Assembly: GCA_014526335.1 (NCBI GenBank)
Contig: JACTAT010000122.1
Location: 649,553 to 713,552 of the forward strand
Source: Chrysaora quinquecirrha
Lineage: Eukaryota > Cnidaria > Scyphozoa > Semaeostomeae > Pelagiidae
Length of the DNA: 64,000 nucleotides
Direction of reading: 5' to 3'
Shown here: positions 1 through 64,000 of the stretch, in pieces
How positions within the stretch are numbered: the first letter of the stretch is position 1
How the letters are laid out: each line of letters starts with the position of its first letter
The notes under the pieces: model-generated
The model's input: the letters and a program-made list of their open reading frames with translations, nothing else
Told to the model about the DNA's origin: nothing
The model's database searches: none
Translations under genes and position numbers: made by a program

Positions 1-1001
1 TAATTAGGATTCAATGAAAAATCAGTGCGAATCTTCTTTAAGTATTTTTTTGCTGCAAGAGTTTTCTCCTTGGCATTTGTTTTCAAACTTTGTAGAAGGT
101 GTACAATAGCTTTTGGGGGATGGCTAGATCTTCCTATTTTGACGGACGGGATGCGAGGTTCTAGGCTCTTCTTGGCAGGATACGGTGCGGAATATGTAAA
201 AAGCAGATGCGAGATGGCGAGATGGAGGTATCCCATTGTTCTACCCTCTTGATACAGGCCCAAAGGTGCTCAATTGTCTCCTCCTCTACCCCACATCTTC
301 TAAATTTGGTATCGGGGTATTAGCCTTCATAATTTGTTCTGAGTTTAAAAGAAAAGAAGCAATTTGAATGTTAAGTTTTAGGCTTTATCCTTTTATTTGC
401 ACAGGGCAGTTGGTAAAGCAATTTTAGCTATATAATTGATAACTTTAACCTGATACAAATAATCAAAAATGAAATAGAATGAAATGAAAAATTGAAAATG
501 ACGTCCGATTTGAATGCTATTGGCAATGCAAGCAAGAACAGAAATTTACAGTTTAATGACATAATAAAGTATTCGCTTTTTTCGTACGTACGCAGGGATA
601 AAGTGTACCATTCAAATTGACAAAGAAGCAATTGAACAAAAGAAAATACAAAGGCGTTTGCTTATAGCCTATCAAATAACAAGCCCCTTCAAGTAACGAT
701 GCACGAGAAGGTCCCAATCATTCATCAACTTACAATGCGTTCTAAAACTGATCTTAAAAACTTAAGAGTCAAGTAACTACACTTAGGCTGGCATTTGGAC
801 ATCAAAAAGAATTCGGACCTTGAATAGAAGCTTCTCGTTTGGCATGGGTACAGTCTATCGGATGACTGAAAAATTCTGATCTCCCGTTAATAAAGACACC
901 TCGCTTGTTCGGTTTTTGGAAATCGTCCCATCCAAATCTATTAAAACCCCCTGTTCAATCGAAATTAAAGTGTATACATTGTGAAAAATTTTGCCGCCTA
1001 C
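1..1001. other. Presumed intron and downstream part of LDLR-like gene; no exon supported
   Basis: This stretch lies downstream of the last supported exon of the minus-strand LDLa/EGF gene and probably holds intron and perhaps further exons. I found no stretch with both a recognisable domain and compatible splice phase. A minus-strand frame at 855-950 looked tempting but has the wrong phase (see rejected items). Confidence 0.4.
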
Positions 1002-4000
1002 CGTCGCAAGTTTTTCCATCGTCATTAAGTTTGAAACCATCCCTGCAATCGCATTCGTATCCAATCTTCAAATCTTTGCAAAGCTGGGAGCATCCAGTCT
1101 TGTTGGTCAAGCATTCATTCACACCTATAAGGGGTCGAATTTTCTTAATAAGGTATTTATATGGGCCAAGATCTCCTCTAACCAAAATACTTACAGAAAT
1201 TATATATAATCTAAACAAGAAATAATACTAGTAACGTAAAAAACAGCAGTATTGTATAAATAACAAGAAAAGAAGATATTTTAGGCAAAAAGAAAAGACA
1301 AAGGAATTAAGCAATTTGTGTGCAGTAAACAGCTTTTAAAGCTAAAGTCTTTCCTTTATTTTGAAGCATATCATTACAAAAGAAGATAACAAATTGAGAC
1401 GATAGTGACTTCTTCTAATCTATTCCTTTGTAATCCCGCAAGCTGATTGGTGTTTAAAACACAATGCCAATTCGGCCTCCATTTCTGATTGGTGCATTTC
1501 GATCCGTGTCCGGGTATGAATTCAAACTTTTTCTAGCGTTTCTCTGCTTCTGACGTTCATACTTTGAGAAGGGTCAGACGGAGAAAGCTTTTAAGTATGC
1601 CCGAAAACCTTTCCGCTCTTTATCTTAATTTATTCCTTGTACTTAAGTTACTAATAGAAAGGATATTTTCTTCAATTTTCTTTTAAAAAGCTTTTCGTTC
1701 TGTTTCAAATAACGGGCCCAGAATCAAAAAGTATATTTCATTTCCCAGAATAATCTCAGCTAATCATGGACAGGCCTTAGAATTATGACATTGCGACGTT
1801 TTGGGAGAGCTCTGCCTCCGAAAGGTCGCAATGTCAGCGGGCAACGAGAAAAAAGGTAACTGACAACAGGGGAACAGGGCAGCGAAAACTAATGACAATT
1901 GGTAAAGTCCAGAACATACCACATTGAGCAGGCTCATCGTCTCCCTTTGGACAATCTTTTTCCCCATCACATACTTTGATCTTGTCAATACATGTTTTGG
2001 TACCAGAGCATTCGAATGCTGATTCTGAATTGCAATCCAGAGATGGCAAATTCCCTACGAAATGAAAAAGCAGAAAACTGTGAATTTTATAATATCTAGA
2101 AAAGTGGCATACATTATTACTTAAAAAATTCAAGCTCTACTGTACGAAATCTCCCCACGCAAGGGCACCGAAGTTCCTAGATTAAGCGCCCCATGGCGCT
2201 TATTTAAAATCCGTCTCAAAGAGGAGCAATTATTTGAAAATTCATGACTCAAATAACAATCTGACAAAAAGTAAGTTTTGCGGCAACTAGCAGAAGGTAT
2301 CTCTTGATTCTTTCCACCCGATCAAGACCTTGCACATATACTATCAAAGGAGTGTCTTGGATCAACCGGATGGGCAGCTCAGTTGAAGAAGGGGACGCCT
2401 TTTCGAGGAAGGGTGCTTATTCTATTTGAGGAAATATGGTAATAGATTTGCTACAAGTCTAATTCTGAAATATATTCCGATTTCAGTTCCAATGGTGCAG
2501 TATATTCAAGGAAATACTGTTTAGACTTACGACAACCTAGAATATTACTGCATTCTAGCCCTTGACTTGCTAAAAGTCTATTTCTGAAATATATTCGTGT
2601 ATCGGATTCCAGTTCCACAATATAGTACATTCAAGGAAATACAGTATGCAGGAATGACTTACGGCATCCAATTTCGTCAGAATAATCTCCACAGTTGTCA
2701 ATGTGATCGCAACGTTGGCTTTTGGGAATGCATTTCTTGTTTTTGCACCTGAACTCAGCTGACGTGCATTTTGCGAATTCTGAAATGGAAATCCAAACTA
2801 AAGTTTATTAAGGATGAAAATGTAAGGCAACATTATTGCAACAGAAATTAAAACGATAACTATTCCCTTCAAGCAACTGGGCTATACAGTGGATCTATTA
2901 CCGCAAATGCTTGAATAAACGCCCCGGGCGGTTATTTAATTTTTGAGATTTAAAGGAGGCTGTTATTTGGAGACGGGCCTTTAATATAGGCTGGGCGTTT
3001 ATTAAATTACTAAGAAATTGGAATCTTCATTTTTTGACATACCATAAAAAATTCATCACAAACAGACTTTCAAGAGTTGTCTATAGAACATAAAAAAGTC
3101 GTGTTCAAGTCGGTTTTCGTTAATTATAGGACATTTCCCTCATTTTTAAAATTTTGCTTATCTGAAATATAATAGAAAGTCTTAAGATCAACCCTTGTCT
3201 GTTTTTCCTTTAAACTGCTTGATCCGAGGAAATCTATCGTTTATTAAATTTGTCAATCTTTGGGGGCCGTTTATTCGCGACGGGCGTTTAAAAGAGGCTT
3301 GGCGTTTACTAGAGCATTTACGGTGCCCAAGGCGCTAGCATTTTCCGATTGCAATTTTCTGGTTGGGCCAGGTTTTTCGTAAATACCAACCCTCCTAAGT
3401 CGATGTTTTTGTCAGATGAAAGTAAAGGGACCAGATTCTGCAATATGCGATTACAGGCTTCATTGTCTCTACGGTGTTGGATCGTGTCGTGGACTGCATG
3501 TGGTTTCCCTCTGTGGACTGTTTCCCTCTGTGGCTTTGGGCTAGGGGCCGACTGAGGCTTCCAGTTAGCGTGCATGTTGAGATCTTCGTGTCAGTGACAG
3601 AGATAATGACCGATAAATCTGAGAGCACACCTTGCACACTCCCCCAAATAACTGTGAATTCCAGCAGGAAATACTAAGAAGTCGTTTTTTCGAAATATTA
3701 TTTGCCAATCTTCTGACCGCTTGGTATTGTGTGTAAATAACAATTGCAAGAAACAATGGGCTATTCCATTTTTACTCCGTACAGGGGTATGGAAGGCGTT
3801 TTTAGAAATTTTCGAAGGGGTTGGAATTTCCTAGGGGGTAAGACAGATTATAAGGAAAGACAGAAGCAAGGCAAGCTATTGTGGCAGGGAATGCTAATTT
3901 GAAACATGCGAGGGGTATTTCACTCATCGAAAAATTGTAGGAGATTCAAATTGGAACAGAAGGATTCACAGGGTGAAATATGATGTTATCAACTGAATGA

Positions 4001-5185
4001 TCGGAAATTAGACAGGGTGTCAAATATTGTCTGTTTTCCCCCACCGCACTGAATATCCCCCACGGTACTCCAAGATATCCCCCACCACACTGAATATCCG
4101 CCACGGCAAACCCACCGTACTGCACATCCGCCACCGTATTTCAAGATGCCTCTCCACGGCAATCGTTGCATCCTTCCACCGTACTGAATATCCGCCACCG
4201 TCTTACACATCCCCCACCGTACTGCAGAGATATTACATGGGTTGTTTTGTCCTAACTCCTAAGGTTTGGTATCGTGATGCACAGTTCACTTGGGATTAGG
4301 GGAATGTTTGCGCATCGCATTATACAATGAAAACAGTGGCAAATTCTGGCAAGACTTCAACAATTTGCTACGAAACAGGAAGAGCGAAAATCGTCACGAG
4401 AAAGAGGAAATAAAGTAGAAAAAAATCTTACTGCAATTCCATTCATCGGAGCCATCGGAACAATCGTTTTCACCATCACATCTCCATGATTTGTGAACGC
4501 AAGCTCTGCCGTTCGCACAACGAAATTCTGTTATTTTATTGCATGTTTTTGCATCTGAGAGTGAAGAAAAATGTCTTAGTGAAGCTTACGGTTGAGGGTC
4601 ATGTAGGGGTTTTAGGGAACACGGGAAAATGGGAAATGTATCCAAGAAACGAGGGAACGTGGCTAAAAAAGGGAGGGGATCATCGGGAAACAGGGATCGG
4701 GTAAAATCCTCCCTGTTAATCAGCTTGAGTATGAAAAAACTTTCAAGAAACAAACACGAACACGAACACACTAAGATTCGCCAAAAAAAAATAAGAACAA
4801 CGTATAGGAACACGTCCAGCCTAGCCTCAGATGAAAAATAAGAAACAAGAAAATGTGTTTAAAACAACAAAACAGAACTAGTTTAAGCAATTTCTTAATA
4901 GAAGTATACAGTATAGAAGATATGCCAAACTGATATTCATTGTTTGTAGAAGCAATTTTTTGTATTTAGTTGAAGAAAAACTGATGTTCAAATATGAACA
5001 CCACTATCAACACACGCATCTTCAAAGCCTCAAATAAGGGCTGAAAGCGTAATTTATTTGCACGTTGCAAAAAAAGTTCTAAAAAAGTAAAAATAAGAAA
5101 ATCTTCTGTTCAACTCACCGCAAAAATACAATTGATGCAGAAATAAAGCTGAAATTGACAACTGAAAAACTAAAAAGTATTTCAT
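1002..5185 (-). CDS. LDL-receptor-like protein, N-terminal part: signal peptide, three LDLa, one EGF (partial gene)
   Basis: Spliced minus-strand model with coding exons 5119-5185, 4432-4554, 2663-2779, 1920-2054 and 1002-1124; it continues beyond the left edge or into unseen exons. Exon 1 starts with a Met followed by about 21 mostly hydrophobic residues, a good signal peptide. Exons 2, 3 and 4 each encode one LDL-receptor class A module with six cysteines and an acidic calcium cage (for example [13 protein letters not shown] in exon 2 and [13 protein letters not shown] in exon 3). Exon 5 encodes one EGF module with six cysteines, beginning VNEC and with an aromatic before Cys4 as in calcium-binding EGFs. 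Every internal junction is phase 1 with AG/GT borders, the classic shuffled-module layout of LDLR/LRP genes. By family, this is probably an endocytic or matrix-binding surface protein; the expected beta-propeller and membrane anchor are not seen, so a secreted protein is possible. The signal exon is the start because it lies just upstream in phase. Orthology is unresolved. Confidence 0.85.
1430..1630. repeat. Dispersed repeat, copy 1 (partner near 29540-29750)
   Basis: This stretch resembles 29540-29750 in the same orientation. Shared blocks include a GATTGGTGCATTT-like stretch, a TCTGACGTT block and an AAG(C/T)TTT(T/C)AAGTATG block in the same order. Divergence is substantial and no TIRs were found, so the type is unknown. 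Confidence 0.45.
2880..3310. repeat. Repeat-like segment with AAACGCCCC / GGCGTTTA blocks inside the LDLR-like intron
   Basis: This segment holds repeated G/C-rich blocks of the type AATAAACGCCCC and GGGCGTTTA in an AT-rich background. A related block occurs at about 2150-2210. The inverted arrangement suggests a degraded TIR element, but I could not fix the ends. Confidence 0.35.
3961..4240. repeat. Minisatellite-bearing repeat (CCACCGTACTGAATATCC units), copy A
   Basis: This is a 280-bp repeat whose core holds about ten degenerate ~20-bp units such as CCACCGTACTGAATATCC. It shares flanking non-tandem ends with 8321-8612: both start AGGAT(T/C)CACAGGGTGAAAT and end ATTACATGG, so both are copies of one dispersed element. 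It lies in an intron of the LDLR-like gene. The units are related to arrays at 19341, 20345, 21720 and 31795. Confidence 0.75.
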
Positions 5186-7783
5186 TTTCAAAGAAATCTG
5201 CAATTCAGAGATCAATTTCTGAAAGCTTCTCTTCTTGCAAAGCAAAGTCAAACCAGTCGATGCAACGCGAGGAGAGGAAATAAAATAGTTATAAATTTCA
5301 ACACTTTTTAATGCTGAAAAATCGATTGTCTGATGAAAATCTGATGATATCGAACGATTTTCATTCATCAGCAGTATTTTTTACGTCACTCATAAGAAAT
5401 AGCCGCAGCCTTTGTTTTCTGGCCTCTAATTATGCACAGCCGCGACCAACATTCATGGAACCATCAATTGACGAACGAACACGATTACAACCCACTGAAA
5501 ACTAAACTTTTTCAAACAACTTGCATACCTAGATCCATAACTCTCTTTCTTCTAAATTAGAGCACACGGGGGGGGGGGGGGTTAGCACATGCCCTTCCAC
5601 TTTTCTTCCATATCTTTTGCTTGCCCCATTTATTATTTGAGAAGTGCCTTTTCTTGTGCCACAAAGATACAATATATATGTTCTTGTCTTTCTCTTCTTC
5701 TTAACTTAACAAGCTGCAATGAGCCCTGTGAGTGCGGAATCAACCCCTTTTATCAACAGTAGACCTTATTATATCAAACTTACATTACAGTAGGCTACTT
5801 TATGTATATCTTAACTTGCTACTGGTATTAATTCAATTCAATTTCAATTTCTCCAAGTGCATGGGGTCGCAGCACCTCCGATAATTTTAATCAGTCAGTC
5901 CCGGACAAGAAAACGATCGAAAATATATGATCCAGTTCAACGGGTCTGTTGTCTGATGAACCATATTGAAACTCGGATGGACAATGAAAAGGGAAATATG
6001 GCAACCAAATGGTTAAGTCATCAATTAACGGCGATTTCGCAACTTCGAGCATTTCTCCCTGCTACTGTAGGCCATCTTTACTTTACCAAAGTCTTTATCA
6101 AAATCAAAACGATTACAGACTAATTTCCGAATCAAACTTTTGGACAAAATGTGTCCTGACGTTCTACATCACTTGGCTAGCTTAAAAGGGTTATGTGTAG
6201 CTCTAAATATTCTCAAAGAATCCTATGGCACAAACATGTATTTGAGGACATCGCGTAACACTTAGAGTGGGGACGACTTTACCCACTCTTATAAAGCCCC
6301 TATAAAGAGGTGTTTTCTTGATTATGGAGAATGATAAACTCTTACATACGATAGTATCTTGCCATAAGAGAATTTCTCAGAACTGTGGGGAGTAAGTATG
6401 GGACCGCTTGTATTGGCTAAACTTTGCTTAAATAGGAATCTACAGTGACGTATGAGAGAAAGACAGCACAAAGGCAGGGGTGCTGGCATATTTTCTTAAA
6501 TATTCTACTAATTCCTAAGATTTGTTAATATAACTACACGATTCAATTAAATACATGGAATCCGCAAATGTTACCGTTTTTTAGCTTTGGATTTTAATTT
6601 CTCTAGTCCAATTATGTACTTCTTTGGAATTGAGAATTCCTCTACGAAAGAAAAATTTTGTTTTAATATCAAAAAAAGAAAATTAATAGGATATTTACAA
6701 AATAAATACTATTAAAGTGGTTTAAGATGCGTAAATGCTTACTGCGCTGGTGTGTCGAGATCGTTCGATTTGTTCTTAAACCGTACGATTTCTATATGTT
6801 GAGTTATGAGAAAGTACTTAGAACCGAAGTTTCTACTGAAAAGGGTGATAAAGTTTTAAGTTTTAAAGCTTGAGCCTTGGGCAAACGTCGCCAACAAAAA
6901 CGCAAGAGAAAAATGTTTGACTAGAAATATTTTGTGACATGGTCAGACAGTCAAATATTTTGCTTGACAAGCAATTTTCACATGTTTGATCGTTTTGCCT
7001 TTCTAAATTTATTAGTCTAATGGGTTGGTTATAAGGAAGAAATCGTCCCGCCTGGATGGGATGAAAATTGCGAGGGTATTTTTTGTCCCGGTGTTATTTG
7101 AAGAAAAATCACCCAGGCAACGCGAGACAAAACGTTTTTCTCTTTACGCGGGAAAATGAAAATCTTGCTTAATCAACCTGCCTAGCCGAGATCTCTTTAC
7201 ATGCAAGCAGAATCCCGTTTTACTGGGAAGAGCTTTGTCGTGTGAAACAAAATGTGAAAAACACAAAGATATAACAGTAGATGCGAGATCTCGGCAAAAC
7301 GTGTCTTCTCGGGAGAGTGGGACAATTTCCTTGCATTATAACAGATCGTGATATAAGTAAAAGGACCGAAGAGAAAAATAAATTACCAAGGATCTTAGAA
7401 ACATAGCTCGTCTGGTTTCCCTGAATAAGAATTTGCATTCCACTGATATTTTTACCGGGCAGCTGACTTACTAAAAAAGAAAAATATAAAACATGATTTA
7501 AAAGTTACGAAATCAATTCTCAGAGAATAAGGGTGGATTTACTTGAGTTTTCGGTCCATAGATTCGTATTTGTTTGAATGAAAGTTTTGGCAGGTTTGGA
7601 AGGCCTACCAAACCTAAAGGTTTCCACACCGACCCCATCAGACATGAGGAGATGATCTAACTGAATGTAAAGCCGCATTTTAGCAGGAAATTGAAAATGA
7701 AAACTCCATTTTCATTTGGTCCTGTGATCTTGACACCCCTCTCTCCTCTGATGCATTACAAAAACAGGCGTGTTTGGTTTCAG
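5186..7783. other. Region upstream of LDLR-like gene; no supported gene
   Basis: Presumed 5' UTR, promoter and intergenic DNA of the minus-strand LDLR-like gene. A run of 14 G lies at 5568-5581. Around 6890-7010 there are blocks (TTTGACTAG, GACAAGCAA, ATGTTTGATCG) resembling a repeat family at 30270-30870. No open frame here shows a recognisable domain. Confidence 0.5.
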
Positions 7784-8180
7784 TACACGCTTTTTTATAA
7801 AGAACCTCTTTACAAGGAACCTACATTTAGAAGGTCGAAAAATGATAAGATCTAATGCTACTAAAGACAAAATCTCTAGGGAACTTTTCAATGTTGAATA
7901 GTTTTATCACTGCATACAATCAAGAATTAGGAAGCTGGTTCCATTCATTTGCAGTTAAAACGCACATAAATTGTATGTTACGTATGCATCAAATATTTCC
8001 TTGAGTAGTTTCCAGCTTTGCTCACATACAAGTGTCACCTTAGCATAGTCTTGGCACTAAATGTCAGTTACTAGTGAGGAACGTTTAAGGAACTTTTGGT
8101 ACAACAATTCAATCAAGAGGTCCAAAATAAGAAACTTAAGGAATTAGACTTTAGGTTCTTTGTAGAATCAAAAGCGTGTA
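7784..8180. mobile_element. Short TIR element (MITE-like), TACACGC-ATAAGGAA family, copy 1
   Basis: About 397 bp bounded by inverted termini: TACACGCTTTTTTATAAAG on the left and, read from the right, TACACGCTTTTGATTCTAC. Subterminal AAGGAACCT and AGGTTCTT motifs face each other. No coding capacity. Further copies with the same ends lie at 12205, 15213, 28352 and 35832. Superfamily not assigned. Confidence 0.7.
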
Positions 8181-8320
8181 TACATCAAGGTTTCTGTTAA
8201 GTTTTCAGATGAGAAAGAATTGGGTGCTTCTTACCAGAGGCCGTTTGTTCAGGTAGGAACACCTAAAATGCGAGGATTGTCCAAAATAGCACCAAAACCA
8301 AAGAAAGATACATAAACATA

Positions 8321-8612
8321 AGGATCCACAGGGTGAAATAAAATGTTATCAATTGAATCATCGGAAATCAGACAGGCGTGTCACATATTGTCTGTTTTCT
8401 CCCACCGTACATAATATCCCCCACCGTACTTAAAAATATCCCCCGACCATACTGAAAATCCGCCACGACGATCCCCAGCCCACTGTGCTGCACATCCGCC
8501 ACCGAACTTCAAGATGCCTCCCCACGGCAATCGTGCCATCCCTCCACCATACGGAATATCTATCCGTCACCGTATTGCACAACCCCCGCCGTACTGAAGA
8601 GACATTACATGG
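8321..8612. repeat. Minisatellite-bearing repeat (CCACCGTACTGAATATCC units), copy B
   Basis: This is the second copy of the element at 3961-4240, in the same orientation, with the same non-repetitive left end (AGGATCCACAGGGTGAAAT) and right end (ATTACATGG). The ~20-bp units inside differ in detail, so the array has diverged since copying. Confidence 0.75.
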
Positions 8613-8963
8613 ATAACTTTACTTGGTAACCAAAAACAAAATTGTCGAAATCTTCAAAGGGCTTTTAAATCTGATTGGATAGGGCTATTGGGCTGACATT
8701 TTCAGGAATAACATTTGTTATGGATACCAACAAATGATGCACATTTAACGAAATCTGACAGCTCTCAAAAACACACCCCTGTTCAAGTTAACTGGAATGA
8801 CCCATACACCTACGACTTCCAGTATTTTGCTTACGTCAAAACCTACGATTCAACTCTGTATTCCATTCATTCTAACGCAGTCCCATTCATCCATCCATGC
8901 AGACAATCATTGCGATAGGAACTTTTAGCAAATCATCAAGCCTCAATCTTCATCCATCGTAAC

Positions 8964-9463
8964 NNNNNNNNNNNNNNNNNNNNNNNNNNNNNNNNNNNNN
9001 NNNNNNNNNNNNNNNNNNNNNNNNNNNNNNNNNNNNNNNNNNNNNNNNNNNNNNNNNNNNNNNNNNNNNNNNNNNNNNNNNNNNNNNNNNNNNNNNNNNN
9101 NNNNNNNNNNNNNNNNNNNNNNNNNNNNNNNNNNNNNNNNNNNNNNNNNNNNNNNNNNNNNNNNNNNNNNNNNNNNNNNNNNNNNNNNNNNNNNNNNNNN
9201 NNNNNNNNNNNNNNNNNNNNNNNNNNNNNNNNNNNNNNNNNNNNNNNNNNNNNNNNNNNNNNNNNNNNNNNNNNNNNNNNNNNNNNNNNNNNNNNNNNNN
9301 NNNNNNNNNNNNNNNNNNNNNNNNNNNNNNNNNNNNNNNNNNNNNNNNNNNNNNNNNNNNNNNNNNNNNNNNNNNNNNNNNNNNNNNNNNNNNNNNNNNN
9401 NNNNNNNNNNNNNNNNNNNNNNNNNNNNNNNNNNNNNNNNNNNNNNNNNNNNNNNNNNNNNNN
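8964..9463. other. Assembly gap (500 N)
   Basis: Exactly 500 N, a standard scaffold-gap size, so the true length is unknown. The right flank (9464-9565) is a short tandem of CATTTCATACCGT-like units, so the gap probably lies in a longer tandem array. Confidence 0.98.
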
Positions 9464-9565
9464 TAGCATCTTCATTTCATACCGTTTTTATAAGTATTTT
9501 CATTTCACACCGTATTCATTTCATACCATTTTATTGGGATCTTCATTTCGTACCGTATTCATTAA
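9464..9565. repeat. Short tandem repeat next to the gap
   Basis: Four to five degenerate units of TTCATTTCATACCGTATTCA run from the gap edge to about 9565, just upstream of the GPCR gene. Confidence 0.65.
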
Positions 9566-9716
9566 TATCTTTCTGGATTTTTTAAGTTTAACCAGTCAGT
9601 CGGTATCGCTTTATATCTTTTCAGGCAAACCTGCTGTATTGAGATCACAGAACGTTAGTAAAAAACGCCTGTTTTCGAAGATTCACTTGTATGTCCAAAA
9701 AAAACATCAACCAAAA

Positions 9717-10784
9717 ATGTTGAACAACGCGACAGAACTGAACCAGCTGCAAGGGCCTAATATCAGTACCATCTTCTACATCGTTAACTGTACAAGACCT
9801 TTTGACCAAGGCATTCACACGAGATCATTCCCTATGGCTCCAGCCTTCGTTACGTCATCAAAAATTATCGCAGCCGTCAATTTCCTCGCGGCCCCTCCAA
9901 CGCTAATCGCAAATTTACTCGTTTTTGTCGCTATCTTGTCTTCTAAAAGCCTTCGATCCGTTTCGAATGTAATTTTGCTGAATGTAGTTGTTGCAAGTCT
10001 TCTACAAGGTCTAATAGCGTTTCCATTTCATGCTGCAGTTATCTATTTAACATCAATTCGACAATATGACTGCGCTCTTGTATACATTGTTAGCTACAGT
10101 GATGGGTCCGTGGCTTTGGCGTCTAACTTGGCAGTTATGGTCCTTGCTTACGACAAATTCATAGCAATCTGCAACCCCTTTGCTTATCAAACAAGGCTCA
10201 CAGTGAAAAGGATCATGATCACGTCTGCAGTTATTTGGGTATTTTCACTGTCAAGTTTCTTCGTCATCACGTTTGTAACGTCACTCATGAACATCGTGGT
10301 TTCCATTGTAACAATCATAATCATCTTCAATTACATATTCAACGTCATTGTGCATTTAAAGCTTTTCGTTGCCATACGAAAGCGAATCCGCGAACAGGCT
10401 ACTGTTGCTGTAGGGGATTCTTCCACTGCAATCCAGAAACAAATTAAGGAAACGAGAGCAGCGAAATTCGCAGCTTATGCTATTTGTTTCTTGTTGTTTT
10501 GTTATTTGCCAACGGTCTTCAAGCCAGTTTTTCTCGCGATGCCAAAAGATGCCTGGATGTTTTATTACTTATGTGATACCATATTGTGCTTGCATGGCAC
10601 ATTCAGTCCTCTTCTGTACTGCTGGCAATCTCCTGCTATCGGCAAAGCTGTAAATAAGTTATGCAGATGTCGACTTATCAGCTCTGTTCAACCGAGTACT
10701 CAAGAATCCGACTGCAGGATGAGTTATCAACGTTCTCCTCGGATAAATGTAGAAGAATATGCAACAAAATCAAGTGCAGTTTAG
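9717..10784 (+). CDS. Class A-like (rhodopsin family) G-protein-coupled receptor, 355 aa
   Basis: Intronless coding exon for a seven-helix receptor. I chose the Met at 9717, which begins MLNNATEL; an in-frame ATG at 9534 exists, but a good 3' splice site (TATCTTTTCAG, ending about 9624) lies between, so the upstream part is probably intron and 5' UTR. The N-terminus has three N-glycosylation sequons (NAT, NIS, NCT). Visible landmarks are TM1 with IANLLVFVAI, TM2 with VVVASLLQG, TM3 ending YDKFIAICNP, a TM4 Trp, TM6 with CYLP and TM7 with SPLLY, then a Cys-rich tail (KLCRCRL). The receptor signature is altered: Asp2.50 is Ser, DRY is DKF, CWxP is CYLP and NPxxY is SPLLY. The second extracellular loop is very short and has no Cys to pair with the TM3 Cys. 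Ligand unknown; probably one of the large lineage-specific orphan sets seen in non-bilaterian animals (inference). Confidence 0.9.
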   Translation: MLNNATELNQLQGPNISTIFYIVNCTRPFDQGIHTRSFPMAPAFVTSSKIIAAVNFLAAPPTLIANLLVFVAILSSKSLRSVSNVILLNVVVASLLQGLIAFPFHAAVIYLTSIRQYDCALVYIVSYSDGSVALASNLAVMVLAYDKFIAICNPFAYQTRLTVKRIMITSAVIWVFSLSSFFVITFVTSLMNIVVSIVTIIIIFNYIFNVIVHLKLFVAIRKRIREQATVAVGDSSTAIQKQIKETRAAKFAAYAICFLLFCYLPTVFKPVFLAMPKDAWMFYYLCDTILCLHGTFSPLLYCWQSPAIGKAVNKLCRCRLISSVQPSTQESDCRMSYQRSPRINVEEYATKSSAV

Positions 10785-10973
10785 GCCAACGAGACTTAAG
10801 AACATCATCAAGCATACAAACTTTTCAGACCTGCTGCGGCTGAGGTATTCGCGTTACAAGCTCCTCACAAAACGGCAAGAGGCTGTGAATTCAAACCTCT
10901 CTGGTTTTCAGAAACTGCACATATATAAGTTTACTCAACTGTCCTACTCCGAGTGTAGCTAATGTCTTGCCAA
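10785..10973 (+). other. Presumed 3' UTR and downstream of the GPCR
   Basis: Follows the GPCR stop directly and shows no coding signal. A TIR element starts at its end. Confidence 0.4.
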
Positions 10974-11512
10974 GGACGCCTGCGGTGGGGGGCAAGGGGG
11001 GCAACTGCCCCTCCTGCCCTTATCCAAGGGGGGCAAGGAGGGGCAAGATGTGCCCTCAGCGACAACAATTATTTTTAAAATAGCTTTAAAGTTGTCTGAT
11101 AAATATTGTAGAATTGTAGAATAGAAGAAAGGCAAGAAAGGACCATAATATATTGATTTCATTATTTGTTTCTGGGTCGAGGGAAAATCGATGTGAAACT
11201 TGTCGCCCGTAATTTTTCCAAAATTAATGAACAGAGAAAATAATTTTTCGAAAACCAATAGCAACATCTTATTACTCAACTTTATGACTTTAAATGCATA
11301 AGAATTCTTCAAAAAAAAGATTGCTCTTGCAAAATCGAGTAAATCTTAAACAGTTTTATTGTCAATGAAAAAATTTAAAGGGCGTTTCCCACGTTTTCCA
11401 GGCTTCTGAAGGGCGTGGTCACTTAAAATTTTCTTGGGGCTACGCCCCCAAACCCCCTTAGTTGCCCTTCTTCAAACCTTTGCCCCCTTGCCCTCCATAA
11501 GTGCAGGCGTCC
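10974..11512. mobile_element. Non-coding TIR element (GGACGCCTGC ends), copy 1
   Basis: About 539 bp. The left end GGACGCCTGCGGTGGGGGGC and the right end, read inward, GGACGCCTGCACTTATGG form imperfect TIRs that continue into GGGCAAGGGGG blocks. A second copy, about 495 bp and missing part of the right interior, lies at 44029-44523 with near-identical interior sequence. No transposase is present, so it is a MITE-like passenger. The open frames inside it are not genes. Confidence 0.75.
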
Positions 11513-12114
11513 CTGCTTGCAGTTGCTCTTTCCATTATGTAAGAAACACTAAAAGAACAGTAAATGATCTAAGTGCGACATTTACTTCGAAATATCAAAG
11601 GATTCAGCAAGTCAAGATGTTGCTTCGTTTGAAATTCCTTCAGAGAAAATTTCTTCAGCAGAAACAACATGAAATCAATTGTAAATAGTGTGTATTCATG
11701 AAAGATTGGTGAGTTGTTTATGTACCTATGTATATATTTAAACTTTTTATCTTTAAATTAATGGATGTTATGTTTTGGGCACTGTAGAACAGTAATAAAA
11801 TATATGAGAAATATCGTTCAACTTTCTTATTTTTTTTTCATTTATTCAATTTGCTCTCAAATCAGTCTTGTCAAATATCGGTACATTGAATATTGGCCAA
11901 CTACGATTCATTTCGGGCAGTCAGTATCCTTCTTAAAGAATCTTGGAAGTCTTGGAATAAACGCAATCTTTTCCAGTTACACAACGATGACCCCTCAAAT
12001 AACCCCCTGCCCCTCTTTCCTGCGTTTGTTCCTCCCCTGCACTTGCACCTACGACCGCCCGGCTTCGCTCCTCATTCGTGCTAAACGGGAGCAGCAGTAG
12101 ATCAGTTCGGTAGA
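11513..12114. other. Intergenic; nothing recognised
   Basis: Unremarkable AT-rich sequence with a C-rich patch near 12000-12060. No domain-bearing frame. Confidence 0.4.
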
Positions 12115-12841
12115 ATTAAAATTTTTCGAAATCGAAAGATATCAATCTTTCGATGCAAAAATCGTACAAAGCACCCAAAAATTAGTCTAGGTGCAAAGTT
12201 TTACTACACTCTTTTTTTTTTTATAAGAATACTATAAATTTTGCCCAGCCTCAATATTCTTAAAAAATTTTCGTTTTGAGCCTGAAAATATTCTTAAAGT
12301 ATTCTTATTTTTTCAAACATGATATGGTTTCAGGGGAACATAGTTAAAAGAAAAATTACGAGTAAATGGCGGAGCGAAAGAAATATTTAACTATTATAAC
12401 AAAAAGAATGTTGTTAACAATCATGAAGTTTCGTTTTAACATTGCAAAACAGGCAACTGCTGAAAAATGAGGCACAAATGTGCGAGCTGAGGCTGAGCAT
12501 ATTCTTACAATATTCTTAAAAATTGGATGATTCTGAGCCTCAATATTCTTATAAACTTTATTCTTATAAAAAAAAGAGTGTATCTCAGCGTGTGTATTAT
12601 CGATTTTACGGGCGTCCAAAGTTTACGATTTTATAAGGGCTTTGACCGTGTGGGATAAAAAGTTTCACCAAGTTCATTTTTTGTGGTCAAAGCCTTTATG
12701 AAATCGGGAACTTTAAATGCTCATAAAATTAAAAACACAAGCGCTAGGACAGTGAAACTTTGTACCTAGACTAAGTTTTGGCTGTTTTATAAGATTTTCA
12801 TATCGAAAACTCGATATCATGTGATTTCGAAAAATTTTAAT
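12115..12841. mobile_element. TIR element with ~90-bp inverted ends, itself carrying a nested element
   Basis: The first ~90 bases and the last ~90 bases are imperfect inverted repeats. Both start ATTAAAATTTTTCGAAATC and both include TTAGTCTAGGT(G/A)CAAAGTTT. The interior holds the separate element 12205-12582. No coding capacity. Confidence 0.7.
12205..12582. mobile_element. Nested short TIR element, TACACTC variant of the TACACGC family
   Basis: Ends are TACACTCTTTTTTTTT...ATAAGAATA and its inverse, with repeated internal ATATTCTTA / TAAGAATA motifs facing both ways. It sits just inside the left TIR of the larger element. Confidence 0.65.
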
Positions 12842-14888
12842 GCTGCCAGAGGTGATGCCAAAGTGATCTGTTCGTTGGTATGGATGAAGGTGGTATGGAG
12901 TACATGCGCCTTACAGTAATCAGTATGGTATCATCGTGATTTGATGTATGTCGGTATTTGCTCGACCTACTTTAAAACTTTATCTCCCTATCTTTTTATC
13001 TGTCTTTTGACTTTATTTCGATTAAAGTTGAAAAATGTTCCTCAAGAAACAGTTGCAAACAAAAAATGCCCTGGAAATTCTCTTGATTCTTAAAACAAAA
13101 CATTGCAAACAATCTGTAAGAAAAAATGCGTGGCATCATTTATTCGATAATATTTGTTGATATTGATGTGGGTAGCATTTCCTTAACATTTAATGTTACC
13201 AAAGAAACTTCTTTAAACTTATTGTTATATCCCACTCTGATATATTGAAAGATTAATCTGTTGCGTTTACGCTTTTCAATACTACGGTTTTTCATCGTTT
13301 TCTTTGTCAAATGTTAAAACCATTTCTGAAAATCAAAGAATGGTTGTAAACAAAAATCCACGGCCACACTAGTAGAACAAAACTGAACTGTGCAGAACGC
13401 AGGGCGACCATAGCAACAAGCATTTGTGACTTGGTTACAAAGTACAGTAAACTCCCCATTACTCAATCCCTCGAAATCTCGAACAATCGCTGTAAATGTC
13501 CATTGTTACCCCCTTTTCTCCCCCTTTCTAAGCATTGACTACAGGGGCGGACTGGCAGGGATGCTGGGTTGCTATTGCAACCCGGGCCTTCTTGTTTTAG
13601 GGTCTTTAACAAACTATTTCTGTTATTTCTTGAGCAAATGTCTTTGATTTCTTTGGATTTCGAAGAGATTTTGATTGGTTTCGCTCAGTCTGAAAACAGT
13701 TGGAAATAACAGAAATTGTTTCTCAATGCAGATAACTGGGAAGAAGCAGAAATAAAAAGATAATCAGCATATGCGCACAAAAATATGGAAGCAAGAAAAT
13801 ATAGAAATGCGAAAATATGTATAAAGGGAGACGATTTTGCCATCGAAATATCACAAATTAGGAAAGAAGTATTCTACATGAACAGTACCCCTTGCCTCAA
13901 ATTGATTTTTTACTAAGGAGCTCGCTAGAAGCAACCATAGAGATATGGAAGCAACTAACAAGAAAATTTGCTATAGTCAAAACAGGCCCCTTTTACTGGC
14001 AATAGCAACCTTGGACAGTCTTGGACAAAAATTATGAGACAAACTGACATTTTCATTAATATTTGTATTACCGTTGTATTTACCCCTCCCTCCTTACTCA
14101 ATGTTGATCAAATGGCGTTGAATTGTTTTCATTATCACTCAACATTGATCCAAGGGGGGATTGATCCAAGGGGGGAAGGGGGAGTGAGCTGTTGATAAGC
14201 GAAGCTGAAGTTAAGGAATTGGTGGACTAACTGGAGTCTTCTGTGTGTCTCGTTATATTTTGTCCAAGATTGTAGTTTTAAAATGCGTACACGTCTGTTT
14301 GCCTTCAGAATCTTAATATCAATTGTTATCTAGTGTTTATTTGAGCGTTCTTCCCGCTCAAAAGCTGTTTGATCTGAATTAAGCCTTGTATGAATCCATC
14401 CTTTACTCTTGCCTACGTACTGGATTTAAGCTGCTTGTCAATATGCCCCAATCCAATTACCGCGCTTTCTTTAAATTTCTTCAAAGAATCTTTATGCTTT
14501 ATTTCTTCGAAATCCTCGTTTATGGAAACATTTGCTGGAGGTTTAACGAACTAGCAATAGAAAAAGCAATGGATGATAAACAAGAGAATTTACAAGGAAA
14601 ATATATATTTTAACATTTCGCTAAATTTTCAAGATCCATTAGAATTGTCTCACGCTAATACAACAGCTTCCAGTTCCCATGGTCTATCTATTTCATGAAT
14701 TATTCGATTCTTTTCCCCTTGGCCCTTGATCGAAGGACCTCTGCTTGTCCTAAACGGTTATCATTGTAGATGACAGAATCAACCTTTGTATTGCATTCTT
14801 TATTCTTCGCCACGTTGGCATATCACTATCACTCCCGTACCCTTGGTCCTTGGGGGTATCTTATATTTCAGCACTTATGTACTTCAAC
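12842..14888. other. Intergenic; solo hAT-like terminus near 13542, otherwise nothing firm
   Basis: A CAGGGGCGGACTGGC terminus at about 13542 matches the ends of the element 15774-16605, but no partner end was found. A small inverted pair around CAA(C/T)(A/G)TTGATC lies near 14100-14160. No supported gene. Confidence 0.45.
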
Positions 14889-15162
14889 TACCGTAAATTC
14901 TCGAATTGCCCCCCGAGCCCTTCCTCGAACGAACCCCCACCCTTGAGCGAGAAATGGTCAATAAGCCCCTGAATAAGCCCCCACCCAGTCAATATTGGTA
15001 CTTTATCGAGTTATGACAGAAAATGCATTCTCTAAGTCGATGATAAATCATGCTCTTGTAAATTATTTTATAAGCCCTCTCTTGTTTAAGCCCCGCCTCG
15101 AATAAACCCCCTAAAATAATGAAAATAATTAAGCCCCAGGGGCTGATTTGAGGTTTACGGTA
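14889..15162. mobile_element. Short TIR element with TACCGTAAA ends
   Basis: 274 bp starting TACCGTAAATTCTCG and ending, read inward, TACCGTAAACCTCAA. The interior has runs of GCCCC near the left and right ends. No coding capacity. A TA duplication is possible but cannot be separated from the termini. Confidence 0.65.
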
Positions 15163-15212
15163 TACCTGTCTTCAGCATTATCGGAATAAATATAATAAAT
15201 GGCTTAACGGAC

Positions 15213-15622
15213 TACACGCTTTTTTTATAAGGAACCTGCCTCGAGGCCTAGTTCTTAAAGTTCCTTATTTTTGGACCTCTTTTGAGGCAATTGTAGTTCA
15301 AAAGTTCCTTAATAGTTCCTTATTTTTAACTGCACATATAGTTTTAATGACTACTGTACAGAGACTTTTGCATGTAAGCAAAGCTCGAGACTACTCAAGG
15401 AAACATTTGAAACATACGTAAAGTACAATTTATGTGATTTTCGACTGCAAATTAATGGAACCGGCTTTCTAATTCTTGATTATTTGCAGCGGTAAAAGCA
15501 TTCAACATTGAAAAGTTGCTTAATGATTTTCTCTTTAGTAGTATTACAGTAGTTCTTTAAATTGTCGTGCCTTCTACATGTAGGTTCCTTATAGAGTGGT
15601 TTTTTATAAAAAAAAGCGTGTA
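15213..15622. mobile_element. Short TIR element, TACACGC-ATAAGGAA family, copy 3
   Basis: 410 bp with both ends reading TACACGCTTTTTTTATAA inward, and inverted TTCCTTA / TAAGGAA motifs through the interior. The interior resembles copy 1 at 7784-8180, for example the block around CATGTAAGCAAAGCTCGAG. Confidence 0.75.
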
Positions 15623-15773
15623 CTGTGCTCGGGCACTACCCTGTCTGAAGAATAGGCTTGCTTTGGTCTTTCTCCGGGGTCTGGAATTGTTTACTGACTC
15701 TGGTTTCGCGTTTGATACCTTTGATAGAGTGCTGGTCTTGAAGGGTCTAGGATGATATTCAATGAATACTGAA

Positions 15774-16605
15774 CAGAAGCGGACTGGCCCACCGGGACAC
15801 CGGGAAATTTCCCGGTGCGCCCTTTGCCTTAAGTTTTTCTTTTAAGAACTTGTTATTTCAAAAAACAATCACCGCACTCCCTCCCATTATTTTAAATAAG
15901 TATTCCCTCTCAAAGATCTAAATTTTCTGGAACGTTATGAGTGAAGAACTGATATATCTAACGATTACATTCGATCCAGGACAGTTAAAATTGAATTTGG
16001 TCGGATTCGAATTGGAAAAGTACGGGACCAACACAGCGTTTTAGACGAAAACGATGCACATAAATCATTATGGGAATGTGTAGAGCACTTTGAGATGCCT
16101 GACTTGAAGACCGATCGATACAATGATACAATAATGGCGAGGGGTGCTGAAACCATCTATTTGCTCATCTAAGTTGAAGTCGTTTCTGAAGTTTTTTGTA
16201 ACGTATATGAAAAAAATCCCAATCTAAGCCAAACAAGGGCTGATATTTTGCAAGATTTTCCAGGGATGCCCCCGACCCCCCTAGATTGTTTTGGCTTACA
16301 CTGCTCAAACGTTACCGTTGAAAAGATGAATTTGCACTCGACGTGTCCCCCCATTCTATTTCCATACGTATAAGTATACCGGTCATTACTTCCCAGGCTT
16401 CATAAACATTTCTTTAATGCCTGATTGCGTATGTAGATATGCATTTGTATTTGTTTATGCATTTGTATTGAAAAAAACTGATTATTGGCCATGTGAAGTT
16501 TGCGGGGTCCGTCTTACTAGCCCAAAAGCTATGCAGTATGACCACCAATTGTTGCCCTTTTGATGGCTTTTCCCGGTGGGATGAATGTTAGCCAGTCCGC
16601 CACTG
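15774..16605. mobile_element. hAT-like non-autonomous element with 8-bp target duplication ATACTGAA
   Basis: 832 bp. Ends are CAGAAGCGGACTGGC and, read inward from the right, CAGTGGCGGACTGGC, followed on both sides by CACCGGGA-like sequence. Perfect 8-bp flanking repeats ATACTGAA lie at 15766-15773 and 16606-16613. CAG termini plus an 8-bp duplication are typical of hAT transposons. No intact transposase is visible. Confidence 0.85.
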
Positions 16606-16613
16606 ATACTGAA

Positions 16614-17000
16614 GCTTACTCCATCCTGCTCTCCCTAGCAACGTCTTCTAACAGAATTTTGTTTGCGACACTAAAATATGAATAAAATACTATATGGCAA
16701 TATGATTATCAGCAGAGAGAAGGATGGCAGAGTACTGTAGAATTAATACAGTAGTTATTCGATGTTACCCGGCCTACTCGGTACACGATGTTTTCGAAGT
16801 GTGTGCGGATAATCCAAAATTCCGGATAATCGAAAATGTATAATCACAGTAAAAACCAGTTGCAAACTAACTAACAAGAGTAGTTTTATAGTTTATTTTT
16901 CAAACAAAACATCCTCAGAATACTGGAGTATTAGAGATTTTAGAGTGATTCTGTTATCGTTTCTGCGTGGCATTTAGATGTTCGAGTGGTTCTATATCAA
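16614..17000. other. Intergenic; nothing recognised
   Basis: AT-rich sequence between two TIR elements, with no coding or structural signal. Confidence 0.4.
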
Positions 17001-17008
17001 TAAAGATC

Positions 17009-17405
17009 CCCGGGGGGTACTTCATTGTTTAAATGACTAGACGTGCCGCCCAGTTTTTCCAAACCCATCCATGTCTACCGATAAATTCTGTTTCTCATGG
17101 TACCCATGTATAGAAAAAACAACGAAATTTTTTACCCATTTGTACCAATATCTCACATGTTTGAACGCAATTTAACGCCCGAGGCAACTCTAAATGCGTC
17201 GAAAAGTCATTTGCGCTGAAAACTAAAACGCGCTGTTTATCAGGCTTTTCAAGACAATGCATGTCTAAAATTTTTTATATATTTCACTACCCATGTCTAG
17301 AGATTCTTTACGGAAAATCAACCCATATGTAGGGAAATTGGCGCTGAAAAAGTTACCCATTTGGGCGGCACGTCTAGTATAACGAACAATGGGAGTACCC
17401 CCGGG
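17009..17405. mobile_element. TIR element (CCCGGGGG family) with 8-bp target duplication TAAAGATC
   Basis: 397 bp. Both ends show CCCGGGGG(G)TACT, then CATTGTT, then ACTAGACGTGCCGCCCA in inverted orientation, giving TIRs of about 48 bp. Perfect duplications TAAAGATC lie at 17001-17008 and 17406-17413. A closely related copy is at 51647-52088. An 8-bp duplication suggests hAT-like mobilisation. Confidence 0.88.
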
Positions 17406-17471
17406 TAAAGATCTGTTATTTATTATTTCAATATCTGTTTCTTATATCAATAAAATATTCCTATTTTTCAG

Positions 17472-17496
17472 ACGGTAACCAAGTACGATTGCAGTC
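17472..17496 (+). other. 5' UTR exon piece of the synaptotagmin-like gene (predicted splice acceptor)
   Basis: A polypyrimidine tract and CAG end at 17471, 25 bases before the start ATG, so an upstream non-coding exon is likely. That exon was not located. Confidence 0.55.
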
Positions 17497-20400
17497 ATGA
17501 ACGACAAACTCAAAGAAGAGCTTCTAACAGCAGTGGCTATTGCTCTTGGTGCATTATTTTTCGCAACTGTCATAACATTGATTGTCGCAAGATATTACCG
17601 CCAAATCAAAGCATTCTGCGCAAGATGTTGTCAAACTGAAGACGGTGAACCGGTAAATACTCCACGTAGTGCCACGGAAAAGAATGCAAATGTGCCTTAC
17701 AACAAAATGATTGAAGATGTGAAGAGGTCCTCAACGTATAGTGGGCGTTTTCCCCCAATGTTCCTGTCATCGAAAGATAACCCCTTCACCATCCCCGGCA
17801 GCTTCTTTGCACAGGCTATTCAACCAGAGATAAAGTTTGATAGCTTAAGCGATGAAAGTATTAAATTCAATAGAGAGTCCTCGGTCTCTGGAAGCCCGTC
17901 AGGTACACCGACCATGCATAGGAGACTTACGCTATCCACAGTGTCTCTCCCAGCTAATTTCAGTCCTAAGGCCGCAAGGAGAATATCCAGGTCGCAACAG
18001 GAGTCTCCGATATATTCTTCTGAAGAAGATGATAATGCAGCAACGCATGGCAACAAAAAACTCGGAGTGTCAGTCGAAGACTTGATGTTTTTGAATATTA
18101 GGCCTGAACTGTATGACATTTCAAGACGCAAAACTGTTGGTAAAGGAAACCTTGGAAAAATAAGCATTTCTTTACAATACGAGGATAAGTCCAGAAAAAA
18201 GTTGGATCTGTTTATTCAGAAAATTACCAAGCTACAATTTGCAAGACCAGATATAATTGGTATTTATGCAAGCATTGTTTTATTGCCAGAAAGAGAGGAA
18301 TCTTCACGACTAATCAACACACTGTTACTGCAAGTCCGATATTCGAAGAGAAATTCATATTTTCGTCTAAGCCAATGAATCGTGACTTTGAGTCCAAGAC
18401 CGTTTTGATACTAGTTCACTATACAGACCGAGCTTCAAAAGATGTAATATATGGAGAAGCAAGAATGCCTTTGCTATCAAGAGAGATTTATAGTCAAGTG
18501 CCTACTGATGTTACGTTGAATATCAAAGCAGCTTCAATGCAGGTTTGCTCTTATTTGTCCTCTTTACCTAGACTTATTACACGAGTCCCAGTTATCGCAG
18601 CTGCCATCTTTAGTTGTTGTTGTTGTTGGAAAGCTGCTCAAACTGGGACTCGTGGCTTTTGTACGCAAAAAGGGGCCACTCTACTAGACTGATTACCTGA
18701 GTCCCAGTTATCGCTCATGAGACCGAGGCTAGCACTAAAAGGAGAGCGCTCAAATTGGTAGTTTGAGCGTCCAGCAATTCAATTCAATAGCGAAACCACG
18801 ACTCGGGTAATCAGTCTGTACCACTCTAAGCCAAAGAATTCGCAGAGCAAATCAGATTGCAGTGCTTTATTTGCTGCATTTGTATTGGCTTATATGTGCT
18901 CCAACTGTTATTGCGATTCAATTTAACATTTGAATTTCGAAATCTAATGTTGGCCGCTTTTGAACATTATAAGGGTATGAGTCTCAGTGTAGCGAATTGC
19001 TGTTGTTGTTGGTCAAGATATTGTGAGCGGAGCTGAGACTCGTGTAATAAGTCTATGCTTCACCCTATAGCTTGTTTGCTTCTTTGATAATAAAGTGTTC
19101 GGTTGTTTTATTGTTGTTTCTTTGCCTGTTTGTTTCGTTCCTTGCCTGTTTGACTAATTGTTTTTCTGGTATGCTGGGATATGTCTGCGGAGTGTGGTGC
19201 GTAAACGCGCGAGATAAACAATAGAACAATAGAAGAAAACAATTGAAACGCGCCTCTGCGCGCACGAGATCTTGTCGAGAGCTGTCATACTCTGCATTGC
19301 AAGATCATCCGTCGTTTTGGTTGTGTTTTTTATTTCGTTATCCCGTAAAACGTGATCTCCAGTAACGTGGAGGATGAACAGTGTAGTGGAGGATGCCTAT
19401 ACAATTGTTGAGAATATCAATTCTACTAGGAAATACAAATTTATCCACCGATCCACGTTACAGATTCAAAATACGTAAATATAATTTTGACCAATGAAAA
19501 TCAAGAATTATTACTACGTTTTTAAGGTAGTGGCTCTGACTAACTCTTAAGTAACTCAAGACATTTCCTTGTCTCGCTTTCATATAGAGACCCTGACGTA
19601 AATAACAATGAAAAAGCTAAGCGAAAGGACAAATGATTCATAAAAATAAGCTTCCTAGTTGCGTGCACGCTTGCAATGCTGGGAAATCCAGCAACAACAC
19701 GGAGGGATATCATCAGTACAGTTGAGGGTGCCAGTGCAATGCGAAGGGATATTATCAGTACAGTTAAGGGTTATCACAAGGAAAGTGGAGGGATACCTTC
19801 AGTACTGTGAATGATGCGAAGTATCGTGGAAGGTTATCATATATGCAGTAGATAGTTATTATCATTCGTGGCGTAGAGGTACACAACAAATGGTAACCCT
19901 CAACGTTGCATTGCTGTATACTCCACTATACTGAATATATACCTCCACGTTACTGATGATACACCCATCCTCTACATTACTGCACGTTGTACGGGATGTT
20001 CGTTCTTAGATTTTCATTACCTACTTTCTTCACTGTGTTTATTATGCAATCTGGCCTGTAAAGTGTAAACGGTATCGCAATAAGTATAATTTATTCATTC
20101 TGAATTTTTTTAAGAGTGAATTCGGAGACCTGCTTGTTCAGATGATTTATAGTGAGTCTGGTACTTTGTCTGTCATGGTAAAAATGATAAAAGTTCCTTC
20201 AAGCATGTCATTGGAAAATATGTCAGGTACATCAAAGATACGTATTTCATTGTGTCCCACATATATCTATCGTGGTAAAGACATCTCCTAAGATTTTCAG
20301 TCCATTCTTCTCTTACGTTCAGCAAAGTGATGACAAAGCCTACTTTATTCACGCTAGTGGATCTGTATGCACTGCTGTGGTGGATACGCACTACTGTGGT

Positions 20401-21692
20401 GGTATTGTTTGCGTTGTGTTTGATTAACACTTCTGTGGTGGGTTATTTTGCTTGATGTGGTGGGTTATTATGCTTGATGTGGTTATTACTCTTGATTTTT
20501 GCGTACTGTGATAATGATAATGTGTTAATAATACTATGCAAAAATATCACCGCATCAAGCGTAATAGCCCACCTCATCAAGCATAATTACCCGTCAAAGT
20601 AGTGCGTAACCACCACAGTACACAAAAATACGGCCACAGTACGCAAAGAAAAACCACCACGGTAATGTGAGCGAAAGGAGTGAAAGGACCGCAAGGCTAG
20701 GGGGACTTTTTGCTTGAAACGGTGACAGGCGGCGTGTAACCACCTCAGGAATTCTAAAAATAGGCCAATTTCAGGCGTGTTGCGTTGCTAGAAAAGGTGA
20801 CAAACGCGCGTGTAGCCGCGGCTTAAGGACTCTCCTTTGAATAAGACATAAGTCGCAGATTAGAGACTGAGAAAACTCATACCTAATTTTAAGGTGCAGT
20901 GATAACCACGTTGGAGAGTTATGAATTGGTTTTTTGCAGTGACAAACGATTAAAGTGTGGACTGATAACAATGTTCAATGCAAGAAGTTTTAATTTCTTT
21001 CTGGAAACACGAACATTCAATTCCTTGAAGTGTCTTCTATCTGAACTATCGGAAACTTCTTCCATTCCCAGCTCTTTTAATTGAAATAGACCTTTAAAAT
21101 TAGTATTTTTTCGTCCCTTCTAATAACTTTGTGGCACTGAAAAAGCCTCGTTACATTCATAGCCGAAGTAAATGGCTATAAAAAAAATTCCCCCAAACCT
21201 CCTTTATTAGGCCCAATGTGCAGTGATAAACTTACAGATATGAAAGATCTTATCAGTCTGTATTGTAGTCTTTTTAAATTTCAATTTACTTTTGATATCT
21301 CTGATCCGTTTTGTTTCCAACCCAAAAATATTATATATGTATACTAGCTTACGTAATTCGTTTTAGCACTAAGAGTGAAATGTTACATGAAGAAACTCGG
21401 CAATAGATTTGGAAGAAAGCACTCATTTGTCAGTTCATTGACGGATTGTAACCAACATTTGATCGAACTAAATGGAGAATGCCATTATAAAGTTCCAAAA
21501 GACCAATTCATGGATTGTGATCTAAACTGTGCTGTATTTGGTAAACACAAAATATTAGGAAAAAAGCTTATCCTGGGTAAAGCGCTTATAGGGTACACAG
21601 GCAGAGACGAAACTGGCGTTGTCCACTGGAGAACTATTTTGAACTCTCCTGGAGTCGCCTGGTGTGTATGGCATCCGATATACAATACCTAG
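17497..21692 (+). CDS. Synaptotagmin-like protein (TM + C2A + C2B), three exons, one apparent frameshift
   Basis: Exons 17497-18542, 20115-20226 and 21367-21692 (TAG). The N-terminus has one transmembrane helix (about residues 9-31), then Cys-rich juxtamembrane and Ser-rich linker sequence, C2A from about residue 215, and C2B split over exons 2 and 3 (GDLLVQMIYSESG opening; VHWRTIL and WHPIYN at the end, as in synaptotagmin C2B). Junction phases agree (phase 0, then phase 1). Near 18290-18305 the C2A frame is lost: the upstream frame ends at 18378, while the downstream frame (reading HTVTASPIFEEKF) carries the rest of C2A, so one base seems missing. With that indel the length would be about 494 residues, normal for the family. 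Loop aspartates that bind calcium are largely absent in both C2 domains (ARPDIIGIYA and FGKHKILGKK where DPY and D-x-D are expected), so calcium-independent membrane trafficking is the likely role. It is either a sequencing or assembly error or a decaying gene. Confidence 0.85.
18569..19055. mobile_element. TIR element in synaptotagmin intron 1, hosting a smaller nested element
   Basis: Both ends read TAGACTTATTACACGAGTC inward. The flanks CTTTACC and CTTCACC may be a degraded duplication. The interior contains a GTTGTTGTTG stretch near each end and the nested element 18684-18820. Confidence 0.75.
18684..18820. mobile_element. 137-bp nested TIR element with 8-bp duplication CCACTCTA
   Basis: Ends read (C)TAGACTGATTACC and, inward from the right, TACAGACTGATTACC. 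Exact flanking repeats CCACTCTA lie at 18676-18683 and 18821-18828. It is a related but distinct subfamily inserted into the older element around it. Confidence 0.85.
19341..19995. mobile_element. TIR element with internal GATATCATCAGTA-type minisatellite (intron 1)
   Basis: 655 bp. Ends are TCCCGTAAAACGTG and, inward from the right, TCCCGTACAACGTG. The interior is made largely of degenerate 20-22-bp units such as GGATATCATCAGTACAGTTG on one strand and the inverse (CCACGTTACTGATGATA) near the right end. Confidence 0.65.
20345..20660. repeat. Long imperfect palindrome of minisatellite units (intron 2)
   Basis: Units such as CACTACTGTGGTGG and TTATTATGCTTGATGTGG run rightward to about 20510 and then recur inverted (CACCTCATCAAGCATAA, CCACCACAGTAC) to about 20660. 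The transcript could fold into one long hairpin within the intron of the synaptotagmin-like gene. Confidence 0.7.
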
Positions 21693-21719
21693 GACTAGAA
21701 TATTTTGTTTTAGTAATTG

Positions 21720-22024
21720 CCCTAGAGAACCTCTGTGCAGTACTGTTGAGGATATTCAGTACGGCGGAGACTGCTTAGTACTGTGGGGGGAGATCATCAG
21801 TATGGTATCCACAGTACTGATGGTACAGTATCCCATTGTAGTTAATATCCTCCACTGTACTGATGATATCCCCCACAGCACTGATGATATCCCCCACAGT
21901 ACTGATGGAACCCCCCACAGTACTGATGATATCCCTCCACAGTACTGATGATACCCTCCCACAGTACTAAACCCCTTCGACGTACTGAATATTCTCCAGC
22001 GTATTGCACAGAGGTTCTTCAGGG
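21720..22024. mobile_element. TIR element with GATATCATCAGTAC minisatellite just after the synaptotagmin stop
   Basis: 305 bp starting 28 bases past the stop codon. Ends are CCCTAGAGAACCTCTGTGCA and, inward from the right, CCCTGAAGAACCTCTGTGCA. The interior has roughly ten ~20-bp units such as CCCACAGTACTGATGATATC, in inverted orientation at the two sides. It probably lies in the 3' UTR. Confidence 0.75.
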
Positions 22025-22319
22025 TGGTAATGCTGGATTTCAAGACAAGGTAAATTTGTAAAAATTATTAACGAGTTACAGTAAAGTCCCAGCTTTTAGG
22101 AAAGCACACTACCACTATGGTGGCTGTGGGGGATGTAGCACCTCCCCAAGACAGACCATTAATAATATTTTACCGCGCAATCTGGCGCCTGACATCCCCT
22201 AAGAAATTTTTCAAGCACCGCCCTTGCACTTTATAAGGAACTCAGATTTTCCTTAAGAACGAAGGAAACAAATAGTTAAGATAGGAAAGAGGGTCTATCT
22301 AGTAAGATGGGCCTTTACC

Positions 22320-22740
22320 ACTGTATTTCGAACCAAACACACGAGACAAGGATCCGATCCACTTTTGGGTCTAGCAATTGACGCATTTGTGGTTACTGAA
22401 TATTTCTAAAATAATTAGTAATAATATTATTCAAGAGAGCCAGGATTGGATCAGGTTCAATGTTTACACGATGAAAAAATTATAGATCGGATCTAAACTG
22501 AACGCTTTTCAAAGTGATTCAAAAGTAGGTCGATTCGCGGACCAGAAATAGACCGGACCTGCGCAATTGCGTGTAAACATAATATCATATCATATCATAA
22601 ATTAATATTTAAACTGATTTAAACACGATAACCCTTCAGTAATAAATAATCTAATTAAACGCAAGGCCTATCTATACCAAAAGTAGATCCACTTTAGATC
22701 CGATCAATTTTGCTCAGGTAAACGGGGTCTACGTTTTTAG
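22320..22740. repeat. Repeat-like segment with inverted GATCCGATCCACTTT blocks
   Basis: The left part has GGATCCGATCCACTTTTGGGTCTA and the right part has AGTAGATCCACTTTAGATCCGATC and GGGTCTACG motifs, with CGCAATTGCGTGTAAACA in between. It looks like a degraded TIR element, with boundaries uncertain. Confidence 0.4.
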
Positions 22741-22826
22741 GTTCCAAGATATGATAACCCAAGGGCCATCTATCTTTCAGCCAACATGTCAGGTCACTGA
22801 TGACAGAAGAAAACATTATTTTTGCT

Positions 22827-23199
22827 TACTCTTCGTTGCCTAATTGCTGCGGGGTCGCAATAGGCGGGGAGCTAGAACTATCGTCAGGATCAAATTGGCG
22901 AGGGGTCGGAATAAACGGGGGGGTCGGACTTTGTTTGGCAAACTTTGTCTGGAAACTGCTGAAACGCAAAGCGAAGGGCCCTATAGTGTTTATAGGTTAA
23001 GAAAATCAGTTGTTCTAGCTAACAAATTGAGGGTACAAGTGAAATTTCACTCCAAGAACGTCAAAGTAAGTTTAGTAAAGAATATCAACATCAGTATTAA
23101 TGCAAATTTAATAAGCGGGGGTCTTAAAAAGAGCGGGGGGATTGGAAATTTTTCAAAAGTAAATTAGCGGGAGGGACGGCAATTAGGCACCTAAGAGTA
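22827..23199. mobile_element. TIR element with TACTCTTAGGTGCC ends, copy 1
   Basis: 373 bp. Left end TACTCTTCGTTGCCTAATTGC; right end read inward TACTCTTAGGTGCCTAATTG. G-rich blocks (AATTGGCGAGGGGTC, AAGCGGGGGTC) follow. A shorter relative with the same first bases is at 37156-37307. Confidence 0.65.
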
Positions 23200-23529
23200 T
23201 TACTCTTACATATGAAGCTAGGAGTACATAATGAACGTTTCACGATAAATTTAACAAAATTGAGGTAACCAGTTTTAATTTTTCTGTCTTGTTGCCAACA
23301 GTAAAGTTTTCTTTAATTTTTTTGCTTACGTAATATATGCGTTTAAAACTCTTACACAAATCGCACAGTCATTTTTAGACTATTTGTACATGTTTAACAG
23401 TATATTCTCGGCTTAATTGAATAACTAATTTATTTACTATTAATGATTCAAAGCTTTTATAGATATATTGAAAATATCAATTCTTCCAATTGTGGTCTTT
23501 GAATATTTTGTCTTTCTCTTTCCTGCGTA
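23200..23529. other. Intergenic; nothing recognised
   Basis: AT-rich, with no gene or structured repeat seen. Confidence 0.4.
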
Positions 23530-25135
23530 ATATCGCTGCTGATACTTCTACTTTCACTTTCATTATTGCCGCTACGGCTCTGGCTACTGCTACCACTGCC
23601 GCTGATACTGTTGTTGCCGCTCTTGAGACTAAAGTTAACGCTACTGGGGTGGTCTCTGCTACTTCAGTTGCTAGTGGTACCTAACTGCTACTATTGCTTC
23701 TGCTTTCACTACTACTACTGGACTCTGCTGCTGCTGTTATTACTTTGACTGCTGCAACTGCAAGTGGTACATCTACTTTATGCTGTTGGCACCACTGTGT
23801 TGCTGATGTAGCTGTTATTGCTGCTGCCACTCTGCTACTGCTACAACTATTCGTGGCACTGCTCCTACTACTGACACTTCTCCACTGACACTGATTCTGC
23901 TACTGGTGTAAGTGCCAATCGTACTGCGGCTATTGCTTCTGTTGTCACTACTATTGCTGCTGTTCAATTTGCTACACTGCTGCTGGTTAAGTGCTGCTTC
24001 TGCTGCTACTGCTACTTCTACTTGTAACTTCAAATACAACTCTGCTACAGCTACAACAGTTTATGACACTGCTAAAGTCCTACATTGCTGCTTCTGACGC
24101 TGCTAGTGCAGCTGCGACACATGGTTTAATGCCACCTCTGCTTTTGCTGTTACTTCTTAATTAGTGTTGATACCACTGATTCTGGTATCACTTCTTTTGT
24201 TGGTACTACCACAGTCTAATTCTGCAAGTGCTATCACTTCTGCTCTCCCTCTTTTGTCTGTTGCTGCTGTTACTATTAATACTGCTGTAACTGTGCCGCT
24301 GCCACCACTTCTTCTCAATGTGATAATACTACTGCTAATGTTGCTTGCTACTACTGGTGGTGCTGCTATCACTACCGCTACTACTATTTGTTATTTAATA
24401 GCCTGCTGCAGCATATGTTTCTGCTATATTGCTGCTGATAATTCTATAACTATTGCTATTGCTCCCGCTGCTGCCATTGCAATTCATGCTACATTTATTT
24501 TTGGTGCTTATAATGCGGTCACTGCTGTATTCTGCTGCCACTTCTATTACTGTTGTCCGACTGCTAATGTTTATGTTACTATTCATATTACTTCAATACC
24601 TGCTATTTTTACAACTGCTGCTATCGTTGTTAATTCTGTGTTCTGCTGCCTGTTTCTGCTATACGACTGCTGATGCTGATGTTACTACAGTTCTATCTAT
24701 GCTTACTGTTGCAGCTTATGTTAATGCTGTGTCTTGATGTCCCTTCAGGTTAATTATACTGTTGCCCTCGCTGCTACTGCTGTTCATGCTGATACTACTA
24801 CTTCTTGCTACTGATGCTACTGCTACTACTACTCTGGCGCCACCACTGCTGTTCGTACTAGTGTTTCTTCTATACAGCTTCTTTTGCTGCTGTTGCTGCC
24901 ACCACTACTGCTCATGCTGATCTAGATCTGGCTACTTGCCTGCTATTTTTACTACACTGTAGCCACTGTAGCTTGAAAGGTGATGTTTTTACTGCTTTTT
25001 CCCGCTGCCAATTCAGCTACTTTAAATATGCTGATGCTACTGAGGCTGCTGCCGCTGCTGTTGGTAGCTGCTGGTGTCACTACTCTAGCCTGCATGCAGA
25101 CTCAAGACCGCTTGACGCTACTGCTTGTAGTCTAC
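23530..25135. repeat. Degenerate trinucleotide-repeat region (GCT/ACT/GTT/ATT), about 1.6 kb
   Basis: Almost every third base follows a period-3 pattern, for example GCTGCTACTACTGCT and GTTATTACTGCTGC, with heavy substitution. Because the pattern rarely makes stops, several open frames rich in Leu, Ala, Thr, Ser and Val arise on both strands; I regard them as artefacts. It is best read as an ancient expanded and mutated trinucleotide microsatellite. Confidence 0.8.
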
Positions 25136-26160
25136 ACGACACCATTCGAGTCGTTTTTATAAGAACACTGAAATTCGACGACCAAAGAAGAAAGCCATGC
25201 AATGTTCTTAATTTTAAGAGACATACCGTTTTTTTATAAGAAATTTGAAGAAAGCCTCAAAATTTTTCCGTTCTTAACATGTTCTTAATTTTCTTGCTTT
25301 TTAAAAGCTGTTGTTTTCAAATTAGGTGATTATTGCTACGAAAAGGGACGCACATGTAAAAATGTCACATATAGTCACAATGATTGATAGTTCACCTGTT
25401 TTCTAGAGTTGAGAACAGGACAGCGTACTTAAGAAAGTAAATTCTAATATGTTTCTAGCTTCACGGAGCCTTGTAAAAGCCTTGTAATGTTCTTACTTTG
25501 CATGTTCTTGGGAACTTTTCAGCCTAACAAAGAACAAAAGAACAAAAGAAGCCTTATGTTCTTTTATATACTTTGTTCTTACGAAGCGAAAGGGAACCTG
25601 AATACAGTCATAAATTTGAGTTGGTAGATTCGACGATTTGAATGTTAATATTTACTAGAGGATAGTTGTTCGCTCGCTCAGGGTGAGGGTTTAAAAGGTT
25701 TTGCCCAGGTTTTTACAAGGGTTGGCATTTTATGATAGGGCTTTGTAAATTTGAGGTTGGGGTTGACAGGTTGAAGGGTCAGAGTTTCATAGTTAAAAGG
25801 GTAGGGTAGGGGGTCAGATTTTGGGTATTTCCAGGTGTGTGCATGAGTACTATTTTGATACAATCTACTGTAATCTACTATAATTGTGTCCTAGAACTCA
25901 TGGTGTGTGGGAAATTTACGCAAATTTATCCAGTGTGCAAACACACGGCAAACAAGCCAACACTCAAACAACTTGCACCACACACGGAAAAAAATAAAAC
26001 TTTTGCATAGCATATTCTTGCAAATTTTGTATTCAAAGTTTCATGAATTTGATGTTTTAGAAACTTTAACAATTTTGGGTAAAAAACTCACAAGTTTATT
26101 CCAGGAAAGTTTTTGATTGACATTGAGTTTTTCAAGTTGTGATTTTTTGTTTTGTTTCAG
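25136..26160. other. Intergenic; TIR-like relics upstream of the [2Fe-2S] gene
   Basis: Two blocks near 25155 and 25230 read GTTTTTATAAGAA and resemble the ATAAGGAA/ATAAGAATA ends of the TACACGC family, and inverted TTCTTA motifs reach about 25590, so a degraded member may be present. The rest is featureless. A splice acceptor (TTTTGTTTCAG) at 26160 precedes the gene. Confidence 0.45.
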
Positions 26161-26184
26161 GAAAAAGATCACTGACACAAAGAA

Positions 26185-29100
26185 ATGGAGAAGGTGTCAG
26201 AGATATGCATCTTTGTGAATGGAACAGAATACAAGGTTCTAAATCCAAAACCAGATCTTTATTTAAGTGAATGGCTCAGGAATCATTTACATTTGACAGG
26301 TAAAATAATACAACATTTGATCGGAGTCTCTAAGCCTCCCTATGGACCACCCCTAAACATTTGTGTCATGCCTATTGAAAGTTATGCAACCTCTCTGCAG
26401 TAGCTGGGGACATGGTCCCTGTAAGAAGTGGGGGGGGGGGTGGCTCCAGCCTGCAAATAATTTCAAAATCAATAGCATGAATAGTGTTCTAAAATGACTG
26501 CATCGCCAAATACCTATAAATTGTTGAGCCCCCCAGTCTGAGATTCCTTCCAATGGGCTTGCTTTGAAGATTACATTCAGCAGCCCTTGGCTTGGCTGCC
26601 ACAACAGTTAGACCATCTACCTATTGATAATTTATACACTAACATCAAACTTTCAAATTTCAAATTTACTTTCATGTTGTTTGTGTCTTTTGCTTTGGCA
26701 GTGTGGCAAGCAACCATAATTAGCATTAGTCTAGAGAAGGGTACTGTTGTGATCTTGAGTTTATGTCTTAGTAGTCCCACATTTGCCAGTTTTGTACTGT
26801 ACTCCATCCTTCAATTTGTTCTGTGTATCAGTTGTTAAATGAATGTTTTGTTTGTTTCAGATTCCGTATATAAAATGTGTGTTTGTAACATAGTTGTTTG
26901 TGTTGATTAAAGCATAACCAAGGGTAAAAGGAAATTAGACGTACATAAGCTAATATACATAGAATAAGGAACCATAAACCAAAAACTTCCTGACATTATA
27001 ATGTGAGTTCAGACAATAAGAGTTCAAAAAGGCTCTAATGTGCACTAACTTTGTATAAAGTTTTTTTTCATCATTTGTTCATTTCATATATTGTGAAGAC
27101 TCAAATCTGCTATCTTGAAAATAGCAAATACCAATGGCATATCCCAGTTTTTGCTTGCTTGTGCATATATGGCAAATTAGAAGTCATGAACGATTCTGTA
27201 GTTCTTTCTTCCACTTCTTTTCTCCTTAGGTGTCAAAACTGTTTGTAGAGAAGGTGGGTGTGGCAGCTGTATTGTTGCTGTGTCAAAGCAAGACCCTGCA
27301 AAAAACCCAGAATCAATAAAAGCTGTTAATTCCGTAAGTCTGCTTTTCAAATTTCTTTGTACCTTGATGTTCTCTCCCCCGCCCCTGGGGAGCTCTTATT
27401 CAGATCTTATAAGGGATGTGCTGCCCAAGCATTAAAAATCCGATGAAGCCCTGAATGCCGGGGCGAAATATTAGTTTTTACCAATTTTCAGGAAATTAAG
27501 ACCCATGTTTATGCCAAAATCATGAAAAACGATACCCTTTTGCGCCCTTTTTGGCGGCACGTCCCCAGTACCCAAAATATGTCAAGTCCCCCCCGGAATT
27601 AAGCATCAAGACATCCGCGAAGCTTTTATCGATGACAAAAAGCATGGTCACTGAGTACAAGCAACGTGAAACTAGTCTTACGCTTCTAGTCCTTAAGATA
27701 TCGATCTATTTATAGGTGTAAAAAGTTTGAAATTCTTTTAAGGATTTGACCGTAAAAAATCGCTGGGGGTGAAATTTTACCCTCAATCATTTTGGAGGAA
27801 GGTCTTGGCTAAAAAATGAGGACGGTTTTGTAGAAAAACGACTTTTTATATTTTTGCTACAGCCCAAGTGTGGACAAAAAATTACGAACAAAATGCCTTG
27901 AATTATTAAAAATCATTCAAACTGCATGCAGTTGGTTTAGGATGCATTTCAAAATTAGTTAAAGTGGAAAAACCAATCTTGCTTGGTCATTATAATAAAA
28001 GAAAGAAAATCTACCTTGCCCACCCTTTGTAGATCCCTACAGTGCTGTGATATCCTTCAGCTAGGAAAGTTGGAATCATTTTATGAATCACCTTCTTAAG
28101 ACTGTAGCCTCCCTGATATGAGAGCCTGATGGCCACATTTGTAACACTTTCGCTAAAACATACAAGCAAACTTGGAAGGTCCCTATCTACATGTTTTTGT
28201 CTCTTGCGTGGACCTGCGTACAAGAGTCTATCTGGTTGTTTTTTGACAATTTTATATCATGTTAAAATGGTTGGTCACAATAACAAAAATTTCAGGCTTG
28301 GAGGAAGTTCAATAACTTTTTGCAACTCTGCGAAGGGGCAAAGAATTAATATACACGCATTTTTTTTATAAGGAAGTGCTTTATAAGGAAGGTAGTACTC
28401 GGATAGGCAAGAACTTAAGGAATGCCAGTACTGGATCGGAGACTTTTAACGGATCAGACTTTATTAAAAAAGATGGTCTTATTAAGCTGATCCTTTAAAT
28501 GTAAGAAAAGAGCAAGCCAATACTTGTTCTCAATGATTTTCAACTCTACTCATCTTCTAACACCTTTATCTCCTTATATTTCCTTGTCCCTAGGTTTTTT
28601 TTTAAAGAAACAAGTATAAAAGTTAAAGAATTGCTAAGGAATTTTCAGTACTCAAATTTGGCTGTCAGTTAAGGAATTTTCAGTACTGGGCCTGACCCGA
28701 ACTTCCTTACAAAAAAATGCGTGTACTTACAGTAAGAAAATAAGGCGAAGAATGAATGAAAAAGATGTTTGTGACATTTTTATCAAAGATTTTATCAAGC
28801 CTTTAATTCTTTTTTAGTGTCTTAAGCCTCTTATATCTTTGGATGGACATCATGTGATAACAGTCGAGGGACTTGGAGGGTAAATATTAGTTTATGCACA
28901 TTCTTTGATTTGTATGAAACTTCAAAATAGCAAGAAAAAGCAAAAACAATTTTGAATATATTTGAAGCTTTTTCTTGAAAATGAAAAACGATTAGATCTA
29001 AAAAAGAGTAAAAGTTTTAGTCATACATAAAAGCATTGTTGTCTGACACTCCTCAGAGTATTTGTTTGTTGGTTTGTAAATTTATTTTAATTCGATCACT

Positions 29101-32100
29101 AACTATAATAGCTAAAAATATATACATACATACAAAGTTAACTAATCAAAATCGAATATACACTAATAAATATAATATATTACTTATATAACATATATTA
29201 ATTATATAAATATAATATATTATAATATTATACACAATAAATATTTTTACTCATACACCTAAAGTTGAAAGACAATTACAAGCATTACGTTTGCATATTG
29301 GCATGTCCCATTGTTTTATTAAACGTCTGAAACTTTTTAGATTTCTGCTGACTTTACTTCGTTAGGAAAGCTGTTCCAAATCTGTGGCCCGATTGACTTA
29401 AAACTCTTCCACCCGAAAGTTATTTGACTTGGCCTAACATGGGCTAAATTGTTTGGATTTCTTAGCGAATAGTTTGAGGAACATAATTCAAAAATTCTCT
29501 TCCGTTTCTAACTTTGACTCTTCACTTAATTATATTGGTCTTCCTGCTGTATGCTGTGCGCTGATTAGTCATAAAAACACAGTGCCATATAAGCTTCAGG
29601 TTTCTAATTGGTGCATTTTGATCTGGGTCTATGTGTTAATCCCGCCTTAGTCAGTTGTCCTGGTTTGTTTCTGACGTTTGTTCTCCAAGGAGCGTTAGAA
29701 TGAAACAAGTTTTCAAGTATGACGAAAGATGTTCCCGTTTTGGCTATCTAGATAATTTATTCTCATTCTTTGACTTTTCTTTCAGAAAGAAAGAAGGTTT
29801 TCATGCCCTCCAAGAAAGATTTGCAGAGAATTTCGCAAGCCAGTGTGGATTTTGCACTCCTGGTTTCGTGATGAATGGGTTCAGGTAACGAATTTATCTT
29901 AGTAATTATTTTTCATGTCTTGTGATTTACAATTAGAAATATCCTAACTAAATACCTCTATAACCTGCAGCGTTGTCCTGTCAAGGAAGGAGACGATTCG
30001 TTCCTCCTAGTTAGTTATTTCAGGCAAATACCTTTGTACATCAACTGCATAAACAATAATATAGGCGCAATCTATCTGCAGCCTAGTTTCTTTAGGATTT
30101 TTTAGAAATCTACGGATTAGCGATCGTAGCTTAATAGAAACCAACATGCTTTTGCTACCCTCACGACTATTGGCATTTGTAAATCTTAAAGGGGCAAAAA
30201 AAATTGCTTTCCAAAACTTTAGAACAATGAAGTCATTGCTTATGCGCAAGCACGAATGTCTTGTTGCTATGAAAAGCTGCTAAGCGCTGAAATGTTGCGA
30301 GTTGTTGAAGTTTGACAATAACAAAAGAAATGTTTGACAAGCAAAGGTAGAAAAGCGGCCAGACGATCAAACATTGCTTGACAAACAAAAGTAAGCAAAA
30401 TTTTTGGCGTGATGTGTTTGATAAAGTTAAAAAACATTTTTTCGCTCGACGAAAACAACAAATGTTGCACGAGCAATGTTTTTGGACGTGTTCAAACGGT
30501 CAAAATTTTCGCTTGACAAGCAAATTTCAAATGTTTGACCAACAATGTTTGATTGTTTGGTCAGGGTCTAAGATTACCGCAGGATTAAGACCCTGGCCAA
30601 ACGATCAAACATTGTTTGTTAAACATTTGCATTTGAAAAAAAATGAAAGATTTTGATTTGCTATAAATTATGTTTCACAACTTGGCCACGTCACGTCACA
30701 AAATATTTTTCGACAAGAAGGAATAAGCTAAATTTGTTGCGCCATGTTTTTGAAATAGTTGACAAGCATTTGGTCAAACGGTCAAACATTTGCCTGACCA
30801 GCGAACTTCAAATGTTTAACCAACAATGTTTGATCGCTTTGCCAGGGCATAAGAAATTTGATGACAGCATGAAAATAATTACAATTTTTACACTCTTATT
30901 GAATTCAGACTTAGACCGCCTTACGATTTTTGAGCTAGAACGAATGCTTTTCCTTTCAGAAGTAATTTTCATGTGTGTGTGAACTTGTCTTCGATAATTA
31001 AATTTTAAGGTAAATCTATGCATTAATCAAAAATTCTTTTTCAGTCTGTTGGCCAGTGACTCGAAGGGAAAAACAAAGAAAGAAATTGAAGCTAATCTTG
31101 ATGCCAATATATGCAGATGTACCGGTAAGATATGTGGCTTGATTTTTTTATTTGCGTCAATTGCAGTTTGTTCCAGAAGGAAGAAATTACCTGTTGACAT
31201 GATGTAGTTGTAGCTAAAAAGTTTAATTAATCTTCATATGAGGGGATATTTGGGGGTCTGTGAATCGTAAAACCGCCCAAAATTTGCTCAAAAGCCGTAA
31301 AGCCGTATGGCATGATGTCAAGTCTCCGTTTTCACAAAAATTGCAAAGAATCTATTAAAAATTTGGGTTAGTCAATTTTTACTGTTCACTTCACGTTTTT
31401 TAGACGTTTTCCTCCCATAACAATTGTTTTTTATTGTGGGCTATCCTGTAGCTTCACTGCGTGGGCATTCAGTGTCAAAAACGAAAAAACCTTAATCAAA
31501 AACCGGAAAAATTATCCAGAAATGCCGTAAAACCGTTCACCGACGGATTTTGAAAACCGAAAAACTTCGTAATTTTTCAGGAAAAAACTGAAAACCCGAG
31601 CCAAAATATTGGCAAAACCGTGTAACCGTAAAACCCAAACACCCCTTCTCATATGGCAGAAAATGAAGAAAACGTCTAGACAGTTAAATATTCAAGACCT
31701 ATCGAAAGACCGCTCTATCCCATTTGCTGATGCACCGGTAAGATATTTTCATTGGTTGTTTGGCTCACCCGGTCTCGTGGGCGGCCCCTAGGAAATGTCT
31801 GTGCAGTATTTTGGAGGGATTTTTGCAGTAATGTGGAGGGTGTTTTGTACTGTGCGGGGAGGGGCTATCTTTAAGTAATGTGGAGATTGCACAATAAAGT
31901 GGAGGGCTATCTTTTAGTAATGTGGAGGACAATCATCAGCAATTTGGAGGATGCGAAGAGCTACCTAATATGGAGAGCTATCATCAGAAATGTGGAGGAT
32001 TATCTTGCAGTAATGTGGAGGGCTATCTTGCAGTAATGTGGTGGACGTGGAGTAATGTGGATGGCTTTCCTAAAATAATGTGGAGGACTATCATCAGTAA

Positions 32101-35100
32101 CGTGGAGGGATATCATCAGCAATGTGGAGGACTATCTTGCAGTTATGTGGAGGGTGTTCAGTAGTGTGGAGGGCTATCTTGCAGTAATGTGGTGGAGGCG
32201 GAGTAATGTGGAGGGTTATCTTAAAATAATGTAGAGGGCTATCATCAGTAACGTGGAGGGATATCATCAGTAATGTGGAGGGTGCGGAGTAAAATGGAGG
32301 AATTTCATCAGTGTAAAGAAGAACTCTCGTAGCGGTTTAACGGATTCCCATCAACAAGAAATGCAATTCGGAAGGTATACCATGCGTTTTTGGCCACGAA
32401 AACCCTTTACAATGCTCCAACTCACTTTTGAGAGGCTTCCCATGGTCAAGGGCCCCTTCGTTGGCCTCCTCACTTTTTAAAGGCTACCAAAGGTCAAGCA
32501 CCCCCTTTTTCGTTAGCCTTCTCATTGTTTAGAGGCTTCCCATGGTCAGGCGCACCATTTTCATTGACCTCCTCACTTAGAAGCTCCCTATGCAGAGAGA
32601 ATGACAATAGTTAATATGCATATATTGTTTTAATGAATTACTATGATTACAAGCTGCACTCATATATTTGTCATTAAGAGTTTCCCCTAGATAATTCTCT
32701 AAAAGTCTTTCAACTTAATACACCAGTTATTAATTCTAATCAAGCGAAATGCCAGATATATACAAATAATAATAATAATATTATATAATGTTATTCCGAA
32801 TTAGGCCAATCGGCCTGCACGAAAGTCTATACAGTTTAAATAAATTTTTATTAATTATAACTCCAAAGGCTTCCACAAGTGTTATATAGGTTTATGCTGT
32901 CCGAGTATAGAAGAAAAGAAAAGTAAGTAGAAAAAAAAACAATGTGGTTTTACAATGGATATAGATAGCTGTAAGGTAATGTACAAAGCCACATAGCCAC
33001 CACCAACCCCAAAGAAAATGCAAACCGGCCATCACCAGGAGAAGCCCAACAAGCGGAGCCTGATCCCTACAAGCCCCAGAGGTCCAAATCCTTATATACA
33101 GATACAGACAGAAAGTTTATATGATGATCACAAACCGTGAAGCTACTCTTGATATAACAGGGATATTTCTTATCCTGTTATCTCTGAGTCTGAGTAGTCT
33201 ATAGATTCGTAAAGAATAACTCACTCGTGTTGAGGTTAAGAACTGACTGCTTCGAATAATTACATGACAGACTTATATACAAAAAGGAAGTTAATAATTA
33301 GCATAGATTAGCATAATTATGATAGTAGTTTCCAGTCCTGTTACATTGAGGGGGGGGGGGGTTATGTAGGGGTCTGCAGATTGAAGGACCGGACTTTTTA
33401 TCTAATCGTGGATTTTTGAATTTTTAAGAAAGGGTTTCCGGATCCGGAATTATTTGCGGATGTCGGATTTCGACGATAGTGAGGAGCGGACTTTGCATTT
33501 TCCATACAAAAGGGCTGCATAATCTTATTATAAGCCACATCTAGAAGCTTAGTAATCTAGCAAGCCCATACAAGGCTTAATAAAGCTTTAACCCTTAATT
33601 TCTGCATGAAAACATGCCATTTGTCGTATACGCCTTCGACTGTTGCCTTCTTTGGATCGGACGTAAAATAATCGTGGATTCACGGATAAAGAAGTAGATA
33701 GTCGTGGATTGGCGGATCTCGGTACCCCCCTACATCCCGCTCTTCTCTTCACTCTCTACAGGTTAAATGTAAACAAATAATTTTGTGTGGCCCCCCGATA
33801 TGTTTGGCATGATGTGTTATCGAGTATGAGCATTTTTGAGCGTTATTGCGTTTAAGGCAAAATTATGTTCGTGAATACGTGATTAGAGATTTCTGCGTTC
33901 AGCGTGAAAAGCCATTTTAAGGCGTCATCACGTGAAAATAGTTTTTGTGCGTGAATTCGTGAAATCGATTTGTTCATGACCCTTATGAAGCGTTTTGGTG
34001 TTAATTTTTTTGGCGTTATGGCGTGAAAAGAGCTAAAAGTTGGCGTTATTGCGTGATTGATAGTGCCCATCGGGGGGCCCCTTTTGTGTTATTCAGTTGT
34101 TATTTTAAACTCTAATTATGAAAAAACCCGCACACTGGATCGAAGTTCTTTAAAACTATCAAGTCTTAGTAAGCTTACAGGTTGAAAATTCTACTGATCG
34201 TGTCGANNNNNNNNNNNNNNNNNNNNNNNNNNNNNNNNNNNNNNNNNNNNNNNNNNNNNNNNNNNNNNNNNNNNNNNNNNNNNNNNNNNNNNNNNNNNNN
34301 NNNNNNNNNNNNNNNNNNNNNNNNNNNNNNNNNNNNNNNNNNNNNNNNNNNNNNNNNNNNNNNNNNNNNNNNNNNNNNNNNNNNNNNNNNNNNNNNNNNN
34401 NNNNNNNNNNNNNNNNNNNNNNNNNNNNNNNNNNNNNNNNNNNNNNNNNNNNNNNNNNNNNNNNNNNNNNNNNNNNNNNNNNNNNNNNNNNNNNNNNNNN
34501 NNNNNNNNNNNNNNNNNNNNNNNNNNNNNNNNNNNNNNNNNNNNNNNNNNNNNNNNNNNNNNNNNNNNNNNNNNNNNNNNNNNNNNNNNNNNNNNNNNNN
34601 NNNNNNNNNNNNNNNNNNNNNNNNNNNNNNNNNNNNNNNNNNNNNNNNNNNNNNNNNNNNNNNNNNNNNNNNNNNNNNNNNNNNNNNNNNNNNNNNNNNN
34701 NNNNNNGCTTTTAGGGGTTCAGGGTGTTATGTTTTATCTTCCGAACATGAATTAAGATTTCTTAATTTACTGTTAATAATTGTGTCATTATACATAGGAT
34801 AAGAATCGATTTGATGATATTGATAAAACGATTTGTCTTTGGTCAGCGTATGCCAACAGCTTATGCGTACTGAAAACCTCAAACAAAGTCACAGTTTTGT
34901 GGAAGTGAGCGAGAAAATGTTGGGAGGAGGGGGTCATTGAACATGAAGGTTTGCGGTTTTTCCACATTTTGGGAGCGGTTTTACGGTTCTTAACTTCAAA
35001 AAGTACGGTTTTACGGTTTTCCAATTTGCAAGTCCGGTGCGGTTTTACGGTTGTACGCTTGTACGGTTTTCGGTTAAAAAGTTTGCGGATTTACGGTTTT

Positions 35101-36850
35101 TTGACCCTCCCTATGACCCCCCTGGGAGGGGGTGATAAAAATCAGCGGGGGCTCAATACTAAGCCCCTGGCCCTAAACAATCAAAGTCATCGAATATTGT
35201 TTTTCGAAAATTTGAAATTTTCTTCTCGAGAAATGTTTTAAATTTATTGCATGATGCTTTTGTTTGACGAGCAATGTTTTGTGGCGTGGCAAACCGGTAA
35301 ACATTTTAATTGACAAACAAATTTCAGATGTTTGATAAAACAACGTTCGATTAAACGAACGCCAGAGTATGATGGGGAAAAATAAACGGATGATAAAAAT
35401 AAAGAGGGGGGTTCTTAGATTTCACTTTTATGCTGTTTGTAACAGTTTACTGTACATATTCTTTCGTTAATGGCCTCATTATTGATAAACAGGGGTTCAG
35501 AATAAGCTCCTGGGGTCTCTATAAACTTCGGCCCCCTCATTATCTTAATCTGAGGAAATACTGGAGCTCGATTGTCAGTTGACAACTGGATTCTGAGCGC
35601 TGACACTACACTGGATTCAACCCGCTGGTATTTTGGAAGACCTAGCGGGCGGCTGTTGTCCGTCTTATACTTACAGCTACACTTTTAGTGCTGCGAAAAG
35701 TTGCCGTGGTTAGAGGGGTTGAAGAAATTTTAAATGGATAGAGACTCCATTGTCTGAAACGCCATTTCTGAGTCTAAGGGTGCATCTACAATCTTTAGAA
35801 AAATATTTGGAGCAAGACCCCTCTGAGCGCCAACACGTTTTTTTTTTATAAGGAACACCTTTATAAGGAACTCGAGGCTGAAATTTCCCAAAAATTAAGG
35901 AACTTTAAGGAACTGTCGAGGCTCGGATGAAAAACTAAGAAACTCTTTTTTCAGGAACAAGACAATTTGTACGAAAAAGGAACAGAAGTACAATATATTT
36001 CCCATCGTTCTTCCCCAAAAGGCTCCATTTATACTTATAGTTAGAATTGAATTTGCTGTAAAAGTTAGTATTTATACATATCCCACGACAAGGAACAGTA
36101 TAAGGAACTTTCAGCCTCATTTTGTTGAAAATTTAAGGAACTCCAGCCTCAACTCAGAACAAAGGTTCCTTATAAAAAAAAACGTGTATACTAGCAATTT
36201 TCTCATAACTCGAATGATACCTCGTTTTCCTTGAAATGTTTGTGGTAAAGCAAGACAAATTTGATCGTGAATTGAAACGACAATGTAACGTGGGAGAGGG
36301 ACGTCCCATAGATAATCGCAAAACTCCTGTTGTTCCAATAGATTTTCTCCAAGATTGTAGACATGAAAACTCCGACCAAAAACAAACGCTTCATAGCATC
36401 CCTGCTATCGTCCTCTATGACCTATGGTTTCCTTTTTGAAAAGCAACAATTTTTGGGATAATTAAGAGACGCGTGGTCGCCAGTATCCCTGTGTCGAAAT
36501 GTTACAATACACTTTTGATTCTAGATAATACTGAAATGGTTTTTTAAGATTTCTTCTGAAACAGTTCCTTCTTGGCTTTTAAAATTAAACATCATTATTG
36601 TAGGTTTCTTTGTCAGCAACGGTAACAATTGATAATACACTAAACACTAGGTGTGACTATGTCGCCATGAACAGTTAAATTTTGAGGTCATCACCGTCGA
36701 CGCTGTCGGCTTTTATCCATAAATGAACTTAAATTCTGTTACGCCACATTGCATAACACTGTAACTTTTGTTTCAGGATACAAGAAAATTCATCTGAGAG
36801 CAATGTTAGAAACGGCGATCAAAGGCATATGTGGCGACAGTTTGGGATGA
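26185..36850 (+). CDS. Stand-alone double [2Fe-2S] protein, xanthine dehydrogenase/aldehyde oxidase small-domain type, 177 aa
   Basis: Six coding exons: 26185-26299, 27230-27333, 28818-28879, 29786-29884, 31045-31124 and 36777-36850 (TGA). All have AG/GT borders and matching phases, and sum to 534 nt. The N-terminal ferredoxin-like domain has cluster ligands Cys44, Cys49, Cys52 and Cys74 (CREGGCGSC, then CLKPL); the helical domain has Cys114, Cys117, Cys150 and Cys152 (CGFCTPG and ICRCTGY). These are the eight cysteines that bind the two [2Fe-2S] clusters in molybdenum hydroxylases, where they pass electrons between molybdopterin and FAD. In animal XDH/AOX the protein continues for more than 1,100 residues with FAD and molybdenum domains; here a stop comes 25 codons after the last ligand, giving the size of bacterial separate small subunits (CoxS type). 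The partner, if any, is unknown. The start is supported by a splice acceptor 24 bases upstream. Alternative: a truncated XDH duplicate. Confidence 0.88.
26300..27229 (+). other. Intron 1 of the [2Fe-2S] gene
   Basis: Holds a G-run near 26431-26440 and otherwise ordinary AT-rich sequence. No separate gene is supported. Confidence 0.5.
27378..27600. repeat. Possible degraded CCCGGGGG-family TIR element
   Basis: The left end has CCCCTGGGGAGCTC, and the right part has GGCGGCACGTCCCCAGTACC and a CCCCCCCGGAATT end, reminiscent of the GGCGGCACGTCTAGT block of the elements at 17009 and 51647. No clear target duplication. Confidence 0.4.
28352..28725. mobile_element. Short TIR element, TACACGC-ATAAGGAA family, copy 4 (intron 3)
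   Basis: 374 bp with left end TACACGCATTTTTTTTATAA and right end, read inward, TACACGCATTTTTTTGTAAG. Internal TTAAGGAATTTTCAGTACT motifs recur. It sits in the intron between exons 2 and 3 of the [2Fe-2S] gene. Confidence 0.75.
29085..29245. repeat. AT-rich tract (ATATA-rich) in intron 3/4
   Basis: Nearly pure A/T sequence with repeated ATATAATATATTA-like runs. Confidence 0.6.
29540..29750. repeat. Dispersed repeat, copy 2 (partner near 1430-1630)
   Basis: Diverged copy of the segment at 1430-1630, ending just upstream of exon 4 of the [2Fe-2S] gene. No TIRs seen. Confidence 0.45.
30270..30870. repeat. Repeat family with CAAACATTGTTTG-type inverted motifs (intron 4)
   Basis: Two adjacent segments (about 30270-30610 and 30660-30860) are rich in motifs such as GATCAAACATTG, TTTGACAAGCAAA and AATGTTTGACCAACAATG. 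CCTGGCCAAACG and TTTGGTCAGGG-type ends face each other. A relative with the same motifs is at about 35165-35370 and a remnant at about 6890-7010. Probably TIR elements, with ends not resolved. Confidence 0.5.
31235..31655. mobile_element. TIR element rich in CGTAAAACCG motifs (intron 5)
   Basis: Ends near CATATGAGGGGATATTTGGG and, inward from the right, CATATGAGAAGGGGTGTTTG. Repeated CGTAAAACCG / AACCGTAAAACC motifs fill the interior. The flanking ATATG may be part of the target duplication. A relative at 34940-35135 has the same CGGTTTTACGGTT motif. Confidence 0.6.
31795..32320. repeat. Minisatellite array of GTGGAGGGATATCATCAGTAA-type units (intron 5)
   Basis: About 25 degenerate ~20-22-bp units, such as GGAGGGCTATCTTGCAGTAATG and GGATATCATCAGTAATGTGG, all in one orientation. 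Same unit family as the arrays at 3961, 8321, 19341 and 21720, but here about 500 bp long. Open frames inside are period artefacts. Confidence 0.8.
32395..32600. repeat. Short tandem repeat of ~60-bp units (intron 5)
   Basis: Three to four units share CTCCTCACTT, AGAGGCTTCCCATGGTCA and a C-rich end. They begin close after the minisatellite array. Confidence 0.6.
32601..33344. other. Intron 5 interior; nothing firm
   Basis: Includes an AATAATAATAAT microsatellite near 32765-32780 and a segment at about 32790-33200 with the look of an old retroelement piece (moderate GC, no frame). No assignment. Confidence 0.35.
33363..33740. mobile_element. TIR-like element with ATGTAGGGG ends (intron 5)
   Basis: The left end ATGTAGGGGTCTGCAGATT and the right end, read inward, ATGTAGGGGGGTACCGAGATC are imperfect inverts. 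The interior carries inverted TCGTGGATT and GGATCCGG-like motifs. A G-run of about 13 bases lies just left. Target duplication not resolved. Confidence 0.5.
33789..34081. mobile_element. 293-bp TIR element with 8-bp duplication TTTTGTGT (intron 5)
   Basis: Ends GGCCCCCCGAT and, inward from the right, GGGGCCCCCCGATG. Perfect flanking duplications TTTTGTGT lie at 33781-33788 and 34082-34089. The interior is dominated by GGCGTTATTGCGTGA-like and GCGTGAA motifs. Confidence 0.85.
34207..34706. other. Assembly gap (500 N)
   Basis: Exactly 500 N within intron 5 of the [2Fe-2S] gene; true size unknown. Confidence 0.98.
34940..35135. repeat. CGGTTTTACGGTT-motif repeat (intron 5)
   Basis: At least seven spaced copies of CGGTTTTACGG or close variants in about 200 bp. 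Related to the motif set in 31235-31655 but inverted. Confidence 0.6.
35150..35372. repeat. Relative of the CAAACATTG repeat family
   Basis: Contains TTTGACGAGCAATGTTTTG, TTGACAAACAAATTTCAGATG and GTTTGATAAAACAACG, as in 30270-30870. Confidence 0.45.
35832..36188. mobile_element. Short TIR element, TACACGC-ATAAGGAA family, copy 5 (intron 5)
   Basis: About 357 bp with ends (A)ACACGTTTTTTTTTTATAAG and, inward from the right, TACACGTTTTTTTTTATAAG. Internal TTAAGGAACTTTAAGGAACT and inverse motifs. Confidence 0.75.
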
Positions 36851-36890
36851 TACAGCAAATAGGTCAATTCTCGTGTGGAAACACGTGTGA

Positions 36891-37155
36891 GTTATAGACA
36901 GTGGTTATAGATAATATTCTCTTAAAGCCTTATGTCCACGAAATTCTACGCGTAACGGTCTCGTTGCTACGCATGCGCAACAGTGCATGTTTCGCAAGTG
37001 TACTTTTTGTCCCGAAAATTCGCAAAGGATTTCGCCTAGTGGAGATGGAGAGATGAAGATCCGGTCTAACCTAACTCAACCTCGTCACCAGTCTGAGGAT
37101 GAATGGAACCCTGCAAAAGATTTCGCTATCCATACTCGACTCTGGTATTGCCGGT
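36891..37155. repeat. Dispersed repeat starting GTTATAGACAGTGG, copy 1
   Basis: Strongly matches 50653-50905 in the same orientation: ATAATATTCTCTTAAAGC, GCATGTTTCGCAAGTGTAC and GGAGATGAAGATCCGG-type blocks in the same order. In both copies it runs into the CAACTCGCCCC element, so the two parts may form one larger unit. Here a 152-bp TIR element separates them. Confidence 0.75.
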
Positions 37156-37307
37156 TACTCTTAGGTGCCAAATAAACGGGGGGTCCAAATAAACGGGGGA
37201 TGGGAAATTTTTCGGAAATTCAATAAACGGGGGCTAATAAGGTCCGGGGGTGGGGGAAAAACTTCAAAATTAATAAACGGGGGGCGTTTATTTGGTACCT
37301 AAGAGTA
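37156..37307. mobile_element. 152-bp TIR element with TACTCTTAGGTGCC ends, copy 2
   Basis: Ends TACTCTTAGGTGCCAAATAA and, inward from the right, TACTCTTAGGTACCAAATAA. The interior is mostly AATAAACGGGGG repeats. It interrupts a repeat that is nearly continuous at the 50653 copy. Confidence 0.75.
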
Positions 37308-37310
37308 CTA

Positions 37311-37620
37311 GTCAACTCGCCCCACTACCAACTCGCCCCATTTCCAACTCGCCCCACTTATAGGTCAACTCGTTTCATTTCAAAGTCAACTAGAACTGTT
37401 TAAAGTTTGTGGCTAAACCCCCATTCATTACACTAATAGATTCCCTCAGTTATATCGTTTTCTATTATTTACCCGTATCTAATGGTGGGGTGAGTTGACT
37501 AAACAGATGGGGCGAGTTGGATGGACGAACACGCTGGGCGACATGACTTGAAAGAGATCCGATCTGACCATGTTATGTTAAGGCAGGACCGCGGGACGAG
37601 TTGGTAGTGGGCGAGTTGAC
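37311..37620. mobile_element. TIR element with GTCAACTCGCCCC ends, copy 1
   Basis: 310 bp. The left end GTCAACTCGCCCCACTACC and the right end, read inward, GTCAACTCGCCCACTACC are inverted, with tandem CAACTCGCCCC units behind the left end. Relatives are at 38392-39056 and 50920-51080. Confidence 0.75.
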
Positions 37621-38391
37621 CTGTTTCAGTATTGGCTCACTCTATTCGAAACTGATTGAATGCCAAGAGATAGAGCACAGACGTGTTTTAGTGACGGCAC
37701 AATTTCGTCCCTTCACCTAACTTAGATACAGGCCTGATGCTGATTCTTCATCATGCCTTTACCTTTAAGAAGTCCACTTTACAAAAGTCAAAGCGGCAAG
37801 GTGTTCACCAGGAAAACTCTAGGTGTAGGTGTCCCGTCCCGCGTTGTCGTAAGAGCCCCTGGTTAGAATGAGTGGTTAAATTTCTCATCGAGCCTCGGTG
37901 CTAATAGGAGGCGAGGAAGAATCTAGTTCTGAGAATCGAGACTTCCTGCTTTCTTTCTTGCCTTTATTTGCTCCTTGCTGCTTGCTCCATTTGCTGTCAC
38001 CTCACCCACCGATCAAAGAAAAATATTATCTCCAAAACTCAAGTAAGTCCTCAATTTATGACATGATAATCTTAGCCATCTTTGGCGACTGTGATTATTT
38101 TTGAGACTTGAGATTTTACCGTTTGTTTCATCATTCATTGTCATTCGGAATCTTCGGACAGAAAGGCGTCGAGGAAGGCTTGGGACAGGATAGCACACGC
38201 AGCAAATCACTAAAAATCCCCAGCCAAAAAACAATGCTTCTCAAATGAAAAAATCATTTAGTTCTAAGTAAGCTAACTTTCTTCAGCCTTGTTATTGTTA
38301 CAGTTATTGTTAATTCAAAATGACCAAATTTCGCATAAAATTCACCCTCTCTTCATGTCAGCCACCCCTTCCCCTGTTGTGATTGTTTCTA
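37621..38391. other. Intergenic; nothing recognised
   Basis: No supported gene or repeat boundary. Confidence 0.4.
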
Positions 38392-39056
38392 GTCAACTCA
38401 ACTTGCCCCACTACCTGACTACCAACTAGACTAGCCCCATTTCCAATTTGCCCCACTTTTAGGTCAACTCACCCTACCTTTAAAGTCGTTAGTCCACCAT
38501 CCCCATCTCAAAAGTCAACTCGCCCCAAGATATCATTTATTTAATGGAGGATTGAGTCCCAGGGGGGTACTCATTAACTTTCAATACGGGGGGTTCATGC
38601 CAATATTTGGGGTCCGAAATCTTCAGCTTGTGCAATATTTGGGGTCTGTGAATTATAACATGGACAAAAAGTCAATATTTGGGGTCCACGAATCTGAAGG
38701 AAGAATCTTGCGATTTGGTGCGATTCATTACAATGACCCATCCAACTGCCAAGAGCTTATAAATTGTTAATTGTCATGAAACTGATGGCTAAACTCGGGA
38801 AAACATTTTAGGTGTCCAAAAATGGATAGCAATATTTTGGGTCTCAAAAACATTAAACTCAATATTTGGGGGTCTGCAAGGAAATAGTGGCATGGACCCC
38901 CCCCCCCCATATTGAAAGTTTATGAGTACCCCCCTGGGGATTGAGTTGTCTTAACAAATGGGGCAAGTTGGATGAACAAATTGGGGACATGAGTTTTAGT
39001 AAGAGTTCCCACTTGACCATGTTAAGGCAGGGCCAGTTGGTAGGGGGTGAGTTGAC
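38392..39056. mobile_element. TIR element with GTCAACTC ends, copy 2, interrupted by a nested element
   Basis: Starts GTCAACTCAACTTGCCCC and ends, read inward, GTCAACTCACCCCCTACC. It holds CAACTCGCCCC-type units and is split by the element 38558-38938. Confidence 0.7.
38558..38938. mobile_element. Nested TIR element with 8-bp duplication GATTGAGT
   Basis: 381 bp. Inverted ends CCCAGGGGGGTACTCATTAA and CCCAGGGGGGTACTCATAAA continue for about 36 bp. Perfect duplications GATTGAGT lie at 38550-38557 and 38939-38946. AATATTTGGGGTC-type motifs repeat through the interior. Confidence 0.88.
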
Positions 39057-39286
39057 CTGTTACCGCTGTTATCCCTTTGGTAGTCACCAAAAGTAATGAA
39101 GAGTTTAAAGAATAGCTAGTACCTTCAAAAAATTTGGACATTATTCATTCTTGTGTTCATGTATTGTTTTCATTTATGTGAAGGGTGCTGCTTAATGGAG
39201 GGAATGTTAAAAACAGGGAGCTCGTAATAGAGAATACAGTATGGTACTAGAATGCTCACTCAAAATTTCCAATTCTAGAGCTGAAA

Positions 39287-40246
39287 ATGGACAACACAGC
39301 CGCTGGTCAAGGAAATCAGAATTGGCAAGAATCTAAATCAACAGTGAAAGACAGAATTTCGCATCTATACAAGAATGAATTCATGAGTGATTTCACATTT
39401 GTGTCTTGTGGGGCAAGATTTCCAGTGCACAAGTTAATTCTTGCCTCAACCAGCTCAGTGTTTCATGCAATGTTTTGTGGTCCACTGGCTGAGCAAACTG
39501 AAGAGCTTGATCTCTCTGGATATGGAAACAAAAATTGTATTGCTGAGTTTCTTAAGTTCATTTACACTGATGAAATATCACTGAAATGGGAAGTTGTTTT
39601 CAAGATTCTCAACCTTGCTGAATGCTATATGATTTCTTCACTGAAGGAGAAATGCACTGATTTTATTGAAAATGAAATGGCACTAAACAATGTATTGGTG
39701 GCTCTAAGTCAGGGCCTACTGTTTGAGAACACTGCAGTTGTTAAGAAAAGTTTGGAGATGATATCACAAAATACTTCTGATGTCCTTAAACTGCATGCTT
39801 TTAAGACCTTAGATTTAAGATCATTAAAAGAAATATTGAAACAAGACCAGCTAAATATTAAAGAGATTGATTTATTTCTGGCTGTTGATAAATGGTGCGA
39901 GAATCAATTGGCTAAAGAAGGAAAGGAAGCTACTTTGACCACAAAAAGAGAAATATTAGGTGATGCTGTTTATCTTATTCGATTTCCAACAATGGAATTG
40001 AAAGATTTTGGAAAACATTGTGTGAAATCTCAGATATTAACAAATGAAGAAGTCAATGATCTTGTCCACTACCTCAGTCTTGATTTGAACGACCGCCAAC
40101 AGAAGGATTCAAGCACACTTTCATATTTCATAGCATCAAATCGCAAGAAAATTGCTGACAATGTAACAAATTGTCAACATTATTTTTCGTACAGGGAAAG
40201 CTTTAAAGCAAGGAGTATTTACAACTCCGCATATTTTCCTGTATGA
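39287..40246 (+). CDS. BTB-BACK domain protein, 319 aa
   Basis: Single coding exon. The BTB/POZ fold occupies about residues 20-125, with the diagnostic stretch FPVHKLILASTSSVFHAMF and the YTDEI turn; a BACK domain follows (about 130-240, including EIDLFLAVDKWCENQ). By family, BTB-BACK proteins are mostly substrate adaptors for Cullin-3 ubiquitin ligases and dimerise through BTB; the pattern is closest to the BTBD type (BTBD3/6-like) rather than Kelch, because no Kelch repeats follow. The expected C-terminal PHR domain is absent, and the last ~80 residues show no known fold. The start fits a good context (AAAATGG), with a possible splice acceptor (TTCTAG) at 39278, so a 5' UTR intron is likely. 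A polyadenylation signal AATAAA lies at 40469-40474. Function in this animal is unknown. Confidence 0.92.
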   Translation: MDNTAAGQGNQNWQESKSTVKDRISHLYKNEFMSDFTFVSCGARFPVHKLILASTSSVFHAMFCGPLAEQTEELDLSGYGNKNCIAEFLKFIYTDEISLKWEVVFKILNLAECYMISSLKEKCTDFIENEMALNNVLVALSQGLLFENTAVVKKSLEMISQNTSDVLKLHAFKTLDLRSLKEILKQDQLNIKEIDLFLAVDKWCENQLAKEGKEATLTTKREILGDAVYLIRFPTMELKDFGKHCVKSQILTNEEVNDLVHYLSLDLNDRQQKDSSTLSYFIASNRKKIADNVTNCQHYFSYRESFKARSIYNSAYFPV

Positions 40247-40468
40247 AGTTTTGTTAGTCCTGAAGCGTTGTTCTCTCATACAAAACAACAACAAATTTTG
40301 TAAATCTGCAAAGCTGTTGTTACCAATGTATTGGAGAGTCCCTTGCAAATCACATCAGCACTGCTGAAAGGCTACCTCTTTTAATTAACATTTTTGAAAT
40401 GAAATTAGCTTTGTAAGACAAAGATATGACTTTCAAGAGAATTAACAAGCCATCATGTATAATTTGGC

Positions 40469-40474
40469 AATAAA
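40469..40474 (+). terminator. Polyadenylation signal of the BTB-BACK gene
   Basis: AATAAA 223 bases after the stop codon, before the T-rich stretch. It is the only consensus signal seen close to this 3' end. Confidence 0.55.
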
Positions 40475-40694
40475 TTTATTTGTCAAAACATTTGTAAAAT
40501 TAATGTAAAATTAAGTACCTTAGAGGTTGCATATGGTAGGCCTATTGTATATATGTATATCAAATGGATAGCTTGAATATTTTAATAAGAAATCAATATC
40601 ACGCCCATTCTTCATTAGGTGGGTAGATCCACAATTTTTCATTTTATGCAAACCAAAAGCACCTAAGCATATTCAAATTGGCTATCTTTAAAAC

Positions 40695-40802
40695 ACGGAA
40701 TACGGAATGACGGAATGACGGAATACGGAATGACGGAATACGGAATGACGGAATGGCGGAATACGGAATGCCGGAATACGGAATGACGGAATGACGGAAT
40801 GA
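40695..40802. repeat. Subterminal CGGAATACGGAATGA minisatellite, left outer arm
   Basis: Alternating CGGAATA and CGGAATGA units directly behind the left terminus. The inverse array lies at 48254-48421. Confidence 0.85.
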
Positions 40803-42129
40803 TGAAAAGGTGTTAAGTAATAACAATAATAACAATAATAATAATAATAAATGCTAAACTTCTTACTTACAGTTGGCAAAGAAACCACTAATAGCTCTTA
40901 CTCTCAAGAGAGTGGGCTAATAAAAACCAACTTATATACATATCCTAATACAGCAAAACCATAATATTTACAATGAACATCATAATTGACAATTGAATAC
41001 AAATGAAATATATATGCACAACCATTGAAAATTTTTATTGAGTTCTATTGTTAAAATGATCACTTTATTTCATATTACTTTGATTTCACGTAATTTAGAG
41101 CGTTTTTAGTTCGTTTTGAAGGTCGAATTGTAAAGTAAACTCTGTTTAAAACATTTCATAGGTATAAACTGGAGATTCTATTGTATTTTCTATTAACATT
41201 TCTCTTGTCTTTTTCTATTTCTGTAACGTTCTGATACTATTATTGTCATTACTGGTTGTTGACATGTTGATTAAAACTACATTTACGTTAGCGCGAGCTA
41301 GGAATGCTACACAATGAAGTGAGCATGGTTTTGCTTGGTTTCCAAAGTTTTTGAAATAGATAAAAACAAGGTATGAATAGCTCAATTAGATTAAATATCA
41401 CAAATTGCACAAGACTTCTGTAAGCTTTGAAATGAAAAAGAATTTTTCGCTATATCAATTAGTGAATGCAATTTCACCATTTTATAGATGGCTATCTTTA
41501 AAACCCGGAACGAGGAATCGGAATCGGAACCGGAATCGGAATCGGAATGACTATGTTAAAAACCCGGAACGAGGAATCGGAATCGGGACGGCAATCGGAA
41601 TCGTCATCGATAAATGTAATTAATTTATTACGTTGATTTGTAGGCTTTCTGAAAGATCTTAAGTAGGGACAAATGACAAAGTTGAACCAGAAAATAGATT
41701 GCCCAGATGTTTGTGTAATAGAAATTGATTATTTTCATCACAGATTTTTAAAAAAATATCCGAAAGCAAAGCATGTCTTCCCTCCTCAATCGACTCAACT
41801 CAATTTTAATTAGGAGCTTTTGATTTCTGATAAACGAAGGTAACAGAAATCAACGAAAGAAAACAGCATTGGCAATAGGAATTCAGAAAAAAGATGCAAA
41901 ACGTCCAGAAATGTATTAGAAACAAAACTTCCACAAAAAAATATTTTTTTTGAATAACTTTCCTAAGCAATATAGACAACAAAACAGTTGAGAATATCTA
42001 ACTAGATAATATAGACAGCAAAACAAGCTTTTAGTATTGAGAGTAATAAAAAAATGATATATGCATTGATTGTTAATTTCAAGATTGAAATGGCAACCAG
42101 CCAAATTCACGACTGAGCGCATCAAGATG

Positions 42130-42300
42130 CTCTCTGCAAAAGAGGGGAAGTTATTCTTTAGCTACCTTCAGATCGTTGACGGAGAAGTTTCCATATCGTG
42201 CAAGTATACATGCAAGTTTCATGTGAAAGTGCAAATTTTGTGGATAATCCGTGCAGGTTTTTTGTCCTGTTACCCTGTCTCTGTACTCTGTCTCTTGGCC
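42130..42300 (-). pseudogene. Mirror-image fragment of the Cys/His-rich relic frame
   Basis: Minus-strand copy of the C-terminal half of the frame at 45371-45790, starting at EYRDRVTGQ and ending at NDLKVAKE, after which the frame is lost. The upstream codons are unrelated sequence, marking the point where arm homology breaks (about 42296). Confidence 0.6.
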
Positions 42301-42685
42301 AATACTGCCAAGAAACTTCACATTCTCCAAAGAAAATTCTGGAAGATTGTACGTAGGTCTGTGTTTAGGCTTCGGGAGAGAATTTCCAGCATACATCGCC
42401 TTTCTCGACAGGGCACTGAGTGAGGGGCGAACAACATCTGCTCAGTTTTCCCAATGCACTCTTTGTTTAAAGTTATGGGCGGGCAAAAGGCAGATTACAA
42501 TCTTAATAATTATATCATCTTGTTTCTTTCTTTGTTTGCTCATTGACATTAATTGCATTCTTGACTGAGCATGCATCTGGAGAGGTTATGTAACATTATT
42601 TCATATTGCTCATCTTCAGAACATTTTAACCGTTTCCTAATTGAAATTTCTAATGACTTGACATTTGGGCTTCAGAAACGAGGGC

Positions 42686-42775
42686 TATCTCTAAAAAGGG
42701 GAACGGGGAATGGGGGAACGGGGAACGGGGGAACTGGGGAATCTCTAAAAAGGGGAACAAGAAAATGGCACATCC
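42686..42775. repeat. Third terminal-motif copy: GGCTATCTCTAAAAAGGGG plus GGGGAACGGGG minisatellite
   Basis: A lone inward-facing terminus of the same design as the outer and middle ends, with the motif GGCTATCTCTAAAAA followed by GGGGAACGGGGAATGGGGG units. No partner end was found on the right side, so it may be the left end of an inner element whose right end was lost. Confidence 0.6.
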
Positions 42776-43125
42776 TACCAACAAATCGTTTACGCCATTC
42801 AAAAGAGCTTTATTGAAAACACGAAAAATATGTAACTTTGAAACTTTTTCTCTGCTTTGCTTAGAAATAACACGGCTTCAAAACCAATTTTCTCAAAATC
42901 TCTAAAAGGGGGAACATAAAGGCCGCATATGATAGGAAAAATCTTAACCCACCAGAGGTTAGGGCTTCTGTTCATTAGCTAATATCTGTTGTAAAAGTGT
43001 AGGTAAAATCTAAGAATAGCGATAAAACACGAAATATAAAAATCTCTAAAAGGGGGAATCACTTTTCCAAAATCTCGAAAAAGGGGAACACTTTTTCAAA
43101 ATCTCTAAAAGGGGGAACGTAAAAA
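42740..43125. repeat. Spaced AATCTCTAAAAGGGGGAA motifs, left inner arm
   Basis: Five spaced copies of AATCTCTAAAAGGGGGAA or a close variant (about 42740, 42895, 43038, 43070 and 43105). Inverse copies lie in the right inner arm (about 44905, 44935, 44965 and 45105). They resemble the terminal motif and may be transposase-binding sites (inference). Confidence 0.6.
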
Positions 43126-43609
43126 CTACGCAACGTAGAGCACTGAAAAATGTATCATTTGAGAGCTTTTTGGCAGCACGTTTCAAATATTTCAAAAAGT
43201 GTTGAATTTACAGTAAACTAAGTGGAATAAATCGCTTATAAAACCGATGAAATAAACATTCCGTGTTATCAATGAGATATAATGAAAAATACTTCTGACA
43301 TTCACAGCTAATGGAAACCAATTAGCGTATTAAGACCTGTCTTCGCTACAGACAAGCATCAAATGACAGTAATTTTGTATTATGTCTGGGCATGGATGAA
43401 CTCTTTCAGCACTGTGGAATTTAGGGATGTTTTCGATAATTGAACGTTTCAGTTGCTCCTCGGGATCACTTTTACTCCTGCGTGAAGAACAGACACTCTA
43501 ATCTATGTGAAAATATCTCTTATATATTTTGAAATATTGTCCCAAGTTTTATCTTGTGTTTTTGTCGTTAGTATTATGTTGAAATATCCCTTTGCTGTAA
43601 CGTAACAGG

Positions 43610-43892
43610 CCCGGGGAGGGTACTTGACCCTGAAATGTACAGGGATGTGCCCCCGAGGTTTCACAAACCAACCCACCTTTAAGGTATCGTTTTACACATT
43701 CAGTTACCCAGTTTTATGATTGTAGTGTAGATTCGTGTACCAAAATGTTAAGGAAATTTGATTCTTACCCTTTTAAGGTATTTTAGGCATAAATCGGACC
43801 CAGATGTGAGGAATTTTTTGAAGGAAAAACTTACCCATACGAGGGGTACATACCTGTCATTATCCTTATTTGAGGAGTACCTCCTCCCGGGG
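43610..43892. mobile_element. TIR element (CCCGGGG-AGGGTACTT ends) with 8-bp duplication
   Basis: 283 bp inside the centre of the middle element. The left end CCCGGGGAGGGTACTTG and the right end, read inward, CCCGGGAGGAGGTACTC are inverted. Flanks GTAACAGG and GTAACGGG match in 7 of 8 bases. Confidence 0.7.
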
Positions 43893-44028
43893 GTAACGGG
43901 TAATCTGTCCGTTCTTTGGTTTGTTGTTTTTTTAATTTAATTGTTTTAATCTTAAAACTCTTATTAGTTATTTGCCACTTTTGTGACGCAGAAGATATTT
44001 TCACATAGAGAAGAGTGCCTGTTCTCAA

Positions 44029-44523
44029 GGACGCCTGCAGTGGGGGTGGGGGCAAGGGGGCAACCGCCCCTCCTGCCTTTATCCAAGGGGGGCAAGATGT
44101 GCCCTCAGCGACAACAATTATTTTTAAAATAGCTTTAAAGTTGTCTGATAAATATTGTGGAATGGTAGAATAGAAGAAAGGCAAGAAAGGACCATAATAT
44201 AGTGATTTCATTATTGGTTTCTGGGTCAAGGGAAAATCGATGTGAAATTGTTCGTAATTTTTCAAACTTAATGAACAGAGAAAATTATTTTTCGAAAACC
44301 AATAGCAACATTTTATTACAAAACTTTATGACTTTGAATGTACCAATTCTTCAAAAAAATAAGGATTGCTCCTGGAAAATAGAGTTAACAATAAACAGTT
44401 TTATTGTCAATGAAAACATTTAAAGGGCGTTCCCACGTTTTCCAGGCTTCTGAAAGGCGTGGACACTTGAAATTTCACTTCAAACCTTTGCCCCCCCCTT
44501 GCCCTCCATACGTGCAGGGGTCC
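44029..44523. mobile_element. Non-coding TIR element (GGACGCCTGC ends), copy 2
   Basis: About 495 bp, nearly identical in its interior to 10974-11512 but lacking a block near the right end. Flanks TGCCTGTTCT and TGCCTGTTTT suggest a 9-10-bp duplication. It sits at the junction between the spacer and the right inner arm of the palindrome. Confidence 0.75.
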
Positions 44524-45370
44524 CTGCCTGTTTTTCACGCAGGAGTAAAAGTGCTCCTGAGGAGCAACTGAAACGTTCAATTATCGAAAACATCCCTAAA
44601 TTCTACAGTGCTGAAAGAGTTCATCCATGCCCAGACATAATACAAAATTACTGTCGTTTGATGCTTGTCTGTAGCGAAGACAGGTCTTAATACGCTAATT
44701 GGTTTCCATCAGCTGTGAATGTCAGAAGTATTTTTCATCATGTCTCATTGATAACACGGAATGTTTATTTCATCGGTTTTATTAGCGAATTATTCCACTT
44801 AGTTTACTGTAAATTCAACACTTTTTGAAATATTTGAAACGTGCTGCCAAAAAGCTCTCGAATGATACATTTTTCAGTGCTCTACGTTGCGTAGTTTTTA
44901 CGTTCCCCCTTTTAGAGATTTTGAAAAGTGATTCTCCTTTTTCGAGATTTTGGAAAAGTGATTCCCCCTTTTAGAGATTTTTATATTTCGTGTTTTATCG
45001 TAATTCTCAGATTTTACCTACACTTTTACAATAGATATTAGCTAATGAAAAGAAGCCCTACCCTCTGGTAGGTTAAGATTTTTCGTAGCATATGCGACCT
45101 TTATGTTCCCCCTTTTAGAGATTCTGAGAAAGTTGTTTTTTAAACCGTGTTATTTCTAAGCAAAGCAGCAATTTGACCCTTTTGTTATTGTAAAATTGGA
45201 TAGAGCAATAATGATCTACAAAATTCTTAACCAAAGGGTATTTCACTCCTCGAAAAAGCGTACGAGACTCCTTTTCAAACAAAAGGATTCTTGCAAGATT
45301 CCCACGAAAACTAAAGAGATGCCAGCAACAGCAATCAAACCAAGGACTTGTCCGCCCATCGATCAACAGT

Positions 45371-45790
45371 TTGTCACCATTGCAGCCCTCTCTCTTTTCA
45401 TTTGGTTTACATGGGGTAAACCCAGAGCAGCGCCCTTGTTATGTACCCACAACAAAGAATTTCACGCTGAAATGGGTGCATGGGACAACTGTTTCACGAT
45501 GTTATGGTTGCGGAGAAGGAATCCCTAATCCGCCTTCTGGACCCCCACACGATCTTGTTCTTGTTTGCAAGGATGTACGTGAGTACAGAGACAGGGTAAC
45601 AGGACAAAAAACCTGCACGGATTATCCACAAAATGTGCACTTTCACATGAAACTTGCATTCTTACTTGCACGATATGGAAACTTCTCCGCCAACGATCTG
45701 AAGGTAGCCAAAGAATTCCTTCCCCTCTTATGCAGAGAGCATCTTGATGCGCTCAGTCGTGAATTTGGCTGGTTGCCATTTCAATCTTGA
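45371..45790 (+). pseudogene. Relic open frame with Cys/His motif inside the middle element
   Basis: A frame of about 139 codons without an obvious start of its own; the only credible part is from about codon 15 on, which reads VHGTTVSRCYGCGEG, then DLVLVCKDVREYRDRVTGQ, then NVHFHMKLA. A CxxC pair and a downstream HxH look like a metal-binding finger. The left arm carries the mirror copy on the minus strand (about 42130-42300), where the same EYRDRVTGQ and ARYGNF blocks survive, but it is broken before the CxxC part. An upstream frame at 45196-45528 overlaps in another phase, so a frameshift is likely. I cannot name the family; being inside an inverted-repeat element, it could be the tail of a transposition protein. 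No intact gene is present. Confidence 0.6.
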
Positions 45791-46406
45791 AATTAACAAT
45801 GAATGCCTATATCATTTTTTATTACTCTCAATACTTAAAGCTTGTTTTGTTGTCTATATTATCTAGTTAGATATTCTCGACTGTTTTGTTGTCTATATTG
45901 CTTAGGAAAGTTATTCAAAAAAAAACATTTTCTTGTAGAAGTTGTGTTTCTAATACATTTCTGGACGTTTTGCATCTTTTTTCTGAATTCCTATTGCCAA
46001 TGCTGTTTCTTTTCGTTGATTTCTGTTACCTTCGTTTATCAGAATTCAAAAGCTCCTAATTAAAATTGAGTTGAGTCGATTGAGGAGGAAGACATGCTTT
46101 GCTTTCGGGTATTTTTTAAAATCTGTGATGAAAATAATCAATTTCTATTACACAAACATCTGGGCAATCTATTCTCTGGTTCAACTTTGTCATTTGTCCC
46201 TACTTAAGATCTTTCAGAAAGCCTACAAATCAACGTAATAAATTAATTACATTTATCGATGACGATTCCGATTGCAGTCTCGATTCCGATTCCTCATTCC
46301 GGGTTTTTAACATAGCCATTCCGATTCCGATTCCGGTTCCGATTCCGATTCCGATTCCGGTTCCGATTCTGATTCCGATTCCTCATTCCGGGTTTTAAAG
46401 ATAGCC

Positions 46407-46478
46407 ATTTAGAGATCAGATATCGCTGCAAAGATTAAATGACACTTTTTTCATTGCTGCGATATCTGATCTCTAAAT
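46407..46478. repeat. Central hairpin of the outer palindrome (displaced)
   Basis: The 20-base stem ATTTAGAGATCAGATATCGC and its exact inverse enclose a loop of about 32 bases. In the uninterrupted outer element this would be the turn of the palindrome, with the middle element inserted within the stem. Confidence 0.75.
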
Positions 46479-46539
46479 TGGTAAAATTGCATTCACTAAT
46501 TGATATAGCGAACAAAACCTAAAAATTCTTTTTCATTTC

Positions 46540-46600
46540 TTTTTTTTTTTTTTTTTTAAACAAAGGTATTAGGCCAAGAGGGCCTCTAACCTATTAACCT
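46540..46600 (-). mobile_element. 61-bp retroposed tail (LINE/SINE 3' end) with poly(A)
   Basis: A run of 18 T followed by a short unique part containing GGCCAAGAGGGCCTC, flanked by duplicated ATTTC (46535-46539, 46601-46605). The matching position in the left arm (near 41435) is uninterrupted, so it inserted after the arms existed. Confidence 0.75.
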
Positions 46601-47122
46601 ATTTCAAAGCTTACAGAAGTCTTGTGCAATTTGTGATATTTAATCTAATTGAGCTATTCATACCTTGTTTTTATCTATTTCAAAACTTTGGAAACCAAAC
46701 CAAACCATGCTCGCTTCATTGTGTAGCATTCCTAGCTCGCGCTAACGTAAATGTAGTTTTAATCAACATGTCAACAACCAGTAATGACAATAATAGTATC
46801 AGAACGTTACAGAAATAGAAAAAGACAAGAGAAATGTTAATAGAAAATACAATAGAATCTCCAGTTTATACCTATGAAATGTTTTAAACAGAGTTTACTT
46901 TACAATTCGACCTTCAAAACGAACTAAAAACGCTCTAAATTACGTGAAATCAAAGTAATATGAAATAAAGTGATCATTTTAACAATAGAACTCAATAAAA
47001 ATTTTCAATGGTTGTGCATATATATTTCATTTGTATTCAATTGTCAATTATGATGTTCATTGTAAATATTATGGTTTTGCTGTATTAGGATATGTATATA
47101 AGTTGGTTTTTATTAGCCCACT

Positions 47123-48135
47123 CGTACTTACTAAAACGCGGAACCACCCAAAACGACCCAAAACCAGCCAAAACGACCCAAATCCAGCCAGAACCACCCA
47201 AAACGACCCATAATTGGATCAAAACGACCCAAAACCACCAAAACTAGCCAAAAAATGTCATTTTCACTTATTAAGGGGCAGAAAGCCCCTCAAAATCCCC
47301 AATTTTCTTCAAAACATCATCACTACGTTATAAATTTGTCTTTCCTCTTGGGGCGAGAAACGTGAACAATGCGCTTTGTTAGCTATTGATTTTCGGAATA
47401 GCTGACGAATCTTTTGTGAATCGCTCTCAGGGGCCTATTCAATCACCTGCAGCTTCTCAAGCCTATCTTGTATGTTCCATCAAATTTTTTTAATGTACGA
47501 TTATCGCACGATCGTGAGATTTTCTTATCTCATGATTCGAGCGAGGGGCATTTCACTCCAGTCCTACAGACACGTACACGTACAGCCATTGTTAAGATTT
47601 CATGGTTTTGATGAAAAACTTCTTGGAAATATTTCCGTTTAAACGGGAATTAAAGATCACTACTCGTGACTTCTAACACGATCGTGCAATAATCGTGTGA
47701 TTTTTGTGATAGTACACTCTTTTTTAAAAGAAACTCGTTTATAAGCAACTCTGAGATCAATAGTGACCCAATATGATTAGAAACTCGCAGGTCTCAACGT
47801 GCGGTCGCGTTTTATCTTAAGCAAGTTGATGCTTAGACAATAGACACAATAATGCTTTTTTGAACAAAAAGGCCTCTCTGACTCAATTATGACAAGGAAA
47901 GTCCCAAGGCAAAAGAAGAATTTAAAAGAGACAATGATGTTATTTCAAAGGATATGTTGAATTTGTGGGGATTTTCAGGGATTTTCTACCCTAAAGTCAT
48001 GGATTTAAAAGTAAGTTATACTTCTTTGGGTGGTTTTGACCTGATTATGGGTCGTTTTGGGTTGTTTTGGCTCATTTTGGGTCGTTTTGGGTGGTTTTGG
48101 GTCGTTTTGGGTAGTTCCGCGTTTTAGTAAGTACG
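47123..48135. mobile_element. 1,013-bp Mutator-like non-autonomous element with 9-bp duplication TAGCCCACT
   Basis: Both ends read CGTACTTACTAAAACGCGG inward (about 22 bp identical). Exact 9-bp duplications TAGCCCACT lie at 47114-47122 and 48136-48144, and the left arm of the host palindrome shows the empty site. Subterminal arrays of AAAACGACCC / CCAAAACCAGCC units face inward from both ends. A 9-bp duplication is typical of Mutator-like elements. No transposase frame. An AGTACACTCTTTTTT block at about 47710 may be a relic of the TACACGC family. Confidence 0.88.
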
Positions 48136-48253
48136 TAGCCCACTCTCTTGAGAGTACGAGCTATTAGTGGTTTCTTTGCCAACTGTAAATAAGAAGTTTA
48201 TCATTTATTATCATTACTATTGTTATTATTATTATTACTTAACACCTTTTCAT

Positions 48254-48421
48254 CATTCCGTCATTTCCGTATTCCGTCATTCCGTATTCCGTCATTCCGT
48301 ATTCCGTCATTCCGTATTCCGTCATTCCGTATTCCGTCATTCCGTATTCCGTCATTCCGTACTCCGTCATTTTGTATTCCGTCATTCCGTATTCCGTCAT
48401 TCCGTCATTCCGTATTCCGTG
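48254..48421. repeat. Subterminal ATTCCGTATTCCGTC minisatellite, right outer arm
   Basis: Inverse of the array at 40695-40802 but longer (about 168 against 108 bases), so the two arms have changed copy number independently. Repetitive peptides read from it are artefacts. Confidence 0.85.
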
Positions 48422-48466
48422 TTTTAAAGATAGCCTATTCAAATTATTGCTGTATCTTGTTTTAGT

Positions 48467-50652
48467 CTAATCAAAATAATCTGACACGTTTGTTTGTTTT
48501 GTTAAGAAAACAAAATCAACGACTTTTCCACAAAAGGCAATATTTCCAAGGATATAAGTAATTTTAGTATAGGGCTCACACTGAAATTGTCCTTTAAATG
48601 TTGCATAGGTTCTGAGCTTATTATTTCCTTTATTTGACGGGCCAACCTTCGATTTAATTTCCTTCGCCCAATAGCGCTCGTAGCATTTTCTTAGGGAACG
48701 GCTTACTAAGGACTTGAAATGATTTGATTTCATCCTTTTTATCTTATTGGGGTTCGAGTCTATCCCACACGTCTCAAGATATAGACAACAAGAGTTAACC
48801 CAGCTCAGATGCCCATCCCGTTTTAGGCGACAGCTCTCGTTAAAAGCTCTTTTTACAAGGTTGTCCTCGGACATATTTAAAAGGCGGTGGAAGAATAGGA
48901 ATTGTTTTTCTAGGCAATGGGGATTACCATAGGCAATCTGCCAAGCTCTCCTAATACCGCTAGGTTCGAGCAGCTTCTATTCACACCTAGGATACTTTTA
49001 CAAACTTTGAGGTGTTGGGTTTCACTGTCACGAAAGAGAGACTCGAATATAAACTTAATACGTTCATCTTGATTGCTAAACCTTTTTAAGGCCTTGAGCT
49101 GTCTCAAGTTAAGTTGTGACCAAACTTCGCTATTGTATGTCATAATCAGTTGTAAGACTGAGTCGAAAATTCTAAATGTAACACCTGTATCAAAATCAAC
49201 TTTGTTCAAGACATTTCTTACTGCGAAGTATGCTTTGGAAGATTTTTCATTAAAATTTTCAATTGCCGGATTATAAGAGCCTGAGGAGGACATCAAGGTG
49301 CCAAGATATTTGTATCTGTTTGTCAGTTGCATTTTTCATTTCCTAACAAAAAAGTCAAGTTATTGGGTATTTTGCCTGTTTTATTAAATACCATTATATT
49401 ACTCTTTTTCAAATTAACCTTAAGGTTCCATTTCGAGAAATACATTTCTATTTTATCAAGGCACTTCTGTAGACCGGACGGGGTAGTGGAGAGTAATAAA
49501 AGGTCGTCCGCATACAAAAGGTGCGTGAAATTTATCCCGTCTAAGCTAACCTGGTCATTGTTCTCGCTGAATAATAGATTAATATCTTCAATAAACAAAT
49601 TGAATAATAGTGGTGATAGATTGCATCCCTGTTTTAGACCTCTTGTTGCAGAAATCGGATCGAGAAGAGTATCCTTAAGTTTCATACGCTGATAAACTGT
49701 GTTATACATTGCTAAAAGGCTTTCAAAGAAGTTGCCTTCAAAACCGAAAGACCATAGTTTATGAAAGAGGAACCGCCTGTCCACAGAATCGTAAGCTTTG
49801 CGAAGGTCAATGAAAGCCGTGTATAGACTTTTCCCTTCACTCTTTACTATCTTGTTAATAAGACTATTGACGACAAAAACGTGATCTGTAGTTCTGTGGC
49901 CCTTTAGGAAACCTATTTGATGAGGGCTTATTAGTTCAAATTTCTTGATAGTTACTTCTAACCTATTGGATAGTAGTGCTCCATACAGTTTACCAAAACA
50001 TGAGCCTACGCTTATCCCTCTATAATTATCTAGGTCTTCCTTGCAACCGCCCTTGTTAATGGTTGTGAGTATATTAACTGACCACTGTTCAGGGTATTTG
50101 CCAGATTGTAGGATTTTGTTGAAGAGGGTTGTAATTGCGGCCGACAAAACGTCTTTTCCAGTCCTCAAGAACTCATTTAATACTCTGTCAATTCCAGGAG
50201 CTTTGCCTGATTTTAATTTCTTAATAGCAAGAGCGACCTCAGTTTTATCGAAAGGGGCATTTAGGAACTTCATAGTATTTTCTTCCCTATAACCTGGCTT
50301 AAGATATGACTTAAAAACCGCAGCATCATTGTCTGTTGTATTTTCAGCCTGAGTGTAAAGTTGAGTAAAGTAATCGTGGTATTTATTAGCAACGTTGGTT
50401 AAATCATCTACTGGCCTATCATCGTCAACATTTTCGTTTTCCTTCTTAATATTCGAGATCATTTTCCAAAAACCTTTCGGATCAGTTTTCTCGAACGATA
50501 AGAGCTTACTTTTAAGTTCCGAGTCGTGAGCTCTAGCTGCTTTCCGGAGCATTGTTTTGTACTCATAGTAGAGGGATCTATATCTGGATTGGAGGCTACG
50601 GTCAAATGGGAATTTCTTCATTTGTGAGGCAAGTCTAGAAAGTCTGTTCTTA
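48467..50652 (-). pseudogene. 5'-truncated, frameshifted non-LTR retrotransposon (LINE) reverse transcriptase
   Basis: Minus-strand remnant of a LINE ORF2. The main frame (49323-50621) holds a fingers-palm reverse transcriptase: GKAPGIDRV, NYRGIS, FIDLRKAYDSVDR (motif A), GLKQGCNLSPLLFN (motif B) and LLYADDLLLLS (catalytic YADD). The frame then shifts near 49325-49335 and continues as YKYLGTLMSSSG in 48910-49332, shifts again near 48930, and ends as 48467-48874 with a stop at 48467. The endonuclease domain and most of the N-terminus are missing; the copy stops at about 50652 where another dispersed repeat begins. YADD is intact, but two frameshifts and truncation make it dead. The clade (CR1, L2 or Jockey-like) is not resolved by eye. 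The outer palindrome lies 22 bases past its end. Confidence 0.9.
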
Positions 50653-51080
50653 GTTATAGACAGTGGTTATAGATAATATTCTCTTAAAGCTAAAGCCACG
50701 AAATTCTTCGCGTAATGGTTTCGTTGCTACGCATGCGCAGCAGTGCATGTTTCGCAAGTGTACTTTTTGTCAGGAAAATTTTGTCACGAAAATTCGCAAA
50801 GGATTTGGCCTAGCGGAGATGGAGAGATGAAGATCCGGTCTTACCTTATTCAACCTCGTCACCAGTCCGAGGATGAATGGAACCCCGCTGCAAAAAGATT
50901 CCATACTCGCCCCTCGACCCACTATCAACTCGCCCCATTACCAACTCACCCCACTAGCACTTTTAGGTCAACTCGCTTCATCTCAAAAGTCAGCTCACCC
51001 CAACTGAACTAGAACTGTTTAAAGTTTGTGGCTAAAACCCCATTAATTACACTGATAGATTCACTCGGTTATATCGTTTC
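50653..51080. repeat. Dispersed repeat starting GTTATAGACAGTGG, copy 2, joined to a CAACTCGCCCC part
   Basis: Same orientation and block order as 36891-37155 plus 37311-37470, without the 152-bp element in between. It abuts the truncated 5' end of the LINE and ends around the TATATCGTTT(C/T)CTATTATTTACC block. Confidence 0.75.
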
Positions 51081-51589
51081 CTATTATTTACCAAATTACT
51101 TTCAAAAGATTGAAGATTGCACCAATGAAACATTTAGACTTCAGATTCGAATTCAGCACTTTCGTTTTAGTGTTAAGGCAATTTTTACGTCTCTAGTCCT
51201 TATGATGTTGATTTTGTAGCGATTAAAAGATTTGACCGTGAAAAATGACTGAAGGGGTTACTGATAAAGATCATAGATCGAAACCTTTAAAAATATCATC
51301 TATATCGATCTATATTTTTGGATTTCTTATTCTACTTTATCTTGTTATAACTGATCCAGAAGTAAAAAGTCTCCAAATTTGCTGCTACTAGTATATTTTT
51401 TGTTTATTGTAAATATAAAGTTTCCATATTTCTGTTTATGATTAATATAATGATGATCGATAAGTATGCAAAGTAGGATGTGCTTCATAGAATATACTAC
51501 TGAAATTTACACCGTTTAATTGTCTATTTTCTTTCTGCTTGCCTACGGACTCTAACACTTTTTGTTAAAACCACTGTGCAATCCTACAA
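51081..51589. other. Nothing recognised between repeat and satellite
   Basis: AT-rich, with no frame or structured repeat. Confidence 0.4.
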
Positions 51590-51646
51590 AATAACTTTGA
51601 AAAGCCTCTAGCGGTCTAGTATAAAGTATTTTTATGCCTTAATAAG
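51590..51646. repeat. Diverged edge monomer of the satellite, left of the inserted element
   Basis: The stretch AGCCTCTAGCGGTCTAG...AAAGTATTTTTATGCC aligns with AGCCTCTAAGGGGTAAATAAAGTG of the satellite monomer and resumes after 52088, so the array originally began here. Confidence 0.65.
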
Positions 51647-52088
51647 CCCAGGAGGGGGAACTTCAATAAGCCCAGGAGGGGGTACTTCATTGTTCAAATA
51701 ACTAGACGTGCCGCCCAGTTTTTCCAAACCCACCCATGTTTACTGATAAATTCTGTTTCTCGTGATACCCATGTATAGAAAAAATAACGATTTTTTTTAC
51801 CTATTTGTACCAATATCTCAAATGTTTGAACACAATTTAACGCCTGAGGCAACACTAAATGCGTCGAAAAGTAATTTGCACTGAAAACTAAAACCCCACT
51901 AAAACGCACTTTTTAACAGGCATTTCGCAGCACTGCATGTCTAAAATGTTGTATATATTTTACTACCCATGTGTAGAGATTCTTCACGAAAAATCAACCC
52001 ATATGTAGGGAAACTGGCGCTGAAAAAGCTACCCATTTGGGCGGCACGTCTAGTATAACGAACCATGGAAGTACCCCCCCCCCCCGGG
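51647..52088. mobile_element. TIR element (CCCGGGGG family) inserted in the satellite edge, 8-bp duplication TTAATAAG
   Basis: 442 bp. Inner sequence closely matches 17009-17405 (ACTAGACGTGCCGCCCAG, then GGCGGCACGTCTAGT inverted). Perfect duplications TTAATAAG lie at 51639-51646 and 52089-52096. The left terminus is doubled: a 24-base block CCCAGGAGGGGGAACTTC... is followed directly by a second CCCAGGAGGGGGTACTTC. Confidence 0.85.
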
Positions 52089-55000
52089 TTAATAAGTCCA
52101 TTTTGGGAGAGAAATCTCATTGCAAAAATCGTCAAAAAGGTAAGTCTATAAAAAATTCGGCCAAAATCAGAGGTTTTGAAAAGCCCCTTTTTTCATCATA
52201 AATCTTTATTGTATCCCACCAGATACACCCTAAAGAGCCTCTAGGGGTCAATAAAGAGTTTTTATACCTAAATAGGTCCATTTTTGGAGAAATATTTCCC
52301 TCAAAAAAGCAAGACTTGCTAAATGGCAAAAAATCGGCGAAATTCAGGGGTTTTCAAAACTGCCTTTTTTCTTAAAAAATTGTTAGTATATCCGACCAGA
52401 TACCCTCTAAATAACCTCTAAGGGGTAAATAAAGTGTTTTTCCACGAAATTGGGTCCAGTAAAGGAGAAAAACATCCCCTCAAAAATAGCCAAAATAGTA
52501 ACCCTACAGCCTTGCTAAATGGCCAAAAATCGGCCAAAATCAGAGAATTTAAAAACTGCCTTTTTTCTTCAATAATATTTATAATATCCAACCAGATATC
52601 CCCTAAATAGCCTCTAAGGGGTAAATAAAGTGTTTTTCCACGAAATTGGAACCAGTAAAGGAGAAAAACATCCCCTCAAAAAATAGTCAAAATAGGAACT
52701 CTATACCCTTGGTAAATGGCCAAAAATCGGCCAAAATAAGGGGTTTTGAAAACAGCCTTTTTTCTTCAAAAATATTTATTATATCCCACAAGATACCCCC
52801 TAAATAGCCTCTAAAGAGTAATAAAGTGTTTGCAAACGAAATTGGGTCCAATTTAGGATAAAAACTTCCCCTCAAAAAATGGTCAAAAAAGTAAGTCTGT
52901 AGCCTTGCTAAATGGCCAAAAGTCGTTCATAATAAGGGGTTTTGAAAACTGCCTTTTTTCTTCAAAAATATTTACTATATCCCACCAGATACCCCTTAAA
53001 TAGCCTCTCAGGGGTAAATAAAGTGTTTTCACTCGAAATCGGGTCCAATTCAGGAGAGAAATATGCCCTCAAAAAATCGTCAAAATAGTAAGTCTATTGC
53101 CTTGCTAAATGGCCAAAAATCAGCCAAAGTAAGGGGTCTTGAAAACTGCCTTTTTCCTTAAAAAAGATTTTTTATATCCCACCAGATACCCCCTAAATAG
53201 CCTCTAAGGGGTAAATAAAGTGTTATCAAACGAAATTGGCTCCAATTTAGGAGAAAACATTCCCCTAAAAAAATCGTCAAATAAGTAAGTCTATAGCCTT
53301 GATAAATGGCCAAAAGTCGTTCATAATAAGGGGTTTTCAAAACTGCCTTTTTTCTTCAAAAATATTTACTATATCCCACCAGATACCCCCAAAATAGCTT
53401 CTAAGGGGTAAATAAAGTGTTTGCAAACAAAATTGGGTCCAATTTAGGAGAAAAAATTCCCTTAAAAAAATCGTCAAAATAGTAAGTCTATAGCCTTGCT
53501 AAATGGCCAAAATCGGCCAAAATAAAAGGTTTTGTAAACTGCCGTTTTTCTTCAAAAATATTTATTGTGTCCCACCAAATACCCCCTAAATAGCCTCTAA
53601 AAGGTAATAAAGTGTTTGCAAACGAAATTGGGTCCAATTTAGTAGAAAAAATTCCCCTCAAAAAATCATCAAAATAGTAAGTCTATAGCCTTGCTAAATG
53701 CTTAAATATCGGCCAAGATAAGGGGTTTTGAAAACTGCCTTTTTTCTTCAAAAATATTTATTATATCCCACCAGATACCCCCTAAATAGCCTCTAAGAGG
53801 TAAATAAAGTGTTTTCCAACGAAATTGGGTCCAATTTAGGAGAAAAAATTTCCCTCAAAAAATCGTCAAAATGGTAAGTCTATACCCTTGCTAAATGCTT
53901 AAAAATCGGCCAAGATAATGGGTTTTGAAAACTGCCTTTTTCTTCAAAAATATTTATTATATCCCACCAGATACCCCCTAAATAGCCTCTAAGGGATAAA
54001 TAAAGTGTTTTCAAATGAAATTGGGTCCAATTTAGTAGAAAAAATTCCCCTCGAAAAATCGTACAAATAGTAAGTCTATAGCCTTGCTAAATGGCCAAAA
54101 ATCGGCCAAAATAAAGGGTTTTGAAAACTGCCTTTTTTCTTGAAAAATATTTATTATATCCCACCAGATACCCCCTAAATAGCCTCTAAGGGGTAAATAA
54201 TGTGTTTTCCAACGAAATAGGGTCCAATTTAGGAGAAAAACTTCCCCTCAAAAAATCGTCAAAATGGTAAGTCTATACCCTTGCCAAATGCTTAAAAATC
54301 GGCAAAGATAAGTGGTTTCAAAAACTGCCTATTTTCTTCAAAAATATTCATAATATCCCACCAAATAGCCCCTATATAGCCCCGAAGGGGTAAATAAAGT
54401 ATTTTCCTACGAATTTGGATCTAATTTAGTAGGAAAAATTCCCCTCAAAAAATCGTCAAAATAGTAAGTCTATAGCCTTGCTAAATGGCTTAAAATCGGT
54501 CAAAACAAGGGGTTTTGAAAACTGCATTTTCTCTTCAAAAATATTTATTGCATCCCACCAAATACCCCCTAAATCGCCTCTAAGGGATAAATAAAGTGTT
54601 TTCAAGCAAAATTGGGTCCAATTTAGTAGAAAAAATTCCCCTGAAAAAATCGTCAAAATAGTAAGTCTATAGCCTTGCTAAATGGCCAAAAATCAACCAA
54701 AATCAGGGGTTTCAAAAACTGCCAATTTTCTTCAAAAACATTCATAATGTCCCACAAAATACCCCCTATATAGCCCCTAAGGGGTAAATAAAGTGTTTTC
54801 CAACTAATAAAGGTCATATTTAAGCGAAAAAATTCCCCTCAAAAAATCGTCAAAATGGTAAGTCTATAGCCTTGCTAAATGGCCAAAAATGGGCCAAAAT
54901 AAGTGGTTTTGAAAACTGCATTTTTTCTTGAAAAATATTTATTATATCCCATCAGATACCCCCTAAATAGTCTCTAAGGGATAAATAAAGTGCTTTCAAA

Positions 55001-58000
55001 CGAAATTGGGTCCAATTTAGTAGAAAAAATTCCCCTGAAAAAATCGTCAAAATAGTAAGTCTATAGCCTTGCTAAATGGCCAAAAATCAACCAAAATCAG
55101 GGGTTTCAAAAACTGCCAATTTTCTTCAAAAACATTCATAATGTCCCACAAAATACCCCCTATATAGCCCCTAAGGGGTAAATAAAGTGTTTTCCAACTA
55201 ATAAAGGTCATATTTAAGCGAAAAAATTCCCCTCAAAAAATCGTCAAAATGGTAAGTCTATAGCCTTGCTAAATTGCCAAAAATGGGCCAAAATAAGTGG
55301 TTTTGAAAACTGCATTTTTTCTTGAAAAATATTTATTATATCCCATCAGATACCCCCTAAATAGTCTCTAAGGGATAAATAAAGTGTTTTCAAACGAAAT
55401 TGGGTCCAATTTAGTAGAAAAAATTCCCCTCAAAAAATCGTCAAAATAGTAAGTCTCTAGCCTTGCTAAATGGCCAAAAATCGGCCAAAATAAGGGGTTT
55501 TGAAAACTGCCTTTTTTCTTCAGAAATATTTATTTTATCCCACCAGATACCCCTAAATAGTCTCTAAGGGGTAAATAAAGTGTTTTCCAATGAAATTTGG
55601 TCCAATTTAGTAGGAAAAATTCCCCACAAAAAATCGTCAAAATAGTAAGTCTATAGCCTTGCTAAATGGCTTAAAATTGGTCAAAATAAGGGGTTTTGAA
55701 AACTGCATTTTTTCTTGAAAAATATTTATTATATCCCATCAGATACCCCCTAAATAGTCTCTAAGGGATAAATAAAGTGTTTTCAAACGAAATTGGGTCC
55801 AATTTAGTAGAAAAAATTCCCCTCAAAAAATCGTCAAAATAGTAAGTCTCTAGCCTTGCTAAATGGCCAAAAATCGGCCAAAATAAGGGGTTTTGAAAAC
55901 TGCCTTTTTTCTTCAGAAATATTTATTTTATCCCACCAGATACCCCTAAATAGTCTCTAAGGGGTAAATAAAGTGTTTTCCAATGAAATTTGGTCCAATT
56001 TAGTAGGAAAAATTCCCCACAAAAAATCGTCAAAATAGTAAGTCTATAGCCTTGCTAAATGGCTTAAAATTGGTCAAAATAAGGGGTTTTGAAAACTGCA
56101 TTTTTTCTTCAAAAATATTTATTGCATCCCACCAGATACCCCCTAAATCGCCTCTAAGGGATAAATAAAGCGTTTTCAAACGAAATTGGGTCCAATTTAG
56201 TAGAAAAAATTCCCTTGAAATAATCTTCAAAATAGTAAGTCTATAGCGTTGCTAAATGGCCAAAAATCAACCAAAATCAGGGGTTTCAAAAACTGCCTAT
56301 TTTCTTTAAAAATATTCATAATATCCCACAAAATACCCCCTATATAGCCCCTAAGAGGTAAATAAAGTGTTTTCCAACTAATAAAGGTCATATTTAAGCG
56401 AAAAAACTCCCCTCAAAAAATCGTCAAAATGATAAGTCTATATCCTTGCTAAATGCCCAAAATTGGCCAAAAAAAGGGGTTTTGAAAACTGCATTTTTTC
56501 TTCAAAAATATTTATTGCATGCCACCAGATACCCCCTAAATCGCCTCTAAGGGATAAATAAAGCGTTTTCAAACGAAATTGGGTCCAATTTAGTAGAAAA
56601 AATTCCCTTGAAATAATCTTCAAAATAGTAAGTCTATAGCGTTGCTAAATGGCCAAAAATCGGCCAAAACAAGGGGTTTTGAAAACTGCCTTTTTTCTTC
56701 AGAAATATTTGTTTTATCCCACCAGATACCCCCTAAATAGTCTCTAAGGGGTAAATAAAGTGATTTCCAATGAAATTTGGTCTTATTTAGTAGGAAAAAT
56801 TCCCCACAAAAAATCGTCAAAATAGTAAGTCTATAGCCTTGCTAAATGGCCTAAAATCGGTCAACATAAGGGGTTTTGAAAACTGCATTTTTTCTTCAAA
56901 AATATTTATTGCATGCCACCAGATACCCCCTAAATCGCCTCTAAGGGATAAATAAAGTGTTTTCAAACGAAATTGGGTCCAATATAGTAGAAAAAATTCC
57001 CCTCAAAAAATCGTCAAAATAGTAAGTCTATAGCCTTGCTAAATGGCCAAAAATCGGCCAAAATAAAGGGTTTTGAAAACTGCCTTTTTTCTTGAAAAAT
57101 ACTTATTACATCCCACAAGATATCCCCTAAATAGCCTCAAAGGGGTAAATAAAGTGTTTTCAAACGAAATTGGGTCCAATTTAGTAGAAAAAATTCCCCT
57201 CAAAAAATCGTCAAAATAGTAAGTCTATAGCTTTGCTAAATGGCCTAAAATCGGTCAAAATAAGGGGTTTTGACAACTTTAATTTTCTTTCAAAAATATT
57301 TATTGCATCCCACCAGATATCCCCTAAATCGCCTCAAAGGGGTAAATAAAGTGATTTCAAGCGAAATTTGGTCCAGTTAAGGAGAAATATTTCCCTTCAA
57401 AAAATCGTCAAAATGGTAAGTCTATAGCCTTGCTAAATGGCCAAAAATCGGCCAAAATAAGGGGTTTTGAAAACTGCCTTTTTTCTTCAGAAATATTTAT
57501 TTTATCCCACCAGATACCCCCTAAATAGCCTCTAAGGGGTAAATAAAGTGTTTTCCAATGAAGTTTGGTCTAATTAAGTAGGAAAAATTCCCCACAAAAA
57601 AGCGTCAAAATAGTAAGTCTATAGCCTCGCTAAATGGCCAAAAATCGGCCAAAATAAGGGGTTTTGAAAACTGCCTTTTTTCTTCAGAAATATTTATTTT
57701 ATCCCACCAGATACCCCCTAAATAGCCTCTAAGGGGTAAATAAAGTGTTTTCCAATGAAATTTGGTCTAATTTAGTAGGAAAAATTCCCCACAAAAAATC
57801 GTCAAAATAGTAAGTCTATAGCCTTGCTAAATGGCCTAAAATCGGCCAAAATAAGGGGTTTTTAAAACTGCCCTTTTTTCTTCAAAAATATTTATTATAT
57901 CCCACCAGATACCCCCTAAATAGCCTCTAAGGGGTAAATAAAGTGTTTTCCAAAGAAATTGGGTCCAATTTAGGAGAAAAAATTCCCCTCAAAAAATCGT

Positions 58001-61000
58001 CAAAATGGTAAGTCTATACCCTTGCTAAATGCTTAAAAGTCGGCCAAGATAAGGGGTTTTGAAAACTGCATTTTTCTTCAAAAATATTCATTATATCCCA
58101 TCAAATACCCCCTATATAGCCCCTAAGGGGTAAATAAAGTGTTTTCCAACGAAATTGGGTCTAATTTAGTAGAAAAAATTCCCCTCAAAAAATCGTCAAA
58201 ATAGCCTTGCTAAATGGCCAAAAATCGGCCAAAATAAGGGGTTTTGAAAACTGCCTTTTTTCTTCAGAAATATTTGTTTTATCCCACCAGATACCCCCTA
58301 AATAGTCTCTAAGGGGTAAATAAAGTGTTTTCCAATGAAATTTGGTCTAATTTAGTAGGAAAAATTCCCCACAAAAAATCGTCAAAATAGTAAGTCTATA
58401 GCCTTGCTAAATGGCCTATAATCGGTCAACATAAAGGGTTTTGAAAACTGCATTTTTTCTTCAAAAATATTTATTGCATGCCACCAGATACCCCCTTAAT
58501 CGCCTCTAAGGGATAAATAAAGTGTTTTCAAACGAAATTGGGTCCAATATAGTAGAAAAAATTCCCCTCAAAAAATCGTCAAAATCGTAAGTCTATAGCC
58601 TTGCTAAATGGCCAAAAATCGGCCAAAATAAAGGGTTTTGAAAACTGCCTTTTTTCTTGAAAAATACTTATTACATCCCACAAGATGCCCCCTAAATAGC
58701 CTCAAAGGGGTAAATAAAGTGTTTTCAAACGAAATTGGGTCCAATTTAGTAGAAAAAACTCCCCTCAAAAAATCGTCAAAATAGTAAGTCCATAGCCTTG
58801 CTAAATGGCCTAAAATCGGTCAAAATAAGGGGTTTTGACAATTTTAATTTTCTTTCAAAAATATTTATTGCATCCCACCAGATATCCCCTAAATCGCTTC
58901 AAAGGGTTAAATAAAGTGGTTTCAAGCAAAATTGCGTCCAGTTATGGAGAAATATTTCCCTTCAAAAAATCGTCAAAATGGTAAGTCTATAGCCTTGCTA
59001 AATGGCCAAAAATCGGCCAAAATAAGGGGTTTTGAAAACTGCCTTTTTTCTTCAGAAATATTTATTTTATCCAACCAGATACCCCCTAAGTAGCCTCGAA
59101 GGGGTAAATAAACTGTTTTCCAACGAAATTAGGTCTAATTTAGTAGGAAAAATTCCCCTAAAAAAATCGTCAAAATAGTAAGTCTATAGCCTTGCTAAAT
59201 GGCCAAAAATCGGCCAAAATGAAGGGTTTTGAAAACTGCCTTTTTTCTTGAAAAATACTTATTACATCCCACAAGATACCCCCTAAATAGCCTCAAAGGG
59301 GTAAATAAAGTGTTTTCAAACGAAATTGGGTCCAATTTAGTAGAAAAAATTCCCCTCAAAAAATCGTCAAAATAGTAAGTCTATAGCCTTGCCAAATGGC
59401 CTAAAATCGGTCAAAATAAGGGGTTTTGACAACTTTAATTTTATTTCAAAAATATTTATTGCATCCCACCAGATATCCCCTAAATCGCCTCAAAGGGGTA
59501 AATAAAGTGGTTTAAAGCGAAATTGGGTCCAGTTAAGGAGAAATATTTCCCTTCAAAAAATCGTCAAAATGGTAAGTCTATAGCCTTGCTAAATGGCCAA
59601 AAATCGGCCAAAATAAGGGGTTTTGAAAACTGCCTTTTTTCTTCAGAAATATTTATTTTATCCCACCAGATACCCCCTAAATAGCCTCTAAAGGGTAAAT
59701 AAAGTGTTTTCCAATGAAGTTTGGCCTAATTAAGTAGGAAAAATTCCCCACAAAAAAGCGTCAAAATAGTTAGTCTATAGCCTCGCTAAATGGCCAAAAA
59801 TCGGCCAAAATAAGGGGTTTTGAAAACTGCCTTTTTTCTTCAGAAATATTTATTTTATCCCACCAGATACCCCCTAAATAGCCTCTAAGGGGTAAATAAA
59901 GTGTTTTCCAATGAAATTTGGTCTAATTTAGTAGGAAAAATTCCCCACAAAAAATCGTCAAAATAGTAAGTCTATAGCCTTGCTAAATGGCCTAAAATCG
60001 GCCAAAATAAGGGGTTTTTAAAACTGCCCTTTTTTCTTCAAAAATATTTAATATATCCCACCAGATACCCCCTAAATAGCCTCTAAGGGGTAAATAAAGT
60101 GTTTTCCAATGAAATTTGGTCTAATTTAGTAGGAAAAATTCCCCACAAAAAATCGTCAAAATAGTAAGTCTATAGCCTTGCTAAATGGCCTAAAATCGGC
60201 CAAAATAAGGGGTTTTTAAAACTGCCCTTTTTTCTTCAAAAATATTTATTATATCCCACCAGATACCCCCTAAATAGTCTCTAAGGGGTAAATAAAGTGT
60301 TTTCCAATGAAATTTGGTCTAATTTAGTAGGAAAAATTCCCCACAAAAAATCGTCAAAATAGTAAGTCTATAGCCTTGCTAAATAGCCTAAAATCGGTCA
60401 ACATAAGGGGTTTTGAAAACTGCATTTTTTCTTCAAAAATGTTTATTGCATGCCACCAGATACCCCCTAAATCGCCTCTAAGGGATAAATAAAGTGTTTT
60501 CAAACGAAATTGGGTCCAATATAGTAGAAAAAATTCCCCTCAAAAAATCGTCAAAAGCGTAAGTCTATAGCCTTGCTAAATGGCCAAAAATCGGCCAAAA
60601 TGAGGGGTTTTGAAAACTGCCTTTTTTCTTGAAAAATACTTATCACATCCCACAAGATACCCCCTAAATAGCCTCAAAGGGGTAAATAAAGTGTTTTCAA
60701 ACGAAATTGGGTCCAATTTAGTAGAAAAAATTCCCCTCAAAAAAGCGTCAAAATAGTAAGTCTATAGCCTTGCTAAATGGCCTAAAATCGGTCAAAATAA
60801 GGGGTTTTGAAAACTTTAATTTTCTTTCAAAAATATTTATTGCATCCCACCAGATATCCCTTAATTAGCCTCAAAGGGGTAAACAAAGTGGTTTCAAACA
60901 AAATTGGGTCCAATTAAGGAGAAAAAATTCCCTTCAAAAAATCGTCAAATTGGTAAGTCTATAGCCTTGCTAAATGGCCAAAAATCGGCCAAAATAAGGG

Positions 61001-64000
61001 GTTTTGAAAACTGCCTTTTTTCTTCAGAAATATTTATTTTATCCCACCAGATACCCCCTAAATCGCCTCAAAAGGGTAAATAAAGTGGTTTCAAGCGAAA
61101 TTGGGTCCAGTTAAGGAGAAATATTTCCCTTCAAAAAATCGTCAAAATGGTAAGTCTATAGCCTTGCTAAATGGCCAAAAATCGGCCAAAATAAGGGGTT
61201 TTGAAAACTGCCTTTTCTCTTCAGAAATATTTATTTTATCCCACCAAATACCCCCTAAATAGCCTCTAAGGGGTAAATAAAGTGTTTTCCAATGAAGTTT
61301 GGTCTAATTAAGTGGGAAAAATTCCCCACAAAAAATCGTCAAAACAGTAAGTCTATAGCCTTGCTAAATGGCCAAAAATCGGCCAAAATAAGGGGTTTTG
61401 AAAACTGCCTTTTTTCTTCAGAAATATTTATTTTATCCCACCAGATACCCCTTAAGTAGCCTCTAAGGGGTAAATAAAGCGTTTTCCAACGAAATTAGGT
61501 CTAATTTAGTAGGAAAAATTCCCCTCAAAAAATCGTCCAAATGGTAAGTCTATAGCCTTGCTAAATGGCCAAAAATCGGCCAAAATAAAGGGTTTTGAAA
61601 ACTGCCTTTCTTCTTCAGAAATATTTATTTTATCCCACCAAATACCCCCTATATAGCCCCTAAGGGGTAAATAAAGTGTTTTCCAACGAAATTGGGTCTA
61701 ATTTAGTAGGTTAAATGGCCTAAAATCGGACAAAATAAGGGGTTTTGAAAACTGCTTTTTTTCTTCAAAAATATTCATAATATCCCACCAGATACCCCCT
61801 AAATCGCCTCTAAGGGATAAATAAAGTGTTTTCCAACTAATAAAGGTCATATTTAAGCGAAAAAACTCCTTTTAAAAAATCGTCAAAATGGTAAGTCTAT
61901 AGCCTTGCTAAGTGGCCAAAAATCGGCCAAAATAAGGGGTTTTGAAAACTGCCTCTTTTCTTCAGAAATATTTATTTTATCCCACCAGATACCCCCTAAA
62001 TAGCCCCTAAGGGGTAAATAAAGTGTTTTCAAACAAAATTGGGTCCAATTTAGCAGAAAAAATTCCACTGAAAAAATCGTCAAAATAGTAAGTCTATAGC
62101 CTTGCTAAATGACCAAAAATCAACCAAAATCAGGGGCTTCAAAAACTGCCTATTTTCATCAGAAATATTCATAATATCCCACCAAATACCCCCTATATAG
62201 CCCTTAAGGGGTAAATAAAGTGTTTTCCAACTAATAAAGGTCATATTTAAGCGAAAAAATTCCCCTCAAAAAATCGTCAAAATTGTAAGTCTATATCCTT
62301 GCTAAATGCCCAAAGATTGGCCAAAATAAGGGGTTTTGAAAACTGCCTTTTTTCTTCAGAAATATTTATTTTATCCCACAAGATACCCCCTAAATAGCCT
62401 CTAAGGGGTAAATAAAGTGTTTTCAAACAAAATTGGGTCCAATTTAGTAGAAAAAATCCCCTAAAAAAATCGTCAAAATAGTAAGTCTATAGCCTTGCTA
62501 AATGGCCAAAAATCGGCCAAAATAAGGGGTTTTGAAAACTGCCTTTTTTCTTCAGAAATATTTATTTTATCCCACCAGATACCACCTAAATAGCCCCTAA
62601 CGGGTAAATAAAGTGTTTTCCAACGAAATTGGGTCTAATTTAGAAGGAAAAATTCCCCTCGAAAAAATTGTCAAAATAGTAAGTCTTTAGCCTTGCTAAA
62701 TGGCCTAAAATCGGACAAAATAAGGGGTTTTGAAAACTGCCTATTTTCATCAGAAATATTCATAATATCCCACCAAATACCCCCTATATAGCCCTTAAGG
62801 GATAAATAAAGTGTTTTCCAACTAATAAAGGTCATATTTAAGCGAAAAAATTCCCCTCAAAAAATCGTCAAAATTGTAAGTCTATATCCTTGCTAAATGC
62901 CCAAAGATTGGCCAAAATAAGGGGTTTTGAAAACTGCCTTTTTTCTTCAGAAATATTTATTTTATCCCACAAGATACCCCCTAAATAGCCTCTAAGGGGT
63001 AAATAAAGTGTTTTCAAACAAAATTGGGTCCAATTTAGTAGGAAAAATTTCCCTCAAAAAATCGTCCAAATGGTAAGTCTATAGCCTTGCTAAATGCCCA
63101 AAAATTGGCCAAAATAAGGGGTTTTGAAAACTGCCTTTTTTCTTCAGAAATATTTATTTTATCCCACCAGATACCCCCTAAATAGCCTCTAAGGGATAGA
63201 TAAAGTGTTTTCAAACGAAATTGGGTCCAATTTAGTGGAAAAAATCCCCTAAAAAAATCATCAAAATAGTAAGTCTATAGCCTTGCTAAATGGCCAAAAA
63301 TCGGCCAAAATAAGGGGTTTTGAAAACTGCCTTTTTTCTTCAGAAATATTTATTTTATCCCACCAGATACCCCCTAAATAGCCCCTAACGGGTAAATAAA
63401 GTGTTTTCCAACGAAATTGAGTCTAATTTAGTAGGAAAAATTCCCCTCAAAAAATCATCAAAATAGTAAGTCTATAGCCTTGCTAAATGGCCTAAAATCG
63501 GACAAAATAAGGGGTTTTGAAAACTGCTTTTTTTCTTCAAAAATATTCATAATATCCCACCAGATACCCCCTAAATCGCCTCTAAGGGATAAATAAAGTG
63601 TTTTCCAACTAATAAAGGTCATATTTAAGCGAAAAAACTCCTTTTAAAAAATCGTTAAAATGGTAAGTCTATAGCCTTGCTAAATGGCCAAAAATCGGCC
63701 AAAATACGGGGTTTTGAAAACTGCCTCTTTTCTTCAGAAATATTTATTTTATCCCACCAGATACCCCCTAAATAGCCCCTAAGGGGTAAATAAAGTGTTT
63801 TCAAACAAATTTGGGTCCAATTTAGCAGAAAAAATTCCCCTGAAAAAATCGTCAAAATAGTAAGTCTATAGCCTTGCTAAATGACCAAAAATCAACCAAA
63901 ATCAGGGGCTTCAAAAACTGCCTATTTTCATCAAAAATATTCATAATATCCCACCAAATACCCCCTATATAGCCCTTAAGGGGTAAATAAAGTGTTTTCC
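52089..64000. repeat. Tandem satellite, ~197-bp monomer, about 60 copies, runs off the right edge
   Basis: Continuous head-to-tail array. Each monomer carries landmarks TAAGTCTATAGCCTTGCTAA, GGCCAAAAATCGGCC, GGGGTTTTGAAAACTGCC, TATCCCACCAGATACCCCC, CCTCTAAGGGGTAAATAAAG and AATTGGGTCCAATTTAG. My count of one consensus monomer is 197 bases, and spacing of shared variants gives multiples of that. Monomers at the left edge (52089-53000) are the most diverged. Variant monomers recur at multiples of about 2, 8, 9 and 10 units. The antisense frames of about 60-66 codons that repeat through the array are periodic artefacts. Role unknown; a heterochromatic or centromeric location is possible. Confidence 0.95.

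Follow-up and report, generated by a model that had tools for sequence, protein, structure and literature searches.

Transposons of the MULE superfamily are described in PMC6446971 as producing target-site duplications of 8-11 bp and as bearing long inverted ends, a DDE transposase and, in several of them, extra ORFs, and in this set of features lies their likeness to the elements that we report here; the present transposase differs in scoring below the Pfam MULE cut-off and in having a CYGC...NVHFH C-terminal domain. The Tm1 Mutator/Foldback elements of root-knot nematodes, as presented in PMC3169594, have 8-10 bp duplications (45 of 53), comprise transposase-bearing and non-autonomous groups, and include one copy with a nested, unrelated element. 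Like our elements, they have inverted ends that are composite and vary in length (a motif of about 14 bp is repeated in Tm1), a likeness by description and across different groups of organisms (PMC3169594). Here, in contrast to Tm1, the arms of two elements (E2 and C236) take in the 3' end of the transposase gene, and members of related families lie inside one another. The Drosophila foldback Tetris likewise has tandem repeats in the foldback domains of its inverted ends and 8-10 bp duplications, but its authors report no autonomous copy, whereas our elements have transposase-bearing relatives (PMC4079207). Galileo, of the P superfamily, resembles them in long inverted ends that include non-terminal sequence and differs in its 7-8 bp duplications, GTATTAC-type target and P-type transposase, according to PMC4168063. 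A single plant MULE can have multiple sets of inverted ends, but the inner ends are described as lacking a recognisable duplication, whereas E2 and E4 have their own (PMC3310237).

The locus appears to fit a known class, Mutator-like transposons with foldback arms, and we therefore regard it as a well-preserved example and not as a new kind. It connects foldback palindromes with transposase-bearing, probably Mutator-like relatives that have matching ends; for at least one foldback in the literature, Tetris, such a connection was missing. Among the papers listed in literature searches on cnidarian foldbacks (15 of 907 matches in one search, none of them with the word foldback, and 15 of 44 in another), judged by title and the start of the abstract, none describes these elements; a prior description, for instance in Repbase, is possible. 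The terminus, used as a text word, had no match in the literature searched. Coral CMITEs have a TTAA-type target, and membership of that group was rejected because the duplications here are of 9-10 bp and not TTAA. CMITEs are described as piggyBac-linked (PMC2872659).

The four elements and their insertion sites

The block very probably arose by successive insertions, one inside another, of non-autonomous elements that are foldback-shaped and derive from related Mutator-like families. Its outermost element, E1, occupies positions 40680..48435 (7756 bp, no strand) of the window, the whole 64-kb stretch of DNA that was analysed, and contains the elements E2, E3 and E4. The inverted termini of E1 are identical over 19 bp, the left end reading GGCTATCTTTAAAACACGG from 40680 and its reverse complement ending at 48435, and they are flanked by an exact 10-bp target-site duplication, TATTCAAATT (left 40670..40679, right 48436..48445), which has no further site on either strand of the window. 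Just inside them lie subterminal minisatellites, on the left with a unit of about 15 bp (40695..40802) and on the right with a 15-bp unit (48255..48420). The inner left arm (40910..41433, + strand) matches the reversed inner right arm (46601..47123, - strand) at 99.2%, the minisatellite part of the arms (40695-40919 against 48136-48360) is 93.0% identical, and 795 of 809 columns (98.3%) agree over the whole arm alignment. The centre of the palindrome, its hairpin loop region, is at 46417..46478; the stretch 46407-46478 is self-complementary, and the same sequence is central in other E1 copies. No allele or empty site of E1 itself was found in the assembly: C346 matches 38938-40187 at 93% and was rejected as an allele, as it resembles a BTB-gene paralogue, and the joined E1 flanks matched only 16 places outside the window, all of them to the far right flank.

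E2, the second foldback element (41490..46406, 4917 bp, no strand), lies inside E1, about 30 bp from the palindrome centre when measured by hand. It ends in GGCTATCTTTAAAACCCGGAA on each side, with 21 bp identical, and its arms at 41514..42288 (+) and 45581..46352 (-) are 95.9% identical. The right copy of its duplication, ATTTAGAGAT (46407..46416), is the sequence of the uninterrupted site, which 13 of 20 loci retrieved for E1 contain, and the left copy, TTTTATAGAT (41480..41489), carries two changes relative to that site, so that 8 of the 10 positions agree. E3, the third element (42683..45168, no strand), begins with the terminus GGCTATCTCTAAAAAGGGG at 42683 inside E2, about 100 bp from the E2 centre (also by hand), and has arms at 42852..43495 (+) and 44525..45168 (-) that are 95.3% identical. 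Its right end is gone, along with 188 bp of E2, and the right-hand duplication is thus absent; the E2 copies L025, L022, L023 and L037 continue straight across the E3 site. None of the arm matches of E1, E2 and E3 is attributable to chance.

A fourth element, E4 (47123..48135, no strand, terminus CGTACTTACTAAAACGCGGAAC), lies in the right arm of E1, away from any palindrome centre, with a 9-bp duplication, TAGCCCACT (left 47114..47122, right 48136..48144). The empty site is present in E1's own left arm, at the matching place near 40903. The arms of E4 are short (111 bp, 90% identity), and its terminus, searched for as GTACTTACTAAAACGCGGAA, has 66 sites genome-wide against 0 for the control.

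A sequence-only reading of the locus had described identical outer termini with exact flanking repeats, a second element in mid-block with an 8-of-10 duplication, and an inner part that again contains inverted arms, all of which our coordinates bear out; E4 is an addition to it. Its wider picture, of elements within elements that each have a duplication of about 10 bp, holds for E1, E2 and E4 and fails for E3, whose right duplication is lost. Its proposal that a single transposon family built the structure does not survive, the nested elements having four different termini and arms.

Copies across the assembly and a divergent transposase

The sequence-only reading had made its case depend on other genomic copies with the same terminus, and GGCTATCTNTAAAANNSGGRA has 278 exact sites in the 328-Mb assembly, against 0 for the reversed control. 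The searches that it proposed with the left segments of E1 and E2 gave, among the best candidates scored, at least 104 alignments for the first 810 bp of E1 and at least 79 for the left 807 bp of E2, the window's own included. Duplications of 9-10 bp flank 13 of the 18 fetched copies judged two-ended, and among further stretches a duplication with at most two mismatches was found in 17 of 20 (one best fit being 11 bp), by a procedure that succeeds by chance on random flanks in about 1% of trials, or 2.5% for E4-type ends; none was found in the remaining 5 of 18 and 3 of 20, which include the near-perfect palindrome L035. Many copies have inverted arms of hundreds of bp, and the foldback architecture, in which short identical termini are followed inward by tandem repeats within long arms, is built on units of 15 bp in E1, of 6, 24 and 59 bp in E2, of 8/15 bp in E3 and of 10/30 bp in E4. 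The viral contigs scanned for the termini gave 0 matches.

No complete transposase is present in any of the four elements at this locus. E2 contains a truncated ORF (45215..45787, +) that encodes the C-terminal part of a probably Mutator-like transposase, with the CYGC...NVHFH domain; it aligns to the C-terminal domain in L044, L047, L050, L051 and C236 and has at least 150 genomic matches, 150 out of 250 candidates having been scored. An inverted partial copy of this end, recognised by eye, lies in the E2 left arm (42151..42441, -) and has in common with the ORF the tail EYRDRVTGQ...HFHMKLA; C105:691634-691843 is among the genome matches listed. Transposase exons are present in the longer relatives L027, L050 and C236:9582-24718. 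In C236, whose inverted arms measure 1.09 kb, transposase parts lie behind E1-type ends and both ends were found; in L027 and L050 they lie behind E2- and E3-type left ends, and the right ends of these two copies were not found. In both E2 and C236 the arms reach into the transposase gene and contain its 3' end in both orientations.

The signature of MULE transposases is D...D...E with C..H between the second D and the E. In the two of three first-exon ORFs that have both aspartates, D1 and D2 are spaced 71 apart; C..H follows about 20 residues past D2 in all three, and TN.D.E..NF occurs in the second exons of L044, L047, L050 and L027, the search pattern for the E block having no match in L051. 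Profile matches are weak: the best, PF10551 against the L047 first exon, reaches E 0.0036 and 18.1 bits where the curated cut-off is 27.6 bits, and at E<=0.01 PF10551 matches 4 of 49 relatives, PF00872 5 of 49 and an IS256 model 11 of 49. Every Pfam match of the transposase exons retrieved falls under the curated cut-off, the second exons and the L027 exons match neither Mutator Pfam family, the CYGC...NVHFH domain matches no Pfam family above its cut-off, and a PDB sequence search with the transposase returned no chain at E <0.1. The enzyme is probably a divergent, Mutator-like transposase with D-D-E-like motifs, and from the duplication length, the motifs and the weak profile matches we infer membership of the MULE superfamily; the 9-10 bp duplications fall within the 8-11 bp of MULEs, and the long terminal inverted repeats fit as well. 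The earlier suggestion of a Foldback- or Mutator-like group is thereby upheld, on the foldback architecture as well as on the transposase. E1, E2 and E3 would then derive from MULE families resident in this same genome, with E4 of similar design and with its 9-bp duplication.

A transposase from longer relatives elsewhere may recognise the GGCTATCT(N)TAAAA motif at the termini together with the repeats that follow it, excise the element and reinsert it at a cut staggered by 9 or 10 bp, mobilising the block's elements in trans. By such cut-and-paste events E4 would have entered the right arm of E1, E2 a site beside the E1 palindrome centre and E3 the middle of E2; the order of events is partly readable from the uninterrupted sites in sister copies. 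The palindromes themselves presumably arose because inverted arms grew inward, finally taking in the transposase 3' end both ways in E2 and C236. Arms that hold the end of a transposase gene would capture a stage in the possible change of a coding transposon into a coding-free palindrome.

Alternative origins of the nested palindrome

An assembly artefact, in which two haplotypes or a chimera were joined head to head, would be compatible with the duplicated haplotype-like stretches in this assembly (L006/L013 and L010/L011) and with the N gaps that the window has outside the block. We consider such a join extremely improbable, because the arms are non-identical and diverge by differing amounts, the E2 and E3 sites are intact elsewhere and the E4 site is empty in the left arm of E1; E1, E2 and E4 also have their own duplications, and the architecture recurs on other contigs. 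Membership of the P superfamily, with Galileo-type foldbacks, is just as hard to credit: the inverted ends of Galileo are long and internally repetitive, and a P-element-type transposase does lie inside L032, an E2-family copy, but mapping of L032 against L031 and L033, which run through the site, places that gene in a distinct insertion, about 7.9 kb long and with inverted ends of its own, and a P-element origin was rejected on this ground; the duplications here are of 9-10 bp and not 7-8.

Nesting by successive insertions could also have taken place elsewhere, E2 (and E3) having been inside E1 before the 7.76-kb composite landed here as a unit, a history that we hold possible but doubtful. 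The outer duplication is exact (10 of 10) and the inner one is not, though the outer should be the older if nesting occurred in place, and the consensus of other E1 copies shows 3 differences from the 20 bp on the left of E2, against 4, a gap among them, for the inner arm of 524 bp (Fisher p 0.0014) or 11 in the other 789 aligned whole-arm columns (p 0.004), both comparisons being post hoc. Yet 2 mismatches in 10 are few, error local to the junction or arm-to-arm conversion would give the same pattern, and no second E1+E2 combination appears among the matches listed, though cut-and-paste need not leave one. The insert of L007, seemingly common with L013, was rejected as a composite elsewhere, L007 being a rearranged segmental duplicate. 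Less likely still, the elements may prefer to insert into others of their group, possibly close to a palindrome's hairpin centre: 4 nested events occur among the strict terminus sites where uniform insertion predicts 0.087, E2 and E3 both lie near centres, and L024 holds, at another position, an E3-like element within an E2-type copy. However, the window that raised the question supplies three of the four events; without it 1 strict event remains (P about 0.083, with the expected 0.087 still computed with the window included), so that the earlier claim that the family targets its own palindrome is not sustained, and with a regional excess of five-fold the remaining event would be unremarkable (P 0.35). 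E4 lies away from a centre, the L024 insertion is some 230-350 bp off centre, and the account in PMC3903597 reports few coding MULEs inserted into other transposons in maize and rice. The conjunction of the two ideas, that MULE foldbacks of different families prefer each other's hairpin centres and then move as multi-element composites, we judge very unlikely; if true, nested palindromes of cross-family foldbacks would grow as mobile units.

Concerted evolution of arm pairs was considered for the copies and rejected, since in 16 of 18 at least one arm is nearer to another copy's arm than to its own partner; the exceptions are L028, a tie, and L035, closer to its own partner. Nesting is also seen in L004 and L013, less clearly than in L024.

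Nested foldback elements on contig C105

We find that the large palindrome in the window (C105:649553-713552, in an assembly of 740 contigs and 328 Mb) is very probably composed of four related non-autonomous Mutator-like foldback transposons nested by successive insertions. The outer element, E1 (40680-48435), has 19-bp identical inverted ends and an exact 10-bp target-site duplication, TATTCAAATT; within it lie E2 (41490-46406), whose termini are identical over 21 bp and whose flanks agree at 8 of 10 positions, and E4 (47123-48135), with the duplication TAGCCCACT, and within E2 lies E3, which starts at 42683 and has lost its right end. For E1, E2 and E4, these boundaries bear out the sequence-only reading of an element within an element, each with its own duplication. 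The inverted arms are 99.2% identical in the inner part of E1 (98.3% over its whole aligned arm), 95.9% in E2 and 95.3% in E3.

The insertions of E2, E3 and E4 are real, as other copies of the host sequences show. In 13 of the 20 loci fetched for the E1 arm, three of which (L006, L007 and L013) are mutual duplicates, the E2 insertion site is intact and mostly reads ...ACCAATTTAGAGATCAGATATC..., with variants in L014, L016 and L019; the right duplication of E2 is thus the sequence of these copies, and the left one differs at two positions. Among the 20 stretches fetched for the E2 arm, L025, L022, L023 and L037 continue from the sequence left of E3 into 188 bp absent from the window, indicating that a deletion after the insertion of E3 removed its right end together with E2 sequence. 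For E4, the left arm of E1 itself preserves the unoccupied site.

The window contains further repeats. By eye, the right arm of E1 carries a short SINE-like insertion (46531-46600) with a poly-T head and a GAAAT duplication, and the E3 spacer holds short repeats at 43612-43895 (by eye) and 44026-44475, the latter recurring at 10971-11431 with 88% identity. The window also contains a BTB gene and the reverse transcriptase of a LINE, with exon-like breaks by eye; together with the coral names among the transposase relatives below, these features suggest an anthozoan. The right end (52096-64000) is a long satellite array whose self-match spacing gives a period of ~197 bp.

Termini and target-site duplications across the assembly

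Genome searches in which the best candidates were scored returned at least 104 alignments for the E1 arm and at least 79 for the E2 arm, the window's own included. Exact matches to the terminus pattern GGCTATCTNTAAAANNSGGRA number 278, and the reversed control has none, confirming that other genomic copies share the terminus; 89 of them, in which the variable base is C or G, are of E3 type or near it, 48 are of E2 type, and most of the remaining ~141 are E1-type. Sites of the E4 terminus number 66 (control, 0). Having four different termini and arms, E1-E4 are members of a set of families, which replaces the single family proposed earlier.

A 9- or 10-bp duplication flanks 13 of the 18 fetched copies judged two-ended (all except L022, L023, L031, L033 and L035), and 17 of 20 further short stretches have a duplication at two or fewer mismatches (all except L062, L065 and L071), where the L056/L057 and L066/L067 pairs each look like one duplicated site; the same procedure succeeds on ~1% of random flanks, or 2.5% for E4-type ends. 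Among L053-L060, the E3-type elements that carry GGCTATCTGTAAAAGGGGG on both sides have 9-bp duplications (2 of 2), and 10-bp duplications flank every element in which at least one end is GGCTATCTCTAAAA (6 of 6, counting separately the apparent single site L056/L057; the two ends of L057 differ in kind). Among E3-type elements, the length of the duplication may be subfamily-specific.

Self-targeting and composite movement

Counted from strict terminus sites, with an incomplete E1 list of 47 sites and one E3-like site omitted, 59 paired elements cover 150 kb. Uniform insertion would give 0.087 nested events among them; four are observed, of which three lie in the window and the other in L024. 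Setting the window aside leaves one event (P ~0.083, or 0.35 if regional insertion is five times commoner). Two other loci suggest nesting, L004 with an inner E1 right end within an outer E1-like element and L013, where an insert in E1 contains an E4-like stretch; the inner boundaries of both are not clean. Given the single remaining event and these boundaries, we do not claim that the elements target their own palindrome, as the sequence-only reading had proposed. There is also a hint that E1 may have moved with E2 inside it as one composite unit: the outer duplication is exact and the inner imperfect, and the 20-bp stretch bordering E2 on its left (41470-41489) holds a cluster of three changes from the E1 consensus, a higher density than in the arms (p 0.0014 or 0.004, depending on which part of the arm serves as the comparison, a post hoc choice), although no second composite was found among the matches listed.

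Transposase-bearing relatives and known systems

When whole proteins of about its length are compared, an ORF of E2 (45215-45787) has two close relatives, but its C-terminal domain has at least 150 genome matches, several to an element (of 250 candidates, 150 were scored). In L044 and L047 a domain of this type closes a multi-exon protein (exon joins inferred) whose first exon carries DPTF, TDGE, its D lying 71 residues farther along, and C..H, and whose second carries a TN.D.E..NF block and then a CYGC...NVHFH end; some transposases have a zinc-like C/C...C.H motif in the second exon. The first exon has 111 relatives, the named ones from Paramuricea clavata and Desmophyllum pertusum. Profile searches with the exons and their relatives gave weak matches to Mutator families and none to another transposase superfamily; further weak matches (YxiJ, LdpA and, in one relative, a transcription-regulator model) make no sense together. 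The foldback arms, the 9-10-bp duplications and a divergent, probably Mutator-like transposase agree with the earlier description of the group as Foldback- or Mutator-like.

Transposase parts lie behind an E2-type left end in L027 (exons 56% and 42% identical to those of L047) and behind an E3-type left end in L050 (arm 89% identical to that of E3); no right end was found in either. A 15.1-kb element at C236:9582-24718 (L048/L049) has two E1-type ends, a duplication matching at 9 of 10 positions and transposase parts inside; it is split by a Ty3/gypsy element and carries a protein-kinase ORF (PF00069, E 3e-21), a possible gene capture. Since E1 shares with it the terminal repeat region only, we regard it as a relative of E1 and not its parent. 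Its 1.09-kb inverted ends reach into the last transposase exon, as the E2 arms do, and L035 is a palindrome of 4978 bp (97.7%) with no spacer. We infer that the arms extend inward across the end of the transposase gene and thereby convert coding elements to foldbacks.

The E2-family copy L032 contains a P-element-type transposase with TNP-like domains (~2388-9901, continuing in L041), which we rejected as the family's gene because it sits in a separate ~7.9-kb insertion, with its own ~98-bp inverted ends and a reverse transcriptase ORF, that is absent from L031 and L033. In L021 (1848-6999) an E2-type left arm adjoins a run of long minus-strand ORFs, one F-box-like by eye and the one scanned giving no Pfam match, which may represent a further large mobile element or be of viral origin.

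In the literature, Tm1 elements are known Mutator/foldback elements (PMC3169594), MULE duplications span 8-11 bp (PMC6446971), Tetris has duplications of 8-10 bp and no autonomous copy found (PMC4079207), and Galileo is a P-type foldback with duplications of 7-8 bp (PMC4168063). Beside these accounts, the window elements form a set of such families, nested to an unusual depth.
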